From positions 1 through 64,000 of the IMG/VR virus record IMGVR_UViG_3300034060_000702: 64,000 nt of DNA. One strand, given 5' to 3'. A model generated the notes under the pieces. It worked only from the letters and a program-made list of their open reading frames with translations, was not told where the DNA came from and ran no database searches. A program made the position numbers and the translations under genes. The stretch comes from a virus. This document shows, piece after piece, positions 1 through 64,000 of the stretch; position 1 is the first letter of the stretch; each line of letters begins with the position of its first letter.

Positions 1-3000
1 ATCATCTGCACTATATACACTCTTCTCATAGAAATTCTCTTCAACAAAAGTTTTAAACTCCGGACTAGCAGCAAAAGCATCATTAAGATTACCATTAACA
101 ATAAAATCTAAAATATCTTCCGATTCAATATCCCATGCAAAATCAAGAGTAACACCAGTATCTTCTAAATAAGAAAGTACAACATCCGTTAATGCAGGAC
201 TATCATTTACTAAATCACGAACTACACTTCTAAAAGAATCCGTAGGAATAGAAGAACTCATCTTAGCTAAATCAGCATCTATTGCATTTAACCTAGCAAT
301 AATTAAAGGATCCAATCCCAAAGCAGAACCACTTGTTAATTGCTTAGACAATAAATCTAATCTTTCAATATCTTCTTGTGAAGTAATAGTTCCAAGAATA
401 CTTAAATTTTGTAATGTTTTTAATCTATCTACCTCGGCTCTAGTAAGACCTAATCCTTTATAGTTATAAAGATTATTCTTCATGTCATCAATTTCTTGAT
501 GAGCATCTCTCACTTTCTTTCTAATTTCAGCATCAGCGGTAATTCCATCTGGTTGGTTTGAGTTGTCAGTAACAAGTTTAACCATATCTGAAATCAACTG
601 TCTTTGTTCAGAATCATCATCGATGTTCTTATTGGCCGCTATTAATGTTTCAAGCAATGAAGCTCTTTCAGTTAATAGTTTTTGTTTTTTATCAACTATA
701 GAATTTTTTAAAGAAACTACTGTGTTTTGTTCTAACCATAAATCCATTTGTTTTTTGTATTCATCACTACCTAAAGGATTTCCAGAGTCAGTCACACTTT
801 TAGAATGAGAGTTATAAGCTTCTTGAAAAACTTCAGGTATTTCATTAAATACAATAAACTTACTTTTTGCCTCGCTATATTCTTTTAATCTTTTTGAAAC
901 CTCTAAGTCAGAACCTGTCTTCATGGTTCCATCTAAGTTATGAAATGACTGAAGTAATTTATATTCATCCCACATATAATTTAATGCCGCGGTTCTATTA
1001 GACTCTTCTAAATTAACATTAGCATTAATGGCAGACATTATTTCAAAAATGGTTTCTCTTCTTTGTTTGGCATCTCTACCTATATCATCTTTAGTAAACA
1101 ATTTATCTGCTTCATAGTATTCAGCAGAATATTGTTGATGCATGTATTTATTTTTCCAGTCTGCATATTTTTGAATAGCATCCATTAATTTTATCTCATC
1201 CGCATCACTATTTGTTTCAGAAAAAGTTTCTTGGGCTTGATTAACTGCAAATTGTTTAGATACTTTATCAGATTGCCAACCAATAAATTCTTGTAAAAAT
1301 CCATGTTCTTCATGTTCAACAATTTCACCATCTACAATAGAAGCAACTTTGTTAACTTGACCTAACTCTCTTCCTACAGAACCTCTATTTTGAAAATTAA
1401 CTTGATCAAAATATGGTTGTACTGCATCTAAATAGTTTTCAAACTTAGTTTTTGCATACACTTCATACTTAGCAATTTCACTTTGTATGTGTTGTTGTAA
1501 ACCAAATACAGTTGCATCTGTGTTAAATGAAGCTGATTCTAGTAATCCATTAAAATAATTTGAATCAACTCCTTCATTAGATATAATATCTTTAAGCTTA
1601 TCCTTAGTCATTTCCAGACCTTTCATCCATAAAGATTTAAGCTCTTTATATTCTTTATTGTTTACAGCTCCAGCATTTTTCATAATCATAAACTTTTCAT
1701 ACTGATCTTTAGTCATATTATGAAACTCTAACCAATGAGCATCTTGGTCAGCAGTAATTTGGCCTTTAAACACTTTAGTTATGTCAATGATTTTACCTGA
1801 CTTTCTACTTGCTTCTTTATTAAACTTATCTTTAACTTTATTAGCAATAGGTTCAACCATTCCCCACAATTCATCAAGAACAGCTTCAGTTTTAACATCA
1901 AGCAAAGTTAATTGTGCTTTTTGCATTAATGTTGATAATGAATCTGTTAAATCAGTTAAATCATTTTTAGTACCAATACCCACATTATTAACTCTTACAA
2001 ATGATAATCCTTTAACTACTGGATTCCAATTGTCAATAAATGTAGTATAATAATGAAGTGTATCAATTTGCTCTCTAGTAGTTAAACTTTTGATCTTTGG
2101 TATTTCTTCATTCATTACTTTCAACATTTCTTGAATGTTGTATAAGTTATTAGTCAAAGTTGTCAATCTTTCTGCAATAACATCTGCATGATTTATCAAA
2201 GCACCAGCATCATCTTTTTTAGAAATGGCAATAATCATATCGCTTGAAGTAGCAAGAGGACCTAACTCTTTTTTAATCTTTGCTAAAATACCTTGGTCAT
2301 ATTCTTTAACTAATAAATCAGCTAAGTTTTCTAAACCAGGCATTGTATCTTTATTTTCTTCAAGAGATGTTAATTGCACTGTTGCAGCATATACAGCATT
2401 GTTAATTAATTCTTGAACATCAGTAGCTTTTTTGCTTTTTAATGCAGTATTAAATGTATGATCAAAAGATGTGTATTCACGCATGTAATCAAATATCTCT
2501 TCATCAGTATATATTGCTGCATCCATTGCAACTTTATCTCCCTTAGATAGAATATCTGCAAGTTCGCGCATTGTAGTCATTGGACTCAAGTTTTGAATCT
2601 CTATTGACTTCCCTATTAACTTTCTTAATGCTTGTTTCACATTAAATAGAAACTCTTTAATCCAAGATGAAAATTCTTCTTTAGGAGAAGTCATCATAGT
2701 CGATGCAGTTAATGCTCGAACAAACACTTCTTCTTTAAGAGAGTCTTCTGATCTATTTTTGTATTTCTTAGTTACCTCATCTAATATGATTTTACCATCT
2801 TCAGTAGCAAGTAATCGATCATACAATGAATTAAATAGTTCAGGATTATCCTTCATCAACATTTTTACAAATGGATGTGAGAACTCATGTACTACAGACT
2901 GTGGAGTTAATCTACCAGTAATGAAATAAGCTTTACCATTGTGGAAAAAAGCAGGCTCATTGCTATAAATCTTACCTTTTTCATTGTGCAATTCCATTGC

Positions 3001-3288
3001 CTCTTCTTCAGTGATTATTTCATAACTAACCCCTAAAGCTTTAGATAGTTTTGTCAACCAGCGATTAACAGTTTTTTCAGTGTAGCTATATTCTTTTTCA
3101 GCATTGTCTTCTTTTAAGATTGACTCCGGAATATAATCTGCATTAAGTTTATCCAGTTTGTATCGAATAAACTCTGGTGAACCTACATCACCTGTTTCTA
3201 AATAATGTGCATGTACATCAGCCAATGTAACACCTAATTTTTGAAAGTCTTCAAGATTGATTTGATCATTTATACTACATGCTCCCAT
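1..3288 (-). CDS. Giant virion-cargo candidate with N-terminal zincin motif (partial)
   Basis: The frame is open from an ATG at 3288 to the window edge with no stop, so this is the first 1096 residues of a larger protein. I translated it by hand. Residues 134-138 read HEFSH, and residues 186-187 form an EE pair within a KEEVFVRAL helix. HExxH plus a downstream glutamate is the zinc site of zincin metalloproteases. An amphipathic stretch with Trp/Phe/Lys follows, then long charged, mostly helical sequence rich in Lys, Glu, Asp and Asn. The start overlaps the stop of the upstream 297-aa gene by one base (TAATG), which suggests translational coupling. It is the last gene in view of the giant-protein block, so a packaged and perhaps ejected cargo protein is the most likely role. 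The protease call rests on the motif; the substrate is unknown, and one possibility is processing of neighbouring giant chains. Confidence 0.7.
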   Translation of the reverse strand, partial: MGACSINDQINLEDFQKLGVTLADVHAHYLETGDVGSPEFIRYKLDKLNADYIPESILKEDNAEKEYSYTEKTVNRWLTKLSKALGVSYEIITEEEAMELHNEKGKIYSNEPAFFHNGKAYFITGRLTPQSVVHEFSHPFVKMLMKDNPELFNSLYDRLLATEDGKIILDEVTKKYKNRSEDSLKEEVFVRALTASTMMTSPKEEFSSWIKEFLFNVKQALRKLIGKSIEIQNLSPMTTMRELADILSKGDKVAMDAAIYTDEEIFDYMREYTSFDHTFNTALKSKKATDVQELINNAVYAATVQLTSLEENKDTMPGLENLADLLVKEYDQGILAKIKKELGPLATSSDMIIAISKKDDAGALINHADVIAERLTTLTNNLYNIQEMLKVMNEEIPKIKSLTTREQIDTLHYYTTFIDNWNPVVKGLSFVRVNNVGIGTKNDLTDLTDSLSTLMQKAQLTLLDVKTEAVLDELWGMVEPIANKVKDKFNKEASRKSGKIIDITKVFKGQITADQDAHWLEFHNMTKDQYEKFMIMKNAGAVNNKEYKELKSLWMKGLEMTKDKLKDIISNEGVDSNYFNGLLESASFNTDATVFGLQQHIQSEIAKYEVYAKTKFENYLDAVQPYFDQVNFQNRGSVGRELGQVNKVASIVDGEIVEHEEHGFLQEFIGWQSDKVSKQFAVNQAQETFSETNSDADEIKLMDAIQKYADWKNKYMHQQYSAEYYEADKLFTKDDIGRDAKQRRETIFEIMSAINANVNLEESNRTAALNYMWDEYKLLQSFHNLDGTMKTGSDLEVSKRLKEYSEAKSKFIVFNEIPEVFQEAYNSHSKSVTDSGNPLGSDEYKKQMDLWLEQNTVVSLKNSIVDKKQKLLTERASLLETLIAANKNIDDDSEQRQLISDMVKLVTDNSNQPDGITADAEIRKKVRDAHQEIDDMKNNLYNYKGLGLTRAEVDRLKTLQNLSILGTITSQEDIERLDLLSKQLTSGSALGLDPLIIARLNAIDADLAKMSSSIPTDSFRSVVRDLVNDSPALTDVVLSYLEDTGVTLDFAWDIESEDILDFIVNGNLNDAFAASPEFKTFVEENFYEKSVYSADD

Positions 3289-4181
3289 TATCTACAAATT
3301 CTATTAAAGTTATTTACTAAATCCTTACTAACAAAGTTATTGTTTTTCCATAGCATTTCATACAAAAGTTCATTAAATACTGCCATTGCTTCAGCAAGAT
3401 CCTTTGCCATGTAATCATCTATTTCTGTTTGCGAATACACAGATCTTATTGCATTCACTTCACCCGCGCTGTATGTTCCAATCTTTTCAAATGTATTTAA
3501 CACAGGCTCATTAACCTCTAGATTATCATTAAACAAAGATGTTTGAGGACTAGCAAAGTTATTTTCCAATTCCTTAACTGCTATGATGTCTTCACTATTC
3601 CTAAAGTCAAATGATACCACAGAGGAATTATCTTGAACTAAACCACTATAACCCTTTGAAGAAAGAAACTTATAGAAGTTTAGGTTATTTTCTTTTCCTG
3701 CTATACTTTGATCATTTGGATTATATGTTAAACCCAACTTATTAAAGAATAAGTTTTGTAATACAGTGTATCCTTCTTTGTTTTGTTCTGTATCTAAAAA
3801 ATTAGCAGTAGATAAACCACCACTATTCTTATTAGATTCTTCAACAACTTTATAATGTTTTACATTGGTAGTAGTATCATAGTTTTCTGCATTATCAAGA
3901 ACTACTTTTTTTACATTGTAATCATCTTTAACCTTTTGAACTTTTACAAACAAATCTCTATTAATATCAAAAGTCCAATTACCTTTTCGAGATTTGTTTC
4001 TTTCAAACAACATCTTTCCTTGAGCTTTTACTTGATATGTTCTTTCAGCAATTTTTGTTTTGGTTTCATTGTATTCATCAAAGTCTTTTAGATTCAATAC
4101 TAAAAACTCTTCTTTATCAATGATACCATCCCTAGCCATTTCAGCTAGAGAACTATCTAATACACTACATACTGCACCCAT
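3288..4181 (-). CDS. Uncharacterised 297-aa protein between two giant virion ORFs
   Basis: I do not recognise a family. The protein is soluble and charged, with no membrane segment or signal peptide. It begins MGAVCSVLDSSLAEMARDG, similar in style to the N-termini of both neighbours, which also have an early Cys followed by an acidic/hydrophobic helix. The body is Asn-, Lys- and Asp-rich with likely beta strands around residues 40-110 and a helical C-terminus. It starts 12 bases after the 4674-aa gene stops, and its TAA stop shares one base with the ATG of the next giant gene, so the three are probably translated from one message. It may be a small partner or a split-off domain of the flanking cargo proteins; that is inference from position only. 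Confidence 0.75.
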   Translation of the reverse strand: MGAVCSVLDSSLAEMARDGIIDKEEFLVLNLKDFDEYNETKTKIAERTYQVKAQGKMLFERNKSRKGNWTFDINRDLFVKVQKVKDDYNVKKVVLDNAENYDTTTNVKHYKVVEESNKNSGGLSTANFLDTEQNKEGYTVLQNLFFNKLGLTYNPNDQSIAGKENNLNFYKFLSSKGYSGLVQDNSSVVSFDFRNSEDIIAVKELENNFASPQTSLFNDNLEVNEPVLNTFEKIGTYSAGEVNAIRSVYSQTEIDDYMAKDLAEAMAVFNELLYEMLWKNNNFVSKDLVNNFNRICR

Positions 4182-4193
4182 AATACTTACTTA

Positions 4194-7100
4194 TTAACAA
4201 CCAATTTTATCATTATCATACTTACTTTTTTCAGCACCAACTGTAATACTTTTAGGATCAATCGGAGCAGTTTTTGTTACCATTACTAATTTAGTAGTTG
4301 GTCTTGAAACCGCAACATATAATGCTTGATTTTTTGCTTTTGGTGTACCTAAATTTGTATTACCTAAAATGTTGTCAAGCATTACATAAGTATTGGTATA
4401 TGTAGAACCCTGTGCTTTATGTGCAGTAATTGCATAACCATATTGTAAATTACCAAATTCTTTTAACAAACCATAAGCCATTTGACCATCTGTTTTAAAT
4501 AAAGCAGCTACATCTTGTCGAAATTTATTTATTGATGAATTTGCAATAACAGGTATGTCAAATAAATTAACACCTTCTTCATTTATTAAATCTAAATATT
4601 CAACATCATATTTAAAAGATTGAGTTCTATTACCTTTAGCTTCAGAATAAACAGTTATATTAAAATTAACATCAACTTTTTTAGTATTACTAACAACTAT
4701 TAAATCTTCACCATTAGTAAAAACTGGAGATTCATCACCAAATGTATCATACGCCATCAATCTTTCTCCAGGCATAAACTGATTTTTAACAGCATCAAGA
4801 CCATACAAAGCATTTCTAACTTTCATATTCAAATTTAAAACACTTTGTCCACTTGGATTTTTTTCATTGTTAAATGTTATAATTTTAGCAAAATTAGGAT
4901 CATTGCTGTTTTTAACATCATCTACAAATTGATTTATAGCATTTGCTTCATTCTGTTCCCAAAGTAATTCGGAACCAGATACAGAATCTTTTGCATTAAC
5001 CATCATATCAGAAGTAATAACATTTACTTGTGGATCTTTACTTTTTACATTATCTGAAACAACAGTTCCAATTCCAATAATTGGAGATGTAGCTGCTTGT
5101 CGCATCTTTTCAGTTAGTAGGTAATGATTTGAATAACCAAATACTTTACTATCGGAACTTTGTCCAACTGGAGGAAGCTGTGCTCTATCTCCCATGTAAA
5201 TAATTTTAGCTCCTTTTTTCTTCCATTGATTGATTTCAGCAATCATATCATCTTTAAGCATAGACGATTCATCAATTATAACAAAGTCTGCTTTAAGCAT
5301 TGGAACCCATCCTAGTTTTCTTTTTTTTATATTTGGTTTAAATTCACCAGTTGCCTCATCTAATTTAATTGCTAAAGCTGCATCTAATGTTATGGTATTG
5401 ATTTTGTCTTTACTAAATTTTCTATCTCTATTTAAAGAATTATCCAACACTTTTTTTGCTTTGTGAGTAGGTCCAATTGCTAACACAGTACCTTTACTTT
5501 CTAATTCAGCAACAAGATTTTTAATAAGAGTAGTCTTACCTGTTCCTCCAGCACCTTCCAATACAAATTCAGACTCATTAGAACTAATGAAATCATACAG
5601 CTTATCAATAGCTTCACTTTGTCCTTGGTTAGCAAACACACCTGGAAATAACTCATATCTATTTACTTGAGGTTTATTACCAGAAATTGGTTCTACATTA
5701 ACAGGGGTAGGTTCAGTTCTAAATGGTTTACCATTTTGTGGATCTACATTTGGATTCTCATTGTATTTAGCTAATAGTTTGTTTTTATCTGCAGGTTTAC
5801 CTTTGTATCCAACAACATCAACACCTACACCATCTTTGATTACAATAGCATAAGGTTTACCATAGTATTGATAACTATCAGTAGTTGTTTGAGAAGTAGT
5901 TGTTTCTGATTTACTAATAACTTTAGGTGTATCGCCTGTGTTATCAATACCAATTTCAGCAAGTTTTGTATTAAGATATTCCCATATTTTTGGAGCAGTA
6001 TCTTTCATGTTAGAAATTTCACCTTTACCAAAAGGTTTTTCAGCACTAAATTTAACTCCTTTAAAATAACCTTCTCCAATAAAAGATTTTATTCTACGAA
6101 TTTCACGATCAATTTCTTTTTTAAACTCATCAAATTTTTCATCAGTCCATTGAGTTCTTTTGTCATCAACCATTGTTGTTATTGGAAATGCATTAGCCAA
6201 CCCTCTAATTACAGCTTGAGTTTTACCAGGAAATTTTTTATCTGTTCCATAAGTACTAGCATACCAACCAGTAGGTCCTACTAAATTAGGACCAGAAGTT
6301 CTAGCTGCATTATCTGTAAATAAATAAGCATACTCATTATCTTTTGTAACAGACTCTCTAGTAAATCTTTGCGATTCAGTTAAAGCTATTGCTGTTACAG
6401 GTCTGCTTACTAATTCAAATTCAATAGCATAAGGATAATTGTCAACATGGTTATCAGTTACAGATTTCACCCAACCTTCTTTTTCCCATGTAGCATCTTG
6501 ATATTCTTGTGTAAAAGGAACAACTTTAGTAATTCTAGTATAAGCTCTACCAGTTTTTTTATCAGTCATTCTTATTACCTTACCTACAAGATCTTCAATT
6601 TTAGAAAGATTATAGTCTTTCATCATTCTTTCTATATCAGTTTTAGCTCTAGTAGTTCTAGTTCTATCACCTGAAAGAATAAGTTGCATAGTTGATCTAT
6701 CTTTAAATTTAGATTGCATTTGTCTACCTCCATCTCCATCTTTAAAGTTTTGTTGAATAGGTGTTAATTCATCAGCTGCATCAAATTCATTAACACTAGT
6801 AGATGATTGAGTAGGTTGTGCAAATGTTTCTTCATATACCTCTTTAATAGCTTGTTTAGCAGCTGCTTCTTTTGCAGCACCTAAATATTCTTTTCTAGGT
6901 TTCCATTCACCAGTTTTTTTATCTTTTGTGTTATAATTTTCAATATCTCTTGAACCAACACCAGCAAAATTCTTAGTCAAAGTTGGTGTTTCTGTAACTT
7001 CAAAAGTATCTCCATTATATTTATACCAACCTTCAGTAACAATATCCCAAACATAAGTTGGTTTATTCATTTCTATACCAAGTTGTACAGCAGTATTAGT

Positions 7101-10100
7101 ACCTCCAAGAACAGCTGTTTTATCTGAAAATAGTTTAGCAACAGCAAATACAGCATCTGCATTAGCTACTTGATAATAATTTCTAACTTGTAGATTACCT
7201 TCTAAGGTATCAGGATATTTTTCTCCAAGTAATCTTTCTACTTCAGTTCTTGCAGTATCCATTTGTTCTTTAGTAAGAACTGTAGCTGTTACTTTAGCAT
7301 TTTTAAGTTTTTGAGAAAGGTTTGCATTACCTGCATCTTTATAATGCATATGTTTAGTAACTCCAAACTCTCTACCTATCATATCCCAAAAGGTATCTCC
7401 ACCATAAGCACCACCAGAATGATTAGTATAATCAGATGGATTAACACTAGTAGATAGTTGAGTAGTGGAACCTGCAGGTTTCTCAACAGCTCTTCCTACA
7501 GGATTAACATCCGGAGTATGTCTTAAAGTAATACTATATCTAATACCTGCCTGACCACTATTTTTTTCAATTCCATGTTTATATTTAATTTGGGAATCTT
7601 TACCCATTACTAATACATGTCCTTGCTTAGTAGGTATACCAACTTTCTCATTAGCATAGGGAGTGTTTGACATTCCTTCTAATCTAAATATTCTTTCAGC
7701 ACCAAGCGATAATGTAAGCACAGTTGGATTAATATTTTCTTTACCAACCAAGTTAGGTTCTGCATCAGTATGCATTCCTAAACCTTGCTCAAGACCTGTA
7801 TATCGATTAATTAAAGCAGTGTCAAAGTATCCTGGAATAACTCCCATTCTTTTTTCTAATTCTCTAACAGTTTTATCTAACCAAGATGGTAATGGTGCTG
7901 CTGCTTTTGTTATTGTAGAATATTTATATTCAATAGGACCAAAGTAAATTGATTTTGTATTTGCAAAATTTGGAATACCTTGTGCTGGATCAGCTAATAC
8001 TTTAGGAAACTCTCTATCCATGATTTCGAACAACTTGTCTGATTCAACTTTATTGAATACTTCTCCATCAAAAATTTCAGCTCCTGTTATTTCTTGAACT
8101 CTTTTAAATCCAGATAATGTTCCTGCACTAAGAAAACCTGAAGATGTAGTAAGTACTGCATTTTTTTGTTGAGGACTTGTTGCAACAGCATTAATTTGTA
8201 CAAGACTTTTTCTTGCAGTCATCAATGCTCTAGCATACATGTTGTTTAATTTATTTGAAACAGTTCCTTGCAGTAATGCTGCATCCTGTGTATTTACTAA
8301 TAAATTTTTAAAATCTTTATCTTTTTCAATAACTTTTCCAACAACATATTTATAAGCAGACTCAATTGCAACATTGTCAATTACATTTGCTCTAATAAAG
8401 TCAGACCAAGTAGCATTCGGTAAAGATTTATGTGCTTGATATTTTTCTTCTAAACCATATTTATCTGAAAGTTGTTTTGATACTAACTGGTCAATAGAAA
8501 CTTTTACAACTTCATTTTTATTTGATGAAGAAAGTAATGAGTCATCTTTAATAGAAAAAGTACTTTGTGTATTATACAATCCAGATACAGCCATTGAATC
8601 AACTTTAGACATAGCATAATACAAACCATTACCACTTAACATTGGATGTTTTTTATAACCCAATGATTCCAAATGTTCAATGATAAGTTCATTAGCACCT
8701 GGTTTCATTTCAATATTAAATGTAAGATTGTTGTCATGATTTAATCCATCTAAATGTTGTTTGTACTTTTTAAAGTATTCTTTAACAAATTTTGGATCAG
8801 TTATTTCTGAAGAAGAATTAATGTAAGCAGTAGAATAAAGACCTAAATCAGCATTGATAGCAGTTTCACCAAGTCCAGTAAAATAGTCAAACTGTCTAGT
8901 AGTATCTTCTGTTTCACCAACAGCTGAATATGGCATAATTATAGCACTATTTGCATATCTAGCCATTGCAATCTCTATCTTTCTAACACCTTCTAAATAA
9001 GATAAATCAAATTTATTTGTATATTGAATAGTATTATCAAAATAAGAATCATTCTCATAAGAGCCTCCTCTTTTATTTTGCAATTGTCTTTTACTATAGT
9101 TTTCATGATAATTAAGAGCAGTGTATAAATTAAGAACAGAATAATTTACAGCTTCACCAGATCCTATTTTATTTAAACTTTCTAATATTGAATCATATTG
9201 ATTACCGATTACATTTGAAATGTGAGCAGGATCAATAATTTCAGTTACATTAAATTGACCAGCAGTTCTAATTCCAGATTGCAACACAGCAAAGTGATCA
9301 AACTGTTCGAACAATTCTTGAACCTCTGGAATTTCACCATAAGCTTTAAGAATTTCCAATTCCTGTCTGTATATTTTTGAATAACCTGTTTCTTTAATAT
9401 TTGCTAATGAGATATTATGAGAATACTTATTATAGTTATGTCTAATGTCTTCTAAGAAATTAAATTTTCCTATTAGTTCTCCATGCTCACTTGCAACTTC
9501 TAGCAATCTTTTAGCATAAGAAAATGGACCATGCATTAATGTTTCTCTATTTCCAGAAGCAAGTAATGCTTTAGATTCTAAAGCCGCTGTTAAAATTAAA
9601 TCTTCATACTCTTCAGCAGAAATTTCTTTACCTTCAATTGTTTCTTCATTAATACCTACATCACTCAAAGCTTTTTTAGCCAAAATGTAATGCATGCTAT
9701 CTTTAGGAAGATCCATAAAATCTATTTTTCCATATTCAGCTAAGAATTTTAATGCAGCATTTTTAGAACCAAATTTATGAGGCAATGCATTAAGAACATT
9801 AAATCCAAAAGCCAACTCATTTAAGAAAGTTGGATTGTATCTTAACTCACCATCTTTGTAATCATACTTATCTACAGACTCATCTTCAACTAAAGCAATA
9901 TCATTATAAGTATTATCAGTAATTCGATTGCTTTCATTTTGATATAAGTACCAAATAAAATCTTCTTGGAATTGGTTAATGTTATCTTCAGGAAAAATAC
10001 CAGCTTTAAAAGCAATATCTGATTTTTTATCAGCAATAGCAGATAAAGCTTTATTATTTTTTAATGCAGAGAAATTAGAAAATAATTTTAAAATCAATTT

Positions 10101-13100
10101 AGAAGAAGCAAACTTACCAACAATAGTAGAATCAACTCTTTTTAAAATGTCAACAGGCAATGCTGGATTTGACTTAACTAAAGAATCTAATTTTTTTTGT
10201 TTATCTCTAACTTCATTTAACTTGCTTGATGCTTTTGTATCAAATGTTGTAGCTGTTGTTAAACTTGTTATTTGATTTGCAATATTTTCATAAGCAATAA
10301 ATTTATTTAATAAATCAAATTGAACTTCATCTGATATTGGAATAGCTTTTCCAGGTTCAGCAAAAGAATTTTTAATAGCCGCAGTATTAATTGGAGAATT
10401 ATCATTGATTGATAACTTCATAACTTTACCTAAGTTTTGTACTAAATCAACATTAGTATAAAGTTCTTTTGTTTTTGAGTCTATATCCAAACCATTAACT
10501 ACAGATTTATAAGCATCAATATCTTCATACTTAATTAAAGCATCAAAAGTATTTCTATCAAAAGTTGCATTTTGATTTAATACATGTAATGCACCTTGTT
10601 GAACTCTTTTAGCTTCTAAGTAGTTTCGAATAGCAGGTACAGATACAAAATTAACCGCATCTTCTACAGGAACACCCGCCATAAATAAATACAACAATGT
10701 TGGAGTTGCTTCTTTGTTACCTTGGATATTAAAAATCCAACCACCTTTTGCAACATCCACCCAACCATTAATCATTTGTCCTAAAATATCAGGAATGTAT
10801 TCACCAGCTTTGTTTTTTAATGCAGCTAAGTCAATTACTTTTTTTCCATTAATAATTTTAGAATTAAAACTTGGAAAGTGTAAGTTGTAATTTTTATATG
10901 AAAATGCTAAATCTTTTTCTATTTTACCTACATTTTTAGCATCTTCTTTTAGAGCAGCAATAATCTCATTATAATCTTCTAATGTCAAGATGTTTGAATC
11001 TATGTTAGTGTACATACCCATTCGAGTAAACATAGAGAAATACTTGTTTATTACAGCACCAATTCCTAATGTATCTTTACCAACAGAGTTTTCAATTTGT
11101 TTGTTTCTATTGTAAGATGGATCAAAAATCATAGAAGATGAAATCTTAGTTCTAATAGTTTCTTTATCATGAACAGATTGATATTTATTAAATGGAGAAA
11201 CATGAGATTCTAATTCTTTTGCAATTCCATCTACCAAGTTTGTATCATTTGGTCTTACTAAATCGGCATAGTTATCTTCTCTTTCAAGTCTTTCAACTAT
11301 AACATCAATAAGATTATTCTCTAAACCTTTAATCGATTGACCATCTTTTTTAATTTGCAAGTCTGCTAATTCAGATTTCATTGCTTCAAGTTCTCCAAAC
11401 AAAGCAGACTTTTGTCCTAAAGCATCATACACAGAATCTATAATTGCATTTAAAGCTGCAACTTCTTTTTCATTTTCAGCAAGTGCCTTTTTTTCTTTGG
11501 TTGTTAATTTACCTGAAGTAGTTTTAATTGCTTCTTTAAGTAGTTTTCTATTTTCTTTTATTTCAGATAAGACTTGTTTTTGCTCTAATGTATCTTGATT
11601 TGCTTCGATGTAATCAAACACTTCTTTTCTTTTATTAGAAATGTTTTCTTTTAATGTAGAGATCTTAGAGTTTAACTCATTGATGTCTTCTTTAGGAAGA
11701 GCTTTGATCTTCTTAACTTCACCATTGTATAGTCCAAGATTGGCCATCATTGTGAATAATTTATCCACATCATAATCGGCTCCAGACTTAGCAACAATTT
11801 CAGAAGGTAGAATAATAACATTACCTGCAATTTTTGGTAAGAATGAATGTATCTCCATAAATTCAACAGAGTTCATCGCTTGACCAGGTATCCTACAGGT
11901 AGTCATGATAAATAAATCCATGTTTTCTTTTTTCCAAACAGGATCAACCATCAAAGCATTCAATTTATCTAAAGTTGAATCATAATCTAATGTTTTTACT
12001 TTAGTTCCATCTTTACTTGTTTTAGTAATGTATGTAGCAATAGACTTACCATCTTTACCTTTTATGTATAAAAGCTTTTCAAAGTCACCTTGCAATGCAA
12101 TTTTAACTTGCATCGCTTTGATCTTTCCATCTTTTCTATAGTAACTTCTTAAACCATTAGTACCATACTCTAATTGCTCTTCAGTAGTAGCTTTTTTCCA
12201 TTGTGAACCTTTTTTCTCACTCATAGTAGAAGCCATCTGAATAAGACCTTCACCATTAACTTTCATCTTAGTTAATCTTTTATCAATCAAAGACACAAGC
12301 ATTTTAGATACTTGTCCTTCAGTTAATGCAAGAGAGATGTCATTTTTAAGAGCACTGTTGTTAAATAAGAAATCAATTTGAGCATCATCAATTTCACTTC
12401 TTGTCAACTCACTTCTAATTAAATTAGCAAGTTTTTCAGAACTTCTTGAGATGTCAGCTTCTTCAGTAATACCAAGTTCATTAAACAACTCTTGTTTTTT
12501 AAACTCAACTATGTCTTCTATTGTTTTTTCATACTTAACTAACCACTGATAGTCATTAGACTTTAACTTTTCAGTTTCAGACATTTCCTCCCATTTACTT
12601 TGAAAATCTTTTTTATCAAACTCTTGCAATTCAAACATTGCAGAAACATCTTTAGGAACCCCATTATCCATTAATCCAGCATACAAGATTGCTCTCATTT
12701 GAGTAGGTAATGTAATCTTACCTTTATACTCATTATGTATCTTGATTTGGTTTTTCAAATACTTAACATGAATAATGTTTGGTGTAAATTTGAAAGTAGG
12801 ATCTGTAGTAGTTTCTCTAGTTTCTTTATTGTAGTAATCATCATTAGGTGATTCTGATTCAGAATTAGATACAGATGTAAGTTTAGAACCAGATGCAAAA
12901 GTCATATAGTCAATCCCCTGCTCCATCATTTTATCATGAAGATCTTCTAACTTAGTTCCTTTAATCATGTTAGGAATTAATGGAATAAGATTGAATTTAT
13001 GAAAAGCCATACCAGGTAAACCATCAGTTTTAACTGGACCAAAATGTTGTAACTTCATTGATTCAAAGAACTCATTTACTCTAGTCTGATCAAATGCAAC

Positions 13101-16100
13101 TCCATTAACAATGTTGTTATACATTGCTTCTTTAACTGGCGACCATAAACCTTGAGATATAGAAAGCATTCTGTAGAAGTCAAAAGAAATAAATCCTTGA
13201 CCATCTGCTTCATTCATATTATTGTAAGGACCTAATGAATTTTTGATGTCTTCTGCTAACTCATCTAAGTAAATAGAATTAACTTTATGGTCATTGATAA
13301 TTGCAGTTACAACTGTACCATCATATGACCTAAATTCTTTTTCAGGTTTTATATTTCCAGACTTAACTCTTGATTGAGCATAGTTTCTACTTTTATTATT
13401 TTCAACAACATCTCCACTTTTAAATGGAAGTGTATTTAATGTTTGTAACATTGATGTGTCATGTCTAAAACCTTCACCTGTTGAAATAATACCTGCAATC
13501 CTTTTATGGAAATCTTCTTTGCTAACATCATATAATGCTGGATCACCTAAAAACATTGTAGTAAAATTCAAATAGTTTAAGAATTGATTTCTTTCAAACA
13601 TTGAAATCAATATCTCTTTAGATTCATCAACAGAAAGTTTTGTTTTAGCATTACCGCTAATCTCTGTTCGAACTCCTTCTGCTAAATAAAAAGTATCTTT
13701 TTTATTCTTTAAAGTGTTATCAGTTTTTTCTTTAAAATACTGGTTAATCTCTTTTGTAATAACAGATTTAGATTTTTCAACTTCTTTTAAAACTTCATCA
13801 AAGTTAGTTGAATTGATTTCTTTTAGTTTACCCTTAGTTTCATTTGTAAGCAAAGCATCAAAGATAAAAAACTCTTGACCTCTTGCTTTGTAATTCTTAT
13901 CTATGTTACCTGTCGCGCTTTTTAAAGTATTAATCCTAACTATTTCTGCAGCAATATATTTCTTTAAAGCAGAATACATTTTATTATTTGTATCTGCCTG
14001 TGTCTTGATTGCTTTAGCATCAGTAACATCAAATATAGGTTTAGCATTATTTAAACCAAAGTGAAATGAAGATGACTTATCAGCCATCCTTGGAGCTTCT
14101 GCTTTACCATAGTAACTTAAATAAACATCAGTAATAAACTTTGAATTTTCATCCAAAGACATATTGCTTAAACCTCTTTCAACTAATGATTCATATTCAT
14201 TTTCACCAATAAGTTTTTGAAAGTATTTAGTACCAGAAAAGTTTTCATATTCTATTGCTACATTTCCTTGCTTGGTACTTTGTTTCTTACCATTTTCATC
14301 AAACAATTCATTCAACCATGTATTTGCTTTTTTAAATGGATCAAGATTACCATCTAAGTGTTCAAAAGCATTGTCCTTAGTTAACTCTTGTAATGTTTGC
14401 GCATTATTAATACCATTGATTTGATGAGTAATAGAACTATTTAAAACCAATTCCGAAGCTGTTTCACCTTCAGCATTAGTACCCATAAATGAATTATAGT
14501 TGTTAGAGTATTTGAACTCAACTTCCTGCAATGTCTTATAAAAACCACCAAGCCCTTTTACTTTTTCATAAGTTTCATTACCCTGCTCATCAGTATTTTT
14601 AACACTGTAATCTTTAATTAAATCAGTAATACTATTGATCCTTTTATCAAAGTCTGTTGTTTTTATAGAAGAATCATTTCTTAATCTATTAATAAAATCA
14701 TCAAGCAATCCACCAGGAATTCCAGAGTCTTTATCGCCTTTAAATAATACTTTATTTACTTCAGCAGTATCAGTAAGATTAACACCAATAGCATTAAACT
14801 TTTGTGCAATACTTGCTTTTGGATTTGCTTCTAACCACTCTAATGCTTTTTTAACATTAAGATATGGACCATGAATATCTACTTCAATATTTGGACTTAA
14901 TTCAAATGCAGTATTCCAGTTATTTCTAACTTGAGATGTCGAACTTGAAACAGAACCATATTTAAGATTAATTCCAATTTCTTTACCATCATTTACTCTT
15001 TCAAACAAAAGTTGTTTAAGAGGCATATTTGATTTACTGAAAGTCTGGAAAAATTTACTCCATAATATTTGAGAACCTAAATGTATTGGGAGTTCCCCAT
15101 TTACCAAAGGCATTCTTTTAAGAACTTCTTGAATGATTGGATCTTTAGAATCTCTCAATACAGCAAACATTGTATCTGGATTTGCAGATGACATTGTTTG
15201 TTTAGCAACTATCGATAATACTTTTACTTTATTGCTTAATAGATGTACACCCAAAGCATTTGTTACCTTCTCTCCTTTTTCATTAAAATCAGGAACAGTA
15301 CTTAACAACATTAATATTTCTTTGTCCGCATATTCCTCTAAAGAAATATCTTTTCTTTCTTTAAATGGATCTGTTTCATCTCTTTCAGTATCTTCTTCTG
15401 CAATACTCTTCAACCCTTGTTGAGTAATAAATAACCCAGAAGAAATATGAGCACCAATGACACCAGTATTAGCACCAGTTTCACTAACATTTTTTTCAAT
15501 ATCTTCTAAGTTACCAAACTCTGCAATAGAAAAAGTTAATGCTTCAACTTGTTTTGCAACTTGAGCAATCTTCATTTTTTGTGCAGCATCTGGATTACTA
15601 ACCTTAGATAAAGATTCTTGAATTTTTAATTGATTTTCTTTTATCTCAATCAGTTTAAGTTTAGCATGTTTGTACAATGGTGTGATGTCATCAAGTGTAG
15701 TAATTTTCATATTACCATTCTTGATTTTTTCAGAGTATGCTTCATTTACCAATGTATTAACTGTATCTACAATTAATTTACTTTGAGCTGCATCTAACTT
15801 ACCATTCTTAGGATCACTAAATGCAGTAATAGAAGCATTCATTCTACCCCAAAACATATTAGCTTCAGGATTGTATTTAGTAAAATCAACTTTGTTATCA
15901 ACTAAGTCTTTGAAGTATTTATCAGTAAGTGTTTTTCTCTTAAAGATTTTTGTAATAGCATCAAGTAAATTCTTAAAGAATTTTTGAAGCATGTTACCTT
16001 TAGGAGAAATCTTATTTGTTGCATAAGCTCTAAACTTTTCCGCTAAGAATTCCTCTACAGCTTTATCATTCTTGAAATTCTCATTTGGGTATGATTTTTT

Positions 16101-18218
16101 AACTTCAAAGTAAAGTTTATTCTTTTGTTCTTTAGTCAATATACCTTGTGTAAAAGCATGCCATGCTTCATGGTATATCAATGTATTATTAGAACCTTTG
16201 TATAATGTTATACCACTTGTAAACCATTGTGCTAATGCATGTGGATGTTTCTTATCACTAAAATCTAAATCCAATTCACTTTTCATGTCATGAGCTTTAA
16301 ACCAACTTAGTGCAGCAGCTTCTGCTTTTTCAGTAACAGTTTCTAATTCAATTGTATTTGATGCAAGTACATCATCATCAGCATAATCATCAAACTCTTC
16401 AAATGTTGGAGGAGTTGGTTTAATATCTTCCGCAGGTGCAACTTCATCAGCAGTTTCAACCTCAACTTCTTTTTCAGCAGTTACAGGAACAGCAGTGCTA
16501 ACTGAAAAACCAATTCGAGGATGATACAATCTTAATTCATTAGCGGTACTTGTTTCAGCAAGAGTGTAACTATTATTCATAATATGTGCATTATGAGTAA
16601 TAGGTGTAAGAACTAAAGCATTACCTTCCATTCTAAAAGTATTTCCAGCTTTAATCTTAAAAGAGAAATTAGGTTTTCCTACAGTATGAAGTTTACCACT
16701 AGCTGTTCTAAATAAATCATTTTTAGATTTAGCTTCAGCAATATCAGTAACAATATTTTTCTTTTCTGTTTTTCCTGTATATTCTTTTTTCTGTACTGAT
16801 AATTTTGTAAAATGATTAGTCAATGCTTCTGCTAAACCTTCATCAAATAACTTAAATGCTTTATCAACAATTATAATTTTACCATCTGGTTTAAATTTAA
16901 TTGGTGAATCTGAAGCAACATTTACATACTTTTTAAACAAATCCATTCTTTGTTCAGGAGTCTGCACAGCATCATCAACAGTAAGTTCAGGATTAGTAAG
17001 TAATTCAATTAAAGATTTTACAATATCTGGACTTGTATCTAATGAAGATGGATAAAGAGAAACAGGAGTTGTATGTAAAGTATGACTAGTTAATGCATAA
17101 AACTGAAACAATAGTTTTCCATTTTCATTATGTTCTTCCTTTGTTATAACTTCAAATTGATTGTAATCTTTTACACTAGTTATTTTAGTTTCTTTACCTG
17201 AATCTTGATTTATGTAACCAAAATTAGAATTTTCAAGATTGACATCCAATAAGAAACCTTCTGCTTTATTTTGGTTAGCTTTCTTATTAATGTCATTTAA
17301 AATCTGTAGTTCATTTGCTAATTGCTCAAAAGCCATTCGCATAGCTTTACCAGGTTCTAAATCTTTATTGTTAAATTCAATAGCTCTTGCTAATTTTTCT
17401 TGAACTTTTCTAATTCTTAAATTAGCATCTGTAGCCTTAAATCCTTTTTGTTCATTAAAAGGTTTTTTAAAATCATATCCTTCAAATAAAGCATCTGGAT
17501 TATTTGTATATGTAGAAAATATAAAAACCTTACCTTCTTTAGATATGATTTTTCCATCTTTATCAGTCATTAAAAAAACTAATGCTTCAGGACTAGTAAC
17601 AGAATCTCCAACAAGATTTCTTTCTAATTCTAAGCCAGCACTTTCAATTAATTTTCTTGCAGCACCAAGTTTAATAGCTAATACTTTATGTTCAGCATTT
17701 GCCATAATATCAGTTAACACTTCTCTAACAAAAGCAAATGCTTCTGCTTTACTTGGATCTACTGTTCTTACCTCTCCTGTAAACTCTGGAGTTTGGTTTG
17801 TTAAAACTTCGACATGTGATGGATTGAACTTAGAAAAATCTACAAAATTTTCTTCTTCAGTTTCAATTGGATTTTCTTCAACATCAATTGTATCTACAAT
17901 TAATTTTTGATAACCTTTTATTAAATCACTAACAGCTTTTGTGCTGTTCATAGCAGTCATAGTTTTTGCTAAGTCTGCCTCAATGTTAAGACCTGGAAAA
18001 CTTCCATTTAAAGCAATAGGAAGAAACAACATATGCTGTACTACCAAATCAATATTTGATTGATTGTTAGCATCACCAGACTTCATTAAAGCAGCATTGT
18101 ACATTCTCTTGTACAACTGATCTTTTGATTGAATGGTTTTAGTGTTTATTAATTTTGCTTGAGATTTAAAAAGTTTTACAAAATCTTTTATTGACTGTTC
18201 ATTAATACATACATTCAT
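4194..18218 (-). CDS. 4674-aa multi-enzyme protein: zincin, crAss virion RNA polymerase, AlkB, SLOG-like, ASCH, Dda-type helicase
   Basis: One uninterrupted chain. Features read from the translation: HEAWH at residues 683-687 with an EEFLAEKF helix about 35 residues later (zincin). RNA polymerase core about 1650-2200, including ADGQ near 1672, a conserved SGSK near 1779 and the metal-binding loop DYDVD at 2148-2152, the counterpart of DFDID in phi14:2 gp66. AlkB-like 2-oxoglutarate/Fe(II) oxygenase about 3440-3570 (H3483, D3485, H3548, R3560/R3566). Rossmann/SLOG-like domain about 3600-3760 (SGGAYGGD, FAGVGSRD). ASCH-like domain about 3835-3925 (ILSGDRTRTTR). A conserved phage domain about 3950-4060 (TQAVIRGLANAFPI). 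SF1 helicase from about 4195 to the end: Walker A GAGGTGKT with K4228, DE at 4316-4317, GDRAQLPP, and the AHKAQGST and AVSRP motifs. In phi14:2 the polymerase enters the cell with the DNA and transcribes early genes. TAATG coupling joins it to the 2369-aa gene upstream. Confidence 0.93.
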   Translation of the reverse strand: MNVCINEQSIKDFVKLFKSQAKLINTKTIQSKDQLYKRMYNAALMKSGDANNQSNIDLVVQHMLFLPIALNGSFPGLNIEADLAKTMTAMNSTKAVSDLIKGYQKLIVDTIDVEENPIETEEENFVDFSKFNPSHVEVLTNQTPEFTGEVRTVDPSKAEAFAFVREVLTDIMANAEHKVLAIKLGAARKLIESAGLELERNLVGDSVTSPEALVFLMTDKDGKIISKEGKVFIFSTYTNNPDALFEGYDFKKPFNEQKGFKATDANLRIRKVQEKLARAIEFNNKDLEPGKAMRMAFEQLANELQILNDINKKANQNKAEGFLLDVNLENSNFGYINQDSGKETKITSVKDYNQFEVITKEEHNENGKLLFQFYALTSHTLHTTPVSLYPSSLDTSPDIVKSLIELLTNPELTVDDAVQTPEQRMDLFKKYVNVASDSPIKFKPDGKIIIVDKAFKLFDEGLAEALTNHFTKLSVQKKEYTGKTEKKNIVTDIAEAKSKNDLFRTASGKLHTVGKPNFSFKIKAGNTFRMEGNALVLTPITHNAHIMNNSYTLAETSTANELRLYHPRIGFSVSTAVPVTAEKEVEVETADEVAPAEDIKPTPPTFEEFDDYADDDVLASNTIELETVTEKAEAAALSWFKAHDMKSELDLDFSDKKHPHALAQWFTSGITLYKGSNNTLIYHEAWHAFTQGILTKEQKNKLYFEVKKSYPNENFKNDKAVEEFLAEKFRAYATNKISPKGNMLQKFFKNLLDAITKIFKRKTLTDKYFKDLVDNKVDFTKYNPEANMFWGRMNASITAFSDPKNGKLDAAQSKLIVDTVNTLVNEAYSEKIKNGNMKITTLDDITPLYKHAKLKLIEIKENQLKIQESLSKVSNPDAAQKMKIAQVAKQVEALTFSIAEFGNLEDIEKNVSETGANTGVIGAHISSGLFITQQGLKSIAEEDTERDETDPFKERKDISLEEYADKEILMLLSTVPDFNEKGEKVTNALGVHLLSNKVKVLSIVAKQTMSSANPDTMFAVLRDSKDPIIQEVLKRMPLVNGELPIHLGSQILWSKFFQTFSKSNMPLKQLLFERVNDGKEIGINLKYGSVSSSTSQVRNNWNTAFELSPNIEVDIHGPYLNVKKALEWLEANPKASIAQKFNAIGVNLTDTAEVNKVLFKGDKDSGIPGGLLDDFINRLRNDSSIKTTDFDKRINSITDLIKDYSVKNTDEQGNETYEKVKGLGGFYKTLQEVEFKYSNNYNSFMGTNAEGETASELVLNSSITHQINGINNAQTLQELTKDNAFEHLDGNLDPFKKANTWLNELFDENGKKQSTKQGNVAIEYENFSGTKYFQKLIGENEYESLVERGLSNMSLDENSKFITDVYLSYYGKAEAPRMADKSSSFHFGLNNAKPIFDVTDAKAIKTQADTNNKMYSALKKYIAAEIVRINTLKSATGNIDKNYKARGQEFFIFDALLTNETKGKLKEINSTNFDEVLKEVEKSKSVITKEINQYFKEKTDNTLKNKKDTFYLAEGVRTEISGNAKTKLSVDESKEILISMFERNQFLNYLNFTTMFLGDPALYDVSKEDFHKRIAGIISTGEGFRHDTSMLQTLNTLPFKSGDVVENNKSRNYAQSRVKSGNIKPEKEFRSYDGTVVTAIINDHKVNSIYLDELAEDIKNSLGPYNNMNEADGQGFISFDFYRMLSISQGLWSPVKEAMYNNIVNGVAFDQTRVNEFFESMKLQHFGPVKTDGLPGMAFHKFNLIPLIPNMIKGTKLEDLHDKMMEQGIDYMTFASGSKLTSVSNSESESPNDDYYNKETRETTTDPTFKFTPNIIHVKYLKNQIKIHNEYKGKITLPTQMRAILYAGLMDNGVPKDVSAMFELQEFDKKDFQSKWEEMSETEKLKSNDYQWLVKYEKTIEDIVEFKKQELFNELGITEEADISRSSEKLANLIRSELTRSEIDDAQIDFLFNNSALKNDISLALTEGQVSKMLVSLIDKRLTKMKVNGEGLIQMASTMSEKKGSQWKKATTEEQLEYGTNGLRSYYRKDGKIKAMQVKIALQGDFEKLLYIKGKDGKSIATYITKTSKDGTKVKTLDYDSTLDKLNALMVDPVWKKENMDLFIMTTCRIPGQAMNSVEFMEIHSFLPKIAGNVIILPSEIVAKSGADYDVDKLFTMMANLGLYNGEVKKIKALPKEDINELNSKISTLKENISNKRKEVFDYIEANQDTLEQKQVLSEIKENRKLLKEAIKTTSGKLTTKEKKALAENEKEVAALNAIIDSVYDALGQKSALFGELEAMKSELADLQIKKDGQSIKGLENNLIDVIVERLEREDNYADLVRPNDTNLVDGIAKELESHVSPFNKYQSVHDKETIRTKISSSMIFDPSYNRNKQIENSVGKDTLGIGAVINKYFSMFTRMGMYTNIDSNILTLEDYNEIIAALKEDAKNVGKIEKDLAFSYKNYNLHFPSFNSKIINGKKVIDLAALKNKAGEYIPDILGQMINGWVDVAKGGWIFNIQGNKEATPTLLYLFMAGVPVEDAVNFVSVPAIRNYLEAKRVQQGALHVLNQNATFDRNTFDALIKYEDIDAYKSVVNGLDIDSKTKELYTNVDLVQNLGKVMKLSINDNSPINTAAIKNSFAEPGKAIPISDEVQFDLLNKFIAYENIANQITSLTTATTFDTKASSKLNEVRDKQKKLDSLVKSNPALPVDILKRVDSTIVGKFASSKLILKLFSNFSALKNNKALSAIADKKSDIAFKAGIFPEDNINQFQEDFIWYLYQNESNRITDNTYNDIALVEDESVDKYDYKDGELRYNPTFLNELAFGFNVLNALPHKFGSKNAALKFLAEYGKIDFMDLPKDSMHYILAKKALSDVGINEETIEGKEISAEEYEDLILTAALESKALLASGNRETLMHGPFSYAKRLLEVASEHGELIGKFNFLEDIRHNYNKYSHNISLANIKETGYSKIYRQELEILKAYGEIPEVQELFEQFDHFAVLQSGIRTAGQFNVTEIIDPAHISNVIGNQYDSILESLNKIGSGEAVNYSVLNLYTALNYHENYSKRQLQNKRGGSYENDSYFDNTIQYTNKFDLSYLEGVRKIEIAMARYANSAIIMPYSAVGETEDTTRQFDYFTGLGETAINADLGLYSTAYINSSSEITDPKFVKEYFKKYKQHLDGLNHDNNLTFNIEMKPGANELIIEHLESLGYKKHPMLSGNGLYYAMSKVDSMAVSGLYNTQSTFSIKDDSLLSSSNKNEVVKVSIDQLVSKQLSDKYGLEEKYQAHKSLPNATWSDFIRANVIDNVAIESAYKYVVGKVIEKDKDFKNLLVNTQDAALLQGTVSNKLNNMYARALMTARKSLVQINAVATSPQQKNAVLTTSSGFLSAGTLSGFKRVQEITGAEIFDGEVFNKVESDKLFEIMDREFPKVLADPAQGIPNFANTKSIYFGPIEYKYSTITKAAAPLPSWLDKTVRELEKRMGVIPGYFDTALINRYTGLEQGLGMHTDAEPNLVGKENINPTVLTLSLGAERIFRLEGMSNTPYANEKVGIPTKQGHVLVMGKDSQIKYKHGIEKNSGQAGIRYSITLRHTPDVNPVGRAVEKPAGSTTQLSTSVNPSDYTNHSGGAYGGDTFWDMIGREFGVTKHMHYKDAGNANLSQKLKNAKVTATVLTKEQMDTARTEVERLLGEKYPDTLEGNLQVRNYYQVANADAVFAVAKLFSDKTAVLGGTNTAVQLGIEMNKPTYVWDIVTEGWYKYNGDTFEVTETPTLTKNFAGVGSRDIENYNTKDKKTGEWKPRKEYLGAAKEAAAKQAIKEVYEETFAQPTQSSTSVNEFDAADELTPIQQNFKDGDGGRQMQSKFKDRSTMQLILSGDRTRTTRAKTDIERMMKDYNLSKIEDLVGKVIRMTDKKTGRAYTRITKVVPFTQEYQDATWEKEGWVKSVTDNHVDNYPYAIEFELVSRPVTAIALTESQRFTRESVTKDNEYAYLFTDNAARTSGPNLVGPTGWYASTYGTDKKFPGKTQAVIRGLANAFPITTMVDDKRTQWTDEKFDEFKKEIDREIRRIKSFIGEGYFKGVKFSAEKPFGKGEISNMKDTAPKIWEYLNTKLAEIGIDNTGDTPKVISKSETTTSQTTTDSYQYYGKPYAIVIKDGVGVDVVGYKGKPADKNKLLAKYNENPNVDPQNGKPFRTEPTPVNVEPISGNKPQVNRYELFPGVFANQGQSEAIDKLYDFISSNESEFVLEGAGGTGKTTLIKNLVAELESKGTVLAIGPTHKAKKVLDNSLNRDRKFSKDKINTITLDAALAIKLDEATGEFKPNIKKRKLGWVPMLKADFVIIDESSMLKDDMIAEINQWKKKGAKIIYMGDRAQLPPVGQSSDSKVFGYSNHYLLTEKMRQAATSPIIGIGTVVSDNVKSKDPQVNVITSDMMVNAKDSVSGSELLWEQNEANAINQFVDDVKNSNDPNFAKIITFNNEKNPSGQSVLNLNMKVRNALYGLDAVKNQFMPGERLMAYDTFGDESPVFTNGEDLIVVSNTKKVDVNFNITVYSEAKGNRTQSFKYDVEYLDLINEEGVNLFDIPVIANSSINKFRQDVAALFKTDGQMAYGLLKEFGNLQYGYAITAHKAQGSTYTNTYVMLDNILGNTNLGTPKAKNQALYVAVSRPTTKLVMVTKTAPIDPKSITVGAEKSKYDNDKIGC

Positions 18219-21200
18219 TATTTACAAGCTTTAAAGTGTTCTAAAATATCTTCATCGGTTACTTCCTCATCTGCAATTGCAAATGATTGAGTTGTAAATT
18301 TAGACAAAATACTTGACAAGTCATCAAGATTATTTTGATCTAAAGCACTAACAATTTCATCTTGTTTCAAGTTGAAATCATTGATAACTTTTTTTACATC
18401 GGTATTGAATTGTTTAGAATTCAGCTCAACTTTATTTTCAATTATGCTGTTAAAATCAACAACTTCAATCGAACCTATTTTTGAGCTTGGTGAAATTGTA
18501 TTCACTTTTGAAACTTTTACAATTCTACCATCAGTAAGTAAAAGTTTATCCCCTACAGATAATGTACTAAAATCTTTTTGATTAGCCAAATCTATCTTAG
18601 CTTGATTGAATATATTTTGTATGAATGGTAAATGAATATCATTAATCTCATTCAATGTAACACCTAACTTAGTAGTAGCATACTTAACTAATTCTTCATA
18701 CACATCTACTAAACCTGATTCAGTTTTTATTCCAGTAAATCTATTTTTTAAAAAATCAGTTATTCCAGATTGTACTTGATTTTCAACTTTAAGTTTATTC
18801 AAAGCTTTTTGTTCTGCTACATATTGTGCTTTAGTAATTTCATTCTTTACTATATGCATCTTAACTGCTTTAGATAATCGCTTGATGTCAGTAGGAGTAT
18901 ATCCTAATTCTTTCAGTTTAGAATCTTGTGTAGCAAAAATTGGTTCATTGTTATCTACTACATCTGCAGCTGCATTTAGGATTTCTTCTTCAGTTGGTTC
19001 TTTAGGAAGAGTGGATTTAGCTGTAGTATCATAATCAGTTATAGCTACATTGCCTAAAAATCTATCACCTGAATACACTTGAATTACATTATCTAGATCT
19101 TTTTTACCTGGTCTTTTTAACACAGGAACCAATTTTAATGTAACAGGTTTACCAAAGTCTTCTGCTTTAATCGCTGTATTATGATCAAAAATAATAACTT
19201 TTTCACCATCTACTTCTATTACAAAACCAGTAGAACTACTTGGAGTTTTACCAGTCAACTTTGCTTTTATTGATTTACCACTAGTAAGTTTATCAACTAT
19301 CTTTTCATGCATAGATTGATTTCTTCCTACAGGTTGTTCAGCAGGTTTAATATCTTCTAAAGCAATACTTAAAACACCATCTGTAAAGTATCCAATATTT
19401 AAACTAGATGGTAGTTGTCTTTTTGCAACATCATCTATAAAGTTTTCTTCTAAGTAGTTTTCTAGTTTATCTTGTAAACTTTTACCTGGAGCACTTTCAA
19501 GAGTAGCTCTATCAATACTTCCTATAAATAAATCTAAATATCCTCTATGAGGAGACTTACCTTCAGCTAAATCAAATAATAGTTGCTTTAATTGTTCTTT
19601 ATTAACAATTCCTGTAGTAGAACTTACTCCAGCAGGCATTTTCAAACTATCATTAAAAATGTTTTTAGCATTTCCTTCTGAAGTTACATGAGTTATAAAT
19701 AATAAATTATCAGGTAAATTATTTATTATTCTTTCTATATCAGCTTTAGTATCTGTAGTAGTAGGGTTATCTCCTACACCACTATCTACTTTTTTTTCAG
19801 TTTCAGTTTTTTCTTGAACAACTGGAGTATTTTTTTTAATAATACTTTCAGCAATAGGAATTAAAGCATCAACCATTTCCTTAGTTGTTGTAGGATTCTT
19901 ATAAGAAGTTCTATTTTCAGAAAGTTGTTTTGCTTTTTTAATCAAAGGTTCAGCAACTTCAGAAGCAGACATTCCATCTGGTAATGCAATTACAATAGCT
20001 GTATATACAGATGGTCTATTAGAACCAGTTGAATCTGATTTTTGAATTGGTATTTTAACATCTACATATCTAACACCATTGCTATTAAAAGTTTCATCAT
20101 AAGTATAGTTGTGTAATTTTTTTTGATTTCTTATATCCACAGTGGACATATCATTTGTTTTATTATCAGAACTATATTTAATACCAAATCCACCTTGTCC
20201 ATCATAAGCTCTCCATTCAAAAACAGAGTTATCTTGTTTTGTATTTTTAACTCTATCCAAAAACATTTCAAAAGCTCTTTTAGATATTTCTTCTTTAGTT
20301 GGAGCTTTTGCTTTTCTAAATAATTTTTTATTTGCTGTTGCTTCTTTTTCTAATTCTTCTTTTGCAAGTTTTTCTAAAAAAGCTTTTGGAGAATGTATTC
20401 CAGTTCTAAAACTATCTTGGAAATATAATTTTTTTAATGCTTCCTCATCAGTTCTTAAAAACTCTTCTGCTTGAGATGTAGTTTCTTGTGATTGATTAAC
20501 AGGTTCAACTGTTTCTACAGGTTTAGTTTGTGCACCAGAGAACAATGAGTCTTCTGCAGTTTTAAGATATGCATCAATGTTTTTAAATGTAGTACTTTCA
20601 TACTTATTGAATTTAGGATTCTCACCTTTCCAATTTGTTTTAACAAACCAACCATCTTTTGCAAAACTAAATAATGGTGTCCATTCTCCTTTTGAAGCAG
20701 CACCTGTACCAAGTCCAGTAGATTTATATACTAAAAATCTTTTACCATCAGCAAATACATCTACAATTAATCTTCCAGCAACTTGAGTTCGAAAACTACC
20801 TATTGTCCATTCTGAATTATTTGCATCTAAACTTTGACCAAACTCATAAAGATCTTGAATTTCTTTTGAAATAGCCAGTTTATTACCATCATATCCAGAA
20901 ATTTCTTGATTAACCCATTCATCAAATATATCAGGTCTATCAGATTGATCATCAACTACTACAACATCAGTATTAGCACCTATTGATTTTGGTTGCTTTG
21001 GATTTTCTTTTTGATTTGTTTCACTACTAACTGTATCGCTTGTTCCCTCTCCTGTGGTGTCAATAGGGATTGTTTCTTCACTAGTTTCTTCATCGGATTC
21101 AATTATTATATTTTCATCTATTAATTCATCTATTACTTTTTCTTCAAGAGTTACTTCAGGACTTGTTAAAACTTCATCTGTAAGAGCTTGTTCAACTTGT

Positions 21201-24200
21201 CCTGGAGTCATAGCATCAACTTCATCAGAAGTGTAACCTTTGCCCGCTAAATTAGCTTTAGTTTCATCATCTAATACTTCACTATTAGTTTGCATTGGTT
21301 CATTTACTAATGCATCATAAGCATTAATAATTTCAGTACCATAATCATCAACCCAACTTTTAAATTTAGGTGTAATATTTGTATCTGACAACTCATTAAT
21401 TTTTGCATCAGCTATTACATCACCATCTTTAATAGCTTGTTTATATCCATCAATAAGTTGATTTAATAAAGCTTTAGGATAACTGGCAATCTCTGCATTC
21501 GGATCAAAACTTTCTAAATCTTCTGCAGGTAAAGGTTCAACAGCAATTTCTTCAGGAGTAGTTTCTGGAGTTACTTCTGGAGTATCTTCTTCTTCAACCA
21601 AACTGTCATCTTGTTGTGGAGTATTTAATTGACTAGGATCAATCTTAGCTTGAACTACAGATACAATACTATTGTAAACAGAATTTGATACATCTACTGT
21701 TCTACCTAATAAGTTTGATAAAGCATCAATCAAGTCTGTCCAAATTGTACTTTCTTTTTTAGGAGCTTTTACTCTAGCAAGCAATGTTTGAAAAGTTTGA
21801 TTGCCAAAAGATTCTTTAATAAAATCTAATTCTGAATCAAATGCTTTCCAGTTATCTTTGATTTGTTCAGAAGGCTTATCTTTATTTTTTTCATTTTCAG
21901 ACTTAATATAAGCCATAGTTGCTTCTTTCAAAGATTTTACTTCGGCATTAAAAACTGGATCATTCTTTAAAGCATCTGTAGTCAATCTTTCTAATTCATT
22001 TTTAAGAATCAATTCTTCAATTGAGAAAACACTATTTGTAAAGTTACTTGCAGCATATCTACCATCAATGATACTTACACCACCTTTAAATTTATTTGGT
22101 CTAGAAGAGTTATCTACAAATGAAACTTTAGCATTCTCATCAACTAATCTCTTTAAAATTTTAGCTAAATCTTTTTCAGCTTTAGTAGAACTTTTGCTTG
22201 CAATAATAGTATCTAAAACATCAGAAACTTTTTGCTCATTAGCAACATCAAATCCATATTCTTTTGCTATCTCATTGTATGTTCTTTTATCACCTTCATT
22301 AATTCGAATACCTCTACCAACTTCTCTATAAATATCATTTTCTTTTTCAAGAATAGGTTGTTCAATTAAATTATCAACTAATTCATTTAGTTTTTTCAGA
22401 GCCATCTTGTATTTTGGATCTGATTGTTTTAAAACTTCTTCTGTTGTAATATCATAAAGTTCTTTAGGCATTATACCTTTTTGAATGAGTTCATCCATTT
22501 CAGATAAATCAAATGATACACCTGCATCTAAAAGTTCTTTGACAACTTTGTTTACTTCTTCTTGATCTCTAAATTTTGCAATAGAATTTTTTACATAGTC
22601 TTTATGCTGTTCAATAATTTGATCAGACATTTTAGACATTCTATCTACATGTGCATTAAAATAATTTTCATCACTTAAAATGTCAATATTTTCTTCTAGT
22701 CTAGCATTTCTATTTTCTAATTTATAATAGTCATATAATTTAGAAAATGAGTTTTTACTAAATCTATTTATTTTTGAATTTCGAGAACCTTCATTTACTG
22801 TAGTATTATTTGGATCATATTCTTTAGAATGAACAATTTCTAAATATTTTCCATGTCGAAGTTCCATTGTATCAGCAGCTCGCTTAACTCTTTTGTTAAG
22901 TTTTTTTAATAATACTTTTTCAGCCTTACTTGTATTTGGTTTAGATTGTAATTCATCAATCTTAGCAATTACTCTATCATGATCTCCTAAAGATTCTTGG
23001 TATTGAATAAGAGCTTTAAGTTTCTGATTCTTTTGAATTAAATCTTTTTTAGCTTCAGGTGTTAAATTTTCATATCCATTTAGAACTGCTAACTCTTGAG
23101 TAAGCATTCCTATTTCCTTATTCATTTCTTTATTAGAAGTTAAAGCATTGTAATCATTAAATGAAACACCATATGCTTGAGCATCTGTTTGAATTACATT
23201 AAGCAAATCTTTTTTTCTATCTAAGTTTTGTTCAAACTCTGCAGTATCAAAAATTAAATCATCTACTGCTTTGTTCCAACTATGATGATAATTCATCATT
23301 GCATTATAGTTAGGATCATCTTTTTTTAGCTTAGATATATTTACAGGACTTTGATAATCATTTTTAAAAGTAGTATACTTAGTTTTAAACTTCTTTGCTT
23401 CTTGAACTTTTTTGTTAATTAATTTATTAATTACATCTTGAGAAGAATTTTCATTAATACCAAAAGCAGCAGCTGCTTGTTTAGTATCCATAGATTTAAA
23501 ACCTTCAGTATGCTTAATAAATTCATCAAGCATATCATGTTTCATCATAGTTTGCAAATGAGCTCTGTAAGACTCATCTTTTTTATCTTGAAAAGTATGT
23601 CTATCTCCTTCAGCAGCTGCTTGAACCATTTCATTTTCAAGTCTTGATTGAGTTGCTAAGTTGTTACCCATACTGTTGTACACAGCACCTACATTTTTAT
23701 AACCTTCATTGATTAAATCAGAATCTTTTTGAAGCTCATCTAATCTACTTTCTCTTTCAGTATTAAATGCTTTTTTATTTGTAAATTGTTTATAAGAACC
23801 ACTTTGTATAGAAGCAAGAGGTGCAGTCATAGTAGAAGTTACAGGACTCACTAAACCTCCCATTAAAAATCCTGAAAGAAATGTTTCAAACCCTTGTCCT
23901 GATTTTTGTTCTTTTAAACCATGAAGTAATGAATCAAAATATCCTCCAGAAGCTTTACTTCCAAATTGATATTTATTTTTTGCTTGAATAGTTTCCTGAA
24001 TTGTTTCTTGTAAACCTTCACCTAAATTTGAAATACCATAAGTTCCAGTTTTAGCTATTGCAGTTTTACCTAATTTACCTAAACCAGTACCAATACCTTT
24101 TTCAAAAAGAAGTTTCCCTTGATCTTTAATACCTTGGTAAAAACCTTTTTGAAATATGTTACCAGTTCTAATAACTCTAGTTGTACCATCTGCAGCAGTA

Positions 24201-25327
24201 GCAAGATTACCAAATCTTCCAGTTGATACAAATTTACCTACACCTTTAAGATCATCAAACCTTTTATACATGTTATTAAACACAAGTTTATTGGTAGCAA
24301 ATATTGCTCCTGTGTTTTCCATTAATGTATAAGCTTTTGCATTTTTAATTCTTTTAGTCAAATCATCAGATTCTTCTGCAGTCATGTTAGGATGTTTATT
24401 TATGTATTCATCATACATATCTTTTTCTAACATGTTTGCTTCTAATCTAGCTTCTGATACCGCCATTTGACCTGCTTTAACATCTCTAAATATAGCTGCG
24501 CCACCTTGTCCAATTTTACCTAATACTGTAAGATCTTTTACAGAGTTAATCTCTTTTAAAGACTTAATATATTTAGTTGTATTTTCTATAGGATTTAAAA
24601 CATTAAGAGCTTTTTTTCCAAAAGTTGCAGCTTTAGATATATCTTTAGCTTTATCAGCAGCATTAATTGCTCTTTTAATATCATTCATTTTGTCAAAAGC
24701 TTTACCTATTTGACCAAATGCTTTGACTCCTTTACCAACCATTGCTGCACCACCTACAGCTAAAGAACCACCACCAGAAGGAAGTGCTGTAAGTGCAGAA
24801 ATACCCATTATAGCAAGTTCTTCTGCAACCATGTCCATAGTTATTCCTAAAGTATAACCAGCATTTAATGTAAGATTTTGTGCAAAGCCCGTAACACCTC
24901 CTCTTTGTGTACCATACATATCAGCAACTTTACCAAATTCATTTGCATTCTTTTTTGAATTAGCAAATGCTCCAAATAAAGCACTGTCATTAAATCCAAT
25001 TGCAGCTAATTTACCAGCACCTTTTATACTTCTAGCCCATTGTTCAGAATCAGTAGTTATTTTATCATAAAAAGCTTCATTGTCTGTGTTTGCTTGATAA
25101 CCATAATCATTCCATTTAGAACCATAAGATTGAAGCTTTTCAATCTTTTTATCATACATAGAAGTATTAATAACTTTAGATGCTGCGGCTTGTTTAAGTT
25201 TTACATTATCTCTTCTTTGTGTCGAAGCAGCAGTTACCTCATTTGCAATTTTTTGAATTGTAGACTCTACAGCTTTAGGGCGATTAACCAATAAGGGATT
25301 TTGACCTGGTTTAATTTTATCTGGCAT
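18218..25327 (-). CDS. 2369-aa giant virion cargo/ejection protein with hydrophobic segments
   Basis: It lies directly upstream of the polymerase gene and shares one base with it (TAATG). No catalytic motif was recognised. The N-terminal 160 residues are Lys/Gln-rich. Residues about 163-200 form a hydrophobic Gly/Ala/Met stretch, and a second such stretch lies near 475-506 (FLSGFLMGGLVSPV); both could insert into a membrane. Residues about 520-1150 are dominated by long charged helices, probably coiled coil. An acidic Thr/Glu/Pro-rich linker spans roughly 1235-1450, and a mixed alpha/beta C-terminal part follows. Size, position and the combination of membrane-active segments with helical bulk resemble the ejection proteins of podophages (T7 gp15/gp16) and the cargo proteins of crAss-like virions. 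A role in forming a conduit across the host envelope is inferred. Confidence 0.85.
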   Translation of the reverse strand: MPDKIKPGQNPLLVNRPKAVESTIQKIANEVTAASTQRRDNVKLKQAAASKVINTSMYDKKIEKLQSYGSKWNDYGYQANTDNEAFYDKITTDSEQWARSIKGAGKLAAIGFNDSALFGAFANSKKNANEFGKVADMYGTQRGGVTGFAQNLTLNAGYTLGITMDMVAEELAIMGISALTALPSGGGSLAVGGAAMVGKGVKAFGQIGKAFDKMNDIKRAINAADKAKDISKAATFGKKALNVLNPIENTTKYIKSLKEINSVKDLTVLGKIGQGGAAIFRDVKAGQMAVSEARLEANMLEKDMYDEYINKHPNMTAEESDDLTKRIKNAKAYTLMENTGAIFATNKLVFNNMYKRFDDLKGVGKFVSTGRFGNLATAADGTTRVIRTGNIFQKGFYQGIKDQGKLLFEKGIGTGLGKLGKTAIAKTGTYGISNLGEGLQETIQETIQAKNKYQFGSKASGGYFDSLLHGLKEQKSGQGFETFLSGFLMGGLVSPVTSTMTAPLASIQSGSYKQFTNKKAFNTERESRLDELQKDSDLINEGYKNVGAVYNSMGNNLATQSRLENEMVQAAAEGDRHTFQDKKDESYRAHLQTMMKHDMLDEFIKHTEGFKSMDTKQAAAAFGINENSSQDVINKLINKKVQEAKKFKTKYTTFKNDYQSPVNISKLKKDDPNYNAMMNYHHSWNKAVDDLIFDTAEFEQNLDRKKDLLNVIQTDAQAYGVSFNDYNALTSNKEMNKEIGMLTQELAVLNGYENLTPEAKKDLIQKNQKLKALIQYQESLGDHDRVIAKIDELQSKPNTSKAEKVLLKKLNKRVKRAADTMELRHGKYLEIVHSKEYDPNNTTVNEGSRNSKINRFSKNSFSKLYDYYKLENRNARLEENIDILSDENYFNAHVDRMSKMSDQIIEQHKDYVKNSIAKFRDQEEVNKVVKELLDAGVSFDLSEMDELIQKGIMPKELYDITTEEVLKQSDPKYKMALKKLNELVDNLIEQPILEKENDIYREVGRGIRINEGDKRTYNEIAKEYGFDVANEQKVSDVLDTIIASKSSTKAEKDLAKILKRLVDENAKVSFVDNSSRPNKFKGGVSIIDGRYAASNFTNSVFSIEELILKNELERLTTDALKNDPVFNAEVKSLKEATMAYIKSENEKNKDKPSEQIKDNWKAFDSELDFIKESFGNQTFQTLLARVKAPKKESTIWTDLIDALSNLLGRTVDVSNSVYNSIVSVVQAKIDPSQLNTPQQDDSLVEEEDTPEVTPETTPEEIAVEPLPAEDLESFDPNAEIASYPKALLNQLIDGYKQAIKDGDVIADAKINELSDTNITPKFKSWVDDYGTEIINAYDALVNEPMQTNSEVLDDETKANLAGKGYTSDEVDAMTPGQVEQALTDEVLTSPEVTLEEKVIDELIDENIIIESDEETSEETIPIDTTGEGTSDTVSSETNQKENPKQPKSIGANTDVVVVDDQSDRPDIFDEWVNQEISGYDGNKLAISKEIQDLYEFGQSLDANNSEWTIGSFRTQVAGRLIVDVFADGKRFLVYKSTGLGTGAASKGEWTPLFSFAKDGWFVKTNWKGENPKFNKYESTTFKNIDAYLKTAEDSLFSGAQTKPVETVEPVNQSQETTSQAEEFLRTDEEALKKLYFQDSFRTGIHSPKAFLEKLAKEELEKEATANKKLFRKAKAPTKEEISKRAFEMFLDRVKNTKQDNSVFEWRAYDGQGGFGIKYSSDNKTNDMSTVDIRNQKKLHNYTYDETFNSNGVRYVDVKIPIQKSDSTGSNRPSVYTAIVIALPDGMSASEVAEPLIKKAKQLSENRTSYKNPTTTKEMVDALIPIAESIIKKNTPVVQEKTETEKKVDSGVGDNPTTTDTKADIERIINNLPDNLLFITHVTSEGNAKNIFNDSLKMPAGVSSTTGIVNKEQLKQLLFDLAEGKSPHRGYLDLFIGSIDRATLESAPGKSLQDKLENYLEENFIDDVAKRQLPSSLNIGYFTDGVLSIALEDIKPAEQPVGRNQSMHEKIVDKLTSGKSIKAKLTGKTPSSSTGFVIEVDGEKVIIFDHNTAIKAEDFGKPVTLKLVPVLKRPGKKDLDNVIQVYSGDRFLGNVAITDYDTTAKSTLPKEPTEEEILNAAADVVDNNEPIFATQDSKLKELGYTPTDIKRLSKAVKMHIVKNEITKAQYVAEQKALNKLKVENQVQSGITDFLKNRFTGIKTESGLVDVYEELVKYATTKLGVTLNEINDIHLPFIQNIFNQAKIDLANQKDFSTLSVGDKLLLTDGRIVKVSKVNTISPSSKIGSIEVVDFNSIIENKVELNSKQFNTDVKKVINDFNLKQDEIVSALDQNNLDDLSSILSKFTTQSFAIADEEVTDEDILEHFKACK

Positions 25328-25346
25328 AATAATTTTTTTTAAAATA

Positions 25347-28300
25347 TTATTTTATTTTTTTTTGTGTTTCAAACACATCATTTAAAAAACCTAATGCATC
25401 TTCATAACTTTCAAGACTTTCATAATAATCTTTATCTGAATTATATAAAAAAGTATTTAAGTCTTCAAGTTTTCCATCAACATGTATTACTCCATCAAAT
25501 TTTAATTCTCCACTATTAGTTTTTTCAACATACACCGCTTTTTTATTAGTTAAATCATTGCCTCTAAATAATATAGTTCTACCTGTTTGCTGTAAAGATT
25601 TATCTTTAGTAGATTGATCTCTGTCATCATACATTTTAGACATTCTAGCATTTGGATTGGTAGCAAGTGTTATTTTCTGACTTGTTTTTGTATTATAAAA
25701 AGATAAACCTTCCCAATCATCTTTAACACCATCTTGCAATCCAGTTAATCCTGATAACTGATAACTTAAATTATAAAAATCTTTTGACCTTTGAAGCTCA
25801 CCGATATACTTTTGAATTTCAGTTTTATCAGTTATTTTATTACCATTAACAAATAAAGCTCTATCTCCAGTTGCAGATGCTTTAAAAGTTTCATTAATAT
25901 AGTTCATAGCATCATTTCTAGCAGGAGATAGATCTGCATACATATGAACATTATTTGATTCATAAATATTATAAGTTGCTGGACCAACTCCTGATTTATT
26001 TTTAGTTTGTTTAAGACCTATACTTAAACCTTCATGATATTTTTCAGTATATGTTTGATATTCTTCATTTAAATCATCAATATCTCTTCTACCAAGTGCT
26101 ATATTTTTTTTAATAAATTCTCTTTTAGAAATTAAAAAACCATCTTTAACAACATCTTTTTGAAAAGGATATTGATAGTCATCAAGACCATCTTTCATTT
26201 TAGTTACTATATCATCATGCCCTTCTTTTTTAAGGTTAAAATGATTTGTCATATCTTCTTGAATATCCGCAATTCTATCTTGTGCCTTTTGAACTTTAGG
26301 AGATTCTAACATTTTAAGTAATTTTGGATTATCTCCAGGACTATCAGTTTTCTTTTGCACATTATACTTATATAAAGTTTGAGAAAAACTAGAATTATTT
26401 TCAATTAAATTCATCAAACCCCAATCCGAAATTTCATTTTCTTTATACTTAGTATTTGCAACAAAATATTCTTTTACTGGTTTTTTACCTTGTTCTCTTG
26501 TAGAAGATTCTTCTCTAAGTTTATTTATATTATTATTTTCAACTCCTCTTTGTTTAATAAAATTTAAAGCTTGTCTTTTAATAAGTTTATATTCAGCAGA
26601 ATTTTTATCAAGTGTTTCAATATAAGCCCTGTTTACAACTTTTGTTTTTGCACCTAATGTATTATTTAAGTAACTTGATTGTTTATTATAAGCACTTGCT
26701 ACAGACTCACTAGAAACTGTTTGTGCACCAGTCATATCAAATGATTGATCTTTATTTAACTTTTCATACTTAGCTGCAATATTTTTCTTTTCAGTAGCTG
26801 ATAACTTTTCAATAGGTTTTTTACTAAGTTCTTTATATGCTTTTTGAACAGAAGGATTAGCATGACTATCTGCAACAAACTGTATCATTTCTTTTGTTAC
26901 AGGTTTTGTTGCAACTAATTTTTTCTTTTCTGCATTAACAACCTTGTTTGTATGTATGGCAATTGTTTTTGAATCGCCTGCATTAATTTTTTCAGTTGTA
27001 GCTTTAGGAAGCGGGATATAAGACTCTTGAATTATCTGCACAGCCTGTTTCTTAGCTACAGGATTAACATTAAGATCTGCAGCTTTTGTACTTCGCTTAC
27101 CATTGTTTTTATTTATTTCAGCATTTACTTCTGGTTCACTATATAATTGTTGACCAGTACCTGTTAAAATACCATTTATTGTTCCTAAAGTTTTACTAAC
27201 TCCAGTAACAGCGGATGATTTTTTATTTTTATAATCTTCTTGAGTTCTACCACTAGCTTTTTTATCTTCATTATATAAATTGCTGAAAGATCCTCCTGTT
27301 ACAGGTTTTGTACCAGACTTATCAAGCCACTGTGCTTGCTGTCTTTTAATATTTTCTTCATTTAAAGGTCTTAGTTTATCAAGTTTGGTTTTAGCTTCTT
27401 TATATTTTTCACCAGTAACAGCAGATGAATTATTTGTTAATACCGTTTCAAGTGTTTTAATTTCATCAGCCCAATGACCTTTAAGTTTAGGACCTTTATA
27501 GTTTTCAGAAAGATAAGCAGATACTGTTGTATTAGCTAATTTATTACCTTTACCTTCTTTACCATCAGTGCTAGTACCAAATGGATTTGATTCATCAGTT
27601 TTTAAAGAAGCTTTATGACTCTCTAAAGCTACTCTATTAGATTGTTTAATACCTTCCATCATAACATCATACTGATGCTTTACACTTAACTTAGCAAACT
27701 CATCAGCTTCTTTCTTTTGAGTCATAGTATTATCAGCAATACTTTTTGCAGCACCAGTAATATCCTCATGCATAAATATTGCAGCATCTCTTGAATCTAA
27801 TTGAGAAGCCATATTTCTTATGTAAGTATTGTCATTTGCTTTCTCTGCAGTCATCTTAGCCAACTTAATATACTGACTTGCTTGTTGAGCACCAGGAAGA
27901 AGTTGTTGTAAAGCATTATACTCTTTTGCAAGATTTGAATCTTTAGCAACTTTACCAGCTTTTATTTTTTCTTCAAGAGCTGATATTCTACCAGAAATGT
28001 ATTCTTCATCTGCATTAGATTGTTCTAATATAGAATTAATTTTTTCTTGCTGAACTGTTCCTTGTCTTCTATAATATTCAGAAGTTGCAGCATTCTCATC
28101 AAGTCCAGTTTCAGACATAATTGAACCTACATTGTTTTTTCTAGTTACATAAGCTTGTGCCTCATATTGCTTTAACAATTTTGGATCATTAGCATATAAG
28201 TTTGTAAACAATTCTGCCAAAGGACCATAAGCTTGAGGACCATTTTTAGTAGTCACCATATAGTTTCCTATAAGTTGATCACTTGAGATTTCAAGTTTAT

Positions 28301-28856
28301 TATCTTTAGCATACTTCATTGCTTTGTCCATCATGTTAGTATATGGGATATACTCTACATTCTCAAAGCCCAAAGATTCATCATTAGAAGCATCCTTAAA
28401 CTCTTTTAGTTTGTATTCCATATACTGATCACCTTGATCCCAAGCTTGACCACCACACTTATCAGGATCCACACAATTTCTTAAAGCTTCTCCTCTAGAC
28501 TTTTCATTTTGAAAATTCTTAGTCCACACCATATCTTTTACAATATGGTTGTTATTATAAATAGCTTGAAAAACATTTGCTGCAGCATCAACATTTTCAT
28601 CAAGTGAAAAATCCATACCAGCCATTTTTACAATATCGGTATTGATGTTTTTTACAAACTGATCTCTAGCCGCAATATTCTCATTCCTACTCATAGAAGA
28701 ATTTAATATTGAACCATAAAGCTCACTTATCTTTTGATGATTTGCATCAAACTTAGTTTGTTTGGTTTGCAAAATTTGTGCATCAAATGCTAAATTCGGT
28801 TCAGTAGGTTGAATTTGTGATATGTAATCTGTAACTCCTGGTTGATATGTTGCCAT
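25347..28856 (-). CDS. 1169-aa giant virion protein, probable capsid cargo
   Basis: The N-terminus (MATYQPGVTDYISQIQPTEP, then FDANHQKISELYGSIL) looks like the large internal proteins found between the muzzle and the polymerase in crAss-like phages. The chain is hydrophilic and mostly helical, very rich in Lys, Asn, Gln and Ser, with a Cys pair near residues 133-140 and no membrane segment. No enzyme motif is visible. It follows the 947-aa gene after 57 bases and precedes the 2369-aa gene by 19 bases. The ATG at 28856 is preceded by an A-rich leader, supporting this start. Structural or cargo function is inferred from synteny; the detailed role is unknown. Confidence 0.8.
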   Translation of the reverse strand: MATYQPGVTDYISQIQPTEPNLAFDAQILQTKQTKFDANHQKISELYGSILNSSMSRNENIAARDQFVKNINTDIVKMAGMDFSLDENVDAAANVFQAIYNNNHIVKDMVWTKNFQNEKSRGEALRNCVDPDKCGGQAWDQGDQYMEYKLKEFKDASNDESLGFENVEYIPYTNMMDKAMKYAKDNKLEISSDQLIGNYMVTTKNGPQAYGPLAELFTNLYANDPKLLKQYEAQAYVTRKNNVGSIMSETGLDENAATSEYYRRQGTVQQEKINSILEQSNADEEYISGRISALEEKIKAGKVAKDSNLAKEYNALQQLLPGAQQASQYIKLAKMTAEKANDNTYIRNMASQLDSRDAAIFMHEDITGAAKSIADNTMTQKKEADEFAKLSVKHQYDVMMEGIKQSNRVALESHKASLKTDESNPFGTSTDGKEGKGNKLANTTVSAYLSENYKGPKLKGHWADEIKTLETVLTNNSSAVTGEKYKEAKTKLDKLRPLNEENIKRQQAQWLDKSGTKPVTGGSFSNLYNEDKKASGRTQEDYKNKKSSAVTGVSKTLGTINGILTGTGQQLYSEPEVNAEINKNNGKRSTKAADLNVNPVAKKQAVQIIQESYIPLPKATTEKINAGDSKTIAIHTNKVVNAEKKKLVATKPVTKEMIQFVADSHANPSVQKAYKELSKKPIEKLSATEKKNIAAKYEKLNKDQSFDMTGAQTVSSESVASAYNKQSSYLNNTLGAKTKVVNRAYIETLDKNSAEYKLIKRQALNFIKQRGVENNNINKLREESSTREQGKKPVKEYFVANTKYKENEISDWGLMNLIENNSSFSQTLYKYNVQKKTDSPGDNPKLLKMLESPKVQKAQDRIADIQEDMTNHFNLKKEGHDDIVTKMKDGLDDYQYPFQKDVVKDGFLISKREFIKKNIALGRRDIDDLNEEYQTYTEKYHEGLSIGLKQTKNKSGVGPATYNIYESNNVHMYADLSPARNDAMNYINETFKASATGDRALFVNGNKITDKTEIQKYIGELQRSKDFYNLSYQLSGLTGLQDGVKDDWEGLSFYNTKTSQKITLATNPNARMSKMYDDRDQSTKDKSLQQTGRTILFRGNDLTNKKAVYVEKTNSGELKFDGVIHVDGKLEDLNTFLYNSDKDYYESLESYEDALGFLNDVFETQKKIK

Positions 28857-28913
28857 AGTTTTTAATGTAAATATATTAATTATTTAATAACCAAAAATTA
28901 GTTATCCTTATGA

Positions 28914-31757
28914 TTAAGTTGTTGAATTTTGCTGAAGTCTAATCAACTCTTCAGGTGTTTGAACTTGATTTTCTGCATCGCTTGCATCACCAAGTTTGTA
29001 ATCTCCTTTTGCAACACCCATAACCATAGCAGCAATTTTATCAGGACTAACTCCTGGCATTTGTTTAACATACTCTGCATACATTCCAGGTATATCCATT
29101 TTGCTGTTTGTTTTCGGAGTAACAGGTTTTCCAGAACTATTGTAAATTACACCAGTAGCAATATCTTTTTTGAAATTGTTTGTGGTTTGATTTAAGTTAA
29201 ATATGTTCGAAGCATTAGTCCAAGCAGCATTTGATAACTCAACAATCTTATCTTTAGCAGCACTTATAGAATTGTCAAACTGTTGTTTTAAAGTTTGTCT
29301 TTTATCATGCATACTTGTTGCATTTGCAGCATCTTGAGCATTTGCAATATTTGCAAGTTGAGTATTTCTATCTTCAGCACTATTAAACAAACCTACATTC
29401 TTATCAGCATAATTGCTAATTTGATCTGCTACTTGTTCATATGCTTTACCTTGCATTTGAGAAACACCGGCAGCTAATTGACCGGGAGTTGCAAATGCTT
29501 GTAATCCAGCAATACCTTGACCAAGTTGAGAATTAACAGCAGCAATAGCTCTTTCCGGAGAATAGAACATTGTATCTGATTGTTGTGTTGCTCCAACTTT
29601 TGACCAAGGATCATATTTCTTAATATCATTTTTAGCATCAATTGCTCTATTTAAAGAAGCAATATCTTGTTTTCTAAAATCCCATTTACCAGGTACTGGA
29701 GGTTTAGCATTTAAAGGATTAGTTTTTACATCAACAGTTGAATCAATTTTTGCAGCTTCAGGTTCAATTTCATAATCAGGTTTCATTGAAAAACCAAAAG
29801 CATCAAAATGTTCAAAACCAGATTTTGCATCATCTTTATGAACAGGTCTATAGTCACCAGATGTTTTTAATTTATCTTCAATACCTCTTGTTACACCAGC
29901 AAAATTCTTTTTGTAAAAATCTTCTGACATTAATTCAGCATCATCTTTAGCTTTTACACCTAAGAAGCTAGTAAACTCTTTTTTGTTTACTAATCTTTTT
30001 GCAGGATCAGCAAAAGTTTCTTCAATTAATTTAAAACCTTCTTCTTCAGAAAGACCTTGACCTTTTGCTTTTTCAAGCAAGTATCTTTTTTCATAATCAT
30101 CTGGTGAAAATCCACCAACAAATGAACCGGTCTTATCTAACTTACCTTGAGCATTAGCAATTGAATAAGCACCAGTAGCTCCTTGATTAACAATTTTAAA
30201 CTTATCAGTACCAAAGTCTTTTCCTGATTTATTTATAGCTTTACTAATTGCAATCTTAGTTCTAAAGTCTGGATTAAATGTTCCAAGAACTTTAATACCA
30301 TTACCAACACATTTTCCATTCTTATCTTTTTTATTACATACAATAGTACCTGCTGCTAAACCATCTTCTATAGCTTTATTTGCTATTTTTAATGTTTCAG
30401 CATTAGTTACATCTTTACTCCATTCAGCTAACTCATTTGCAGCAGAAGTTTTAGTATTATTTGCTTTTACCTCACTACTCAAGTATCCTACTTTTCTGTA
30501 AGTACCATCTGGTTGTTCAACAAAGTCACCAACTTTAAATGAAGTATCTGTTGTTTTTTTAAATACAGCACCTTTAGGTACTTGATCTTTAGTATATGTT
30601 TTATATTTTTTAGTATCTGCTCCTCCATCTGCTTTAGGAAGACCAACAATAGTATACCTACCAGCTTGACCACCTTCTGCAAAATTATATGTAAGACCTG
30701 CTTTAACTTCAGGATTCCATAAGTCTTGAGGAAGCATAGTATTTTTAATACCTATGTTTGCATTTAATCCAGTTGGATTATTAGTTTCATATGAAAGACT
30801 AGCTTGCCCGCTTGGATTAAGTAAAGCACCAGGAACTGAAGAATTTTCTAAAGTTACATCTCCTTGTAAATTACCAACTTTTTTAGTAAAACCAATTGAT
30901 TGATTAGAAATTCTATTTTTAAAATCATCTATTAATGATTCAGTAGAGTAACCTGCATGTAATCCAGATTTATCAAAAACATTTACACCAGCACCAGCTA
31001 TTTGATCTGTTCTAACAACATTACCTTGCTCATCCTGTTGATCTTGATTATAACCATAAACAAAAGGATTTGCAGACAATCTATCTTTAAGTTTTGATAG
31101 TTTAGATTTACCACCTCCATCATCTTTCTTTTCTAAGAAACCTCCAAAGGCAGCTTGCATCTGTTGTCCTACAGCTTCTTGCTGTGCCTCATCTACTTTA
31201 AAAATATCATCTGGAGTAGTTTTAGTCTTATCAAAGAATGGAGCAAACTGTTCGCTAAATCCATCTTTCATTCCTTTTTTAGATTCTTGCCATAATGCTA
31301 ATGCAGATAATGCAAACCTAGAGTTATCTAAATTCTTAACAGCAGAAGCTTTTTGAATTTTATCAGCATACATATCTTTGATGATTGCTTTAGATTTAGC
31401 AACAGCATCAATATGCTTTTTAGAAATTTCAGCAGGTGTCATTCCTTTTTTAGATTCCACACCAAAAAACTCCAACTCTTCTTTATCCTTTATCAATAAT
31501 TTTTTGTTATCGGAATAAATAAAAGATGCACTTTTTCCATTATCATCACCAGTAGGCAAATCTAATGGAGTTCCACCAGCACTGTGTTTTTTACCACCTA
31601 TAGCTTTTAACTCAAAGATGTTATCATTTTCACTTAAATTAGTTAAAACTGTTTCACCTTTTTCAGCTTCTAAAACTGCTTTCTTTCTATCGACAGGTCC
31701 TACAGTTGTTTTTAACTTTTTCTTGGAACCATCAAATACATTTTTTTGAACAGCCAT
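28914..31757 (-). CDS. 947-aa virion protein with GGxxHSxGGTPL N-terminal domain
   Basis: Residues about 50-90 contain AIGGKKHSAGGTPLDLP followed by a short strand and IYSDNKKL. This block recurs at the N-terminus of large structural proteins in Bacteroidota phages. Residues about 200-350 look beta-rich (alternating Ser/Gly/Asn strands such as QASLSYETNNPTGL), and the C-terminal third is helical. At about residue 372 the motif LPKADGGADTKKYKT occurs, matching one in the neighbouring 781-aa protein. There is no signal peptide and no enzymatic motif. The gene sits three bases after the 781-aa gene and is probably co-translated with it. The likely role is a virion-internal or tail-associated structural protein; phi14:2-type phages have comparable proteins in the same place. 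Confidence 0.82.
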   Translation of the reverse strand: MAVQKNVFDGSKKKLKTTVGPVDRKKAVLEAEKGETVLTNLSENDNIFELKAIGGKKHSAGGTPLDLPTGDDNGKSASFIYSDNKKLLIKDKEELEFFGVESKKGMTPAEISKKHIDAVAKSKAIIKDMYADKIQKASAVKNLDNSRFALSALALWQESKKGMKDGFSEQFAPFFDKTKTTPDDIFKVDEAQQEAVGQQMQAAFGGFLEKKDDGGGKSKLSKLKDRLSANPFVYGYNQDQQDEQGNVVRTDQIAGAGVNVFDKSGLHAGYSTESLIDDFKNRISNQSIGFTKKVGNLQGDVTLENSSVPGALLNPSGQASLSYETNNPTGLNANIGIKNTMLPQDLWNPEVKAGLTYNFAEGGQAGRYTIVGLPKADGGADTKKYKTYTKDQVPKGAVFKKTTDTSFKVGDFVEQPDGTYRKVGYLSSEVKANNTKTSAANELAEWSKDVTNAETLKIANKAIEDGLAAGTIVCNKKDKNGKCVGNGIKVLGTFNPDFRTKIAISKAINKSGKDFGTDKFKIVNQGATGAYSIANAQGKLDKTGSFVGGFSPDDYEKRYLLEKAKGQGLSEEEGFKLIEETFADPAKRLVNKKEFTSFLGVKAKDDAELMSEDFYKKNFAGVTRGIEDKLKTSGDYRPVHKDDAKSGFEHFDAFGFSMKPDYEIEPEAAKIDSTVDVKTNPLNAKPPVPGKWDFRKQDIASLNRAIDAKNDIKKYDPWSKVGATQQSDTMFYSPERAIAAVNSQLGQGIAGLQAFATPGQLAAGVSQMQGKAYEQVADQISNYADKNVGLFNSAEDRNTQLANIANAQDAANATSMHDKRQTLKQQFDNSISAAKDKIVELSNAAWTNASNIFNLNQTTNNFKKDIATGVIYNSSGKPVTPKTNSKMDIPGMYAEYVKQMPGVSPDKIAAMVMGVAKGDYKLGDASDAENQVQTPEELIRLQQNSTT

Positions 31758-31760
31758 ATT

Positions 31761-34106
31761 TTAAGATTTTTGAATGTTAATACCATGAGCTTTAAATAAG
31801 GCAACATCATCATCACTTAAATCATATTGTCCACCTAATGCATATGTCTTACCACCAAGAGAATATACTTGCTGATTCATTGATTGACTAGTGTTAGTTA
31901 AGTTTTGAATTTCAGCACCTGTATCAGTACCACCCATAAAGTTACCAAATTGATCCCAACCTTGATTCTCTAATTGATTTCTTGGTCCATTTACAGCAGA
32001 TAACTTACCTTCATTTTCTTTATCAAGTCTTCTTTGTTCTGCTTCATTTGCAAATTTAGTAACCCAATCCATTCCTTGTTTACCAACATCAGCTGCAGCA
32101 TTCCAATCAACTTTAAGTTTACCTTTTTTATTCATAACCTCAACTTCTGTTTCAGCATTAAAAGGATTATCTTCAGGTAAACTGTAACCTCTTTCCATGA
32201 TTAATTCTTCTGAAGTTTTACCACCTGGACCAAATTTATTTAATCCTCCACCAAATGCCATCATAATAGTTTGAGCAGCTTTATGTAAATCAGATGAAGT
32301 TACACCACCAAAAGATTTCATTCCATGTGATTCTTGCATATACTTTAGTTTCTCATCTAAATCAGGTTCTACTACTTCTTCTTGACGTGGAGAATCAACT
32401 ATAGATTTATTTTCAGGAAAATGTAACATTGAAAAAGTAAGATTACGTGGGTTATCTTTAGTTTCAACAACAGGTTCAACAACAGGTTTAGAAGCTACAG
32501 GTATAGTTTCACCTGGTTTAAGAGGTATAGTAGTAGTAGGCGCAGTAGTAGGATTATTAAATGAAGACAAGCGATTAATAAAATTATGTGCTTCAGGACT
32601 TAAATCAGTAGCAGAATCATAAGTTTTTTGTTTAGGAAGTACTGGAAGTCGTCTGTAACCAAAAGTTTTATCATAAGCTTCTTGATTTCTTTTAAGTGAT
32701 GCTTGATTTTCTGCAATTTCTTCTGGTGTAGGGGTATAATCTTCTTCTTCTGAAGTTACAGGTGTAGTTGTTTTTTTAGGCATAACTTTTGAATTAGCTT
32801 TCATACCTGGTATATTCTCATCAACATATACATCATCTGGTATTTCGCTTGTTAAAGTAGAAGTTGCCGCAGTTGTTGGTGCAACTACCGCAGGAACTAC
32901 TGGTGGAACTACAGCAGTTACAGGAGGTATAGCACCAGGAGTTGTAGCAGTTGGTACAACTCCAGTTGGAGTAGCACCTTGCGCTGGATCCCAATTAATC
33001 TTATATTTCTTACCTACTACTTTTCTATTAAAAAGACCACCTCTAATATCTTCAGCTTCTGTTGTCTTCCATGTTCTTCCATCAGCAGTACCAGTACCTT
33101 TTCCAGGATCAAATAAATCTGAATAGTTAAAACCAGCAGGAACATTTTTTCCATTGATTTGCATTTGTCCAGGTTCTCTTCCAGAGTTACCAAACAATCT
33201 TGCTAATGATGATGTTCCAAATGTATTAGTTGGAGGCGCATAATTATAAACTATGTTATATCTTGGTTGACCATAAGGATTAATATTTGGATTACTAAAT
33301 TGAGGATTTTGTCCTGTATTAATAGCTGTTGCTACTGGAGCTTTATATTTACCTACTTCAGTTTTATAATCAAGCTTGGTTGTATTCTTGTCATCTGCAT
33401 TATAGTCATATAAAGCTTCAAGATATTCTCCTCTAGTTTTATACTTAGACATATCTAGACCACCATCAGCTTTAGGAAGATCTCCACCAAACTTCATGGA
33501 ATCTGGACTGTTTTGAAAAACTTGCTTACTAGCTTGATTCATTAATGCATTTTGTTTTATAGCATTAATAAAATTTGCTTGTCTATCTTGTACATAAGAA
33601 GCAGAGTTAACATTAAGATCAGCTTTACCACCAAATGCTTTTTCAATTAAATTAAATGCAGGACCTCCAAAAGCCATTTGCAATTCTTCATCTGTTGGTT
33701 GAGAAGCACCTTGTTGCTCTTGCATCATAGCCATTTCTTCAGGAGATGGTTGACCACCTTCTTGAGGCATACCTTGCGGAGCACCTTCCATCATTTCCTC
33801 TTGTGGATTAGATGCTTGACCTTCTATCTGCTCTTCACCAGGACCTTGTTGTTGTTGACCACCCTGCATAGCTTCTTGAATAGTAGCTTGTGCTTCTTCT
33901 GGAGCCATACCCATTTGAGTAAATACTTCCATGATCACTTCTGGTGGAACTTGACTACCTAATAATTGAGCAGCAACTTCTGCAGGTTGCGCACCTTGCT
34001 CCAACATTTGTTGAGCCATTTGCATTACTTGTTGCATTTGATCACCCCCTCCTTGTTGAGGAGCTTGTTGTGCTGGTGCACCTGGCATGTTTTGAGAATC
34101 TTCCAT
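31761..34106 (-). CDS. 781-aa Gln/Pro/Gly-rich virion protein with repeated FGG motifs
   Basis: The first 150 residues are low-complexity Gln, Gly, Pro, Met and Glu, likely disordered. The motif AFGG, KFGG, SFGG or ALGG recurs at intervals (near residues 148, 159, 204, 593, 611 and 757). LPKADGGLDMSKYKTRGEYL at about residue 209 matches a block in the next gene product. Pro/Thr/Val-rich linkers occupy about 390-560. The C-terminus ends with LGGKTYALGGQYDLSDDDV and a short helix. This composition suggests a flexible multi-site protein that binds other virion proteins, for example cargo to the tail or portal vestibule; that is inference. The gene starts after a 62-base gap following the muzzle gene. 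Confidence 0.82.
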   Translation of the reverse strand: MEDSQNMPGAPAQQAPQQGGGDQMQQVMQMAQQMLEQGAQPAEVAAQLLGSQVPPEVIMEVFTQMGMAPEEAQATIQEAMQGGQQQQGPGEEQIEGQASNPQEEMMEGAPQGMPQEGGQPSPEEMAMMQEQQGASQPTDEELQMAFGGPAFNLIEKAFGGKADLNVNSASYVQDRQANFINAIKQNALMNQASKQVFQNSPDSMKFGGDLPKADGGLDMSKYKTRGEYLEALYDYNADDKNTTKLDYKTEVGKYKAPVATAINTGQNPQFSNPNINPYGQPRYNIVYNYAPPTNTFGTSSLARLFGNSGREPGQMQINGKNVPAGFNYSDLFDPGKGTGTADGRTWKTTEAEDIRGGLFNRKVVGKKYKINWDPAQGATPTGVVPTATTPGAIPPVTAVVPPVVPAVVAPTTAATSTLTSEIPDDVYVDENIPGMKANSKVMPKKTTTPVTSEEEDYTPTPEEIAENQASLKRNQEAYDKTFGYRRLPVLPKQKTYDSATDLSPEAHNFINRLSSFNNPTTAPTTTIPLKPGETIPVASKPVVEPVVETKDNPRNLTFSMLHFPENKSIVDSPRQEEVVEPDLDEKLKYMQESHGMKSFGGVTSSDLHKAAQTIMMAFGGGLNKFGPGGKTSEELIMERGYSLPEDNPFNAETEVEVMNKKGKLKVDWNAAADVGKQGMDWVTKFANEAEQRRLDKENEGKLSAVNGPRNQLENQGWDQFGNFMGGTDTGAEIQNLTNTSQSMNQQVYSLGGKTYALGGQYDLSDDDVALFKAHGINIQKS

Positions 34107-34168
34107 AACTTAATACTTGTTAAAATTAATATAGTAAAAATAATTTAGAATGTATAACTAATAAATGT

Positions 34169-37100
34169 TTATCTTAATGACTGTAGCATATCTGCATATG
34201 CAATATTGACAAGCATTTCCACATTATCATTTTCCATTCTTCTTAATATCACGCGATGCTTATTGTTTCTAAACTTCTTTCTTTCAAATTCTGATTTTTG
34301 ATAATTAATTGAATCAGGGTTTATACTGCGAATGTAACCATTATCTTCTGTTTTCCATATGGTTTCCTTTACATTACTATACTCACCTCTGTCTTTAACT
34401 ATATCCCAAAATTGATTGAATCTATATTTTTGTTCTTCTTTAGAATACAATATATCGATTGAATTAAAGTTTACTTTTGGATAAGAAATCATATCACTTA
34501 AATCATTTTTAGGATTCAAGTTCAATTTTAACTTTCCAGAAATCTGTTCTGTATTATAAATTACAGCCTCATCAAAGTTTCGATCTAATAATAAAAATTT
34601 ATCATAGGTGTTCTTATCATAGATAGAAGCTTCAATGTAGTATTCGATGCTTCTTAAAGTAGTAACTTCTAAGTTTGTATCTAATTCAAATTCTACTTCA
34701 AAAGGATAAGAGTCACCATAATAATTACAATAGTTTGTAACACTTTTATTATGTCGCCAGAACCCATTTACTTTAGTTGTAATGAATGTATTCTTACCAG
34801 ACATAGCTAAGTCTGGATGCCAGTCATGGAATGAAACAAAATGATTAATCATTGGATCATAAGAAATAGTCCAAGAAGCATTGTTAAAATACATTGGATT
34901 CCCAACATGTGTTTCAAACATCCCACCAATTAAGAAAATACCATCTCCTTTATATTCGACAGTCATCAAAGGATTAGGTCCTTTGAATTCATCTTTTAAA
35001 GAGTAATCTTTTTTACAGAAATAAACAATACCATACTCATTATCATAAATAGTTTGGCAGCCAATTCCAGCAACTGGATTGTCATCAATATCGAAGTTTG
35101 GAAAATCTTCTTTTAACTTATATGGTAAATAAAGATTCAACCAAAATTCATTATGATTTAAAGACAATTCTTTTATTCCACCTGCATATTGAAATAGTTT
35201 ACCTTGATTCAAACACATCCAATATAAACCTGTAGGTGTATTTATTACAGATAATCTACTTTGACAAGAACCATACTCATAAGATCTTTCTGAATTAGAA
35301 AGTCTTTGTAAATCTCTTGCAAATAAACTACCATCTCCAATTTGAAGTTGAGTACCGCTACCAGTTTGTAATGTATCTACACCAGGAAGTAAACCAGGAG
35401 CAGTATTCTTAAACAGTATTAATGCTGCAGTTTTATCAATTGGTTTTATAGCTGTAACTTCACTGTCAAAGTCTTTATAATTATAAGGTAAGAATACTGA
35501 CCAATTATCTTTTTTTGTTTCAGTTTGTTGAGGTAATGAATACAACACTCTTCTAATTCTTTTTGTATAACAAGAAGCATATAACAAAGGATCATATTTT
35601 AATTCTTGTATAGTTGACCATGGAATTTTTGCAAATGGTAAAAAAGATACAGCAACACTTCGATCAAGTTTATAATAATTATCATTCTTAATAATATTAT
35701 TATGGAACATTGCATCTAAGTTACTTGTTATAGGATAGTGTCTTTTTTCAATTACTTCTCCATAATCACGACAGTCAATATTTAATTCAGACTCAACAAA
35801 GAATTCTCGAACTCCAGAATTAAACAAATACATGTATGCTTTTTTCAATGTAAACAAACCTTCACCCTTTCCATTCTTATCAAATACATGTAATGAAGAA
35901 GGTACACCTAAAGCTTGAAAAAAAGCATCTGCGGCATTTGGATTATCTTTAAACATTCTATCAGCTGCATTTTTAAAAGCATCTGATATAGATGATGTAA
36001 AGTCACTAAAATCATAATTTTCAGTATTCATCCAATAAGATGTATACTCAAACATTTGATGCAATCTATAATTAAGTTCAGCTCCATCAGGTTCACCATG
36101 TAACCATTGTTGAAAATAGTATAATGTATTTTTTTCAGAATACTTTCCAATATATGTATCACCACCAAAAACTATATCAGATTTAGATTGATTTACATTA
36201 TAGATAAATGATTGTGTTGGAATAATTTTAATATTTGTTAATTGACCATATTGATTTCGCAATCTATTTTTTATTGCAACATAATGAGAAGAAGCTCTAT
36301 AAAAATTATCCGCAAATTGTGCAGAATCCTCAAGAGCATTAATTTTTGGAGGTCTAGATATATCTTGTATAGTTGGATCTGATACATTTGATGTTGTTGT
36401 AAGTACAACAGTTTCTTGTCTATGAGTATGATTAATTACATAGTTTTGTGAAGGTGTATATAAATCATATAATCCAGGATTTAAGTATTTAGCATTATGT
36501 AACTTCTTTCTAATATTTGCAGGATTTGGAATACCAAAGTTTTCATATTGACAAACAGAAACATGTTGATAAGCAAATTGAGAATATTTAGAAATAGATT
36601 TTATCAACTCTAAAAAAGAGTTTGCTCCTTCTCCTAAATAATTTGTAAACACAGGAATTGCTGTAATAGCTCTTAATAAACCAGGACTTCTATCTACATT
36701 ATCATAACTTATTTCCGTATGCCCAGATACTAATTGAGAACCAGGAATTAAACTTGCAACAAATCCAGCATCTTGAGCAAAAGCTTTGGCAACATAGTTT
36801 GTAGAAGCAACTCCATAGTTTTGACCAGTAAATACATCAGCTACAGTTGTAGTACCTTCTAATGCTATAGAACCTATATCCGATGCTAAACCTACAACAC
36901 CTGCTGCAGATAAACCAGGAACAATACCTCCAAGACCATTTGCAAGACCTGCATAAGCTTCAAGCCATGGTAACGAACTACCATCTCCTTTAGAAGAAAC
37001 ATATTTTGTATTTCTTGTACCAGATACTTTACCAATAGCATATCCAATACCTATTACAACACTAACAGTAAATGCAAAGTTTGTTACAAATTTATGTCTT

Positions 37101-39163
37101 GGATGTTCATCAACAGGTTTGTAATGTCCTTTAGACATACCATACATTTCCCCATAAATTTTTAATTCATCATCTACAAGAAATGGTTTAACAAACATTG
37201 TATCTGGTGAATGGAATGTAAAGTTTTTTCTATTCACAGCATCATTAGGAACTAAGTGAATTACTTTTCCAGTAACTTCAGTTATACCAGGAGCTTTAGA
37301 AATAAATGGATCTGGTCGCAAATCATTGAATGGATAGTTTGCATACATTCCTTTTTGCTTACCTGCGTTAACAACAGATGGTAAATCATACTCAAACATG
37401 TTATTGATTAATCCTTTGTATAAAACAGTTTTATTACCATTTCTACTTCCTCTAAGGATTTCATAACCAACAATCGATTTAATCTTTACACCATTATTGT
37501 CAACAGGTGGTTTGATATTCTCAAACTGAACACCCATAATTCTAATCTTATCTCCACCATCACTATAGTGATTAGAGTTAGTATTCTTAGTACCACCAGA
37601 AGAAATAACATTTTCAGGAAACTTATGATGTCTAATTGGTTTACCACATAAATCATGATCTGGAATTTGAGAAGCAGACCAAGTGTGTGCACTTGCATTC
37701 CATACAGTAGGATTCTTATCCGGATAAAATTCAGAAGATTCATGGTAAGCCATTCTTCCCCTTTGAATAACTACACCACCATCAGGTAGTTCAGGATTAG
37801 GAACAGGTAAACTTGAGTTATCTACCCAAGCAGTATTATAAACTTCAAATACTTTAGGAGCATAACCTTGTTCGATAATATTAGCAGAGCCTGGCGCAGT
37901 TGCATTTTCTATTAATGTAGCAGCAACACCACCAGCATCTGAAGGTACTTTGTAATCAACAGGACCTCTTCCTGGAATATGATATGCTTTTGTTTTATCT
38001 CCAGTATTATGAATCCATCTAATGAAAAAAGGATATACTTCATCACGCATATAACCAACATTAACCCCAGCATTCTTGTAGTACTCTTTTGTGTATTCAA
38101 CACAAGTCCACCAAGATTGAATTTGATTTGCTAATGGTTGGTAATTAAACTCAAACTTTTCAGTTGGAGCAACTCTTAATGCATACATACCATTTTCATA
38201 TATCCCTTCCGATTTGTCTGGAACTGGGGTAAGAATAGGCAGGCTTTCTAAAGATACTATAGGGAGAGTAAGATCAACAAAATCTATTATGACAGCACTT
38301 TGACTAGTACTATAAGAACCAATCTTTCTTGCAACTGTCTTCTCCGATATAGTAGATACCAATACCAAATCAAAATCATCAAAGTCTGTATCAAGATTGT
38401 CAAACTGAATCTCAATAGCATTGTTTACATTCTCATGACTCCATAGAGCAACCACATTAGACATAGTAGAGTAATCAGATACCTGTTGTCCATTTACAGT
38501 ATAGCAAATATGTACATGGTAAGAACCATTTAACATACTACCACCAGAAACTCCCTTAGCTATTTTTATATTAGGATAGGTAAGATAACTCTCCAATCGG
38601 ATTTTATCGCAGTCAAGGATCTTATTTCCATCTACATCAGTCTTATCTACACAAGTAATACATCCACCGGGCAAGGAACCGTTACTATCACTACATGTTT
38701 GCACCCAAGGAATCTTTTCAGTATCAACTACCCTATCCGGATTTATACCATCTGCAAAGTATACTTTGTAAGAACAATCAAATGTTGCTCTAGAAACTCC
38801 TTTAATTAAATGTGAGGTTTTAAAATTCAAACAAGCATCTCTAACAAGTTTCACATAAGTGCAAGCACCCTCATCGAACATGCCAATTTCAGACTCATAA
38901 TTATTTGTGCTGAATACTATCCATTCTGTTCCAACAATGTGTATTGCACCTATAACAGTAAATGGAGCAATAGTACAAAGTATATTTCCAAACTCATTAC
39001 CTAGTTTACCTAAATCACCTTTTCTAGAATTATTAGATGCATTCCTTGCATAAGTCCAACTACCTTGAGGAGCTCCTCCTCCTGCTGGTTCATTAATTTG
39101 CATCCCAGTTGAGAATGAAGCACCTGTTTGTGTTGAACTTTGTCCTGAAGATTTCTTAGCCAT
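34169..39163 (-). CDS. Tail nozzle/muzzle protein (tail tubular protein B-like)
   Basis: The 1664-aa length, the position after two small ring proteins and the N-terminal pattern (GSWTYARNASNNSRKGDLGKL, then NEFGN) fit the large nozzle proteins of short-tailed phages, of which crAss001 gp44, the muzzle, is the model. Such proteins form the distal tail tube through which DNA and cargo leave. Residues about 40-330 look like beta-propeller blades. Two paired Cys regions (about residues 135-170) could bind metal or form contacts. A Gly/Ala-rich hydrophobic stretch near 700-790 is compatible with a plug or membrane-contact segment. The C-terminus is basic and helical. It begins three bases after the 311-aa gene. 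Assignment is by architecture and synteny, without a database search. Confidence 0.8.
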   Translation of the reverse strand: MAKKSSGQSSTQTGASFSTGMQINEPAGGGAPQGSWTYARNASNNSRKGDLGKLGNEFGNILCTIAPFTVIGAIHIVGTEWIVFSTNNYESEIGMFDEGACTYVKLVRDACLNFKTSHLIKGVSRATFDCSYKVYFADGINPDRVVDTEKIPWVQTCSDSNGSLPGGCITCVDKTDVDGNKILDCDKIRLESYLTYPNIKIAKGVSGGSMLNGSYHVHICYTVNGQQVSDYSTMSNVVALWSHENVNNAIEIQFDNLDTDFDDFDLVLVSTISEKTVARKIGSYSTSQSAVIIDFVDLTLPIVSLESLPILTPVPDKSEGIYENGMYALRVAPTEKFEFNYQPLANQIQSWWTCVEYTKEYYKNAGVNVGYMRDEVYPFFIRWIHNTGDKTKAYHIPGRGPVDYKVPSDAGGVAATLIENATAPGSANIIEQGYAPKVFEVYNTAWVDNSSLPVPNPELPDGGVVIQRGRMAYHESSEFYPDKNPTVWNASAHTWSASQIPDHDLCGKPIRHHKFPENVISSGGTKNTNSNHYSDGGDKIRIMGVQFENIKPPVDNNGVKIKSIVGYEILRGSRNGNKTVLYKGLINNMFEYDLPSVVNAGKQKGMYANYPFNDLRPDPFISKAPGITEVTGKVIHLVPNDAVNRKNFTFHSPDTMFVKPFLVDDELKIYGEMYGMSKGHYKPVDEHPRHKFVTNFAFTVSVVIGIGYAIGKVSGTRNTKYVSSKGDGSSLPWLEAYAGLANGLGGIVPGLSAAGVVGLASDIGSIALEGTTTVADVFTGQNYGVASTNYVAKAFAQDAGFVASLIPGSQLVSGHTEISYDNVDRSPGLLRAITAIPVFTNYLGEGANSFLELIKSISKYSQFAYQHVSVCQYENFGIPNPANIRKKLHNAKYLNPGLYDLYTPSQNYVINHTHRQETVVLTTTSNVSDPTIQDISRPPKINALEDSAQFADNFYRASSHYVAIKNRLRNQYGQLTNIKIIPTQSFIYNVNQSKSDIVFGGDTYIGKYSEKNTLYYFQQWLHGEPDGAELNYRLHQMFEYTSYWMNTENYDFSDFTSSISDAFKNAADRMFKDNPNAADAFFQALGVPSSLHVFDKNGKGEGLFTLKKAYMYLFNSGVREFFVESELNIDCRDYGEVIEKRHYPITSNLDAMFHNNIIKNDNYYKLDRSVAVSFLPFAKIPWSTIQELKYDPLLYASCYTKRIRRVLYSLPQQTETKKDNWSVFLPYNYKDFDSEVTAIKPIDKTAALILFKNTAPGLLPGVDTLQTGSGTQLQIGDGSLFARDLQRLSNSERSYEYGSCQSRLSVINTPTGLYWMCLNQGKLFQYAGGIKELSLNHNEFWLNLYLPYKLKEDFPNFDIDDNPVAGIGCQTIYDNEYGIVYFCKKDYSLKDEFKGPNPLMTVEYKGDGIFLIGGMFETHVGNPMYFNNASWTISYDPMINHFVSFHDWHPDLAMSGKNTFITTKVNGFWRHNKSVTNYCNYYGDSYPFEVEFELDTNLEVTTLRSIEYYIEASIYDKNTYDKFLLLDRNFDEAVIYNTEQISGKLKLNLNPKNDLSDMISYPKVNFNSIDILYSKEEQKYRFNQFWDIVKDRGEYSNVKETIWKTEDNGYIRSINPDSINYQKSEFERKKFRNNKHRVILRRMENDNVEMLVNIAYADMLQSLR

Positions 39164-39165
39164 TA

Positions 39166-40101
39166 TTAATGAGATTTAAACATGTTGTAATAATTATGGT
39201 ATTGAGCTTTTCTATTAGTTTCCCATATAGCTCTCAACTCTCTAAAGTCTGGTGTATTAACCAAACTCATTGCATTATTTCTAGCAGCTCTATATCTTTG
39301 TTCAATCAATTGAATTTGCCCTTGATTAACAGCTTCTCCATTCATAATTAAGTTTTCCAATAGTCTTTGCTTAACAGCATACTCATAGAACTCATTTAAC
39401 AAATCATGATCAGGAACAAGTAAGTTACCTTCTTCATCCTCCAACATACCTTGATAGTTTATATACAACTTCCCAGTCTGGAATGAAGTATAGATAAAAC
39501 CATTTTTAATGTATGCAGAATTTGCAGTCTGTACTTTCTTATTAGGACAATTCATGCTAACTACATTCCCATCATCTTTAATTCGAATAGGATAAAAATT
39601 CTTATAAGTTCTAGTTTCATACTTTAACTTTTGAACTAAAACAGTTTCTTCACCCTTGCAGTTTACTTGAGTTACACATGCAGTAGCACATGTACACTTT
39701 GGTTTTTGTACCAAACACTTTCCACAAATAGTAGGAGGAGTAGAAACAACTGGAGTTACACAAATATTAATTTCATTTGGTCCTGGATTATACATCTGGC
39801 TAACAGGTACAGACTCTATGTGAGTTCCTTGAGGTATAACTTCATTTACAGTATATTCAGATATAATGTAAGCAAAGTTTAAAGCATTGAAATCATTAGG
39901 TAATTTTGTTTTACCTTTTTCAATATCCAATACATCATCTTTTGTTTTAAAGATTTTGAATCCAAGTTCATAATTACATCGCTTTGCAATTTTAATAAAC
40001 TCTTGTGGATTAATCAGATCTTCTAAAGCGAAGTTTCTAAACTCATATATGACTTCAGAAAGTAACTGATCATATGTTCTATAATTTACTTTACTTGCCA
40101 T
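39166..40101 (-). CDS. Tail ring/hub structural protein (311 aa) with Cys cluster
   Basis: This is a conserved type of crAss-like structural protein. It has an N-terminal helical domain (TYDQLLSEVIYEFRNFALED), a middle beta part and a C-terminal GKLYINYQGMLEDEEGNLLV strand followed by the helix LNEFYEYAVKQRLLENL. That arrangement is typical of the ring proteins stacked between portal and muzzle. An unusual insertion at about residues 122-150 reads CGKCLVQKPKCTCATAC, with a further Cys at VNCKG and another at MNCPNKK; it could be a small zinc-binding knuckle. It lies between the 225-aa ring candidate and the muzzle gene with gaps of only 1-2 bases, so it is probably part of the same subassembly. 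Confidence 0.75.
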   Translation of the reverse strand: MASKVNYRTYDQLLSEVIYEFRNFALEDLINPQEFIKIAKRCNYELGFKIFKTKDDVLDIEKGKTKLPNDFNALNFAYIISEYTVNEVIPQGTHIESVPVSQMYNPGPNEINICVTPVVSTPPTICGKCLVQKPKCTCATACVTQVNCKGEETVLVQKLKYETRTYKNFYPIRIKDDGNVVSMNCPNKKVQTANSAYIKNGFIYTSFQTGKLYINYQGMLEDEEGNLLVPDHDLLNEFYEYAVKQRLLENLIMNGEAVNQGQIQLIEQRYRAARNNAMSLVNTPDFRELRAIWETNRKAQYHNYYNMFKSH

Positions 40102-40102
40102 C

Positions 40103-40780
40103 TTATCTTAAAATATGTTGTGAATCATCATTTACATCACTTGGTATTTTACCAAGAGTCATCATTTCTTGTTGAACCATTTGTTCTATTTCAGCAAACA
40201 AATGAACAGGAACATTGAATGTTGTGTTTTGTTTAATCTCACAACTAGTGTCTTCTCCATCTTCTTTACAGTAACCTTCAGTTGAATCTTCAAACATTCC
40301 TTCTATAGATACAGACTCCCATCTTATATCTGGAAAGTATAAGTATCCATTTTTATACCAATAGTATTTGTTTTTATTATATTTGAAATGTGTAGAGTTA
40401 GTCATTGCTTGATAAAGAGTTGCTTTAGTTTGAGTAAAAGCTTGTCTACCATCAATAGATGTAATGTTTCGAAAGATAGGACCAATAGATCCACTGAATA
40501 CTTTAGGAAGCTTCTTGTAAGTTCTCATGATTTTACAACCCGTTTTTATACCAGCACAATCAGCTTCGATTCTATCAACCTCAACCAACTCAACATAAGG
40601 CAAGACTTCAAACAAACTGTCATAGTTCATGAGTTTGTTTTCATTATCTTGTCTTCTCATTATAGCATAAGCATACTTATTTATAATGGAATAGATAGTT
40701 CTATCAGTTAGAAAAGCATCTTCAGAAACTGCTTTTAAAATATTTCTTATTCTTGAAATCGATTCTCCAATTGTCATCAT
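40103..40780 (-). CDS. Tail ring/connector structural protein (225 aa)
   Basis: The N-terminus (IGESISRIRNILKAVSEDAFLTDRTIYSIINKYAY) is a helical domain common to connector proteins of Bacteroidota phages. It is followed by a beta part with KKLPKVFSGSIGPIFRNITS and an aromatic hairpin (KNKYYWYKNGYLYFPDIRW), and it ends with a helix rich in Gln/Glu. Its start ATG overlaps the TGA stop of the 163-aa gene (ATGA), suggesting coupled translation. There are two tandem Met codons; I used the first. Neighbours are the 163-aa protein and the 311-aa ring protein. The role as a head-to-tail or tail ring subunit is inferred from gene order and fold pattern. Confidence 0.72.
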   Translation of the reverse strand: MMTIGESISRIRNILKAVSEDAFLTDRTIYSIINKYAYAIMRRQDNENKLMNYDSLFEVLPYVELVEVDRIEADCAGIKTGCKIMRTYKKLPKVFSGSIGPIFRNITSIDGRQAFTQTKATLYQAMTNSTHFKYNKNKYYWYKNGYLYFPDIRWESVSIEGMFEDSTEGYCKEDGEDTSCEIKQNTTFNVPVHLFAEIEQMVQQEMMTLGKIPSDVNDDSQHILR

Positions 40781-41268
40781 ACTTCTTCAATTTGTTGTTT
40801 ATAATTTAACTGCACACATCTAGCCCAGTGTTTTTTAAAGTAAGAACTTGCTGTCTTCCTAAAGCTTCCTGTTGCCGAAAATGAAAACAGTCTTGAATAC
40901 TTTACAAAGTTCTTAATGTTGTTATAGTAAACTATGCGCATCAAGTTGTTATCAGTATCCCAATTTTTAAAGTAAACAGTTCTACCTTCTTTTATTGAAG
41001 AGTTAAAATCTACACTTTTCTTATTTGATTTACCTGCATTATTAATAACTATCTGTCCAATGTTTTCTGGTAATACTACACCATAGATATTCTTTGTAGT
41101 TTCTTCGCAAATATTATCATTAAACTTTTTTATAATCTTTATGAAATCGCTTTGTAAAATAACACCATGTTCAGAGTACTTTCGATTGAATAAGCTAATA
41201 TCTTTTCTTGTTACTACTTTTCCTTTGAATTCTCTTACTCTTGGCTTAGTTAAATTTGGCTCTTGCAT
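40777..41268 (-). CDS. Conserved small protein of the tail module (163 aa), function unknown
   Basis: This basic protein leads the transcription unit containing the ring proteins, muzzle and giant cargo genes, just after a strong terminator. It has an early helix (VTRKDISLFNRKY, then SDFIKIIKKFND), the block YGVVLPENIGQIVI, a short strand YFKNW, then RIVYYNNIKNF and a basic C-terminal half (FSFSATGSFRKTASSYFKKHW). The LPxxxG-I segment is common in small structural-module proteins of Bacteroidota phages. I considered an IHF/HU-like DNA-binding protein, because crAss-like genomes have those nearby, but the characteristic beta-arm is not recognisable. Function is left open; a virion or assembly role is likely. 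Confidence 0.65.
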   Translation of the reverse strand: MQEPNLTKPRVREFKGKVVTRKDISLFNRKYSEHGVILQSDFIKIIKKFNDNICEETTKNIYGVVLPENIGQIVINNAGKSNKKSVDFNSSIKEGRTVYFKNWDTDNNLMRIVYYNNIKNFVKYSRLFSFSATGSFRKTASSYFKKHWARCVQLNYKQQIEEV

Positions 41269-41315
41269 AAATATATAATATAGTAATTTATTATCAAAAA
41301 TACAAATTATATATT

Positions 41316-41344
41316 AAAAACAAACCCCGGATCTCTCCAGGGTT
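41316..41344 (-). terminator. Intrinsic terminator between fibre block and tail-core block
   Basis: On the minus strand AACCC pairs with GGGTT, then one mismatch and GGA/TCC around a four-base loop, followed by TTTGTTTTT. It lies about 45 bases after the collar-fibre stop and before the 163-aa gene. Confidence 0.75.
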
Positions 41345-41349
41345 CATTC

Positions 41350-41371
41350 TAGTCAGCCACATTAAACCAAC
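41350..41371 (+). promoter_or_regulatory. Bipartite repeat element, copy 3, inverted
   Basis: TAGTCAG, seven bases, AAACCAAC reads on the plus strand here, opposite to copies 1 and 2. It sits between the collar-fibre stop codon and the terminator at 41316-41344. Its orientation argues against a simple promoter for the minus-strand genes and allows a protein-binding or processing site. Confidence 0.5.
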
Positions 41372-41387
41372 CTCTCTGTGACATACT

Positions 41388-42554
41388 TTAGAATTTTATT
41401 AAGTATCTCATTGACACACCTTTTTGTCTATTATCAGTAGATACAGTAGCTGTACCTGCTGCAGTTACAACAGTAATTTGTGGTTGTCCAACAACTACAG
41501 GACTAATATTATTATTACCTACAAGAAGACCGGTATTAGTAGTATCGCAACCATAGGGTATTGCATCAATTAAATTTGGAACTGCAAAAGCTAAAACATT
41601 TACTGCTGTATCATATATGTTACCTATTACTGCAAATAGTTTTGGATAAGAAGCTTTTAATTTATAAGAACCATCACATAACAACCAACCTTCTGGAAGT
41701 ACACCATTAGGGAAACCAGCCCAAGAAATAACTGTACCAACAGGTACTAATCCTACACCTGCGCCAACTTCTTCACCAGGAGTCGGAATGTTTGCAGGTA
41801 ATGCATCTAAACCAGCAAGAACATAAGACACTACCACTTCATCAGTTGCAGTTACTTGAGAACCATTACCAGCTAAAGGAGAAACTGTAAATATAAAATA
41901 AGTTGGAAACTCAACATAATATGTAACCAATGCTGCTACAAACTTACTAGGATCATTGCTATTTGAAATTTGCAATATAGTTCTAAGTTTAATAGCGGCT
42001 AACCATCCACCAGCTGTTCCTGAAGGAGCAGTAACATTTGTTCCATAACCAAGCAAACAAGTCTTACTTATGATTATTGTACTAGTTAATAAAAATGTAG
42101 CATCAAGACTTACTGTACCTTGTACAGTACCAGCACCTCTTTTGTATATTAAACTGTTTGCTCCAGGATTTCCTTGTAAACCATTAGTACCTGGAATACC
42201 AGAAGGTCCTGCCATACCTTGTGGTCCTGCAGGTAATCCAATATTCATATTGTAATTTGGGGATGTTCCTGTTATTGTAACAGTACCTGAAGAACCAGGA
42301 GCAAGTGTTGTTACACCACCAATAGCAAGATTAGGTGCAGGTCCAGTAGCTCCCATAGGACCTGTTAATCCTGGATTACCTTTTGGTCCAGCAATACCTG
42401 TAGGACCAACTGCTCCTGTAGGTCCAGGTAATCCGCTTGCACTTCCTGATGGTCCAGCGGGTCCAGCTGGTCCTTGAAATCCACGTGGTCCTCTTGCAAC
42501 AGCTGGAGCTGCGCAAGAACCACCACATGAACTTTGATTACATTTTACACACAT
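41388..42554 (-). CDS. Collagen-like tail fibre with C-terminal phage tail collar domain
   Basis: The N-terminus is Cys-rich (CVKCNQSSCGGSC), followed by Gly-X-Y repeats at about residues 22-75 and 112-140 with a short beta spacer between them. The middle (about 140-265) is a beta domain. Residues about 270-388 match the phage tail-collar pattern: PVGTVISWAGFPNGVLPEGW, LLCDGSYKLKASYPKLFAVIG, a Pro-Asn loop, and a final MRYLIKF strand. Collar domains cap short tail fibres in many phages and often contact receptors. It is the last gene of the fibre block and is followed by an intrinsic terminator. The protein is probably a trimer with a collagen-type triple-helical stalk. Confidence 0.88.
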   Translation of the reverse strand: MCVKCNQSSCGGSCAAPAVARGPRGFQGPAGPAGPSGSASGLPGPTGAVGPTGIAGPKGNPGLTGPMGATGPAPNLAIGGVTTLAPGSSGTVTITGTSPNYNMNIGLPAGPQGMAGPSGIPGTNGLQGNPGANSLIYKRGAGTVQGTVSLDATFLLTSTIIISKTCLLGYGTNVTAPSGTAGGWLAAIKLRTILQISNSNDPSKFVAALVTYYVEFPTYFIFTVSPLAGNGSQVTATDEVVVSYVLAGLDALPANIPTPGEEVGAGVGLVPVGTVISWAGFPNGVLPEGWLLCDGSYKLKASYPKLFAVIGNIYDTAVNVLAFAVPNLIDAIPYGCDTTNTGLLVGNNNISPVVVGQPQITVVTAAGTATVSTDNRQKGVSMRYLIKF

Positions 42555-42564
42555 AATAAATTAT

Positions 42565-45500
42565 TTAAGGACAAGTTAAATTTATACTCAAAGCATTCAA
42601 TGCTTGAACAACTTTATTTTTATAAAAAATTGCAGTTTGTGCGGCAGGTACTTCTGTATCTAAATTAAAAATACCTTGAGAATTTTCTAAAGATAAATTT
42701 GAATTTGCTGTATAAACACCAGTACTTCCAAATGTTGCTAAAGCTAAATCTCTAAAGTCATCAAAAGGAAAACCTAAAACTGTAGTTTTTATTTGAAATA
42801 AAGTTCCTTTAATTTGATAATCTTGAGCAGAAGCAGTAATTAAATTATTTTTAGTTTGAACAATATCTGCAGAATAATCTGGTGCTATTGCATTATTATT
42901 AAAAGGAGGTGCTTGAACTGCAGGTGAACCTGTAGCACCAGGTGCATTATATGGAGTTGACTCATCTTGGAAAACTAAATTTATAACTAAACCTGGTTCT
43001 AAATCTGGGTTTCTTCCATAGTTTCTAAGAGTTCCTAAACACTTAATAAATCTTTCATAATAAGGTTCACCTGTTAAACCACCCATGTCAAAGAATTTTA
43101 CTTTTTCATCATATAACACAGGATCATTATCATAAATTTGAAGCAAACAAAGTTTTAAAGTACTGGTTCTCATTTCATTTAACGCTGTTTCAGAACTACT
43201 CATAGAACCAGAGTTATCAAACCAAATATTTATTTCAGTAGACCTATTTATTTGCGGAGCCTCTACAGTATTGCAATCAGCACATGGTTCTTTAAGAACA
43301 CACACTGGAGAACCATCACAAAAACTTACTTGAGAACCATCTGGACAAGTTAATTGATTTACACCATCCTGAATTGGAATTGCTTTTCCTTTCATACTTT
43401 CAGTACTAAAAATTATGAAAGGTGCTAACTTAGCTGCATCATCAGTAGTATGATCAGGAGCAGATGGTATTGTAGTTCCAGGTGCATAAATAAATTCTTC
43501 TAAAAATTTAGTTTCTGCATCTATTGTAGGATCATTTGCTATGTTCATATCATATATTTCAAAACCTAATGAAACAGCAGCTCCAGTATTAAGACCTATC
43601 ATTTTTATTATATGATCTCCAGCCGGTAATACAAAAGGTATTATACTCCAAACATTAAAATTAAATGTATAATTTGCTTCAAATAATGCATGAAATGGAC
43701 CAGTTCCATCAAGTTGTATATAAGCTCTTGAATTATTATCTCCTGAAAAACCAATATGATAAACTTTTTGAATACCAATAGTTAAACATTTTGTAAATTC
43801 CATATTAAAATCAGAATTTTCAAGGTCGCCTATTTGATTTGGATTACCTACAGTAGGCAGAATTAATGCAGTTGGACCACTCCATTTTGTAGGTTCTAAA
43901 TCAGGTCTTATATTATAAGGAGCATTTGTAGCTGCAGGAATACTTTGAGTAGCTGTATATTTAATATAAGAGTCTGTTATAATATCATAAACTAAAACTT
44001 TTGTTCCATTGGAATAATTTTTTTTCTTATTCCAAACTTTATAAGCCCATCTAGCAATACCTACTGTATTTAATCTATTATACCATACATTACCGGGAGT
44101 TGCAAAATTAACAGTAGATGTTGTTTGCCATGCTGTAATATATGTATTCCAAGTATTAAGTAAAAGATTTAGATTTGTTCCAACAGTTGTAGCAGGTGTA
44201 CCTGTTACAACTCTAAATTGATAATTATTATCAAGAGGCTGCTGATAAAAAAATGTATTTATAGCAAAACTTTGAGTTGGATATAAACGCATTCCAGTAC
44301 CTCCATATGTACCAGGTAAATTACAACCTGGAGATACCACAGTCATTTGTCCATCAAATTCAGGAGCTACACTGCGAAAACATTTTTGTAAAGGAATGTT
44401 CGGAGTATATCCTGGAGAACAACAACAACTAGGTTCTTCAATTATTAAATCTGAACATTCCACTACAGTAATTTTTTCACAAGTTGGAAAGCCATTAATA
44501 CTTGTAAATGTGTAACCTGCTGGACAATCAAATGAAGCTGACACAGTTTCATTTGGTTCATAAACTGGATACTGTAATGGAGGAGTTGCAATAAACCTTT
44601 TAGTTGACCAAATTATATAATTATTTAAACCTGGCACACCTTCTTTGGTTAATAAGGAACCCGTATCAGCTTTACCAAATTTTTGTTTAAAACTTTCAAT
44701 AGATATATCATAAATTTCTGCACCAAACATATCATCGGTTGCACCACCTGCATATCCCCAAAACCAAAGTTGATGATTTCCTGCAGGTAATGCAATAGAA
44801 AAAGTATGCCAATAATCACACTGACCAGTGTTGTTTTGATTTATTTCAAACATAGTGGTAGCCTGTTGTTGTATTTGATCATAATAATCTAACCTGCATC
44901 CATGTTTTCCAGCCATTCCAATAATAAATGTTTTAGCTGTAGTGCAAAGCAAAGTAGTTTTAAATAATGTATCCATTGTTCTACCTTGAGGCCAAAGACC
45001 TACAGAATTAAGCCTGTTATAAAAAGCAAATGTAGGATTCCCACCCCAAACTTTATTTTTTATTCCTTTGTATCCAGCATAATACATTAAACTATTATTA
45101 GGAGAATTTCCATAATCTGTAATATTGCTTTCAAGATTAGCAGTATTTACACTTAACCCTTGACCTGGAATAAGCATTGAAGTATAAAAAGATTCTGTAT
45201 CCCAAAAGATTAATCCTTTTTGTCCTAAATCAATATTTATAGGAGCTTGTGCTAAATCTTCATTTTGACATTCACCTTCACAAATAGTATTTTGATAACT
45301 TCTTTTAGTACATCTTTGTAAAGTTAAATCATAAAAATAACCAGCAGCTTCATCACAATAGCAAACACATTTAATTGGTTTCCATGTTGGAAAGTTTGGA
45401 CTATTTGAAGGTACACCGTTATAAGTTCCATCATGATAATACAAATCTCTATTGTAAGGATCTAATAAGATCCATTTATTTGCTGGTTTTCCAGAAAGGT

Positions 45501-45582
45501 CTATTGCATTATCTCTATAATAGATGTGATGCCAACAAGGATCAATCCAATTATGTCCATCATAAACTTTGTAATCACTCAT
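42565..45582 (-). CDS. 1005-aa adhesin-like tail protein: duplicated beta domain, Cys modules, von Willebrand A domain
   Basis: Residues 789-795 read DNSGSMS, the MIDAS metal site (DxSxS) of von Willebrand A domains, within a strand-helix context (INIWFDNSGS, then helical MRTSTLKLCLLQIYD); the domain runs to near the end. Upstream are two related beta domains (about 115-330 and 420-735). They share YNRLNxVG, LPAGxH, a G(A/F)EIYD strand and a closing (I/F)I(W/F)ST motif. Short Cys-rich modules separate them (CYCDEAAGYFYD, CPAGYTFTSINGFPTC, CCCSPGYTP, CPDGSQVSFCDGSP), resembling EGF-like spacers. There is no signal peptide, as expected for a phage protein. The role as a receptor-binding or virion-surface adhesin is inferred from these modules and from its place between collagen-like fibres. 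Confidence 0.83.
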   Translation of the reverse strand: MSDYKVYDGHNWIDPCWHHIYYRDNAIDLSGKPANKWILLDPYNRDLYYHDGTYNGVPSNSPNFPTWKPIKCVCYCDEAAGYFYDLTLQRCTKRSYQNTICEGECQNEDLAQAPINIDLGQKGLIFWDTESFYTSMLIPGQGLSVNTANLESNITDYGNSPNNSLMYYAGYKGIKNKVWGGNPTFAFYNRLNSVGLWPQGRTMDTLFKTTLLCTTAKTFIIGMAGKHGCRLDYYDQIQQQATTMFEINQNNTGQCDYWHTFSIALPAGNHQLWFWGYAGGATDDMFGAEIYDISIESFKQKFGKADTGSLLTKEGVPGLNNYIIWSTKRFIATPPLQYPVYEPNETVSASFDCPAGYTFTSINGFPTCEKITVVECSDLIIEEPSCCCSPGYTPNIPLQKCFRSVAPEFDGQMTVVSPGCNLPGTYGGTGMRLYPTQSFAINTFFYQQPLDNNYQFRVVTGTPATTVGTNLNLLLNTWNTYITAWQTTSTVNFATPGNVWYNRLNTVGIARWAYKVWNKKKNYSNGTKVLVYDIITDSYIKYTATQSIPAATNAPYNIRPDLEPTKWSGPTALILPTVGNPNQIGDLENSDFNMEFTKCLTIGIQKVYHIGFSGDNNSRAYIQLDGTGPFHALFEANYTFNFNVWSIIPFVLPAGDHIIKMIGLNTGAAVSLGFEIYDMNIANDPTIDAETKFLEEFIYAPGTTIPSAPDHTTDDAAKLAPFIIFSTESMKGKAIPIQDGVNQLTCPDGSQVSFCDGSPVCVLKEPCADCNTVEAPQINRSTEINIWFDNSGSMSSSETALNEMRTSTLKLCLLQIYDNDPVLYDEKVKFFDMGGLTGEPYYERFIKCLGTLRNYGRNPDLEPGLVINLVFQDESTPYNAPGATGSPAVQAPPFNNNAIAPDYSADIVQTKNNLITASAQDYQIKGTLFQIKTTVLGFPFDDFRDLALATFGSTGVYTANSNLSLENSQGIFNLDTEVPAAQTAIFYKNKVVQALNALSINLTCP

Positions 45583-45587
45583 AAAAA

Positions 45588-46253
45588 TTAATCTTTAATC
45601 CAAATATCACCAGCTCTTAATCTATTTGCATTATATGAACCCGGAGGATTTAGAATAGTTGTGTCTACAAAGTTAACAGTAAATCCTGGAACACCAGCAT
45701 AAGTAGCTTGATAAACTGGCTCGGTTGGTTCACCATTTGCACCACCAGCAACAAATTGACTTGTTACTCCACCTACAAATACTGCAACCCCTCTACCATC
45801 TAAACCATTACAACCATTGCTAATATTAGCAGATGATATTTTACCATCAGTAAGTCCATTACGATGGGTAACAATTATACCACCACATTTAAAACTAAGA
45901 TCATTTGGAGTTGGTAATGTAACATCAACATAATCACCAGGATTACCCGCATCACCTGCAGGACCTTTTTCACCAGGTTCTCCTTTTGGTCCATTTAAAC
46001 CATCAACACCATTGATACCATTTGCTCCATCAGCACCGGCTGGACCTTGTACTCCAGGAGGTCCTAATGGTCCAGTTATAGCAAGTCCTTGTGGTCCAGG
46101 TGAACCAGTTAATCCAGAGTTACCAGGAGGTCCTTGAGGGCCTGTTTCACCCATATCTCCTTTATCTCCTTGAATACCTTTCTCTCCTTGATAACCTCTT
46201 GGACCTCTTATTCCTTTAGGAAGCTCTTCGCATGAATCTTTGCAATCACTCAT
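45588..46253 (-). CDS. Short collagen-like fibre with charged Gly-X-Y repeats (221 aa)
   Basis: Residues about 12-112 are nearly continuous Gly-X-Y triplets rich in Pro, Lys, Glu and Asp (for example GEKGIQGDKGDMGETG). This is a charged composition like that of stable triple helices and unlike the neutral repeats of the 549-aa neighbour. Two Cys residues precede it (MSDCKDSCEE), and a roughly 105-residue globular beta domain follows (starting LSFKCGGIIVTHRNG, ending RLRAGDIWIKD). It lies between the 197-aa and 1005-aa genes with gaps of 20 and 5 bases. It is probably a trimeric fibre on the tail or capsid; the C-terminal domain may be the tip. Confidence 0.85.
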   Translation of the reverse strand: MSDCKDSCEELPKGIRGPRGYQGEKGIQGDKGDMGETGPQGPPGNSGLTGSPGPQGLAITGPLGPPGVQGPAGADGANGINGVDGLNGPKGEPGEKGPAGDAGNPGDYVDVTLPTPNDLSFKCGGIIVTHRNGLTDGKISSANISNGCNGLDGRGVAVFVGGVTSQFVAGGANGEPTEPVYQATYAGVPGFTVNFVDTTILNPPGSYNANRLRAGDIWIKD

Positions 46254-46273
46254 AGCATTAGTTTTTTATAAAG

Positions 46274-46867
46274 TTAATAACCAATTTTAATATTTGGTCT
46301 ACGGGTATGTATATCTGCAACTGTATTTGGTAACAATGGATCATCCATATCTCCAGAATAAATTCCTTTATTTGGTTGAGTTGATCCATCTGAACCACCC
46401 GCTGTTGAACTCCAATCATTAGCATTGTTTTCCCAAATCAATATTAAATTTGAAGTTCCATTGTAAACAAAGTTTATATCAAAATTAATTATCCACCATA
46501 GATTATTTGCATATGTACTATATGCAAAATTACTTTTAACATTAGTTAAATCAGTTATAGTCAAGTCTTGTAAACCAATTAAAGGAGTGCTGCCAAAAGA
46601 AGATTGTGCAACATGTCCAATTTTTAATGTTTGATTTGGTAAACTTGTAATTGAACCATAACTTCTATTATAAAATGCAACAAAATTAATAGTTTTAGCA
46701 GCACCCATTTCTGCAGCAGTCCATATAAAAGCAGTTCTTGAGTATCTGTAATTATAATTATTTGGAGCATAATATATTAGCGAAGTACCTGTACCAATTT
46801 GTAAAATTTGTCCTGTAACTGGAGGATCTGTACTTCTATGTCTTAATATTCCTAATTGTGTAATCAT
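46274..46867 (-). CDS. 197-aa beta-sandwich protein resembling a domain of Bacteroidota surface proteins
   Basis: The pattern is that of a jelly-roll repeat common in secreted Bacteroidota adhesins: YRYSRTAFIWTAAEMGAAKT, INFVAFYNRS, LKIGHVAQSSFGSTPLIGLQ, YNGTSNLILIWENN. The conserved parts are a (T)AAE(M/L)G turn, an (I)G-H strand with SSF, and a final 'YNGT-NL' edge strand. It fills nearly the whole protein and there is no stalk. It lies between two collagen-like fibres with gaps of 2 and 20 bases. I infer a receptor- or glycan-binding tip subunit, possibly acquired from a host surface protein. Confidence in the gene is high; the domain identity is from memory of the family pattern. Confidence 0.8.
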   Translation of the reverse strand: MITQLGILRHRSTDPPVTGQILQIGTGTSLIYYAPNNYNYRYSRTAFIWTAAEMGAAKTINFVAFYNRSYGSITSLPNQTLKIGHVAQSSFGSTPLIGLQDLTITDLTNVKSNFAYSTYANNLWWIINFDINFVYNGTSNLILIWENNANDWSSTAGGSDGSTQPNKGIYSGDMDDPLLPNTVADIHTRRPNIKIGY

Positions 46868-46869
46868 AA

Positions 46870-48519
46870 CTATACTTTTAAATCACCACCTACCATAAAG
46901 GCATTTGTACCAAGTCTTACTACAGTGCAAAATGAATATTGAGCTCTTAATCTTCTTTCATTATTAGTAGATAAAATACTAAATTGTGTTCCAAGTACTG
47001 AAGGATTTCCAGTAATTGTTACTTCTCCTATACCTTGTCTTACAACAATCAATGACTGACCTTCTTTAAGTATTTGAGCATCAGCATAAGCTGCAGCTAA
47101 ATTGAGTGTAACATCTGAAGATGAATTTACATAAATTATTCTATTTCTATAACTCGAATTTATAAATGTAGATGTATTAACAGTAATACTTTCTGTAATA
47201 CCAATTGGTTGCCAACTATAACTATATGCATCTGCAAAATAGTTATAATAATTTGCTGCCCAAAAATATACAGCATCTTTATCGGTATCATAAACTTGAT
47301 AACCTACATCAGTATAAGCTAAAGTTAATGCATTTCTTTGTAGAGTAGTTAATCTTGGCATTTCCCAAGGATTACTTAATTGTGCTCCTGGTAAAGGCCA
47401 TACCCCAGAAGCTTTAGGACCATATAAAATATATGTAGCTGTATCTAAGTAAAAATCTCCATTAGCTCCAAAAACATCATTTGGAGTTTCTCCAACAGGT
47501 AAAGCAGCACTTAGTATAGTTTTACCATTAGTACCATTTGTACCAGCAGTACCTGGTGCTCCATTTGCACCATCCATACCATTAAATCCTGGGAATCCTT
47601 GAGATCCAGTTGCTCCAGTTATACCTTGGATTCCTTGAGGACCAGTAGCACCAGTTGGACCAGCAGGTCCAGTCAATCCAATAGGACCTTGAATACCAGT
47701 TGCACCAGTTGCTCCTGTAGCACCAGTGTTTCCTGTTAATCCTGTTGGACCAGTAGCACCTTGAGATCCCGCAGGACCAGTAGCACCTTGAGCACCTGGT
47801 AAACCTTGTGCACCAGTAGCTCCTGTTGCTCCACCTGTACTTAATAAAGCCCATTGTGTACCATTGTTTGTTGGAACAACTCCAGTTACAGGACCATTGT
47901 AAACCCAATAAGAAGCTCCGTTATATAAAGCAGTATCATTAGTTACATATGTTGTACCAGCATTATAGACACCTTTCCATGTTAAACCTCCAGGAGAAAC
48001 TCCAGGATTACCTTGAATACCTGTAGCACCAGTTGACCCTATTGGTCCTTGTAAACCTGTAGCACCTGTTAATCCAATTGGTCCAGTAAGTCCAGTATTT
48101 CCAGTAGGACCTGTTGGTCCAGTAGGTCCGGCAGGACCAACAGGTCCAGTTGCTCCAGCAGGCCCAGTAAGTCCAGTTGGTCCAGCAGAACCTGCGGTTC
48201 CAGTTGCACCTTTTATTGAAGTTCCGGATCCCCAAGCAGTTCCAACTTTTGGTCCATAAATAATATTTGCAGCAGTATCAATATAAAAGTCACCAGCAAC
48301 ACCAATAAAACCAGCTGGAGCTATAGTTCCGTTTAATATTGTATTACCATCTGCTCCTGCAGAACCTACTGTAAATATTTCTTCATATCCAGTAGTTAAA
48401 TACACATAGTATTTACTTTCGAAATAATAAATTACTTCCGGGGATCCTACAGCAGGAACTCCATCGGTATAAGATAATAGTTGTAAACTTTTAGTTTCAG
48501 TTAAAGTTGGTGTAGACAT
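46870..48519 (-). CDS. Collagen-like tail fibre with two Gly-X-Y stalks (549 aa)
   Basis: There are two collagen-like stretches (about residues 103-176 and 229-333) with mainly neutral triplets (GPT, GAT, GLT, GPA). Between them lies a roughly 50-residue module, [20 protein letters not shown] then YNGASYWV, of the chitin-binding/CBM5-12 style often placed between phage collagen repeats. A short beta block occurs both before the first stalk (about 58-102) and after the second (about 334-378), with shared GDFYxDTAxxIxYGPK. A trp-rich segment follows ([11 protein letters not shown]) and then a beta C-terminus. Other reading frames through the Gly-rich DNA are open by compositional bias only. The protein is probably a trimeric adhesive fibre. 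Confidence 0.87.
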
Positions 48520-48529
48520 AATTATATTT

Positions 48530-50122
48530 TTAAGTAGTTACTGGAAATGATACTTCTGCATCGCTTGCATTATAATAGGATATTTTATACGCGCCAAGTG
48601 AATTTTTATATATTTTACATGTATAACTAGCATAAACAAGAGTAGCAGCTGATAAATCAATTGGTACAGCTAAAGTACCTGTGTATATGCAATCAAAGTT
48701 ATTAAATCTAAATATTTTAACAGTACTAGGTGAAGTATTTACCCAAGCCATGGATAAACCTCTATTACTATCTGCAGCATAATTAAAAATACAATTAGAA
48801 ATAGATAGTGAAAATACATTATTTGTAAATGCATTCAATATAGTGTTTGCACTAAAAGTTTGCATTTCATTATTTGTAAAATTTTGATTTGTAGTAATAG
48901 TATTTCCTGTAAAAGTATCAATTACATTATTAGCAAATAAGTTAGCTGTAATAGTGCTAGAACCTACACTATACATTGTATTATTTGTAAATGTTGCATC
49001 TATAGTACAATCTACAAATGTATATTTAATAGTATTAAATTGAAATGTTTTTTTAAAAACATTTCTATTCATTGTAGCAACAGTATTTCCAGTAACTTGT
49101 AAGCTATGTGTATTACCATAAGCACTATTAATTTTATTATTAATACAAGAAGATAAATAAGTATTATTACCAAATGTAAAACCAAAAGTATTATCATAGG
49201 TAGTACTTCTAAATACTACATTTGGTAAATCAAATGCAAAATATAATTTACTTTTTGCAATAAAATTATTATAAACTTCAACTGTACCCAATTGATTAAA
49301 TGTTTTGAATTCAAGAGAACCAAAACCTAAATCAAATACAGAACTATATACACCAGTCGAATCTTTATATCTTTTAAACAATACTGTTCTATGATCATAG
49401 AATGTAGTATTTCCATACTCATCTTGTCTAAATGTAATTCTACCAGTAGTTGCTGTAGCTGTAATAGGTGTTGTATAATTTAACTCATACTTAATTATAT
49501 CTTTTGTATATTCATTTTGAAAAGCAAATGGATTTAATTTAGTTGGTGTTATTGCTTGAACATGTATTGGTTCAATAAGTGAAGTTACAACAACAGGTAC
49601 AACTACAGCTTGTATATTAAGAATTGTAGTACCAGTATAATCAGGTTGTTCATATATTGTAGAAAAGTCTGTAATCTTATACCATTGTCCTGGAACAAAT
49701 GTACCAGCACCCTGCATTGCAACCATTTCAGCATGTGTCTTATTAAGAAGACCGCCAGCTCCACCGGAACCACCGCCTCCTTGAGAAAGAGCATTACTAA
49801 AATAATCTATAACACTAATGAGTGATTCAGTCATTCCATCACCAACAGATAAAATCTCTACACCTCCTGCACTTTTAGCTTCTTCAATGTGTGTATGTTC
49901 ACAAAAATAATCTATGACTTTTTTTAAGCCTACAGATAAGTTATCGCCAGTTTCTAATAATGGTTCATTTAAATGACAACCAGCCTCTAGTCCTGTATAT
50001 ATAACACAATCAGTTGATGTAACATCAACACATGGATTTGGATTAGGACAGTTAACTGTAGGAGCAGAGCATTCTACACATGATACAGTTGATTCGGTTT
50101 GACCGCAGCTTGGACAACTCAT
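48530..50122 (-). CDS. Beta-helix tail fibre/spike candidate with Cys-rich attachment domain (530 aa)
   Basis: The N-terminal 100 residues are Cys-rich (CPSCG, CVEC, CPNPNPC). They contain the block [12 protein letters not shown], then [19 protein letters not shown], related to the 174-aa protein nearby. A Gly-rich linker ([10 protein letters not shown], about 118) leads to a domain starting [20 protein letters not shown]. Residues about 290-470 show regularly spaced short strands with Asn/Thr turns ([29 protein letters not shown]), the ladder pattern of right-handed parallel beta-helices in phage spikes. No catalytic residues could be assigned. I infer that the N-terminus docks to the virion and the beta-helix forms the fibre body. 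Confidence 0.8.
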
Positions 50123-50127
50123 AATTT

Positions 50128-50793
50128 TTAAATATTTGGGTTTTCAATAAATTCAATAATTAAATCACAACCTGTACAATCAACAGTAAAGCCATTGTTA
50201 AAAATAAAACCAAACATTGTAGTTAATGTAGCTTTAGGTATTGCTGGACTTAATGATTTTAAATAATCTAACATAATTTTAATTCCGCTTTTTCCATTGA
50301 AGGCAGATGCTTCTATTGCTCCACCTGATAAATTAATAGCAGGATCTATTCCTGTTTCATTTAAAAGATATGTAACTTCATTACCAAAAGTTTTTGGACA
50401 ACAAGTTGGAGTTTTATCTAATGTAGGAGTTTTAAATAATGGACTGTATATTAATGTTTCTACTTGTACTGAAATTGATTTATTAACACAACAAGGATAA
50501 AGAGTGTTTGGATTAGCACCAACATCAACTCCCATTTGTTTATCATTAATAACTTTCTTAAAAGAAGATATACCTCCTAAAAAATAAAAACCTGATTCTG
50601 TAACACAATCTGGACAACAAAAGTTTTGTTTACCTGAAACAACAATTCCAGAATATAAAACTTGTTCAAAAGCAGTAGACAAAGATACTCCATCAGTTGC
50701 TCTAGCAAGAGCTCTTTGTAACAGATATACAAGAGGATTAATACATCCTGGTGTAATCTGACATGGATCCGGACAACATTTTAAAGTACTCAT
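50128..50793 (-). CDS. Cys-rich small virion protein (221 aa)
   Basis: The N-terminus begins with paired Cys (LKCCPDPCQITPGC), and further pairs follow (CCPDC, PCCV, TCCP, DCTGC). The motif ESGFYFLGGISSFKKVI and the strands around it suggest a compact beta/alpha fold, with Cys perhaps binding metal or packing tightly. It is three bases downstream of the 174-aa gene and five bases upstream of the beta-helix fibre, so a tail-fibre adaptor or chaperone role is plausible. I do not recognise a named family. Confidence 0.72.
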   Translation of the reverse strand: MSTLKCCPDPCQITPGCINPLVYLLQRALARATDGVSLSTAFEQVLYSGIVVSGKQNFCCPDCVTESGFYFLGGISSFKKVINDKQMGVDVGANPNTLYPCCVNKSISVQVETLIYSPLFKTPTLDKTPTCCPKTFGNEVTYLLNETGIDPAINLSGGAIEASAFNGKSGIKIMLDYLKSLSPAIPKATLTTMFGFIFNNGFTVDCTGCDLIIEFIENPNI

Positions 50794-50796
50794 ATC

Positions 50797-51321
50797 TTAT
50801 CCTTGTAATAATTGATCTATATTCGCTTTCATTTCAGCCATATCTTGTTGCATTTTAACAAGACTTAATGCTTGAGTTTGTATTTGCACTTGTTGTGCAC
50901 AAACTTTAACACCAATTGCTGCAATGTATTCTTTTAATTGCATTGTAGTATTTCCATTAAGTTGGAAACAAGCTGCAATAGCCATTTCACAATCAGGACA
51001 ACCCGCAGTGCTTCCTACAGTAGTTGAAGTAGTACCTGGAGCAGGGTGTGCTAATCCACACACTGTATCCAAAGTTAATTGAAATAATTCAATAAAACTT
51101 TTTGGACTACAACCTTCAGTATCAATACATGCAAAATCATATGATCCAACACTTGTGATTGTAATTAAATTACATACTTTATCAGCAATACCAGCAACAA
51201 CAGTTGATATAGTATCACCAGTACATAAATTTAAAAATGGAATATCTGGACCATTCCAAATAACACACTCACTAGAAGATGTTACACATCCATTTGGTTT
51301 ACCATTTACATTCTTTCCCAT
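50797..51321 (-). CDS. Fibre-attachment-like protein sharing the CVIW/CVIY module (174 aa)
   Basis: Residues about 12-55 read SSSECVIWNGPDIPFLNLC, then TGDTISTVVAGIADKVC. This parallels the N-terminal domain of the 530-aa fibre (Cys-Val-Ile-Trp/Tyr-x-Gly, then T-G-D and a helix ending in Cys). A second Cys pair (CPDC) precedes a helix with NGNTTMQLKEYIAAIGVKVC. The C-terminus is a Gln/Met-rich coiled coil (QIQTQALSLVKMQQDMAEMK) suitable for trimerisation. It probably belongs to the tail-fibre base. The start at 51321 is immediately preceded by an AT-rich leader. Confidence 0.72.
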   Translation of the reverse strand: MGKNVNGKPNGCVTSSSECVIWNGPDIPFLNLCTGDTISTVVAGIADKVCNLITITSVGSYDFACIDTEGCSPKSFIELFQLTLDTVCGLAHPAPGTTSTTVGSTAGCPDCEMAIAACFQLNGNTTMQLKEYIAAIGVKVCAQQVQIQTQALSLVKMQQDMAEMKANIDQLLQG

Positions 51322-51349
51322 AATATATAATATAATAAATTTTTGTCAA

Positions 51350-51979
51350 TTAAGGACAACAAATTTCTGAATTATTTACTAAATCCATTTTAAGCAATTG
51401 ATGATTAATAATGGTTTCCATTAAATCATCCATGCAACAAAATTTAATTCCCATTTTCTTTTCCATTGCTGATTTAAAAGTTAAGTCAGCAAATCTACAC
51501 ATAGTAGTTTCAACTTTAGTTTCATCTAATCCATTGTAATAAGAATCTAAAAATAACTTTTTAGAATCGATTTCATTTGTTGCAGGAACTGGAATATCTG
51601 GCATACATTCCTTACAAGTTTTTACACAAGTATATTCAAAGAAAAAATTTTCAAATGGAATGTCATAAGTTTCCTCATTACAAATTTCCGCAGCTTCAAC
51701 AAACTTAAAACAACCTGTAAGTTTACTTAGATTAATATCTGTAACAGATGAAACAACTACCATTGCTAGATCATCAGGATGAATGTTATTACTCATCTTT
51801 CCTGTGAATACTAATCGCAATGGTAAATTGTTTATTTTACATGGAGTTGAATCGCAACATTGCACTAGTGTATAGTATTCAATATTTGGTCCAGGACTTA
51901 CACTATAAGAAGTAGCATAGTCTTCTAAATCAAAGTGTAAAAATCTTGGTCTAAACCCTAGTATAATGTCAAAGTTCAT
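51350..51979 (-). CDS. Cys-rich structural protein (209 aa)
   Basis: The N-terminal half is beta-rich (FHFDLEDYATSYSV, YYTLVQCC, PLRLVFTG, DLAMVVVSSVTD) and carries CC and C-x-x-C pairs (CVKTCKEC). The C-terminal half is helical (DETKVETTMCRFADLTFKSA, CCMDDLMETIINHQLL) and the protein ends in CCP. It overlaps nothing and starts two bases after the stop of the 42-aa zinc-ribbon gene. Cys density resembles that of its neighbours, suggesting a common assembly. No family name can be given; a tail-fibre or collar component is likely. Confidence 0.7.
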   Translation of the reverse strand: MNFDIILGFRPRFLHFDLEDYATSYSVSPGPNIEYYTLVQCCDSTPCKINNLPLRLVFTGKMSNNIHPDDLAMVVVSSVTDINLSKLTGCFKFVEAAEICNEETYDIPFENFFFEYTCVKTCKECMPDIPVPATNEIDSKKLFLDSYYNGLDETKVETTMCRFADLTFKSAMEKKMGIKFCCMDDLMETIINHQLLKMDLVNNSEICCP

Positions 51980-51981
51980 CT

Positions 51982-52110
51982 TTATTTTGGATTTTGTGAG
52001 TTATAAATATAAACACATTTAGAACACACTTGTGTTCCATTTAATGATACAACTGGATAAGAACCAGTACAGCTGCATGTTCCGCAGTTAGGACAAATTG
52101 TAGTAGCCAT
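51982..52110 (-). CDS. 42-aa zinc-ribbon micro-protein
   Basis: I translated this small frame by hand. It starts MATTICPNCGTCSC and continues through NGTQVCSKC to a Tyr-rich end, with TAA at 51984-51982. CPxCG followed by CxxC about 20 residues later is a four-Cys zinc-ribbon or knuckle arrangement. It fills exactly the gap between the 188-aa gene and the 209-aa gene, leaving one base to the upstream stop and two to the next start, which strongly supports coding. Its function may be structural within the Cys-rich tail block or regulatory; I cannot decide. Confidence 0.72.
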   Translation of the reverse strand: MATTICPNCGTCSCTGSYPVVSLNGTQVCSKCVYIYNSQNPK

Positions 52111-52111
52111 C

Positions 52112-52678
52112 TTAATATAATTTACATGTAAAGTTATCTAATAATTTTTTAGCATAGTTATACAAAAGCATACCTTCTTCAACATTTAAACAATACTCTA
52201 CTTTTGCTTTAGCAGCATCAATGTATCCAGTGATTGTCATCAATGCATTGAATTTATCTTTTGTTTCTGGAATTGGTTCGCAAGCACTCAATTTAAGATC
52301 ACACCAAGCAGACTGTAATTGTTTTTTAAGAGCAGTAACTCTTAAATGGTAATACTCAACAAACAATCTATCATTTGGTGAGTTAGAATACTTAATTGTA
52401 TAAACACCATCATTCAAAGTATCAAATTCAACATCACATGAGTCCATTTGTAATTGTAAGTCACATGCTGTTAAATTTAAGATAAATCCTTTTTGAATTG
52501 TAAGGGGAGCTGGTGATAAATCATTATAGGTAATCCAGTTACCAAATCCTGGAGCCATTACTTGTACTGTAGGACAAGAGTAAGGCATTATATCACTATA
52601 GACACTTGTATCTTCTATTCGAAGAATACAGTCAGTCATAATATCTGGGATATTTAATCTTAAATTATTTATTGCCAT
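52112..52678 (-). CDS. Conserved virion protein, collar/tail-associated (188 aa)
   Basis: The N-terminal half is beta-rich (LRLNIPDIMTDCILRIEDTS, LTIQKGFILNLTACDLQL). The segment DGVYTIKYSNSPNDRLFVEY then YHLRVTALKKQLQSAWCDLKL is a recognisable pattern of small structural proteins in crAss-like and related Bacteroidota phages. The C-terminus is helical (AKVEYCLNVEEGMLLYNYAKKLL). It opens the fibre-block transcription unit, just after a strong terminator. A collar or tail-attachment role is inferred; the specific name is unknown. Confidence 0.75.
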   Translation of the reverse strand: MAINNLRLNIPDIMTDCILRIEDTSVYSDIMPYSCPTVQVMAPGFGNWITYNDLSPAPLTIQKGFILNLTACDLQLQMDSCDVEFDTLNDGVYTIKYSNSPNDRLFVEYYHLRVTALKKQLQSAWCDLKLSACEPIPETKDKFNALMTITGYIDAAKAKVEYCLNVEEGMLLYNYAKKLLDNFTCKLY

Positions 52679-52692
52679 TTTTTCTTTAATTT

Positions 52693-52728
52693 AAAAAAGG
52701 GGAATAGAGAAAAACTCCATTCCCCTTT
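52693..52728 (-). terminator. Intrinsic terminator after the 544-aa gene
   Basis: On the minus strand a 10-bp stem AAAGGGGAAT / ATTCCCCTTT, one mismatch and three more pairs enclose a five-base loop, followed by a T run. It separates the head module from the fibre block. Confidence 0.87.
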
Positions 52729-52751
52729 GAAGAGTAAATATACTACTTTTT

Positions 52752-54386
52752 TTAGATAGCTTTCGCTACAAATGCAGTGTGACCATAAGTTTCTAAAGAA
52801 ACAGCTTGTCTAGCATTTGTCAACCAAGTATTCATGAATGTTTCAAATGCAGTTGCTGTAGCAGCAGGAACATAAATGTTCAATGCATATTGATCATTAT
52901 CATAAACACCAGAAGGGTTGTTTGTTCTTGGAGTAGTATGCAAGATTACGTATCTTGTGAAAGATGCTTGTCTAATTGGTTTAAGAACACCACCATTAAG
53001 TGCAGTGATTGCCAAATACTGATCTCCTTGATTGATTTCTCTTAATCGGCTATCAGAATGGAATTGGTTTTGTAAGTATGATTCATCAAAGATAATATCA
53101 CGCAATACACTTTCTCCAAAACCTTGACCTTGAAAACCTTTTGTTTCATCAGTAATACATAATTTGCTGAACTCACATGGATTTCCAGTTAAGTCAGTCA
53201 ATGATACATTAAGATTAACAATTTCTTTTTCAAAACCATCTTCAAGTTGGAATGAACAATTACCAAATGAAGTTTCAACATAAGCACCAACTAAGCGGAT
53301 ACCAGCAACTTTACCAGCAACATAACCTGGAGATAAAGTAGCAGCAGTAGCACCTGCAACACCATAGTTTGACCATACATAAGCAGAACCAGCTTCAGCA
53401 CCTACAGTTGTAAGAGGAGTGATGTAACCAGCAGCAACAGCTTCAGCAGCAGTAGCAAACAATGGTTGTTGATATTGATTGTAAACGATAGGTCTAACAA
53501 AGTCTTTTACAATTGGATCATTGATGATTTGGTTAGCCCAATCAATCATTACCAAAGTTGAATCAACATTAACAACACCAGCAGTTGTACAACATCCTGT
53601 GTTAGCAGCATATGTTTTGTATGCTTTGTGGTTCAATAATTTCAAAATTGGAGCACCAGACAATTCAACCGCTAAGTTGTATGTTTCGCCACACATGAAA
53701 TCAAAAGAACAAACCGCAGGTTCAGTAATTGTAAGTGTTGGAGCAGTACCAACTGTAAATCCAGCACCAACATTTGCAGGAACCGTTAAAACATTACCTG
53801 TAACATAATTTGCACCATTGTTGTTAATTTTTGCAGAAGTAACAACACCACCAGCAACAACTAAGTCAACTGTTATTCCAGTACCAGCACCACCAGTAGT
53901 AGGTAAGTTAAGGAAAGTACCATTAGAAAGACCAACACCAGCAGTTGTAATTACAGCAGTAATTTCATTCAAATTTGTGTTACCAACATGAACAATTGCT
54001 TGTTCTGGAGCAGCAGCAGTCATTTTTACAAACTTGCTGATGTATCTTGGGTTAATCACTTTTGATTTGTTAGACTCATTGTAACCACCATGAAATGGTC
54101 CAATTTTATCTTTTGGTAAAATAGCTGAAGAAGCTAATACTAATGGAGCAGCAGCTACAACTTCAGCACCACCTACAACAACTGATAAATAAGTATCCTT
54201 GTTAAAGAATCCAAATGTACCAACACCTAATGCATAAGGTGCAGCTGTTGAACTTAGGTAGCGAGAGTGAACTCCGGCTTCAGTTAAAAATCCTTCATTA
54301 ACTGATTTTCTTACACCCGCAGATGTAGTTTGTGTTGCTTTTGTTCCTAAAAAGGACTTTCTAAAAGCACTGTTGAAATGACTCAT
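52752..54386 (-). CDS. 544-aa virion structural protein with inserted beta domain
   Basis: The N-terminus (FNSAFRKSFLGTKATQ, then GFLTEAGVHSRYLSSTAAPYALGVGTFGFF) and C-terminal part (SVLRDIIFDESYLQNQFHSD, LREINQGDQYLAI, YVILHTTPRTNNPSG) fit a conserved structural protein of crAss-like phages. Residues about 150-225 hold an inserted beta module with GGAGTGITVDLVVAGGVVTS and NNGANYVTGNVLTVP. This is the G-x-N-Y-x-x-G-x-x-L-T pattern of Ig-like or decoration domains found in many capsid and tail proteins. It is the last gene before a strong terminator. It could be a capsid-vertex, collar or sheath-like ring component; I cannot choose. Confidence 0.78.
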   Translation of the reverse strand: MSHFNSAFRKSFLGTKATQTTSAGVRKSVNEGFLTEAGVHSRYLSSTAAPYALGVGTFGFFNKDTYLSVVVGGAEVVAAAPLVLASSAILPKDKIGPFHGGYNESNKSKVINPRYISKFVKMTAAAPEQAIVHVGNTNLNEITAVITTAGVGLSNGTFLNLPTTGGAGTGITVDLVVAGGVVTSAKINNNGANYVTGNVLTVPANVGAGFTVGTAPTLTITEPAVCSFDFMCGETYNLAVELSGAPILKLLNHKAYKTYAANTGCCTTAGVVNVDSTLVMIDWANQIINDPIVKDFVRPIVYNQYQQPLFATAAEAVAAGYITPLTTVGAEAGSAYVWSNYGVAGATAATLSPGYVAGKVAGIRLVGAYVETSFGNCSFQLEDGFEKEIVNLNVSLTDLTGNPCEFSKLCITDETKGFQGQGFGESVLRDIIFDESYLQNQFHSDSRLREINQGDQYLAITALNGGVLKPIRQASFTRYVILHTTPRTNNPSGVYDNDQYALNIYVPAATATAFETFMNTWLTNARQAVSLETYGHTAFVAKAI

Positions 54387-54471
54387 TTTTCTTTTTTTTT
54401 AATTAAACACTAAAACACTAAGTATATATTATAAGGATAATTTTTTTAAATTCCTAATTTATATAAACTTT

Positions 54472-54609
54472 TTAACATTTTTTCTTTGCAGAACCGCCCA
54501 TAGCTTTTTTTGGAGCTGCTTTTGCTCCTTTAGCTGGAGCAGCTTTCTTCGCCCATGGTGGAACCCATGCTCCTTTTGCAGGTGCGGCTTTTTTCTTTGC
54601 TGTTGCCAT
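54472..54609 (-). CDS. 45-aa Lys/Ala-rich basic micro-protein
   Basis: Hand translation gives MATAKKKAAPAKGAWVPPWA, then repeats of AAPAKGA and KAAPKKA, then MGGSAKKKC and TAA at 54474-54472. It is strongly positive, with only Trp and Pro as bulky residues. The frame fills the gap between the 234-aa and 544-aa genes and has an A-rich leader. Similar Lys/Ala/Pro tails occur in histone-like proteins, so DNA or nucleic-acid binding in the capsid is a reasonable guess. The final MGGSAKKKC resembles the MGGKMKKGC end of the 72-aa protein nearby. Confidence 0.65.
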   Translation of the reverse strand: MATAKKKAAPAKGAWVPPWAKKAAPAKGAKAAPKKAMGGSAKKKC

Positions 54610-54635
54610 TATATTTGATTTTTAAAGGTTACTAT

Positions 54636-55340
54636 TTAAGTATTTGATTCTACACTATTAGAAGCAATTTGTTGAATGTTAATACTTTCAATATCACCTG
54701 CTAATATTTTAACAGCTTCATCAATAAATATTTCAACAATATCATCTTTAAATTCACACTCAACTTCAACTAATGAAATCAATCCGGTATATGGATTAGA
54801 TACACCTTTTATTTCAATTCTTCTTGGTTGTTTATAATAAGTTAGTTTAGGTTCTACAACATCAAATTTAGAATCTGTATAGATCTTAATCTTATTTGCA
54901 GAAACAGTACAAAAAGTTTCAGCCCATTCAAAACTTGGTTTTTTATTGAAGTCAGATAATAGTGTATCTACATCTGCTTCTTTTGCCAATACAACAACAA
55001 GCTTTCTAGGATCTTTGCAACAACCACTTGTAGCTTTTGCTGATATTCTTTTCCACTCGAAATAATCTTTAGGAAGAGCTTGTGAGATATAGTATTCCTC
55101 TTCTTTGCTCATTTTTACTAGAACTGTATCCAATAAGATTTGCAAGTCATCGATTCTTCTTTTGGAAGCCTCATCTCCTGTTTTAGAAATATTGAGGCCT
55201 TCTAAAGTTCTTCTACACCAAGCAACTGTTGCTTTGTTGAAAGCCTCAACAATTTGCCAGTCAGTAATGTTATCATAATCCTTACTGTCTAACTTGTTAA
55301 TTCTTTGCTTAACTTTTATTTTGATAGTGCTATTATTCAT
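54636..55340 (-). CDS. Head-tail connector/ring candidate (234 aa)
   Basis: The N-terminus (IKVKQRINKLDSKDYDNITD, then WQIVEAFNKATVAWCRR) is a helical domain, and the C-terminus (SLVEVECEFKDDIVEIFIDE, then AVKILAGDIESIN) is typical of connector proteins in Bacteroidota phages of this type. The middle has a beta part (KRISAKATSGCC, RKLVVVLAKEAD). It lies in the head module and its ATG shares one base with the stop of the 42-aa gene (TAATG). The assignment as an adaptor between portal and tail is from pattern and context, not from a direct search. Confidence 0.7.
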   Translation of the reverse strand: MNNSTIKIKVKQRINKLDSKDYDNITDWQIVEAFNKATVAWCRRTLEGLNISKTGDEASKRRIDDLQILLDTVLVKMSKEEEYYISQALPKDYFEWKRISAKATSGCCKDPRKLVVVLAKEADVDTLLSDFNKKPSFEWAETFCTVSANKIKIYTDSKFDVVEPKLTYYKQPRRIEIKGVSNPYTGLISLVEVECEFKDDIVEIFIDEAVKILAGDIESINIQQIASNSVESNT

Positions 55341-55468
55341 TATTTTTTATTTTTAGAAGCAGGTTTTTTCATATTGCGACCAATCATCATTCCTGCCTGA
55401 AAAGATTTTTTAACCTTTTCTGCACAGTCTGATTTTTTTGAACTTGTAGTAGTTTTTGTCTTTGCCAT
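55340..55468 (-). CDS. 42-aa Lys-rich micro-protein
   Basis: Hand translation: MAKTKTTTSSKKSDCAEKVK, a KSFQAGMMIGRNM helix, then a Lys/Asn tail and TAA. It overlaps the upstream 95-aa gene by one base (TAATG at 55468) and the downstream 234-aa gene by one base (TAATG at 55340). Such overlaps at both ends are strong support for a real gene. It is basic and may be helical. It belongs to the run of small basic proteins next to the capsid genes; the function is unknown. Confidence 0.68.
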   Translation of the reverse strand: MAKTKTTTSSKKSDCAEKVKKSFQAGMMIGRNMKKPASKNKK

Positions 55469-55755
55469 TACTTTTTCTTTTTATGTGTATTTGCAAAATT
55501 TCTTGCTGCTTCTTTACTACCAAATCCCCATGCTTTTAATGCAAGTTTCAATCTTGTAGGCTCACCATTTGATTTCTTTTCTGGACCAGCCATACCACCA
55601 AATCTAGCAGCAAAACTAACCCTTCTTGGATTAGTTCCTGATTTTACTGGAGCTTTAAGGTTAGAACCTTCTGCTTTCGCAGAGGCTCTACCTTTAGCAT
55701 TTAATCCTCCATTGGGATTTTTTCCTTCTTTTCTTGTCCAAGCTGGAGTAGCCAT
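55468..55755 (-). CDS. Small basic protein with WxRKEGKNPxGGLNxKGR motif (95 aa)
   Basis: The N-terminus TPAWTRKEGKNPNGGLNAKG followed by RASAKAEG, NLKAPVKSG, then PRRVSFAARFGGM is a recurrent viral and phage pattern; I believe it corresponds to the uncharacterised family DUF6321. The C-terminus (RLKLALKAWGFGSKEAARNF then a Lys run) is basic and helical. Charge and size suggest a nucleic-acid-binding or condensation role, which is inference. The start at 55755 lies one base from the stop of the 72-aa gene and there is a TAATG junction to the next gene. Confidence 0.82.
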   Translation of the reverse strand: MATPAWTRKEGKNPNGGLNAKGRASAKAEGSNLKAPVKSGTNPRRVSFAARFGGMAGPEKKSNGEPTRLKLALKAWGFGSKEAARNFANTHKKKK

Positions 55756-55756
55756 C

Positions 55757-55975
55757 TTAACAACCTTTTTTCATTTTACCACCCATTGACATTTTAGGTT
55801 TTGCTTTACCACCCATTTTCATTTTAGGTGTTACTTTACCTCCAGCTTTATAAGCTTTTACTTTACCACCATTACGCAATATTGTAGCAGGATTATTATC
55901 AAAATCATCTGCAGCAATTGTTTTAGTAGGTGTTGGTGCTGGTGCTTTTTTAACTGGTTTTTTAACTGTTGCCAT
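55757..55975 (-). CDS. 72-aa Lys/Gly/Met repeat protein
   Basis: The first third is Lys/Pro/Ala-rich (VKKPVKKAPAPTPTKT). An acidic patch (ADDFDNNPATILRNGG) follows, then repeated K-x-GGK units (KAYKAGGK, KMKMGGK, KPKMSMGGK) ending MKKGC. Repeated M/AGGK units in short basic proteins are common next to capsid genes of phages, but their function is not known to me. The ATG at 55975 is 27 bases after the 332-aa gene. It may bind DNA or RNA or sit on the capsid interior. Confidence 0.72.
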   Translation of the reverse strand: MATVKKPVKKAPAPTPTKTIAADDFDNNPATILRNGGKVKAYKAGGKVTPKMKMGGKAKPKMSMGGKMKKGC

Positions 55976-56002
55976 GATATTTATTTTTAAAAGTTACATT
56001 GT

Positions 56003-57001
56003 TTATTTACTCCACAACCCATCAACATTTGCCATCAATCGATCTAATACTTCTTCATTAGAAGGATTCAACAAGTATTCAATCATATCGGAAACATTTC
56101 TTCCTAACATAATATTTGTACTTGCTTCATACATCATGCTATCTCCTTTAGGAATAATGTATTTAAAGAAGCATGCATCCTTAACAACCGCTTTGATTTT
56201 CAAATAATCATTTGCTAATTCACTTGTTTCAATGAATAAGCGAGCAGTTCTTTTCTTATCTTGATCAACACCAAGACCATTGATATACTTATCTAAACCA
56301 TCATAAATAATATCAGGTAATGTTCTGTTACTAAATTGAACCGAACTACCTTCAAGACATTTGATCATGTAGAATAATTTTCTTGGGTTTTCAGTAGAAA
56401 TGTTTTCTAAGATAGCCAATGCTTTATTTCTAAGTTTAACAGTTGACATTTGAGTAGAGATTGTATCAATCTGTCTATCTAAATACCATTTCTTTTTGTT
56501 TCTTTTACACTCTTCTAAACTAGAAGCTACTAAAGAGAATCCACCAGCTTCTACAGCTTTGATAATAATCAAGTGATCAAGATTATTAATTGGATCTAAA
56601 ACAATTTCATCATTGCTTAATCGAATATTTATCTTACTCCAGATTTCAGAATTATCTGGTTTAAACATTTCAACTTTAGTCCAAAAATCTTTATCTTCAA
56701 CTTTTAAAGACATGTTAAAAGCTCTATCTCTTTCAAGTAAAACAATAGTTTCTCTGATTTCTTTAATAACAGCTTTCTGTTTTTCAGGATCACTAATTTT
56801 TTTGATGTCTGGAGCAAACTCATTTAATCCAGTAACATACCTTGTTTTACCATTTTGTTCGATTGCTGCAAGTGGTTCTACTTGCTGTGTTCCAGGAAAT
56901 ACAACATAACTGTATTTTTCTAATCCCATATTTTCAACTGTGTTATCACAGAATGGTTTAATAGAAATTTTACCTGAATACTTAATTGGTTCTTTACTCA
57001 T
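56003..57001 (-). CDS. Conserved crAss-like head-module protein (332 aa)
   Basis: The sequence is mixed alpha/beta and soluble: YSYVVFPGTQQVEPLAAIEQ, a charged helix with KQKAVIKEIRETIVLLERDR, then a helical centre (KKKWYLDRQIDTISTQMSTV) and an end with YEASTNIMLGRNVSDMIEYL. Proteins of this size and pattern occur next to the capsid protein in crAss-like phages and are found in virions, but I know no function. It begins a transcription unit: a UUCG-loop terminator and a copy of the bipartite element lie just upstream, and the start is preceded by AAACCAACAAATAAA. Confidence 0.75.
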   Translation of the reverse strand: MSKEPIKYSGKISIKPFCDNTVENMGLEKYSYVVFPGTQQVEPLAAIEQNGKTRYVTGLNEFAPDIKKISDPEKQKAVIKEIRETIVLLERDRAFNMSLKVEDKDFWTKVEMFKPDNSEIWSKINIRLSNDEIVLDPINNLDHLIIIKAVEAGGFSLVASSLEECKRNKKKWYLDRQIDTISTQMSTVKLRNKALAILENISTENPRKLFYMIKCLEGSSVQFSNRTLPDIIYDGLDKYINGLGVDQDKKRTARLFIETSELANDYLKIKAVVKDACFFKYIIPKGDSMMYEASTNIMLGRNVSDMIEYLLNPSNEEVLDRLMANVDGLWSK

Positions 57002-57007
57002 TTTATT

Positions 57008-57033
57008 TGTTGGTTTAAATTAATAACTGACTA
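57008..57033 (-). promoter_or_regulatory. Bipartite repeat element, copy 2, leader of 332-aa gene
   Basis: The minus strand reads TAGTCAG, ten bases, AAACCAACA, ending six bases before the ATG at 57001. It lies directly downstream of the UUCG terminator, as expected for a promoter that restarts transcription, or for a leader element controlling translation. Confidence 0.55.
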
Positions 57034-57054
57034 GGTTATAAAGATAATAATAAA

Positions 57055-57076
57055 AATAACCTCCGAAGAGGTTATT
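57055..57076 (-). terminator. UUCG-loop terminator after the 73-aa gene
   Basis: AATAACCTC pairs perfectly with GAGGTTATT around a TTCG tetraloop on the minus strand, followed by a T-rich stretch (TTTATTATTATC). C(UUCG)G is an exceptionally stable loop. The plus-strand reading also has a T-rich flank, so weak bidirectional action is possible. Confidence 0.85.
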
Positions 57077-57082
57077 TATTTT

Positions 57083-57304
57083 TTAAGAAAGTGCAGTTAA
57101 CAATGCATTGAAGCGAGCTTCAAGTGCTATTATTCTGTCTGTAGTTGTTCCAGTTCCAGTTAATGCTGGAATAGCTTTTGCTAAAGTTGAGAATTGATCA
57201 ACAATTTCATTTACATGAGCAACTCTTGCAAGCTGTGCTTCATTGTAATCAGCTCCTTTTAATACTTTATCAGGACTTTCTGTTTTGATTTTTGTAAGTG
57301 CCAT
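57083..57304 (-). CDS. 73-aa capsid-associated protein
   Basis: The motif KGADYNEAQLARVAHVNEIV then a Thr/Gly linker and a C-terminal helix (TTTDRIIALEARFNALLTAL) is a pattern repeatedly seen in small proteins beside capsid genes in Bacteroidota phages. The C-terminal helix has heptad-like leucines, suggesting trimerisation, as in head-fibre or capsid auxiliary proteins. It is flanked by intrinsic terminators on both sides, so it may be expressed as its own short transcript or by read-through from the capsid gene. The role as head fibre or auxiliary protein is inferred. Confidence 0.75.
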   Translation of the reverse strand: MALTKIKTESPDKVLKGADYNEAQLARVAHVNEIVDQFSTLAKAIPALTGTGTTTDRIIALEARFNALLTALS

Positions 57305-57316
57305 TTTATAAGATTT

Positions 57317-57350
57317 AAAAAAAGGAACCGGGGGTTGCCGGCTCCTTTTT
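57317..57350 (-). terminator. Intrinsic terminator after the major capsid gene
   Basis: On the minus strand GGAGCCGG and CCGGTTCC pair (one G-T pair) around a six-base loop and are followed by seven T. It is GC-rich for this genome, which supports a strong terminator. It lies 14 bases after the capsid stop codon. Confidence 0.85.
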
Positions 57351-57363
57351 GATTAATAAAAGA

Positions 57364-58980
57364 TTATAAAGAATAACCAGTGATTGGGTTTCTCATAACG
57401 ATTTTCAACACTTTAGTTGGATCTTCTACTTTGATCGCAGGCATTGCTTGTGTCATGTAGATTTGGTATCCATTGAAGTTACCTGAAGATTGGAACCCTT
57501 GAGTTCTTCCCATGTAATCCATAGAACCATTAACATATCTCCAAACAAGGTCTTTGTTCCAAGCACATTTCAACAATTTGATGTTATCATTACCATTTTC
57601 AGTAATATCAAATACGATGAATGAGTAAGAAGACAATCTATGACCATCAATGATTGGGTTCTCAATATCATTGTTTTGTAAGTTATCGAATGCTGGATTC
57701 AATACAAACTTGATATTAGCTAAGAAAGGAATCATGTACTCTGTGAAAGAGAATCCGAATCCTAAATCCATTCCTTGACCTTTGATAGCATCAAGTTCTT
57801 TAGCGTTCATAACCAATCCAGAAGAGAAAGCTTCGCGCTTAATCGCTTCATTGATCATTCTCATACCACCCATACCTGTTTGAACAATCAATGATCTTTT
57901 AGAATCTGGTCCTTGGAAATCAACTTTACCATTGTAGAAGTTGAATAATTCAGAACGGAAGATGTCTAATTTGAAATCAGATTTGTTGTATACATGTTTG
58001 AAAGACAAATCTAATTGTTTCCAAAGTCCAACTGATAATCTTAAATCATCTGGCCCATCTTGTTTGATTCGACCACCTTTACCCCACATTAAGTAAGTTT
58101 CGATGTCATAAGCAATTTTGGACAAGTGAGCTGCTTCCAACTTAGTGATAAAAGTTCTAACTAAGTTACCATTAGCTTGCGCTTTTTTGATATAGTCAGC
58201 ACCTTTAGCTTTCACCATTCCTTCTAAAGAAGTAATTGATGGATCTAAACTTGTGTCAAAAGATTTCCATAACTCTGTTACAGGTACTTTTCCATCTGCA
58301 TTCATACCACCTTTTTCCATCAACTTCACTTTAGAAGAGATTGAATAATGAACGTGTGCATCTGCATTACCAACATAGTTGTAGAACTCTCTTGTTGTAG
58401 CAGTAGTTGTAAGATCAGAATATCTTTCACCATATTCACCTCTTGCAGAACCTACTCTGAAATAGAATGATTGTGATGTCAAGAATGCATTATCAAATAC
58501 TGCATCTGAATCATTGTTTACTAACTGTACTGTATAGATAACTCCATCAGTTAAATCAAGAATTTCCTCATCAGTGATGAATAATTCTTTACCATTGAAC
58601 TTATCATAAGTGATGATGTCACCATGACCAAAAGTTCTTTTGTTCAATTTGATTTTAAATGGAGTTCCATCTAAACCTTTCATTGAGTTGTTAGAATCTA
58701 AATCCTCAACAATGAATGGAAGCTCTTCAGAAACTGGTGTGCTCCATTTGTATTCACCTCTTGGGTGTTGAACGTCAATAACATTCTTACCACCAAAAGA
58801 AGACATTTGATAAAGAGGCATCTCAACTTTTTTAACTTGAGCCCATAATTCTACTGGACCTAAATCATCTGGTTGTGCATCTTTCATCAAATTCATCATG
58901 TGATAAGAATCTACATGCGAACTTGCTGTGTAATGGTTATCCCGAAGGAACATTCCATTATTTAAAACTGGTGTACTCAT
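57364..58980 (-). CDS. Major capsid protein
   Basis: The 538-aa length, position after the scaffold candidate and strong terminator downstream fit the HK97-fold major capsid protein of crAss-like phages. Recognisable blocks are PVELWAQVKKVEMPLYQMSS, an early KNVIDVQHPRGEYKW hairpin, REFYNYVGNADAHVHYSISS, RTFITKLEAAHLSKIAYDIE then TYLMWGKGG, SLIVQTGMGGMRMINEAIKR, and the ending DPTKVLKIVMRNPITGYSL, a hallmark C-terminus of this family. No separate protease-cleaved delta domain is obvious. The leader is A-rich (AAATAAATAAATAAA before ATG), as expected for a highly expressed gene in Bacteroidota. Confidence 0.9.
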   Translation of the reverse strand: MSTPVLNNGMFLRDNHYTASSHVDSYHMMNLMKDAQPDDLGPVELWAQVKKVEMPLYQMSSFGGKNVIDVQHPRGEYKWSTPVSEELPFIVEDLDSNNSMKGLDGTPFKIKLNKRTFGHGDIITYDKFNGKELFITDEEILDLTDGVIYTVQLVNNDSDAVFDNAFLTSQSFYFRVGSARGEYGERYSDLTTTATTREFYNYVGNADAHVHYSISSKVKLMEKGGMNADGKVPVTELWKSFDTSLDPSITSLEGMVKAKGADYIKKAQANGNLVRTFITKLEAAHLSKIAYDIETYLMWGKGGRIKQDGPDDLRLSVGLWKQLDLSFKHVYNKSDFKLDIFRSELFNFYNGKVDFQGPDSKRSLIVQTGMGGMRMINEAIKREAFSSGLVMNAKELDAIKGQGMDLGFGFSFTEYMIPFLANIKFVLNPAFDNLQNNDIENPIIDGHRLSSYSFIVFDITENGNDNIKLLKCAWNKDLVWRYVNGSMDYMGRTQGFQSSGNFNGYQIYMTQAMPAIKVEDPTKVLKIVMRNPITGYSL

Positions 58981-59011
58981 TTTTATTTATTTATTTATTG
59001 TTACTTGTTAA

Positions 59012-60286
59012 TTACCTACCAAAGATACTTTTTTGTGATCTTGTGATAGGTGGTTTTCTTGCACCTGCTGCTCCTCTATTATCAGTTTGTGAACCTGCAC
59101 CGGATGAAGCTGTTCTTGAAGCTTCTTCTGTTTTCAACATTCTAACTGTTTTTGCATTTGCTTCTTTGTTACCAATTTGCTTTACAGAACTTCTGTAACC
59201 ATCTGGATCACTCAATAACCATAATGCTTCTGCAACTAAACCTGGATTAGTTTTTTCTCCAAATTGGTGTTGTTCTAAATAGTATCCTAAAGCATTTGTC
59301 GGTCTTCCTTTTGAATCCTGATACTTTGATCTATCAATCAATCCATAATATAATGCATTTTGTACTTTCGGATTTAATGGAATACCATTTAATTCAGTTG
59401 TATTTAATGCATTGAAAACAGTTGTTTGATAAACTTTAGTTTGCTCTTGTTTTCTATGTTCTGCCTTTTTTTGATCATCCAACCTATGTTGAATTATCTC
59501 TGCTTGTTTAGCATCTAATTTCGGTTTGTATCTTAATGCATATTTCTCAAGATCACCTCTGTCTTTCAACATGTTTATTTCATCTTCAATTTCTTCCGCA
59601 GAATCAACATCTAATGAGTTTAACCATTGGCGAACAATAACCTCTTGATCATTTGGATTGTCAACATCCAAATCAAAAGTTTCTTGAGCTTTAGCTAACT
59701 GTCCAAAAACAGTTTTAAGGTCACTACCTCCATTTAAAGCATAACTTACTACAGCTTGAACTTCTTCCGGCAATGTTTGAAACAATTCAACTGGTGCATT
59801 TTGTGCAGTTGTTGAAACTTGGTTTTCAATATTTGCAGTAATTAATTCTTTAAAATCATTTACTGTATAATCTGATAAAGGTTTGTCATCATCAAATGCC
59901 TGTAGGATGCCCTCTTCAATCAAACTTGTTGCTGCTTCAATCAAAGCATCTTTAGATAAAGAAGGGCGACCTCCTTTATTTTGAGATTTCTTTGCATCTG
60001 CATCATCATCTTCATTGTCAAGTTCATCATCTACTAATTTACTGATGTCATCATTTGTAATAACAACATCTTTCAATGCATCTGGATTGTTCTTGTCAAT
60101 AGTATCATCATCTAAAAATGATGTATCAACTTTACCTCCATCAAACATACTAGGTTTAACTGGTTCATCTGTACCAATTATTGATTCTGTAACTCCTAGT
60201 AATTCATCTAAATTGTCAAAGTCTACTTCTTCTACATTTGCAGAAGCCGATGTTGCAGCCGCTGCTGCAGTTCCATTGTTTGTCAT
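59012..60286 (-). CDS. Scaffold-type capsid assembly protein candidate (424 aa)
   Basis: It lies between portal and capsid genes, where the scaffold is encoded. The N-terminus is low complexity and acidic (VEEVDFDNLDELLG, DDELDNEDDDADAKK). The centre is helical and charged (EEIEDEINMLKDRGDLEKYA, AEIIQHRLDDQKKAEHRKQE), and the C-terminus is a basic disordered tail (RKPPITRSQKSIFGR), which in scaffolds binds the capsid protein. Its ATG follows the second copy of the bipartite element and an AAACCAACA leader. No protease motif is visible. The scaffold role is inferred from position and composition. Confidence 0.78.
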   Translation of the reverse strand: MTNNGTAAAAATSASANVEEVDFDNLDELLGVTESIIGTDEPVKPSMFDGGKVDTSFLDDDTIDKNNPDALKDVVITNDDISKLVDDELDNEDDDADAKKSQNKGGRPSLSKDALIEAATSLIEEGILQAFDDDKPLSDYTVNDFKELITANIENQVSTTAQNAPVELFQTLPEEVQAVVSYALNGGSDLKTVFGQLAKAQETFDLDVDNPNDQEVIVRQWLNSLDVDSAEEIEDEINMLKDRGDLEKYALRYKPKLDAKQAEIIQHRLDDQKKAEHRKQEQTKVYQTTVFNALNTTELNGIPLNPKVQNALYYGLIDRSKYQDSKGRPTNALGYYLEQHQFGEKTNPGLVAEALWLLSDPDGYRSSVKQIGNKEANAKTVRMLKTEEASRTASSGAGSQTDNRGAAGARKPPITRSQKSIFGR

Positions 60287-60291
60287 AACTG

Positions 60292-60313
60292 TGTTGGTTT
60301 TAATTACTGACTA
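60292..60313 (-). promoter_or_regulatory. Bipartite repeat element, copy 1, leader of scaffold gene
   Basis: The plus strand reads TGTTGGTTT, six bases, CTGACTA; the minus strand reads TAGTCAG-N6-AAACCAACA five bases before the scaffold ATG. The same two blocks occur at 57008-57033 and, inverted, at 41350-41371. It is probably a phage promoter or translation-leader element; the function is inferred from position. Confidence 0.55.
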
Positions 60314-60401
60314 TATATAATATAAGCAAAAATATTCAATTTTAAATAATATATGTTTAACTATTTTAAATGAACTAAATATTAAGCGGTAGTATATGGT
60401 T

Positions 60402-60433
60402 AAAACCTAACAAATTGTTATTTGCTAGGTTTT
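60402..60433 (-). terminator. Intrinsic terminator at the end of the portal gene
   Basis: On the minus strand a 14-bp stem (60433-60420 pairs with 60415-60402, one G-T pair) with a four-base loop surrounds the portal stop codon, and its distal arm ends in TTTT. The hairpin overlaps the last codons of the portal gene, so termination would follow translation closely. Confidence 0.72.
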
Positions 60434-63156
60434 TTATCATACTGATTTTTGTTTTCTCTTGCAACTTGTAGATCTATTTGTTTATCCATTGCAGCTTGGT
60501 TAAGTTTCTGTTTTTCAATCTCTAACTTTTGTTGTGCAAGATTTGTTCTAGTTGCTTCTTTTTCTTGATTGAATCCCATAGTTTCTTGATACTGATCATT
60601 TTTACGCATTGCATCTAATGTATCAGTAAAATCAGATTGTTGATTTTGATTGATGTCTTGTTGAGCACCATATCCTGCAGCTTTAATTTCTGCTTCAAGT
60701 AATCTGTTTCTTCTATCTTTTTCTTTCTCTCTAGACTCATGATCAAACACCATTTGTTTCTCTTTTTGTCTTGCTTGAATTTCTGCTTGTTGAGCTTCTT
60801 GTGCTTGTTGTTGTTGTGCTTGTTGTTGAGCTTGAGCTTTAGCCTCAATAGATTTAAGAGCATTGTTAAGAGAACCAATTGAATCTGCCTGCATAACACC
60901 TCCCAATTCATAAATAGATGCACCAGTAGTGTTGTTTTGTACAAACATTTGTTTTAACTGTTCAAGAATAGTTCTATGATTTACATTTGTAGTACCATAG
61001 CAATTCAAATCTGCTAATAACAAATCTGTACCATTGATTTCGAAATTAGTTCTTTCATCTGGAGAAATCATTCCTTGTAACTTCACTGAAGGTTTTGTAG
61101 AATGATAAAACTGTGCAAGATCAGTTCTCATCTGGTGAACTCTAGGCATTAAGTGATCTGAATGCTGAATGAAGTAAACTTCAGTCTGTGCAAAAGAACC
61201 AGTCATTGCTTGTTCTACTCCGGTAGCAGTATTTATTTGACCAAGTTGTTGGCCCATTCTTTGAGGATTTAATCCTACAACTTCCATTGCTTGTTGCTTA
61301 AAATAATTTGCAAGTTGAATTCTTGATTGCAACCTTGCAGTTTGTTCTAAGTTTAAAGTTTGGTAGTGTTGAAAATTAGATGTTGTTTCTGTATTTTGAA
61401 TAGAAGGATCTAAGGGCAACATTGAAAAATCTTTCATCGCTACATAAGCTTTAGCAAGATTCCCTTTACCCCAGTCTTCTCCCATTGAATGTCTTGGTAA
61501 TGCATTTTGGTCTAACACCACAACAGTACCAATTTCATCTATAAGAATATCTGCTATCTGATTGTTACATAAATTGTATCCAATCTGTGCAGGCTTCATC
61601 TGGTCAACCAATGATGTAGATTTAGTATTTCTATCCGAGAATACTCTTCCTTCAATTGGTAACTTACAACCATACATTGAAGAATCTCCTTTAAATTGAA
61701 ATCTTAATGGTCCAGGTGTAGGTCTTCCAACTCCTATGTACATAGAATCAAAATCACCATCATCATTTAAGTAATTAAATACAGATCTATTGTTTCCAAT
61801 TTTTACACCAGCATTAGTTTGGTTAATCCAAATCCAATCAATATGATCTCCAAATACAAGATTATCTGCACTTCTTACATCAGTAAATGACATGTTGTAA
61901 ATTGGATTTGTTCTAACTACATAATTCTCATCAATGATTTCAGTCACAACTTGACCATCTTCATCAATTTTAGTTAAGTTACCAATTCTTCTTTGTGTTT
62001 TCCAATATACATGAGTAACTCTTAACATTTCAGAGTTATTGATATATCCTGTGTGCTCACTTTCTCCAAGTACCCAAGATACAATATCGCTTGATTCAAT
62101 GTTTGAATCGATATGAGCTAAGTGTCTTTTCATATCAACACCCATAACTCTATTCTCATCATAGGTTTCATCGGAATTGTATAATGAACCATCATTTGGA
62201 ATACCATCAACAAGATATTTTGCTGAACTGGAAGGATTCAATCTTTCTAGTTTTTCCAATTGTTCATCAGTCATCAAGTAACCATGTATATCAATTACAT
62301 CTGCAATAGACATCATATCAATAAAACCAGAATAGTTTCCTTGAGAAACATATTTAGTTGAAGGTGATTTATGGTAAAAAGTCAAAGCAGGATTCAATAC
62401 TTCAACATCATAGTCATCTTCAAGCATCCTAAAGTGCCAGAATTCCGAATCTGTAATTAAGGAATCTCTAAAAGCAACTTCTTCCAGTTCATCCATGTGA
62501 AATCTATTAACATCAATAGCATGTTGCTTAACAGCCCATTGCTCACTTAATGTTTGATATGATTTAGAATAGAACTTTTCAATTTGTGGTAATTTCTTTA
62601 ATGCTTCTGGATCGATTTGCTGTTTAGCTTCTTCTGATTCAGGATCCATTCCCATCTCAATCATTTTAGATATAAGTTTCTGGGAAGCATCTTGAATTAA
62701 AGCACTACCAATTTCATCAGCTTTCTTATTCATTATCTCATTGTATGAATACTCATCCAATGCGCGATAATCTATTTTAGTATTTCTTTTAGCAAACTCA
62801 CTAACAAGTGTATTTACAATGTTTGGAATTATTGGATAGAATTTTAATTCCATTGCAGAATCTGTATCTTCTACAAGTACATCCAATATGTCAACCATAT
62901 CATTGTCTACTTCTGGAATATAATCAGTCTTATCAATTACACCTTTTGCAAGTTTGTAATTCTTCATCAATCTTCTTGACTTCTCTCTGATTTGTTTTAT
63001 CCCTTGCCATTCAATCCAATCAATGTTATGTCTATACCATTCTTCATCCTTTTCCTCTATAGGTAAGAACTGAATTGGTTGTGTGAATACATTATATCTA
63101 TTTTTATTTTTAGATTTTTTTCCACCTTTAAGGTCCATTGCATTTAATACTTCCAT
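60418..63156 (-). CDS. Portal protein
   Basis: The 912-aa protein directly follows the terminase with one base between stop and start. The body has portal-like blocks: EEWYRHNIDWIEWQGIKQIR early, YSGFIDMMSIADVIDIHGYL, TDVRSADNLVFGDHIDWIWI, LQSRIQLANYFKQQAMEVVG then LNPQRMGQ, and PRVHQMRTDLAQFYHSTKP. The C-terminal 180 residues are Gln/Ala-rich coiled coil (AKAQAQQQAQQQQAQEAQQ), expected to form the long barrel inside the capsid, where cargo could dock. Crassvirales portals have this length. The gene ends inside a 14-bp hairpin terminator. Confidence 0.88.
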   Translation of the reverse strand: MEVLNAMDLKGGKKSKNKNRYNVFTQPIQFLPIEEKDEEWYRHNIDWIEWQGIKQIREKSRRLMKNYKLAKGVIDKTDYIPEVDNDMVDILDVLVEDTDSAMELKFYPIIPNIVNTLVSEFAKRNTKIDYRALDEYSYNEIMNKKADEIGSALIQDASQKLISKMIEMGMDPESEEAKQQIDPEALKKLPQIEKFYSKSYQTLSEQWAVKQHAIDVNRFHMDELEEVAFRDSLITDSEFWHFRMLEDDYDVEVLNPALTFYHKSPSTKYVSQGNYSGFIDMMSIADVIDIHGYLMTDEQLEKLERLNPSSSAKYLVDGIPNDGSLYNSDETYDENRVMGVDMKRHLAHIDSNIESSDIVSWVLGESEHTGYINNSEMLRVTHVYWKTQRRIGNLTKIDEDGQVVTEIIDENYVVRTNPIYNMSFTDVRSADNLVFGDHIDWIWINQTNAGVKIGNNRSVFNYLNDDGDFDSMYIGVGRPTPGPLRFQFKGDSSMYGCKLPIEGRVFSDRNTKSTSLVDQMKPAQIGYNLCNNQIADILIDEIGTVVVLDQNALPRHSMGEDWGKGNLAKAYVAMKDFSMLPLDPSIQNTETTSNFQHYQTLNLEQTARLQSRIQLANYFKQQAMEVVGLNPQRMGQQLGQINTATGVEQAMTGSFAQTEVYFIQHSDHLMPRVHQMRTDLAQFYHSTKPSVKLQGMISPDERTNFEINGTDLLLADLNCYGTTNVNHRTILEQLKQMFVQNNTTGASIYELGGVMQADSIGSLNNALKSIEAKAQAQQQAQQQQAQEAQQAEIQARQKEKQMVFDHESREKEKDRRNRLLEAEIKAAGYGAQQDINQNQQSDFTDTLDAMRKNDQYQETMGFNQEKEATRTNLAQQKLEIEKQKLNQAAMDKQIDLQVARENKNQYDKKPSK

Positions 63157-63157
63157 A

Positions 63158-64000
63158 CTATCTTAAATTTTTGAATGCACTTCTTTGTTTTTTAAAACCA
63201 CTATTGGAATTATTCATACCAATATTTTTAAAAGGGCTTCTGTTTAATTTATACAAATTTTCTGAATTATCCAAATATTCTGTGTCTTCATGTTCAATTC
63301 TTACAGTTGTTCCTCTATTTGATTCCTGAATTTTAACAAATGTAATTAATGCGCCTAAAGAAATCAATCTATCGACATTTAATCCTGGTTGGTATGCTTC
63401 CATTTCAACCATTGCCATTATATCCGGAATTCTAGATACTCCAAATTGAATTATATTTACATTTCCATCTTCGCTATACTCAACATCTAATTCCTCTTTT
63501 AAGAATTCAATCAGATAACTCAACATAACTGTTTTAAATATGGTTGAAACATTTCGCCATCCATATTGTTGAAATTGGGTTTTTGATGCTTGTATTTCTT
63601 TAGAAAAGACCATTTGAGATGAAGGCACTAAATACTTCTGTTTTCTTTTAAATTGCATGTGTTGAATAAACAAGGGTACATTGTTCTCAACAACTGTCCA
63701 AGCTTGATACCATTCAATCATTAATTCTAATCTCTCATGTGTTTTATTAATGTCATCAAATCGACCACACCATGAAGCAACTATCTTATCACCTTCAATA
63801 AAGTTTTCTACTTCACCATTCTGTTGTATTCTTTGTACCTGTACAGGATTTTTGTAAATGTAAATTGAACATAGAGATTCGGAAGTTGTAGTTTTTCCTT
63901 CTCCAACTGGATCGACAGATGCAAAGTATGTTGTACAAAATTTAATTTCATCATCCGGTTCTTCCCATACTTGAATTACTCCAGTTTTATCTTCAGCATT
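63158..64000 (-). CDS. terL: Terminase large subunit, C-terminal nuclease domain (partial)
   Basis: The frame continues from the stop (TAG) at 63158 through an internal Met at 63721 to the window edge, so the true start is outside; 280 residues are visible. Hand translation of the upstream part gives CTTYFASVDPVGEGKTTTSE, then DKIVASWCGRF and MIEWYQAWTVVENN. This fits an RNase H-fold packaging nuclease: Asp in the SVDP strand, Glu in VVENN, and a later Asp in NVDRLISLGALI, corresponding to the three metal ligands of terminases. The ATPase half lies beyond the window. The C-terminus is basic (FKKQRSAFKNLR). Confidence 0.88.
   Translation of the reverse strand, partial: NAEDKTGVIQVWEEPDDEIKFCTTYFASVDPVGEGKTTTSESLCSIYIYKNPVQVQRIQQNGEVENFIEGDKIVASWCGRFDDINKTHERLELMIEWYQAWTVVENNVPLFIQHMQFKRKQKYLVPSSQMVFSKEIQASKTQFQQYGWRNVSTIFKTVMLSYLIEFLKEELDVEYSEDGNVNIIQFGVSRIPDIMAMVEMEAYQPGLNVDRLISLGALITFVKIQESNRGTTVRIEHEDTEYLDNSENLYKLNRSPFKNIGMNNSNSGFKKQRSAFKNLR

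Follow-up and report, generated by a model that had tools for sequence, protein, structure and literature searches.

How does one open reading frame come to join a virion RNA polymerase to a row of unrelated enzymes, and do phages trade those enzymes? The window analyzed here comprises 64,000 nucleotides, bases 1-64000 of an 82,460-base IMG/VR virus record. On its minus strand, positions 4194-18218 form one ORF of 4674 amino acids that uses the standard code and runs from ATG to stop with 0 internal stops; the single 14-kb frame proposed in a preliminary description of this DNA was thus borne out. The order GC1>GC2>GC3 is kept in every 250-codon window across the 4674-codon frame, and the other five reading frames over 4194-18218 are full of stops. 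A frame error between the C-terminal domains, which that description had named as grounds for refuting it, was looked for and, given this uniform codon-position signal and the stop-filled alternatives, is not visible. The zincin, crAss-type polymerase, AlkB-like, SLOG-like, ASCH-like, and SF1 domains that it listed were all recovered by motifs or profiles, the ASCH-like domain by a fold model.

The phage is a member of the Crassvirales, with crAss-like portal, terminase, and head genes that match phage head families common to crAss-like phages and an adjacent block of giant ORFs. Its portal is closest to that of Leptolyngbya phage Lbo-JY46 (32%), with epsilon crAss phages next, which points to a deep or sister branch; a direct nucleotide search against annotated phages returned no match. 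The tail genes are followed by a cluster of giant co-oriented ORFs that is reminiscent of the crAss transcription block (PMC7886860). Upstream in the cluster lies an ORF of 2369 amino acids (18218..25327, minus strand) that is homologous to the giant upstream ORF of relatives, and downstream lies a giant ORF cut by the contig end (1..3288, minus strand) that carries a second HExxH motif (HEFSH). Homologues of the latter are about 2000 residues long, carry HEF[AGSC]H, and follow the polymerase gene in relatives. Within the head and tail block, the stretch 41388-48519 encodes several proteins with collagen-like GPTGPTG repeats as well as one large protein rich in Cys.

The first two thirds of the chain carry two recognizable domains. 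A zincin-like metallopeptidase domain occupies residues 600-790 (15849..16421, minus strand), with HEAWH at 16158-16172 (residue 683); the H, E, H and a downstream EE, which would hold the zinc-ligand Glu, are invariant in 30 homologues. A PDB profile search with this region gave no match. The crAss-type RNA polymerase core spans residues 1540-2560 (10539..13601, minus strand). A core profile built from 12 phages matched the phi14:2 virion RNA polymerase (vRNAP), PDB 6VR4, with E=3.1e-37 and with DFDID aligned over DYDVD (11763-11777, residues 2148-2152), and the aspartates D2148, D2150, and D2152 of this DxDxD motif are invariant in relatives. Conservation then continues to about residue 3050 (9069..10541, minus strand), probably through the C-terminal part of the polymerase. 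Residues 1 to ~3050 are conserved among relatives and the remainder of the chain is not, so that the additional part measures about 1600 residues (35%), less than the C-terminal half that the preliminary description had assigned to it. Searches for the RNAP core in bacterial genome bins returned mostly weak matches in mixed MAGs. A stronger match, a 3.5-kb contig (CALPIE020000201.1) binned as Bifidobacterium breve that encodes a crAss-type vRNAP core, is most likely a binning error.

Five modules follow in the tail. The AlkB-like 2OG-Fe(II) dioxygenase module (residues 3415-3570; 7509..7976, minus strand) matches Pfam 2OG-FeII_Oxy_2 at residues 3429-3566 (7.6e-16) and has the HxD...H and RxxxxxR signature of that fold, with HTDAE at 7758-7772 (residue 3483) and RYSITLR at residue 3560. 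The SLOG/DprA-like Rossmann module (residues 3595-3800; 6819..7436, minus strand) was identified by a PHROGs DprA-like profile at residues 3592-3736 (3.5e-8) together with a GG-rich nucleotide loop, SGGAYGGD (residue 3601), which is conserved along with GGTNTA; a PDB profile search gave no match for it. Residues 3806-3940 (6399..6803, minus strand) gained no support for ASCH from Pfam or PDB sequence-profile searches. A structure model of this module (pLDDT 90.7) found ASCH folds as its best PDB matches, YqfB 9kyf (E=2.2e-4, probability 1.00) and 3s9x (probability 1.00); the TM-scores of ~0.45 speak for an ASCH (PUA-like) fold, so we refer to the modeled domain as ASCH-fold and not as a Pfam ASCH member. 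DUF7831 (PF25176; module residues 3947-4100; 5919..6380, minus strand) matched Pfam at 3950-4083 with E=7.9e-6, just below the curated cut-off, and is strong in relatives. Its model (pLDDT 81) had no convincing PDB fold match and a PDB profile search yielded nothing useful; a reading of it as a Macro-like domain of small size that deals with ADP-ribose was dropped as unsupported. Last comes a Dda/RecD-like SF1 helicase (residues 4196-4662; 4233..5633, minus strand), which matched a Dda-like helicase PHROG over 4196-4662 (7.2e-73) and Pfam SF1 models at 4197-4375 and 4593-4647. The motifs of the Dda/RecD2/Pif1 group, Walker A and B and motifs III, V, and VI, occur in order, among them GAGGTGKT at residue 4222 (Walker A, 5532-5555), IIDES at 4314, HKAQGSTY at 4600, and VAVSRP at 4635. 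The preliminary description had counted six domains besides the polymerase; the five that it named stood, and the sixth, DUF7831 at 3950-4083, had been overlooked. With biochemically unrelated domains, at least two of which define a polyvalent protein, in one chain with a zincin, the product has the architecture of that class.

Pattern scans with the whole window protein or with its tail alone found no relatives. A terminase scan yielded 80 loci, and searches of their whole records revealed giant RNAP ORFs; a scan with the polymerase profile yielded 80 loci picked without regard to their tails, each of which encodes an RNAP within a large ORF. Two surveys pooled with the window gave 78 non-redundant chains, in which modules were located by local profile searches. 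The zincin lies on the same ORF in 71 of the 78, and at least one of six modules (AlkB, SLOG, ASCH, DUF7831, SF1, and NADAR) occurs in 54, in many orders; the window is the only one of the 78 with five. Examples of tail orders are DUF7831-SLOG-AlkB-NADAR (L161), SF1-AlkB-SLOG (L187), SF1-ASCH-DUF7831 (L155), SLOG-SF1 (L210), and ASCH-AlkB-NADAR-SF1 (L231). A module sometimes lies N-terminal of the zincin (ASCH in L188, NADAR in L168), and the SF1 helicase is a separate gene of ~450 residues in several relatives. The zincin-RNAP core is thus fixed and the tail is a shuffled set. Many chains will hold modules outside the six modeled. The ASCH module was found in 21 IMG/VR loci, a count inflated by loci picked in part by ASCH itself, and all 21 encode vRNAP-type chains (20 with the RNAP on the ORF, and L229 with zincin and AlkB); a search of bacterial genomes found it in 0 of 84,980 species genomes. 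Scans of this kind reach only the module's close relatives. This module may exist only as cassettes of vRNAP chains. In L181 the SF1 module is divided between the giant ORF (4280-15379) and a small next ORF (15549-16634), which is a decayed or miscalled chain end.

Comparison of module and core identities indicates that modules pass from one phage to another separately from the core. The window AlkB module is 62% identical to that of L150 (core 39%) and 23-32% to others, SLOG is 75% identical to L210 (core 40%) and 41% to L170, ASCH is 79% identical to L188 (core 42%) and 78% to L155 (core 39%), and DUF7831 is 69% identical to L160 (core 39%) and 20-40% to others. For AlkB, SLOG, and DUF7831, this spread was compared at nearly equal core identity (34-42%), and since the same module can be only 20-45% identical at equal core distance, rate differences do not explain it. 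Over all pairs, module and core identity were essentially unrelated for AlkB, ASCH, DUF7831, and NADAR (rho −0.16 to 0.08) and weakly related for SLOG (0.27). SF1 identity tracked the core (rho 0.71), so the helicase moves less. Trees were built from single-module alignments, and in AU tests the core topology was rejected by the alignments of SLOG (1e-24), ASCH (6e-88), AlkB (7e-5), and SF1 (0.003). At the nucleotide level, L212 and L216 have in common a 423-nt ASCH block of 93% identity.

Inspection of module borders brought out a recurrent peptide, TTQPSTSVN. Among 80 non-redundant chains, the pattern TQ[PSAQL]ST was counted 28 times, with 26 copies outside the zincin-RNAP core, against a shuffled expectation of 0.8. 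At the DNA level many of the borders share a joint, ACTCAAYYATCTACTAGTGTT, which is in frame, encodes TQxSTSV, and precedes two modules of the window, SLOG and ASCH. Joint 1 (TTQLSTSVN; 7440..7466, minus strand) lies between AlkB and SLOG and joint 2 (PTQSSTSVN; 6789..6815, minus strand) between SLOG and ASCH; a window scan allowing up to 3 mismatches found these 2 matches against 0.01 expected. They are 651 nt (217 codons) apart, a multiple of three. A degenerate repeat after DUF7831 (TTSQTTTDSY; 5862..5896, minus strand; 66% identity), 918 nt from joint 2, is tentatively a third, and the ASCH/DUF7831 junction of the window has no joint.

The exact joint sequence was sought in 2.9 million viral contigs and recovered in 83 copies on 65 of them, all 83 in the same frame and within long ORFs. 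Of the 65 joint-bearing ORFs, 47 carry modeled domains, and another 16 have matches to these chains or to their tails. Of the two that are left, L251 is a giant ORF that matches the neighboring giant protein and not the polymerase chain, and L247 is a 2504-residue giant ORF without a match. A scan that allowed all synonymous codons, with both TCN and AGY for the serines, removes the bias of the exact-codon search; it gave 111 matches, of which 47 distinct ones lie in chain-related ORFs. These 47 use ACT (46), CAA (46), CCA (44), TCT (47), ACT (47), AGT (46), and GTT (47), against background frequencies in the chains of 0.54 for ACT, 0.83 for CAA, 0.44 for CCA, 0.39 for TCT, 0.32 for AGT, and 0.44 for GTT. 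Matches unrelated to the chains had mixed codons and lay mostly in short frames. Among copies selected by peptide, the serines were fixed as TCT and AGT in 10 of 10, and conservation spans −2 to +23 of the joint and drops sharply to background on either side. Because the synonymous codons are frozen, it is the DNA that is conserved and not the peptide alone.

The joint also marks where partners change. Across it, SLOG ends meet five different followers, and one beginning, KEGV, comes after eleven different endings. Of 7144 ends of nucleotide similarity blocks, which are not independent of each other, only 117 coincided with a joint in both partners, compared with 0 of 20,000 random position pairs. 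The block shared by the window and L210 begins at joint 1 and that shared with L216 at joint 2, and L157 and L274 share a 513-nt block at 90% that is bounded by joints on both sides. A chain with five joint copies (L274, 6565-8952) has cassettes around AlkB, NADAR, and further modules, and several modules recur directly after the joint in the L233-L297 stretches (KEGVSEL..., GFQGYQ..., NPLVEAG..., PTIDLS..., and SNDIYSQLENK...). In RefSeq gut Crassvirales that carry similar modules, no joint was found with up to 4 mismatches allowed, so the joint belongs to the environmental clade and exchange in general does not need it.

Could these patterns arise without exchange at the DNA level? That the fused tail is an artefact of assembly or frame, as a record consisting of one metagenomic contig might allow, has a negligible chance of being right: the codon signature is uniform along the whole frame, and dozens of contigs, together with the RefSeq genomes cr118_1, cr130_1, cr272_1, and cr113_1, show these modules fused to this core. 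We rejected this explanation, which was already refuted for the class of fused chains. Slow evolution might mimic exchange, and ASCH is indeed conserved everywhere (73% mean column identity). We rejected this reading too, as very improbable, on the conflicting topologies and AU tests, the variable order of modules and side of the core on which they lie, the ranges at equal core distance (AlkB 23-62%, SLOG 41-75%, DUF7831 20-69%), and ASCH nucleotide identities that reach 93% between L212 and L216.

The joint might also be a signal in the peptide only, a flexible linker or a zincin cleavage site, with codon bias behind the conserved DNA. It does sit between folded modules and in frame in 83 of 83 copies, and the chains that carry it nearly always have a zincin, a processing role for which has been proposed in polyvalent proteins (PMC5512222). 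The synonymous freezing far exceeds codon usage (TCT 47/47, AGT 46/47), and codon bias as the cause was rejected on these counts; a purely peptide-level explanation is accordingly improbable. Such freezing is compatible with a joint that is also cut, and the joint would be a natural place for cleavage by the zincin. A more far-reaching proposal is that the vRNAP genes of this environmental crAss-like clade are in-frame cassette platforms, in which a joint of 21-27 nt, kept at the nucleotide level, is a dedicated or recombinase-favored site for trading injectable counter-defense and repair modules. We judge the chances of this proposal to be evenly balanced. If true, the cassettes would be somewhat like phase-compatible exons.

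What would such a chain do? Homologous RNAP proteins, gp47, gp49, and gp50, were found in virions of phiCrAss001 (PMC10172136), and packaging and injection of the tail is a reasonable inference from those proteomic data. By analogy with that cargo, the chain would be made late and packaged with the genome, then threaded out through the phage tail, partly unfolded, and refolded in the cell; there, the zincin may cleave the chain into separate units. Early genes would be transcribed by the polymerase, and the modules would act in the first minutes. Judging from their families, SLOG and, in relatives, NADAR would act on nucleotide or ADP-ribose defense signals, AlkB would take alkylated or methylated nucleic acid as its substrate, and the SF1 helicase would work on the template or on DNA entering the cell; the YqfB-like ASCH fold, going by the name of the solved structure, may act on modified nucleosides or RNA. 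Viral SLOG and NADAR proteins have been proposed to counter ADP-ribose-derived defense signals, and SLOG-SF1 fusions have been noted (PMC9503650). DprA-like proteins could alternatively be binders of single-stranded DNA and Dda a back-up for recombination; methyl marks could be reset by phage AlkB-like enzymes (PMC7824862). The preliminary description had seen an injected multi-enzyme machine for take-over of the cell. A multi-enzyme chain with a virion polymerase is supported by the sequence, the ASCH fold, and more than 50 independent fused chains; the enzyme types point no less to protection and repair of incoming DNA and to cancelling of defense signals than to take-over. What that description chiefly overlooked is that the tail is an array of exchangeable cassettes with a joint at the DNA level.

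A tail that is removed before packaging and works late in infection, in replication or repair, is the strongest competitor to delivery. Genes for Dda-like helicases, DprA-like proteins, and AlkB normally serve replication or repair and are expressed inside the cell, the SF1 helicase is a separate gene in relatives, and phage Cr30 has a DprA-like gene next to gp46/47. Against this, the gene sits within a co-oriented block of structural and cargo genes, and SLOG is also fused to the unrelated N4-type vRNAP of phage Pylas, a class known to be ejected (PMC12633501). We therefore consider late action unlikely, but less so than the other alternatives. The account that we favor, and hold to be probable, sees in the chain a modular polyvalent protein based on a crAss-type virion RNA polymerase, with a fixed core, a variable and mostly C-terminal module array, swaps that many of the junctions allow through a joint, and predicted delivery. 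In this account, a module that ends at a joint could be added, lost, or exchanged with the frame intact, because the joint is frozen and in frame. Fusion to the polymerase would supply a module with packaging and delivery at no cost, and the demands of host defense probably drive the swapping.

Module swaps at a near-identical joint would let one delivered chain be refitted with new tools for early infection, and the constant core with its tagged module trade offers a countable picture of phages refitting a probably injected protein. The joint can serve as a search key: the stretches from one joint to the next should yield a catalogue of candidate injected effectors, many of them without a known family, which would act before the phage makes any new protein. 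The link of both crAss-type and N4-type polymerases to the same SLOG module points to a common early need, and whether defense signaling selects the cargo fused to virion polymerases is now testable.

The fusion itself is not new, since giant fused crAss vRNAPs and polyvalent injected proteins are already known; novelty and surprise lie in the joint and in the module trade measured here. The vRNAPs reach ~6000 residues (PMC10136315), and the crAss transcription block holds several large multidomain proteins (PMC7886860). The polymerase core with its DxDxD motif is homologous to that of phi14:2 gp66, whose chain in 6VR4 has 2194 residues, compared with 4674 in the window chain with its N-terminal zincin-bearing part and 1600-residue module tail. 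Among RefSeq phages, cr118_1 gp14 (4946 residues) joins zincin, RNAP, and SF1 helicase on the same core as the window; cr130_1 gp79 (5801 residues with TAG decoded as Gln) terminates in SLOG (54% identical), NADAR, and DUF7831; cr272_1 combines SLOG, NADAR, and DUF7831 with an ASCH-like stretch, in an order that differs from the window; and cr113_1 carries SLOG, like the window. The giant vRNAPs of gut Suoliviridae thus differ from the window in module sets and order, and they lack the joint within 4 mismatches; AlkB occurs only in the environmental clade within this sample. Several giant genes of RefSeq gut crassviruses (L002, L003, L127-L129) are open only with TAG as glutamine.

Polyvalent proteins are predicted to be injected with the DNA, with zincins proposed as processors and the N4 vRNAP as an example (PMC5512222). 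They include N4-like vRNAPs with zincin, ART, lysozyme, and PBECR domains, and the window chain likewise joins RNAP, zincin, and unrelated enzymes; PMC5512222 makes no mention of crAss phages, SLOG, ASCH, or AlkB, and its passages on these proteins describe no exchange joint. The SLOG module also lies inside the vRNAP of Klebsiella phage Pylas (residues 973-1159 of 3819; 40% over 219 amino acids, 4e-37) and, more weakly, in that of Alteromonas phage PT15-A5 (29%, 1e-12), both N4-type by Pfam and PHROGs. In locus L125 the module, fused to an N4-type virion RNA polymerase, occupies residues 1097-1251. The Pylas (Schitoviridae) enzyme is a single-subunit polymerase unrelated to the crAss type, with SLOG N-terminal of the polymerase. 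Ejection of the N4 vRNAP into the cell (PMC12633501), together with SLOG in N4-type vRNAPs, supports delivery of the SLOG module.

The joint itself differs from the nearest arrangement among other phages in its setting. Lambdoid phages have boundary linkers, short conserved DNA at module borders that is thought to guide recombination. Unlike these linkers, the joint described here lies within one gene, in one fixed frame, and in up to five copies (L274).
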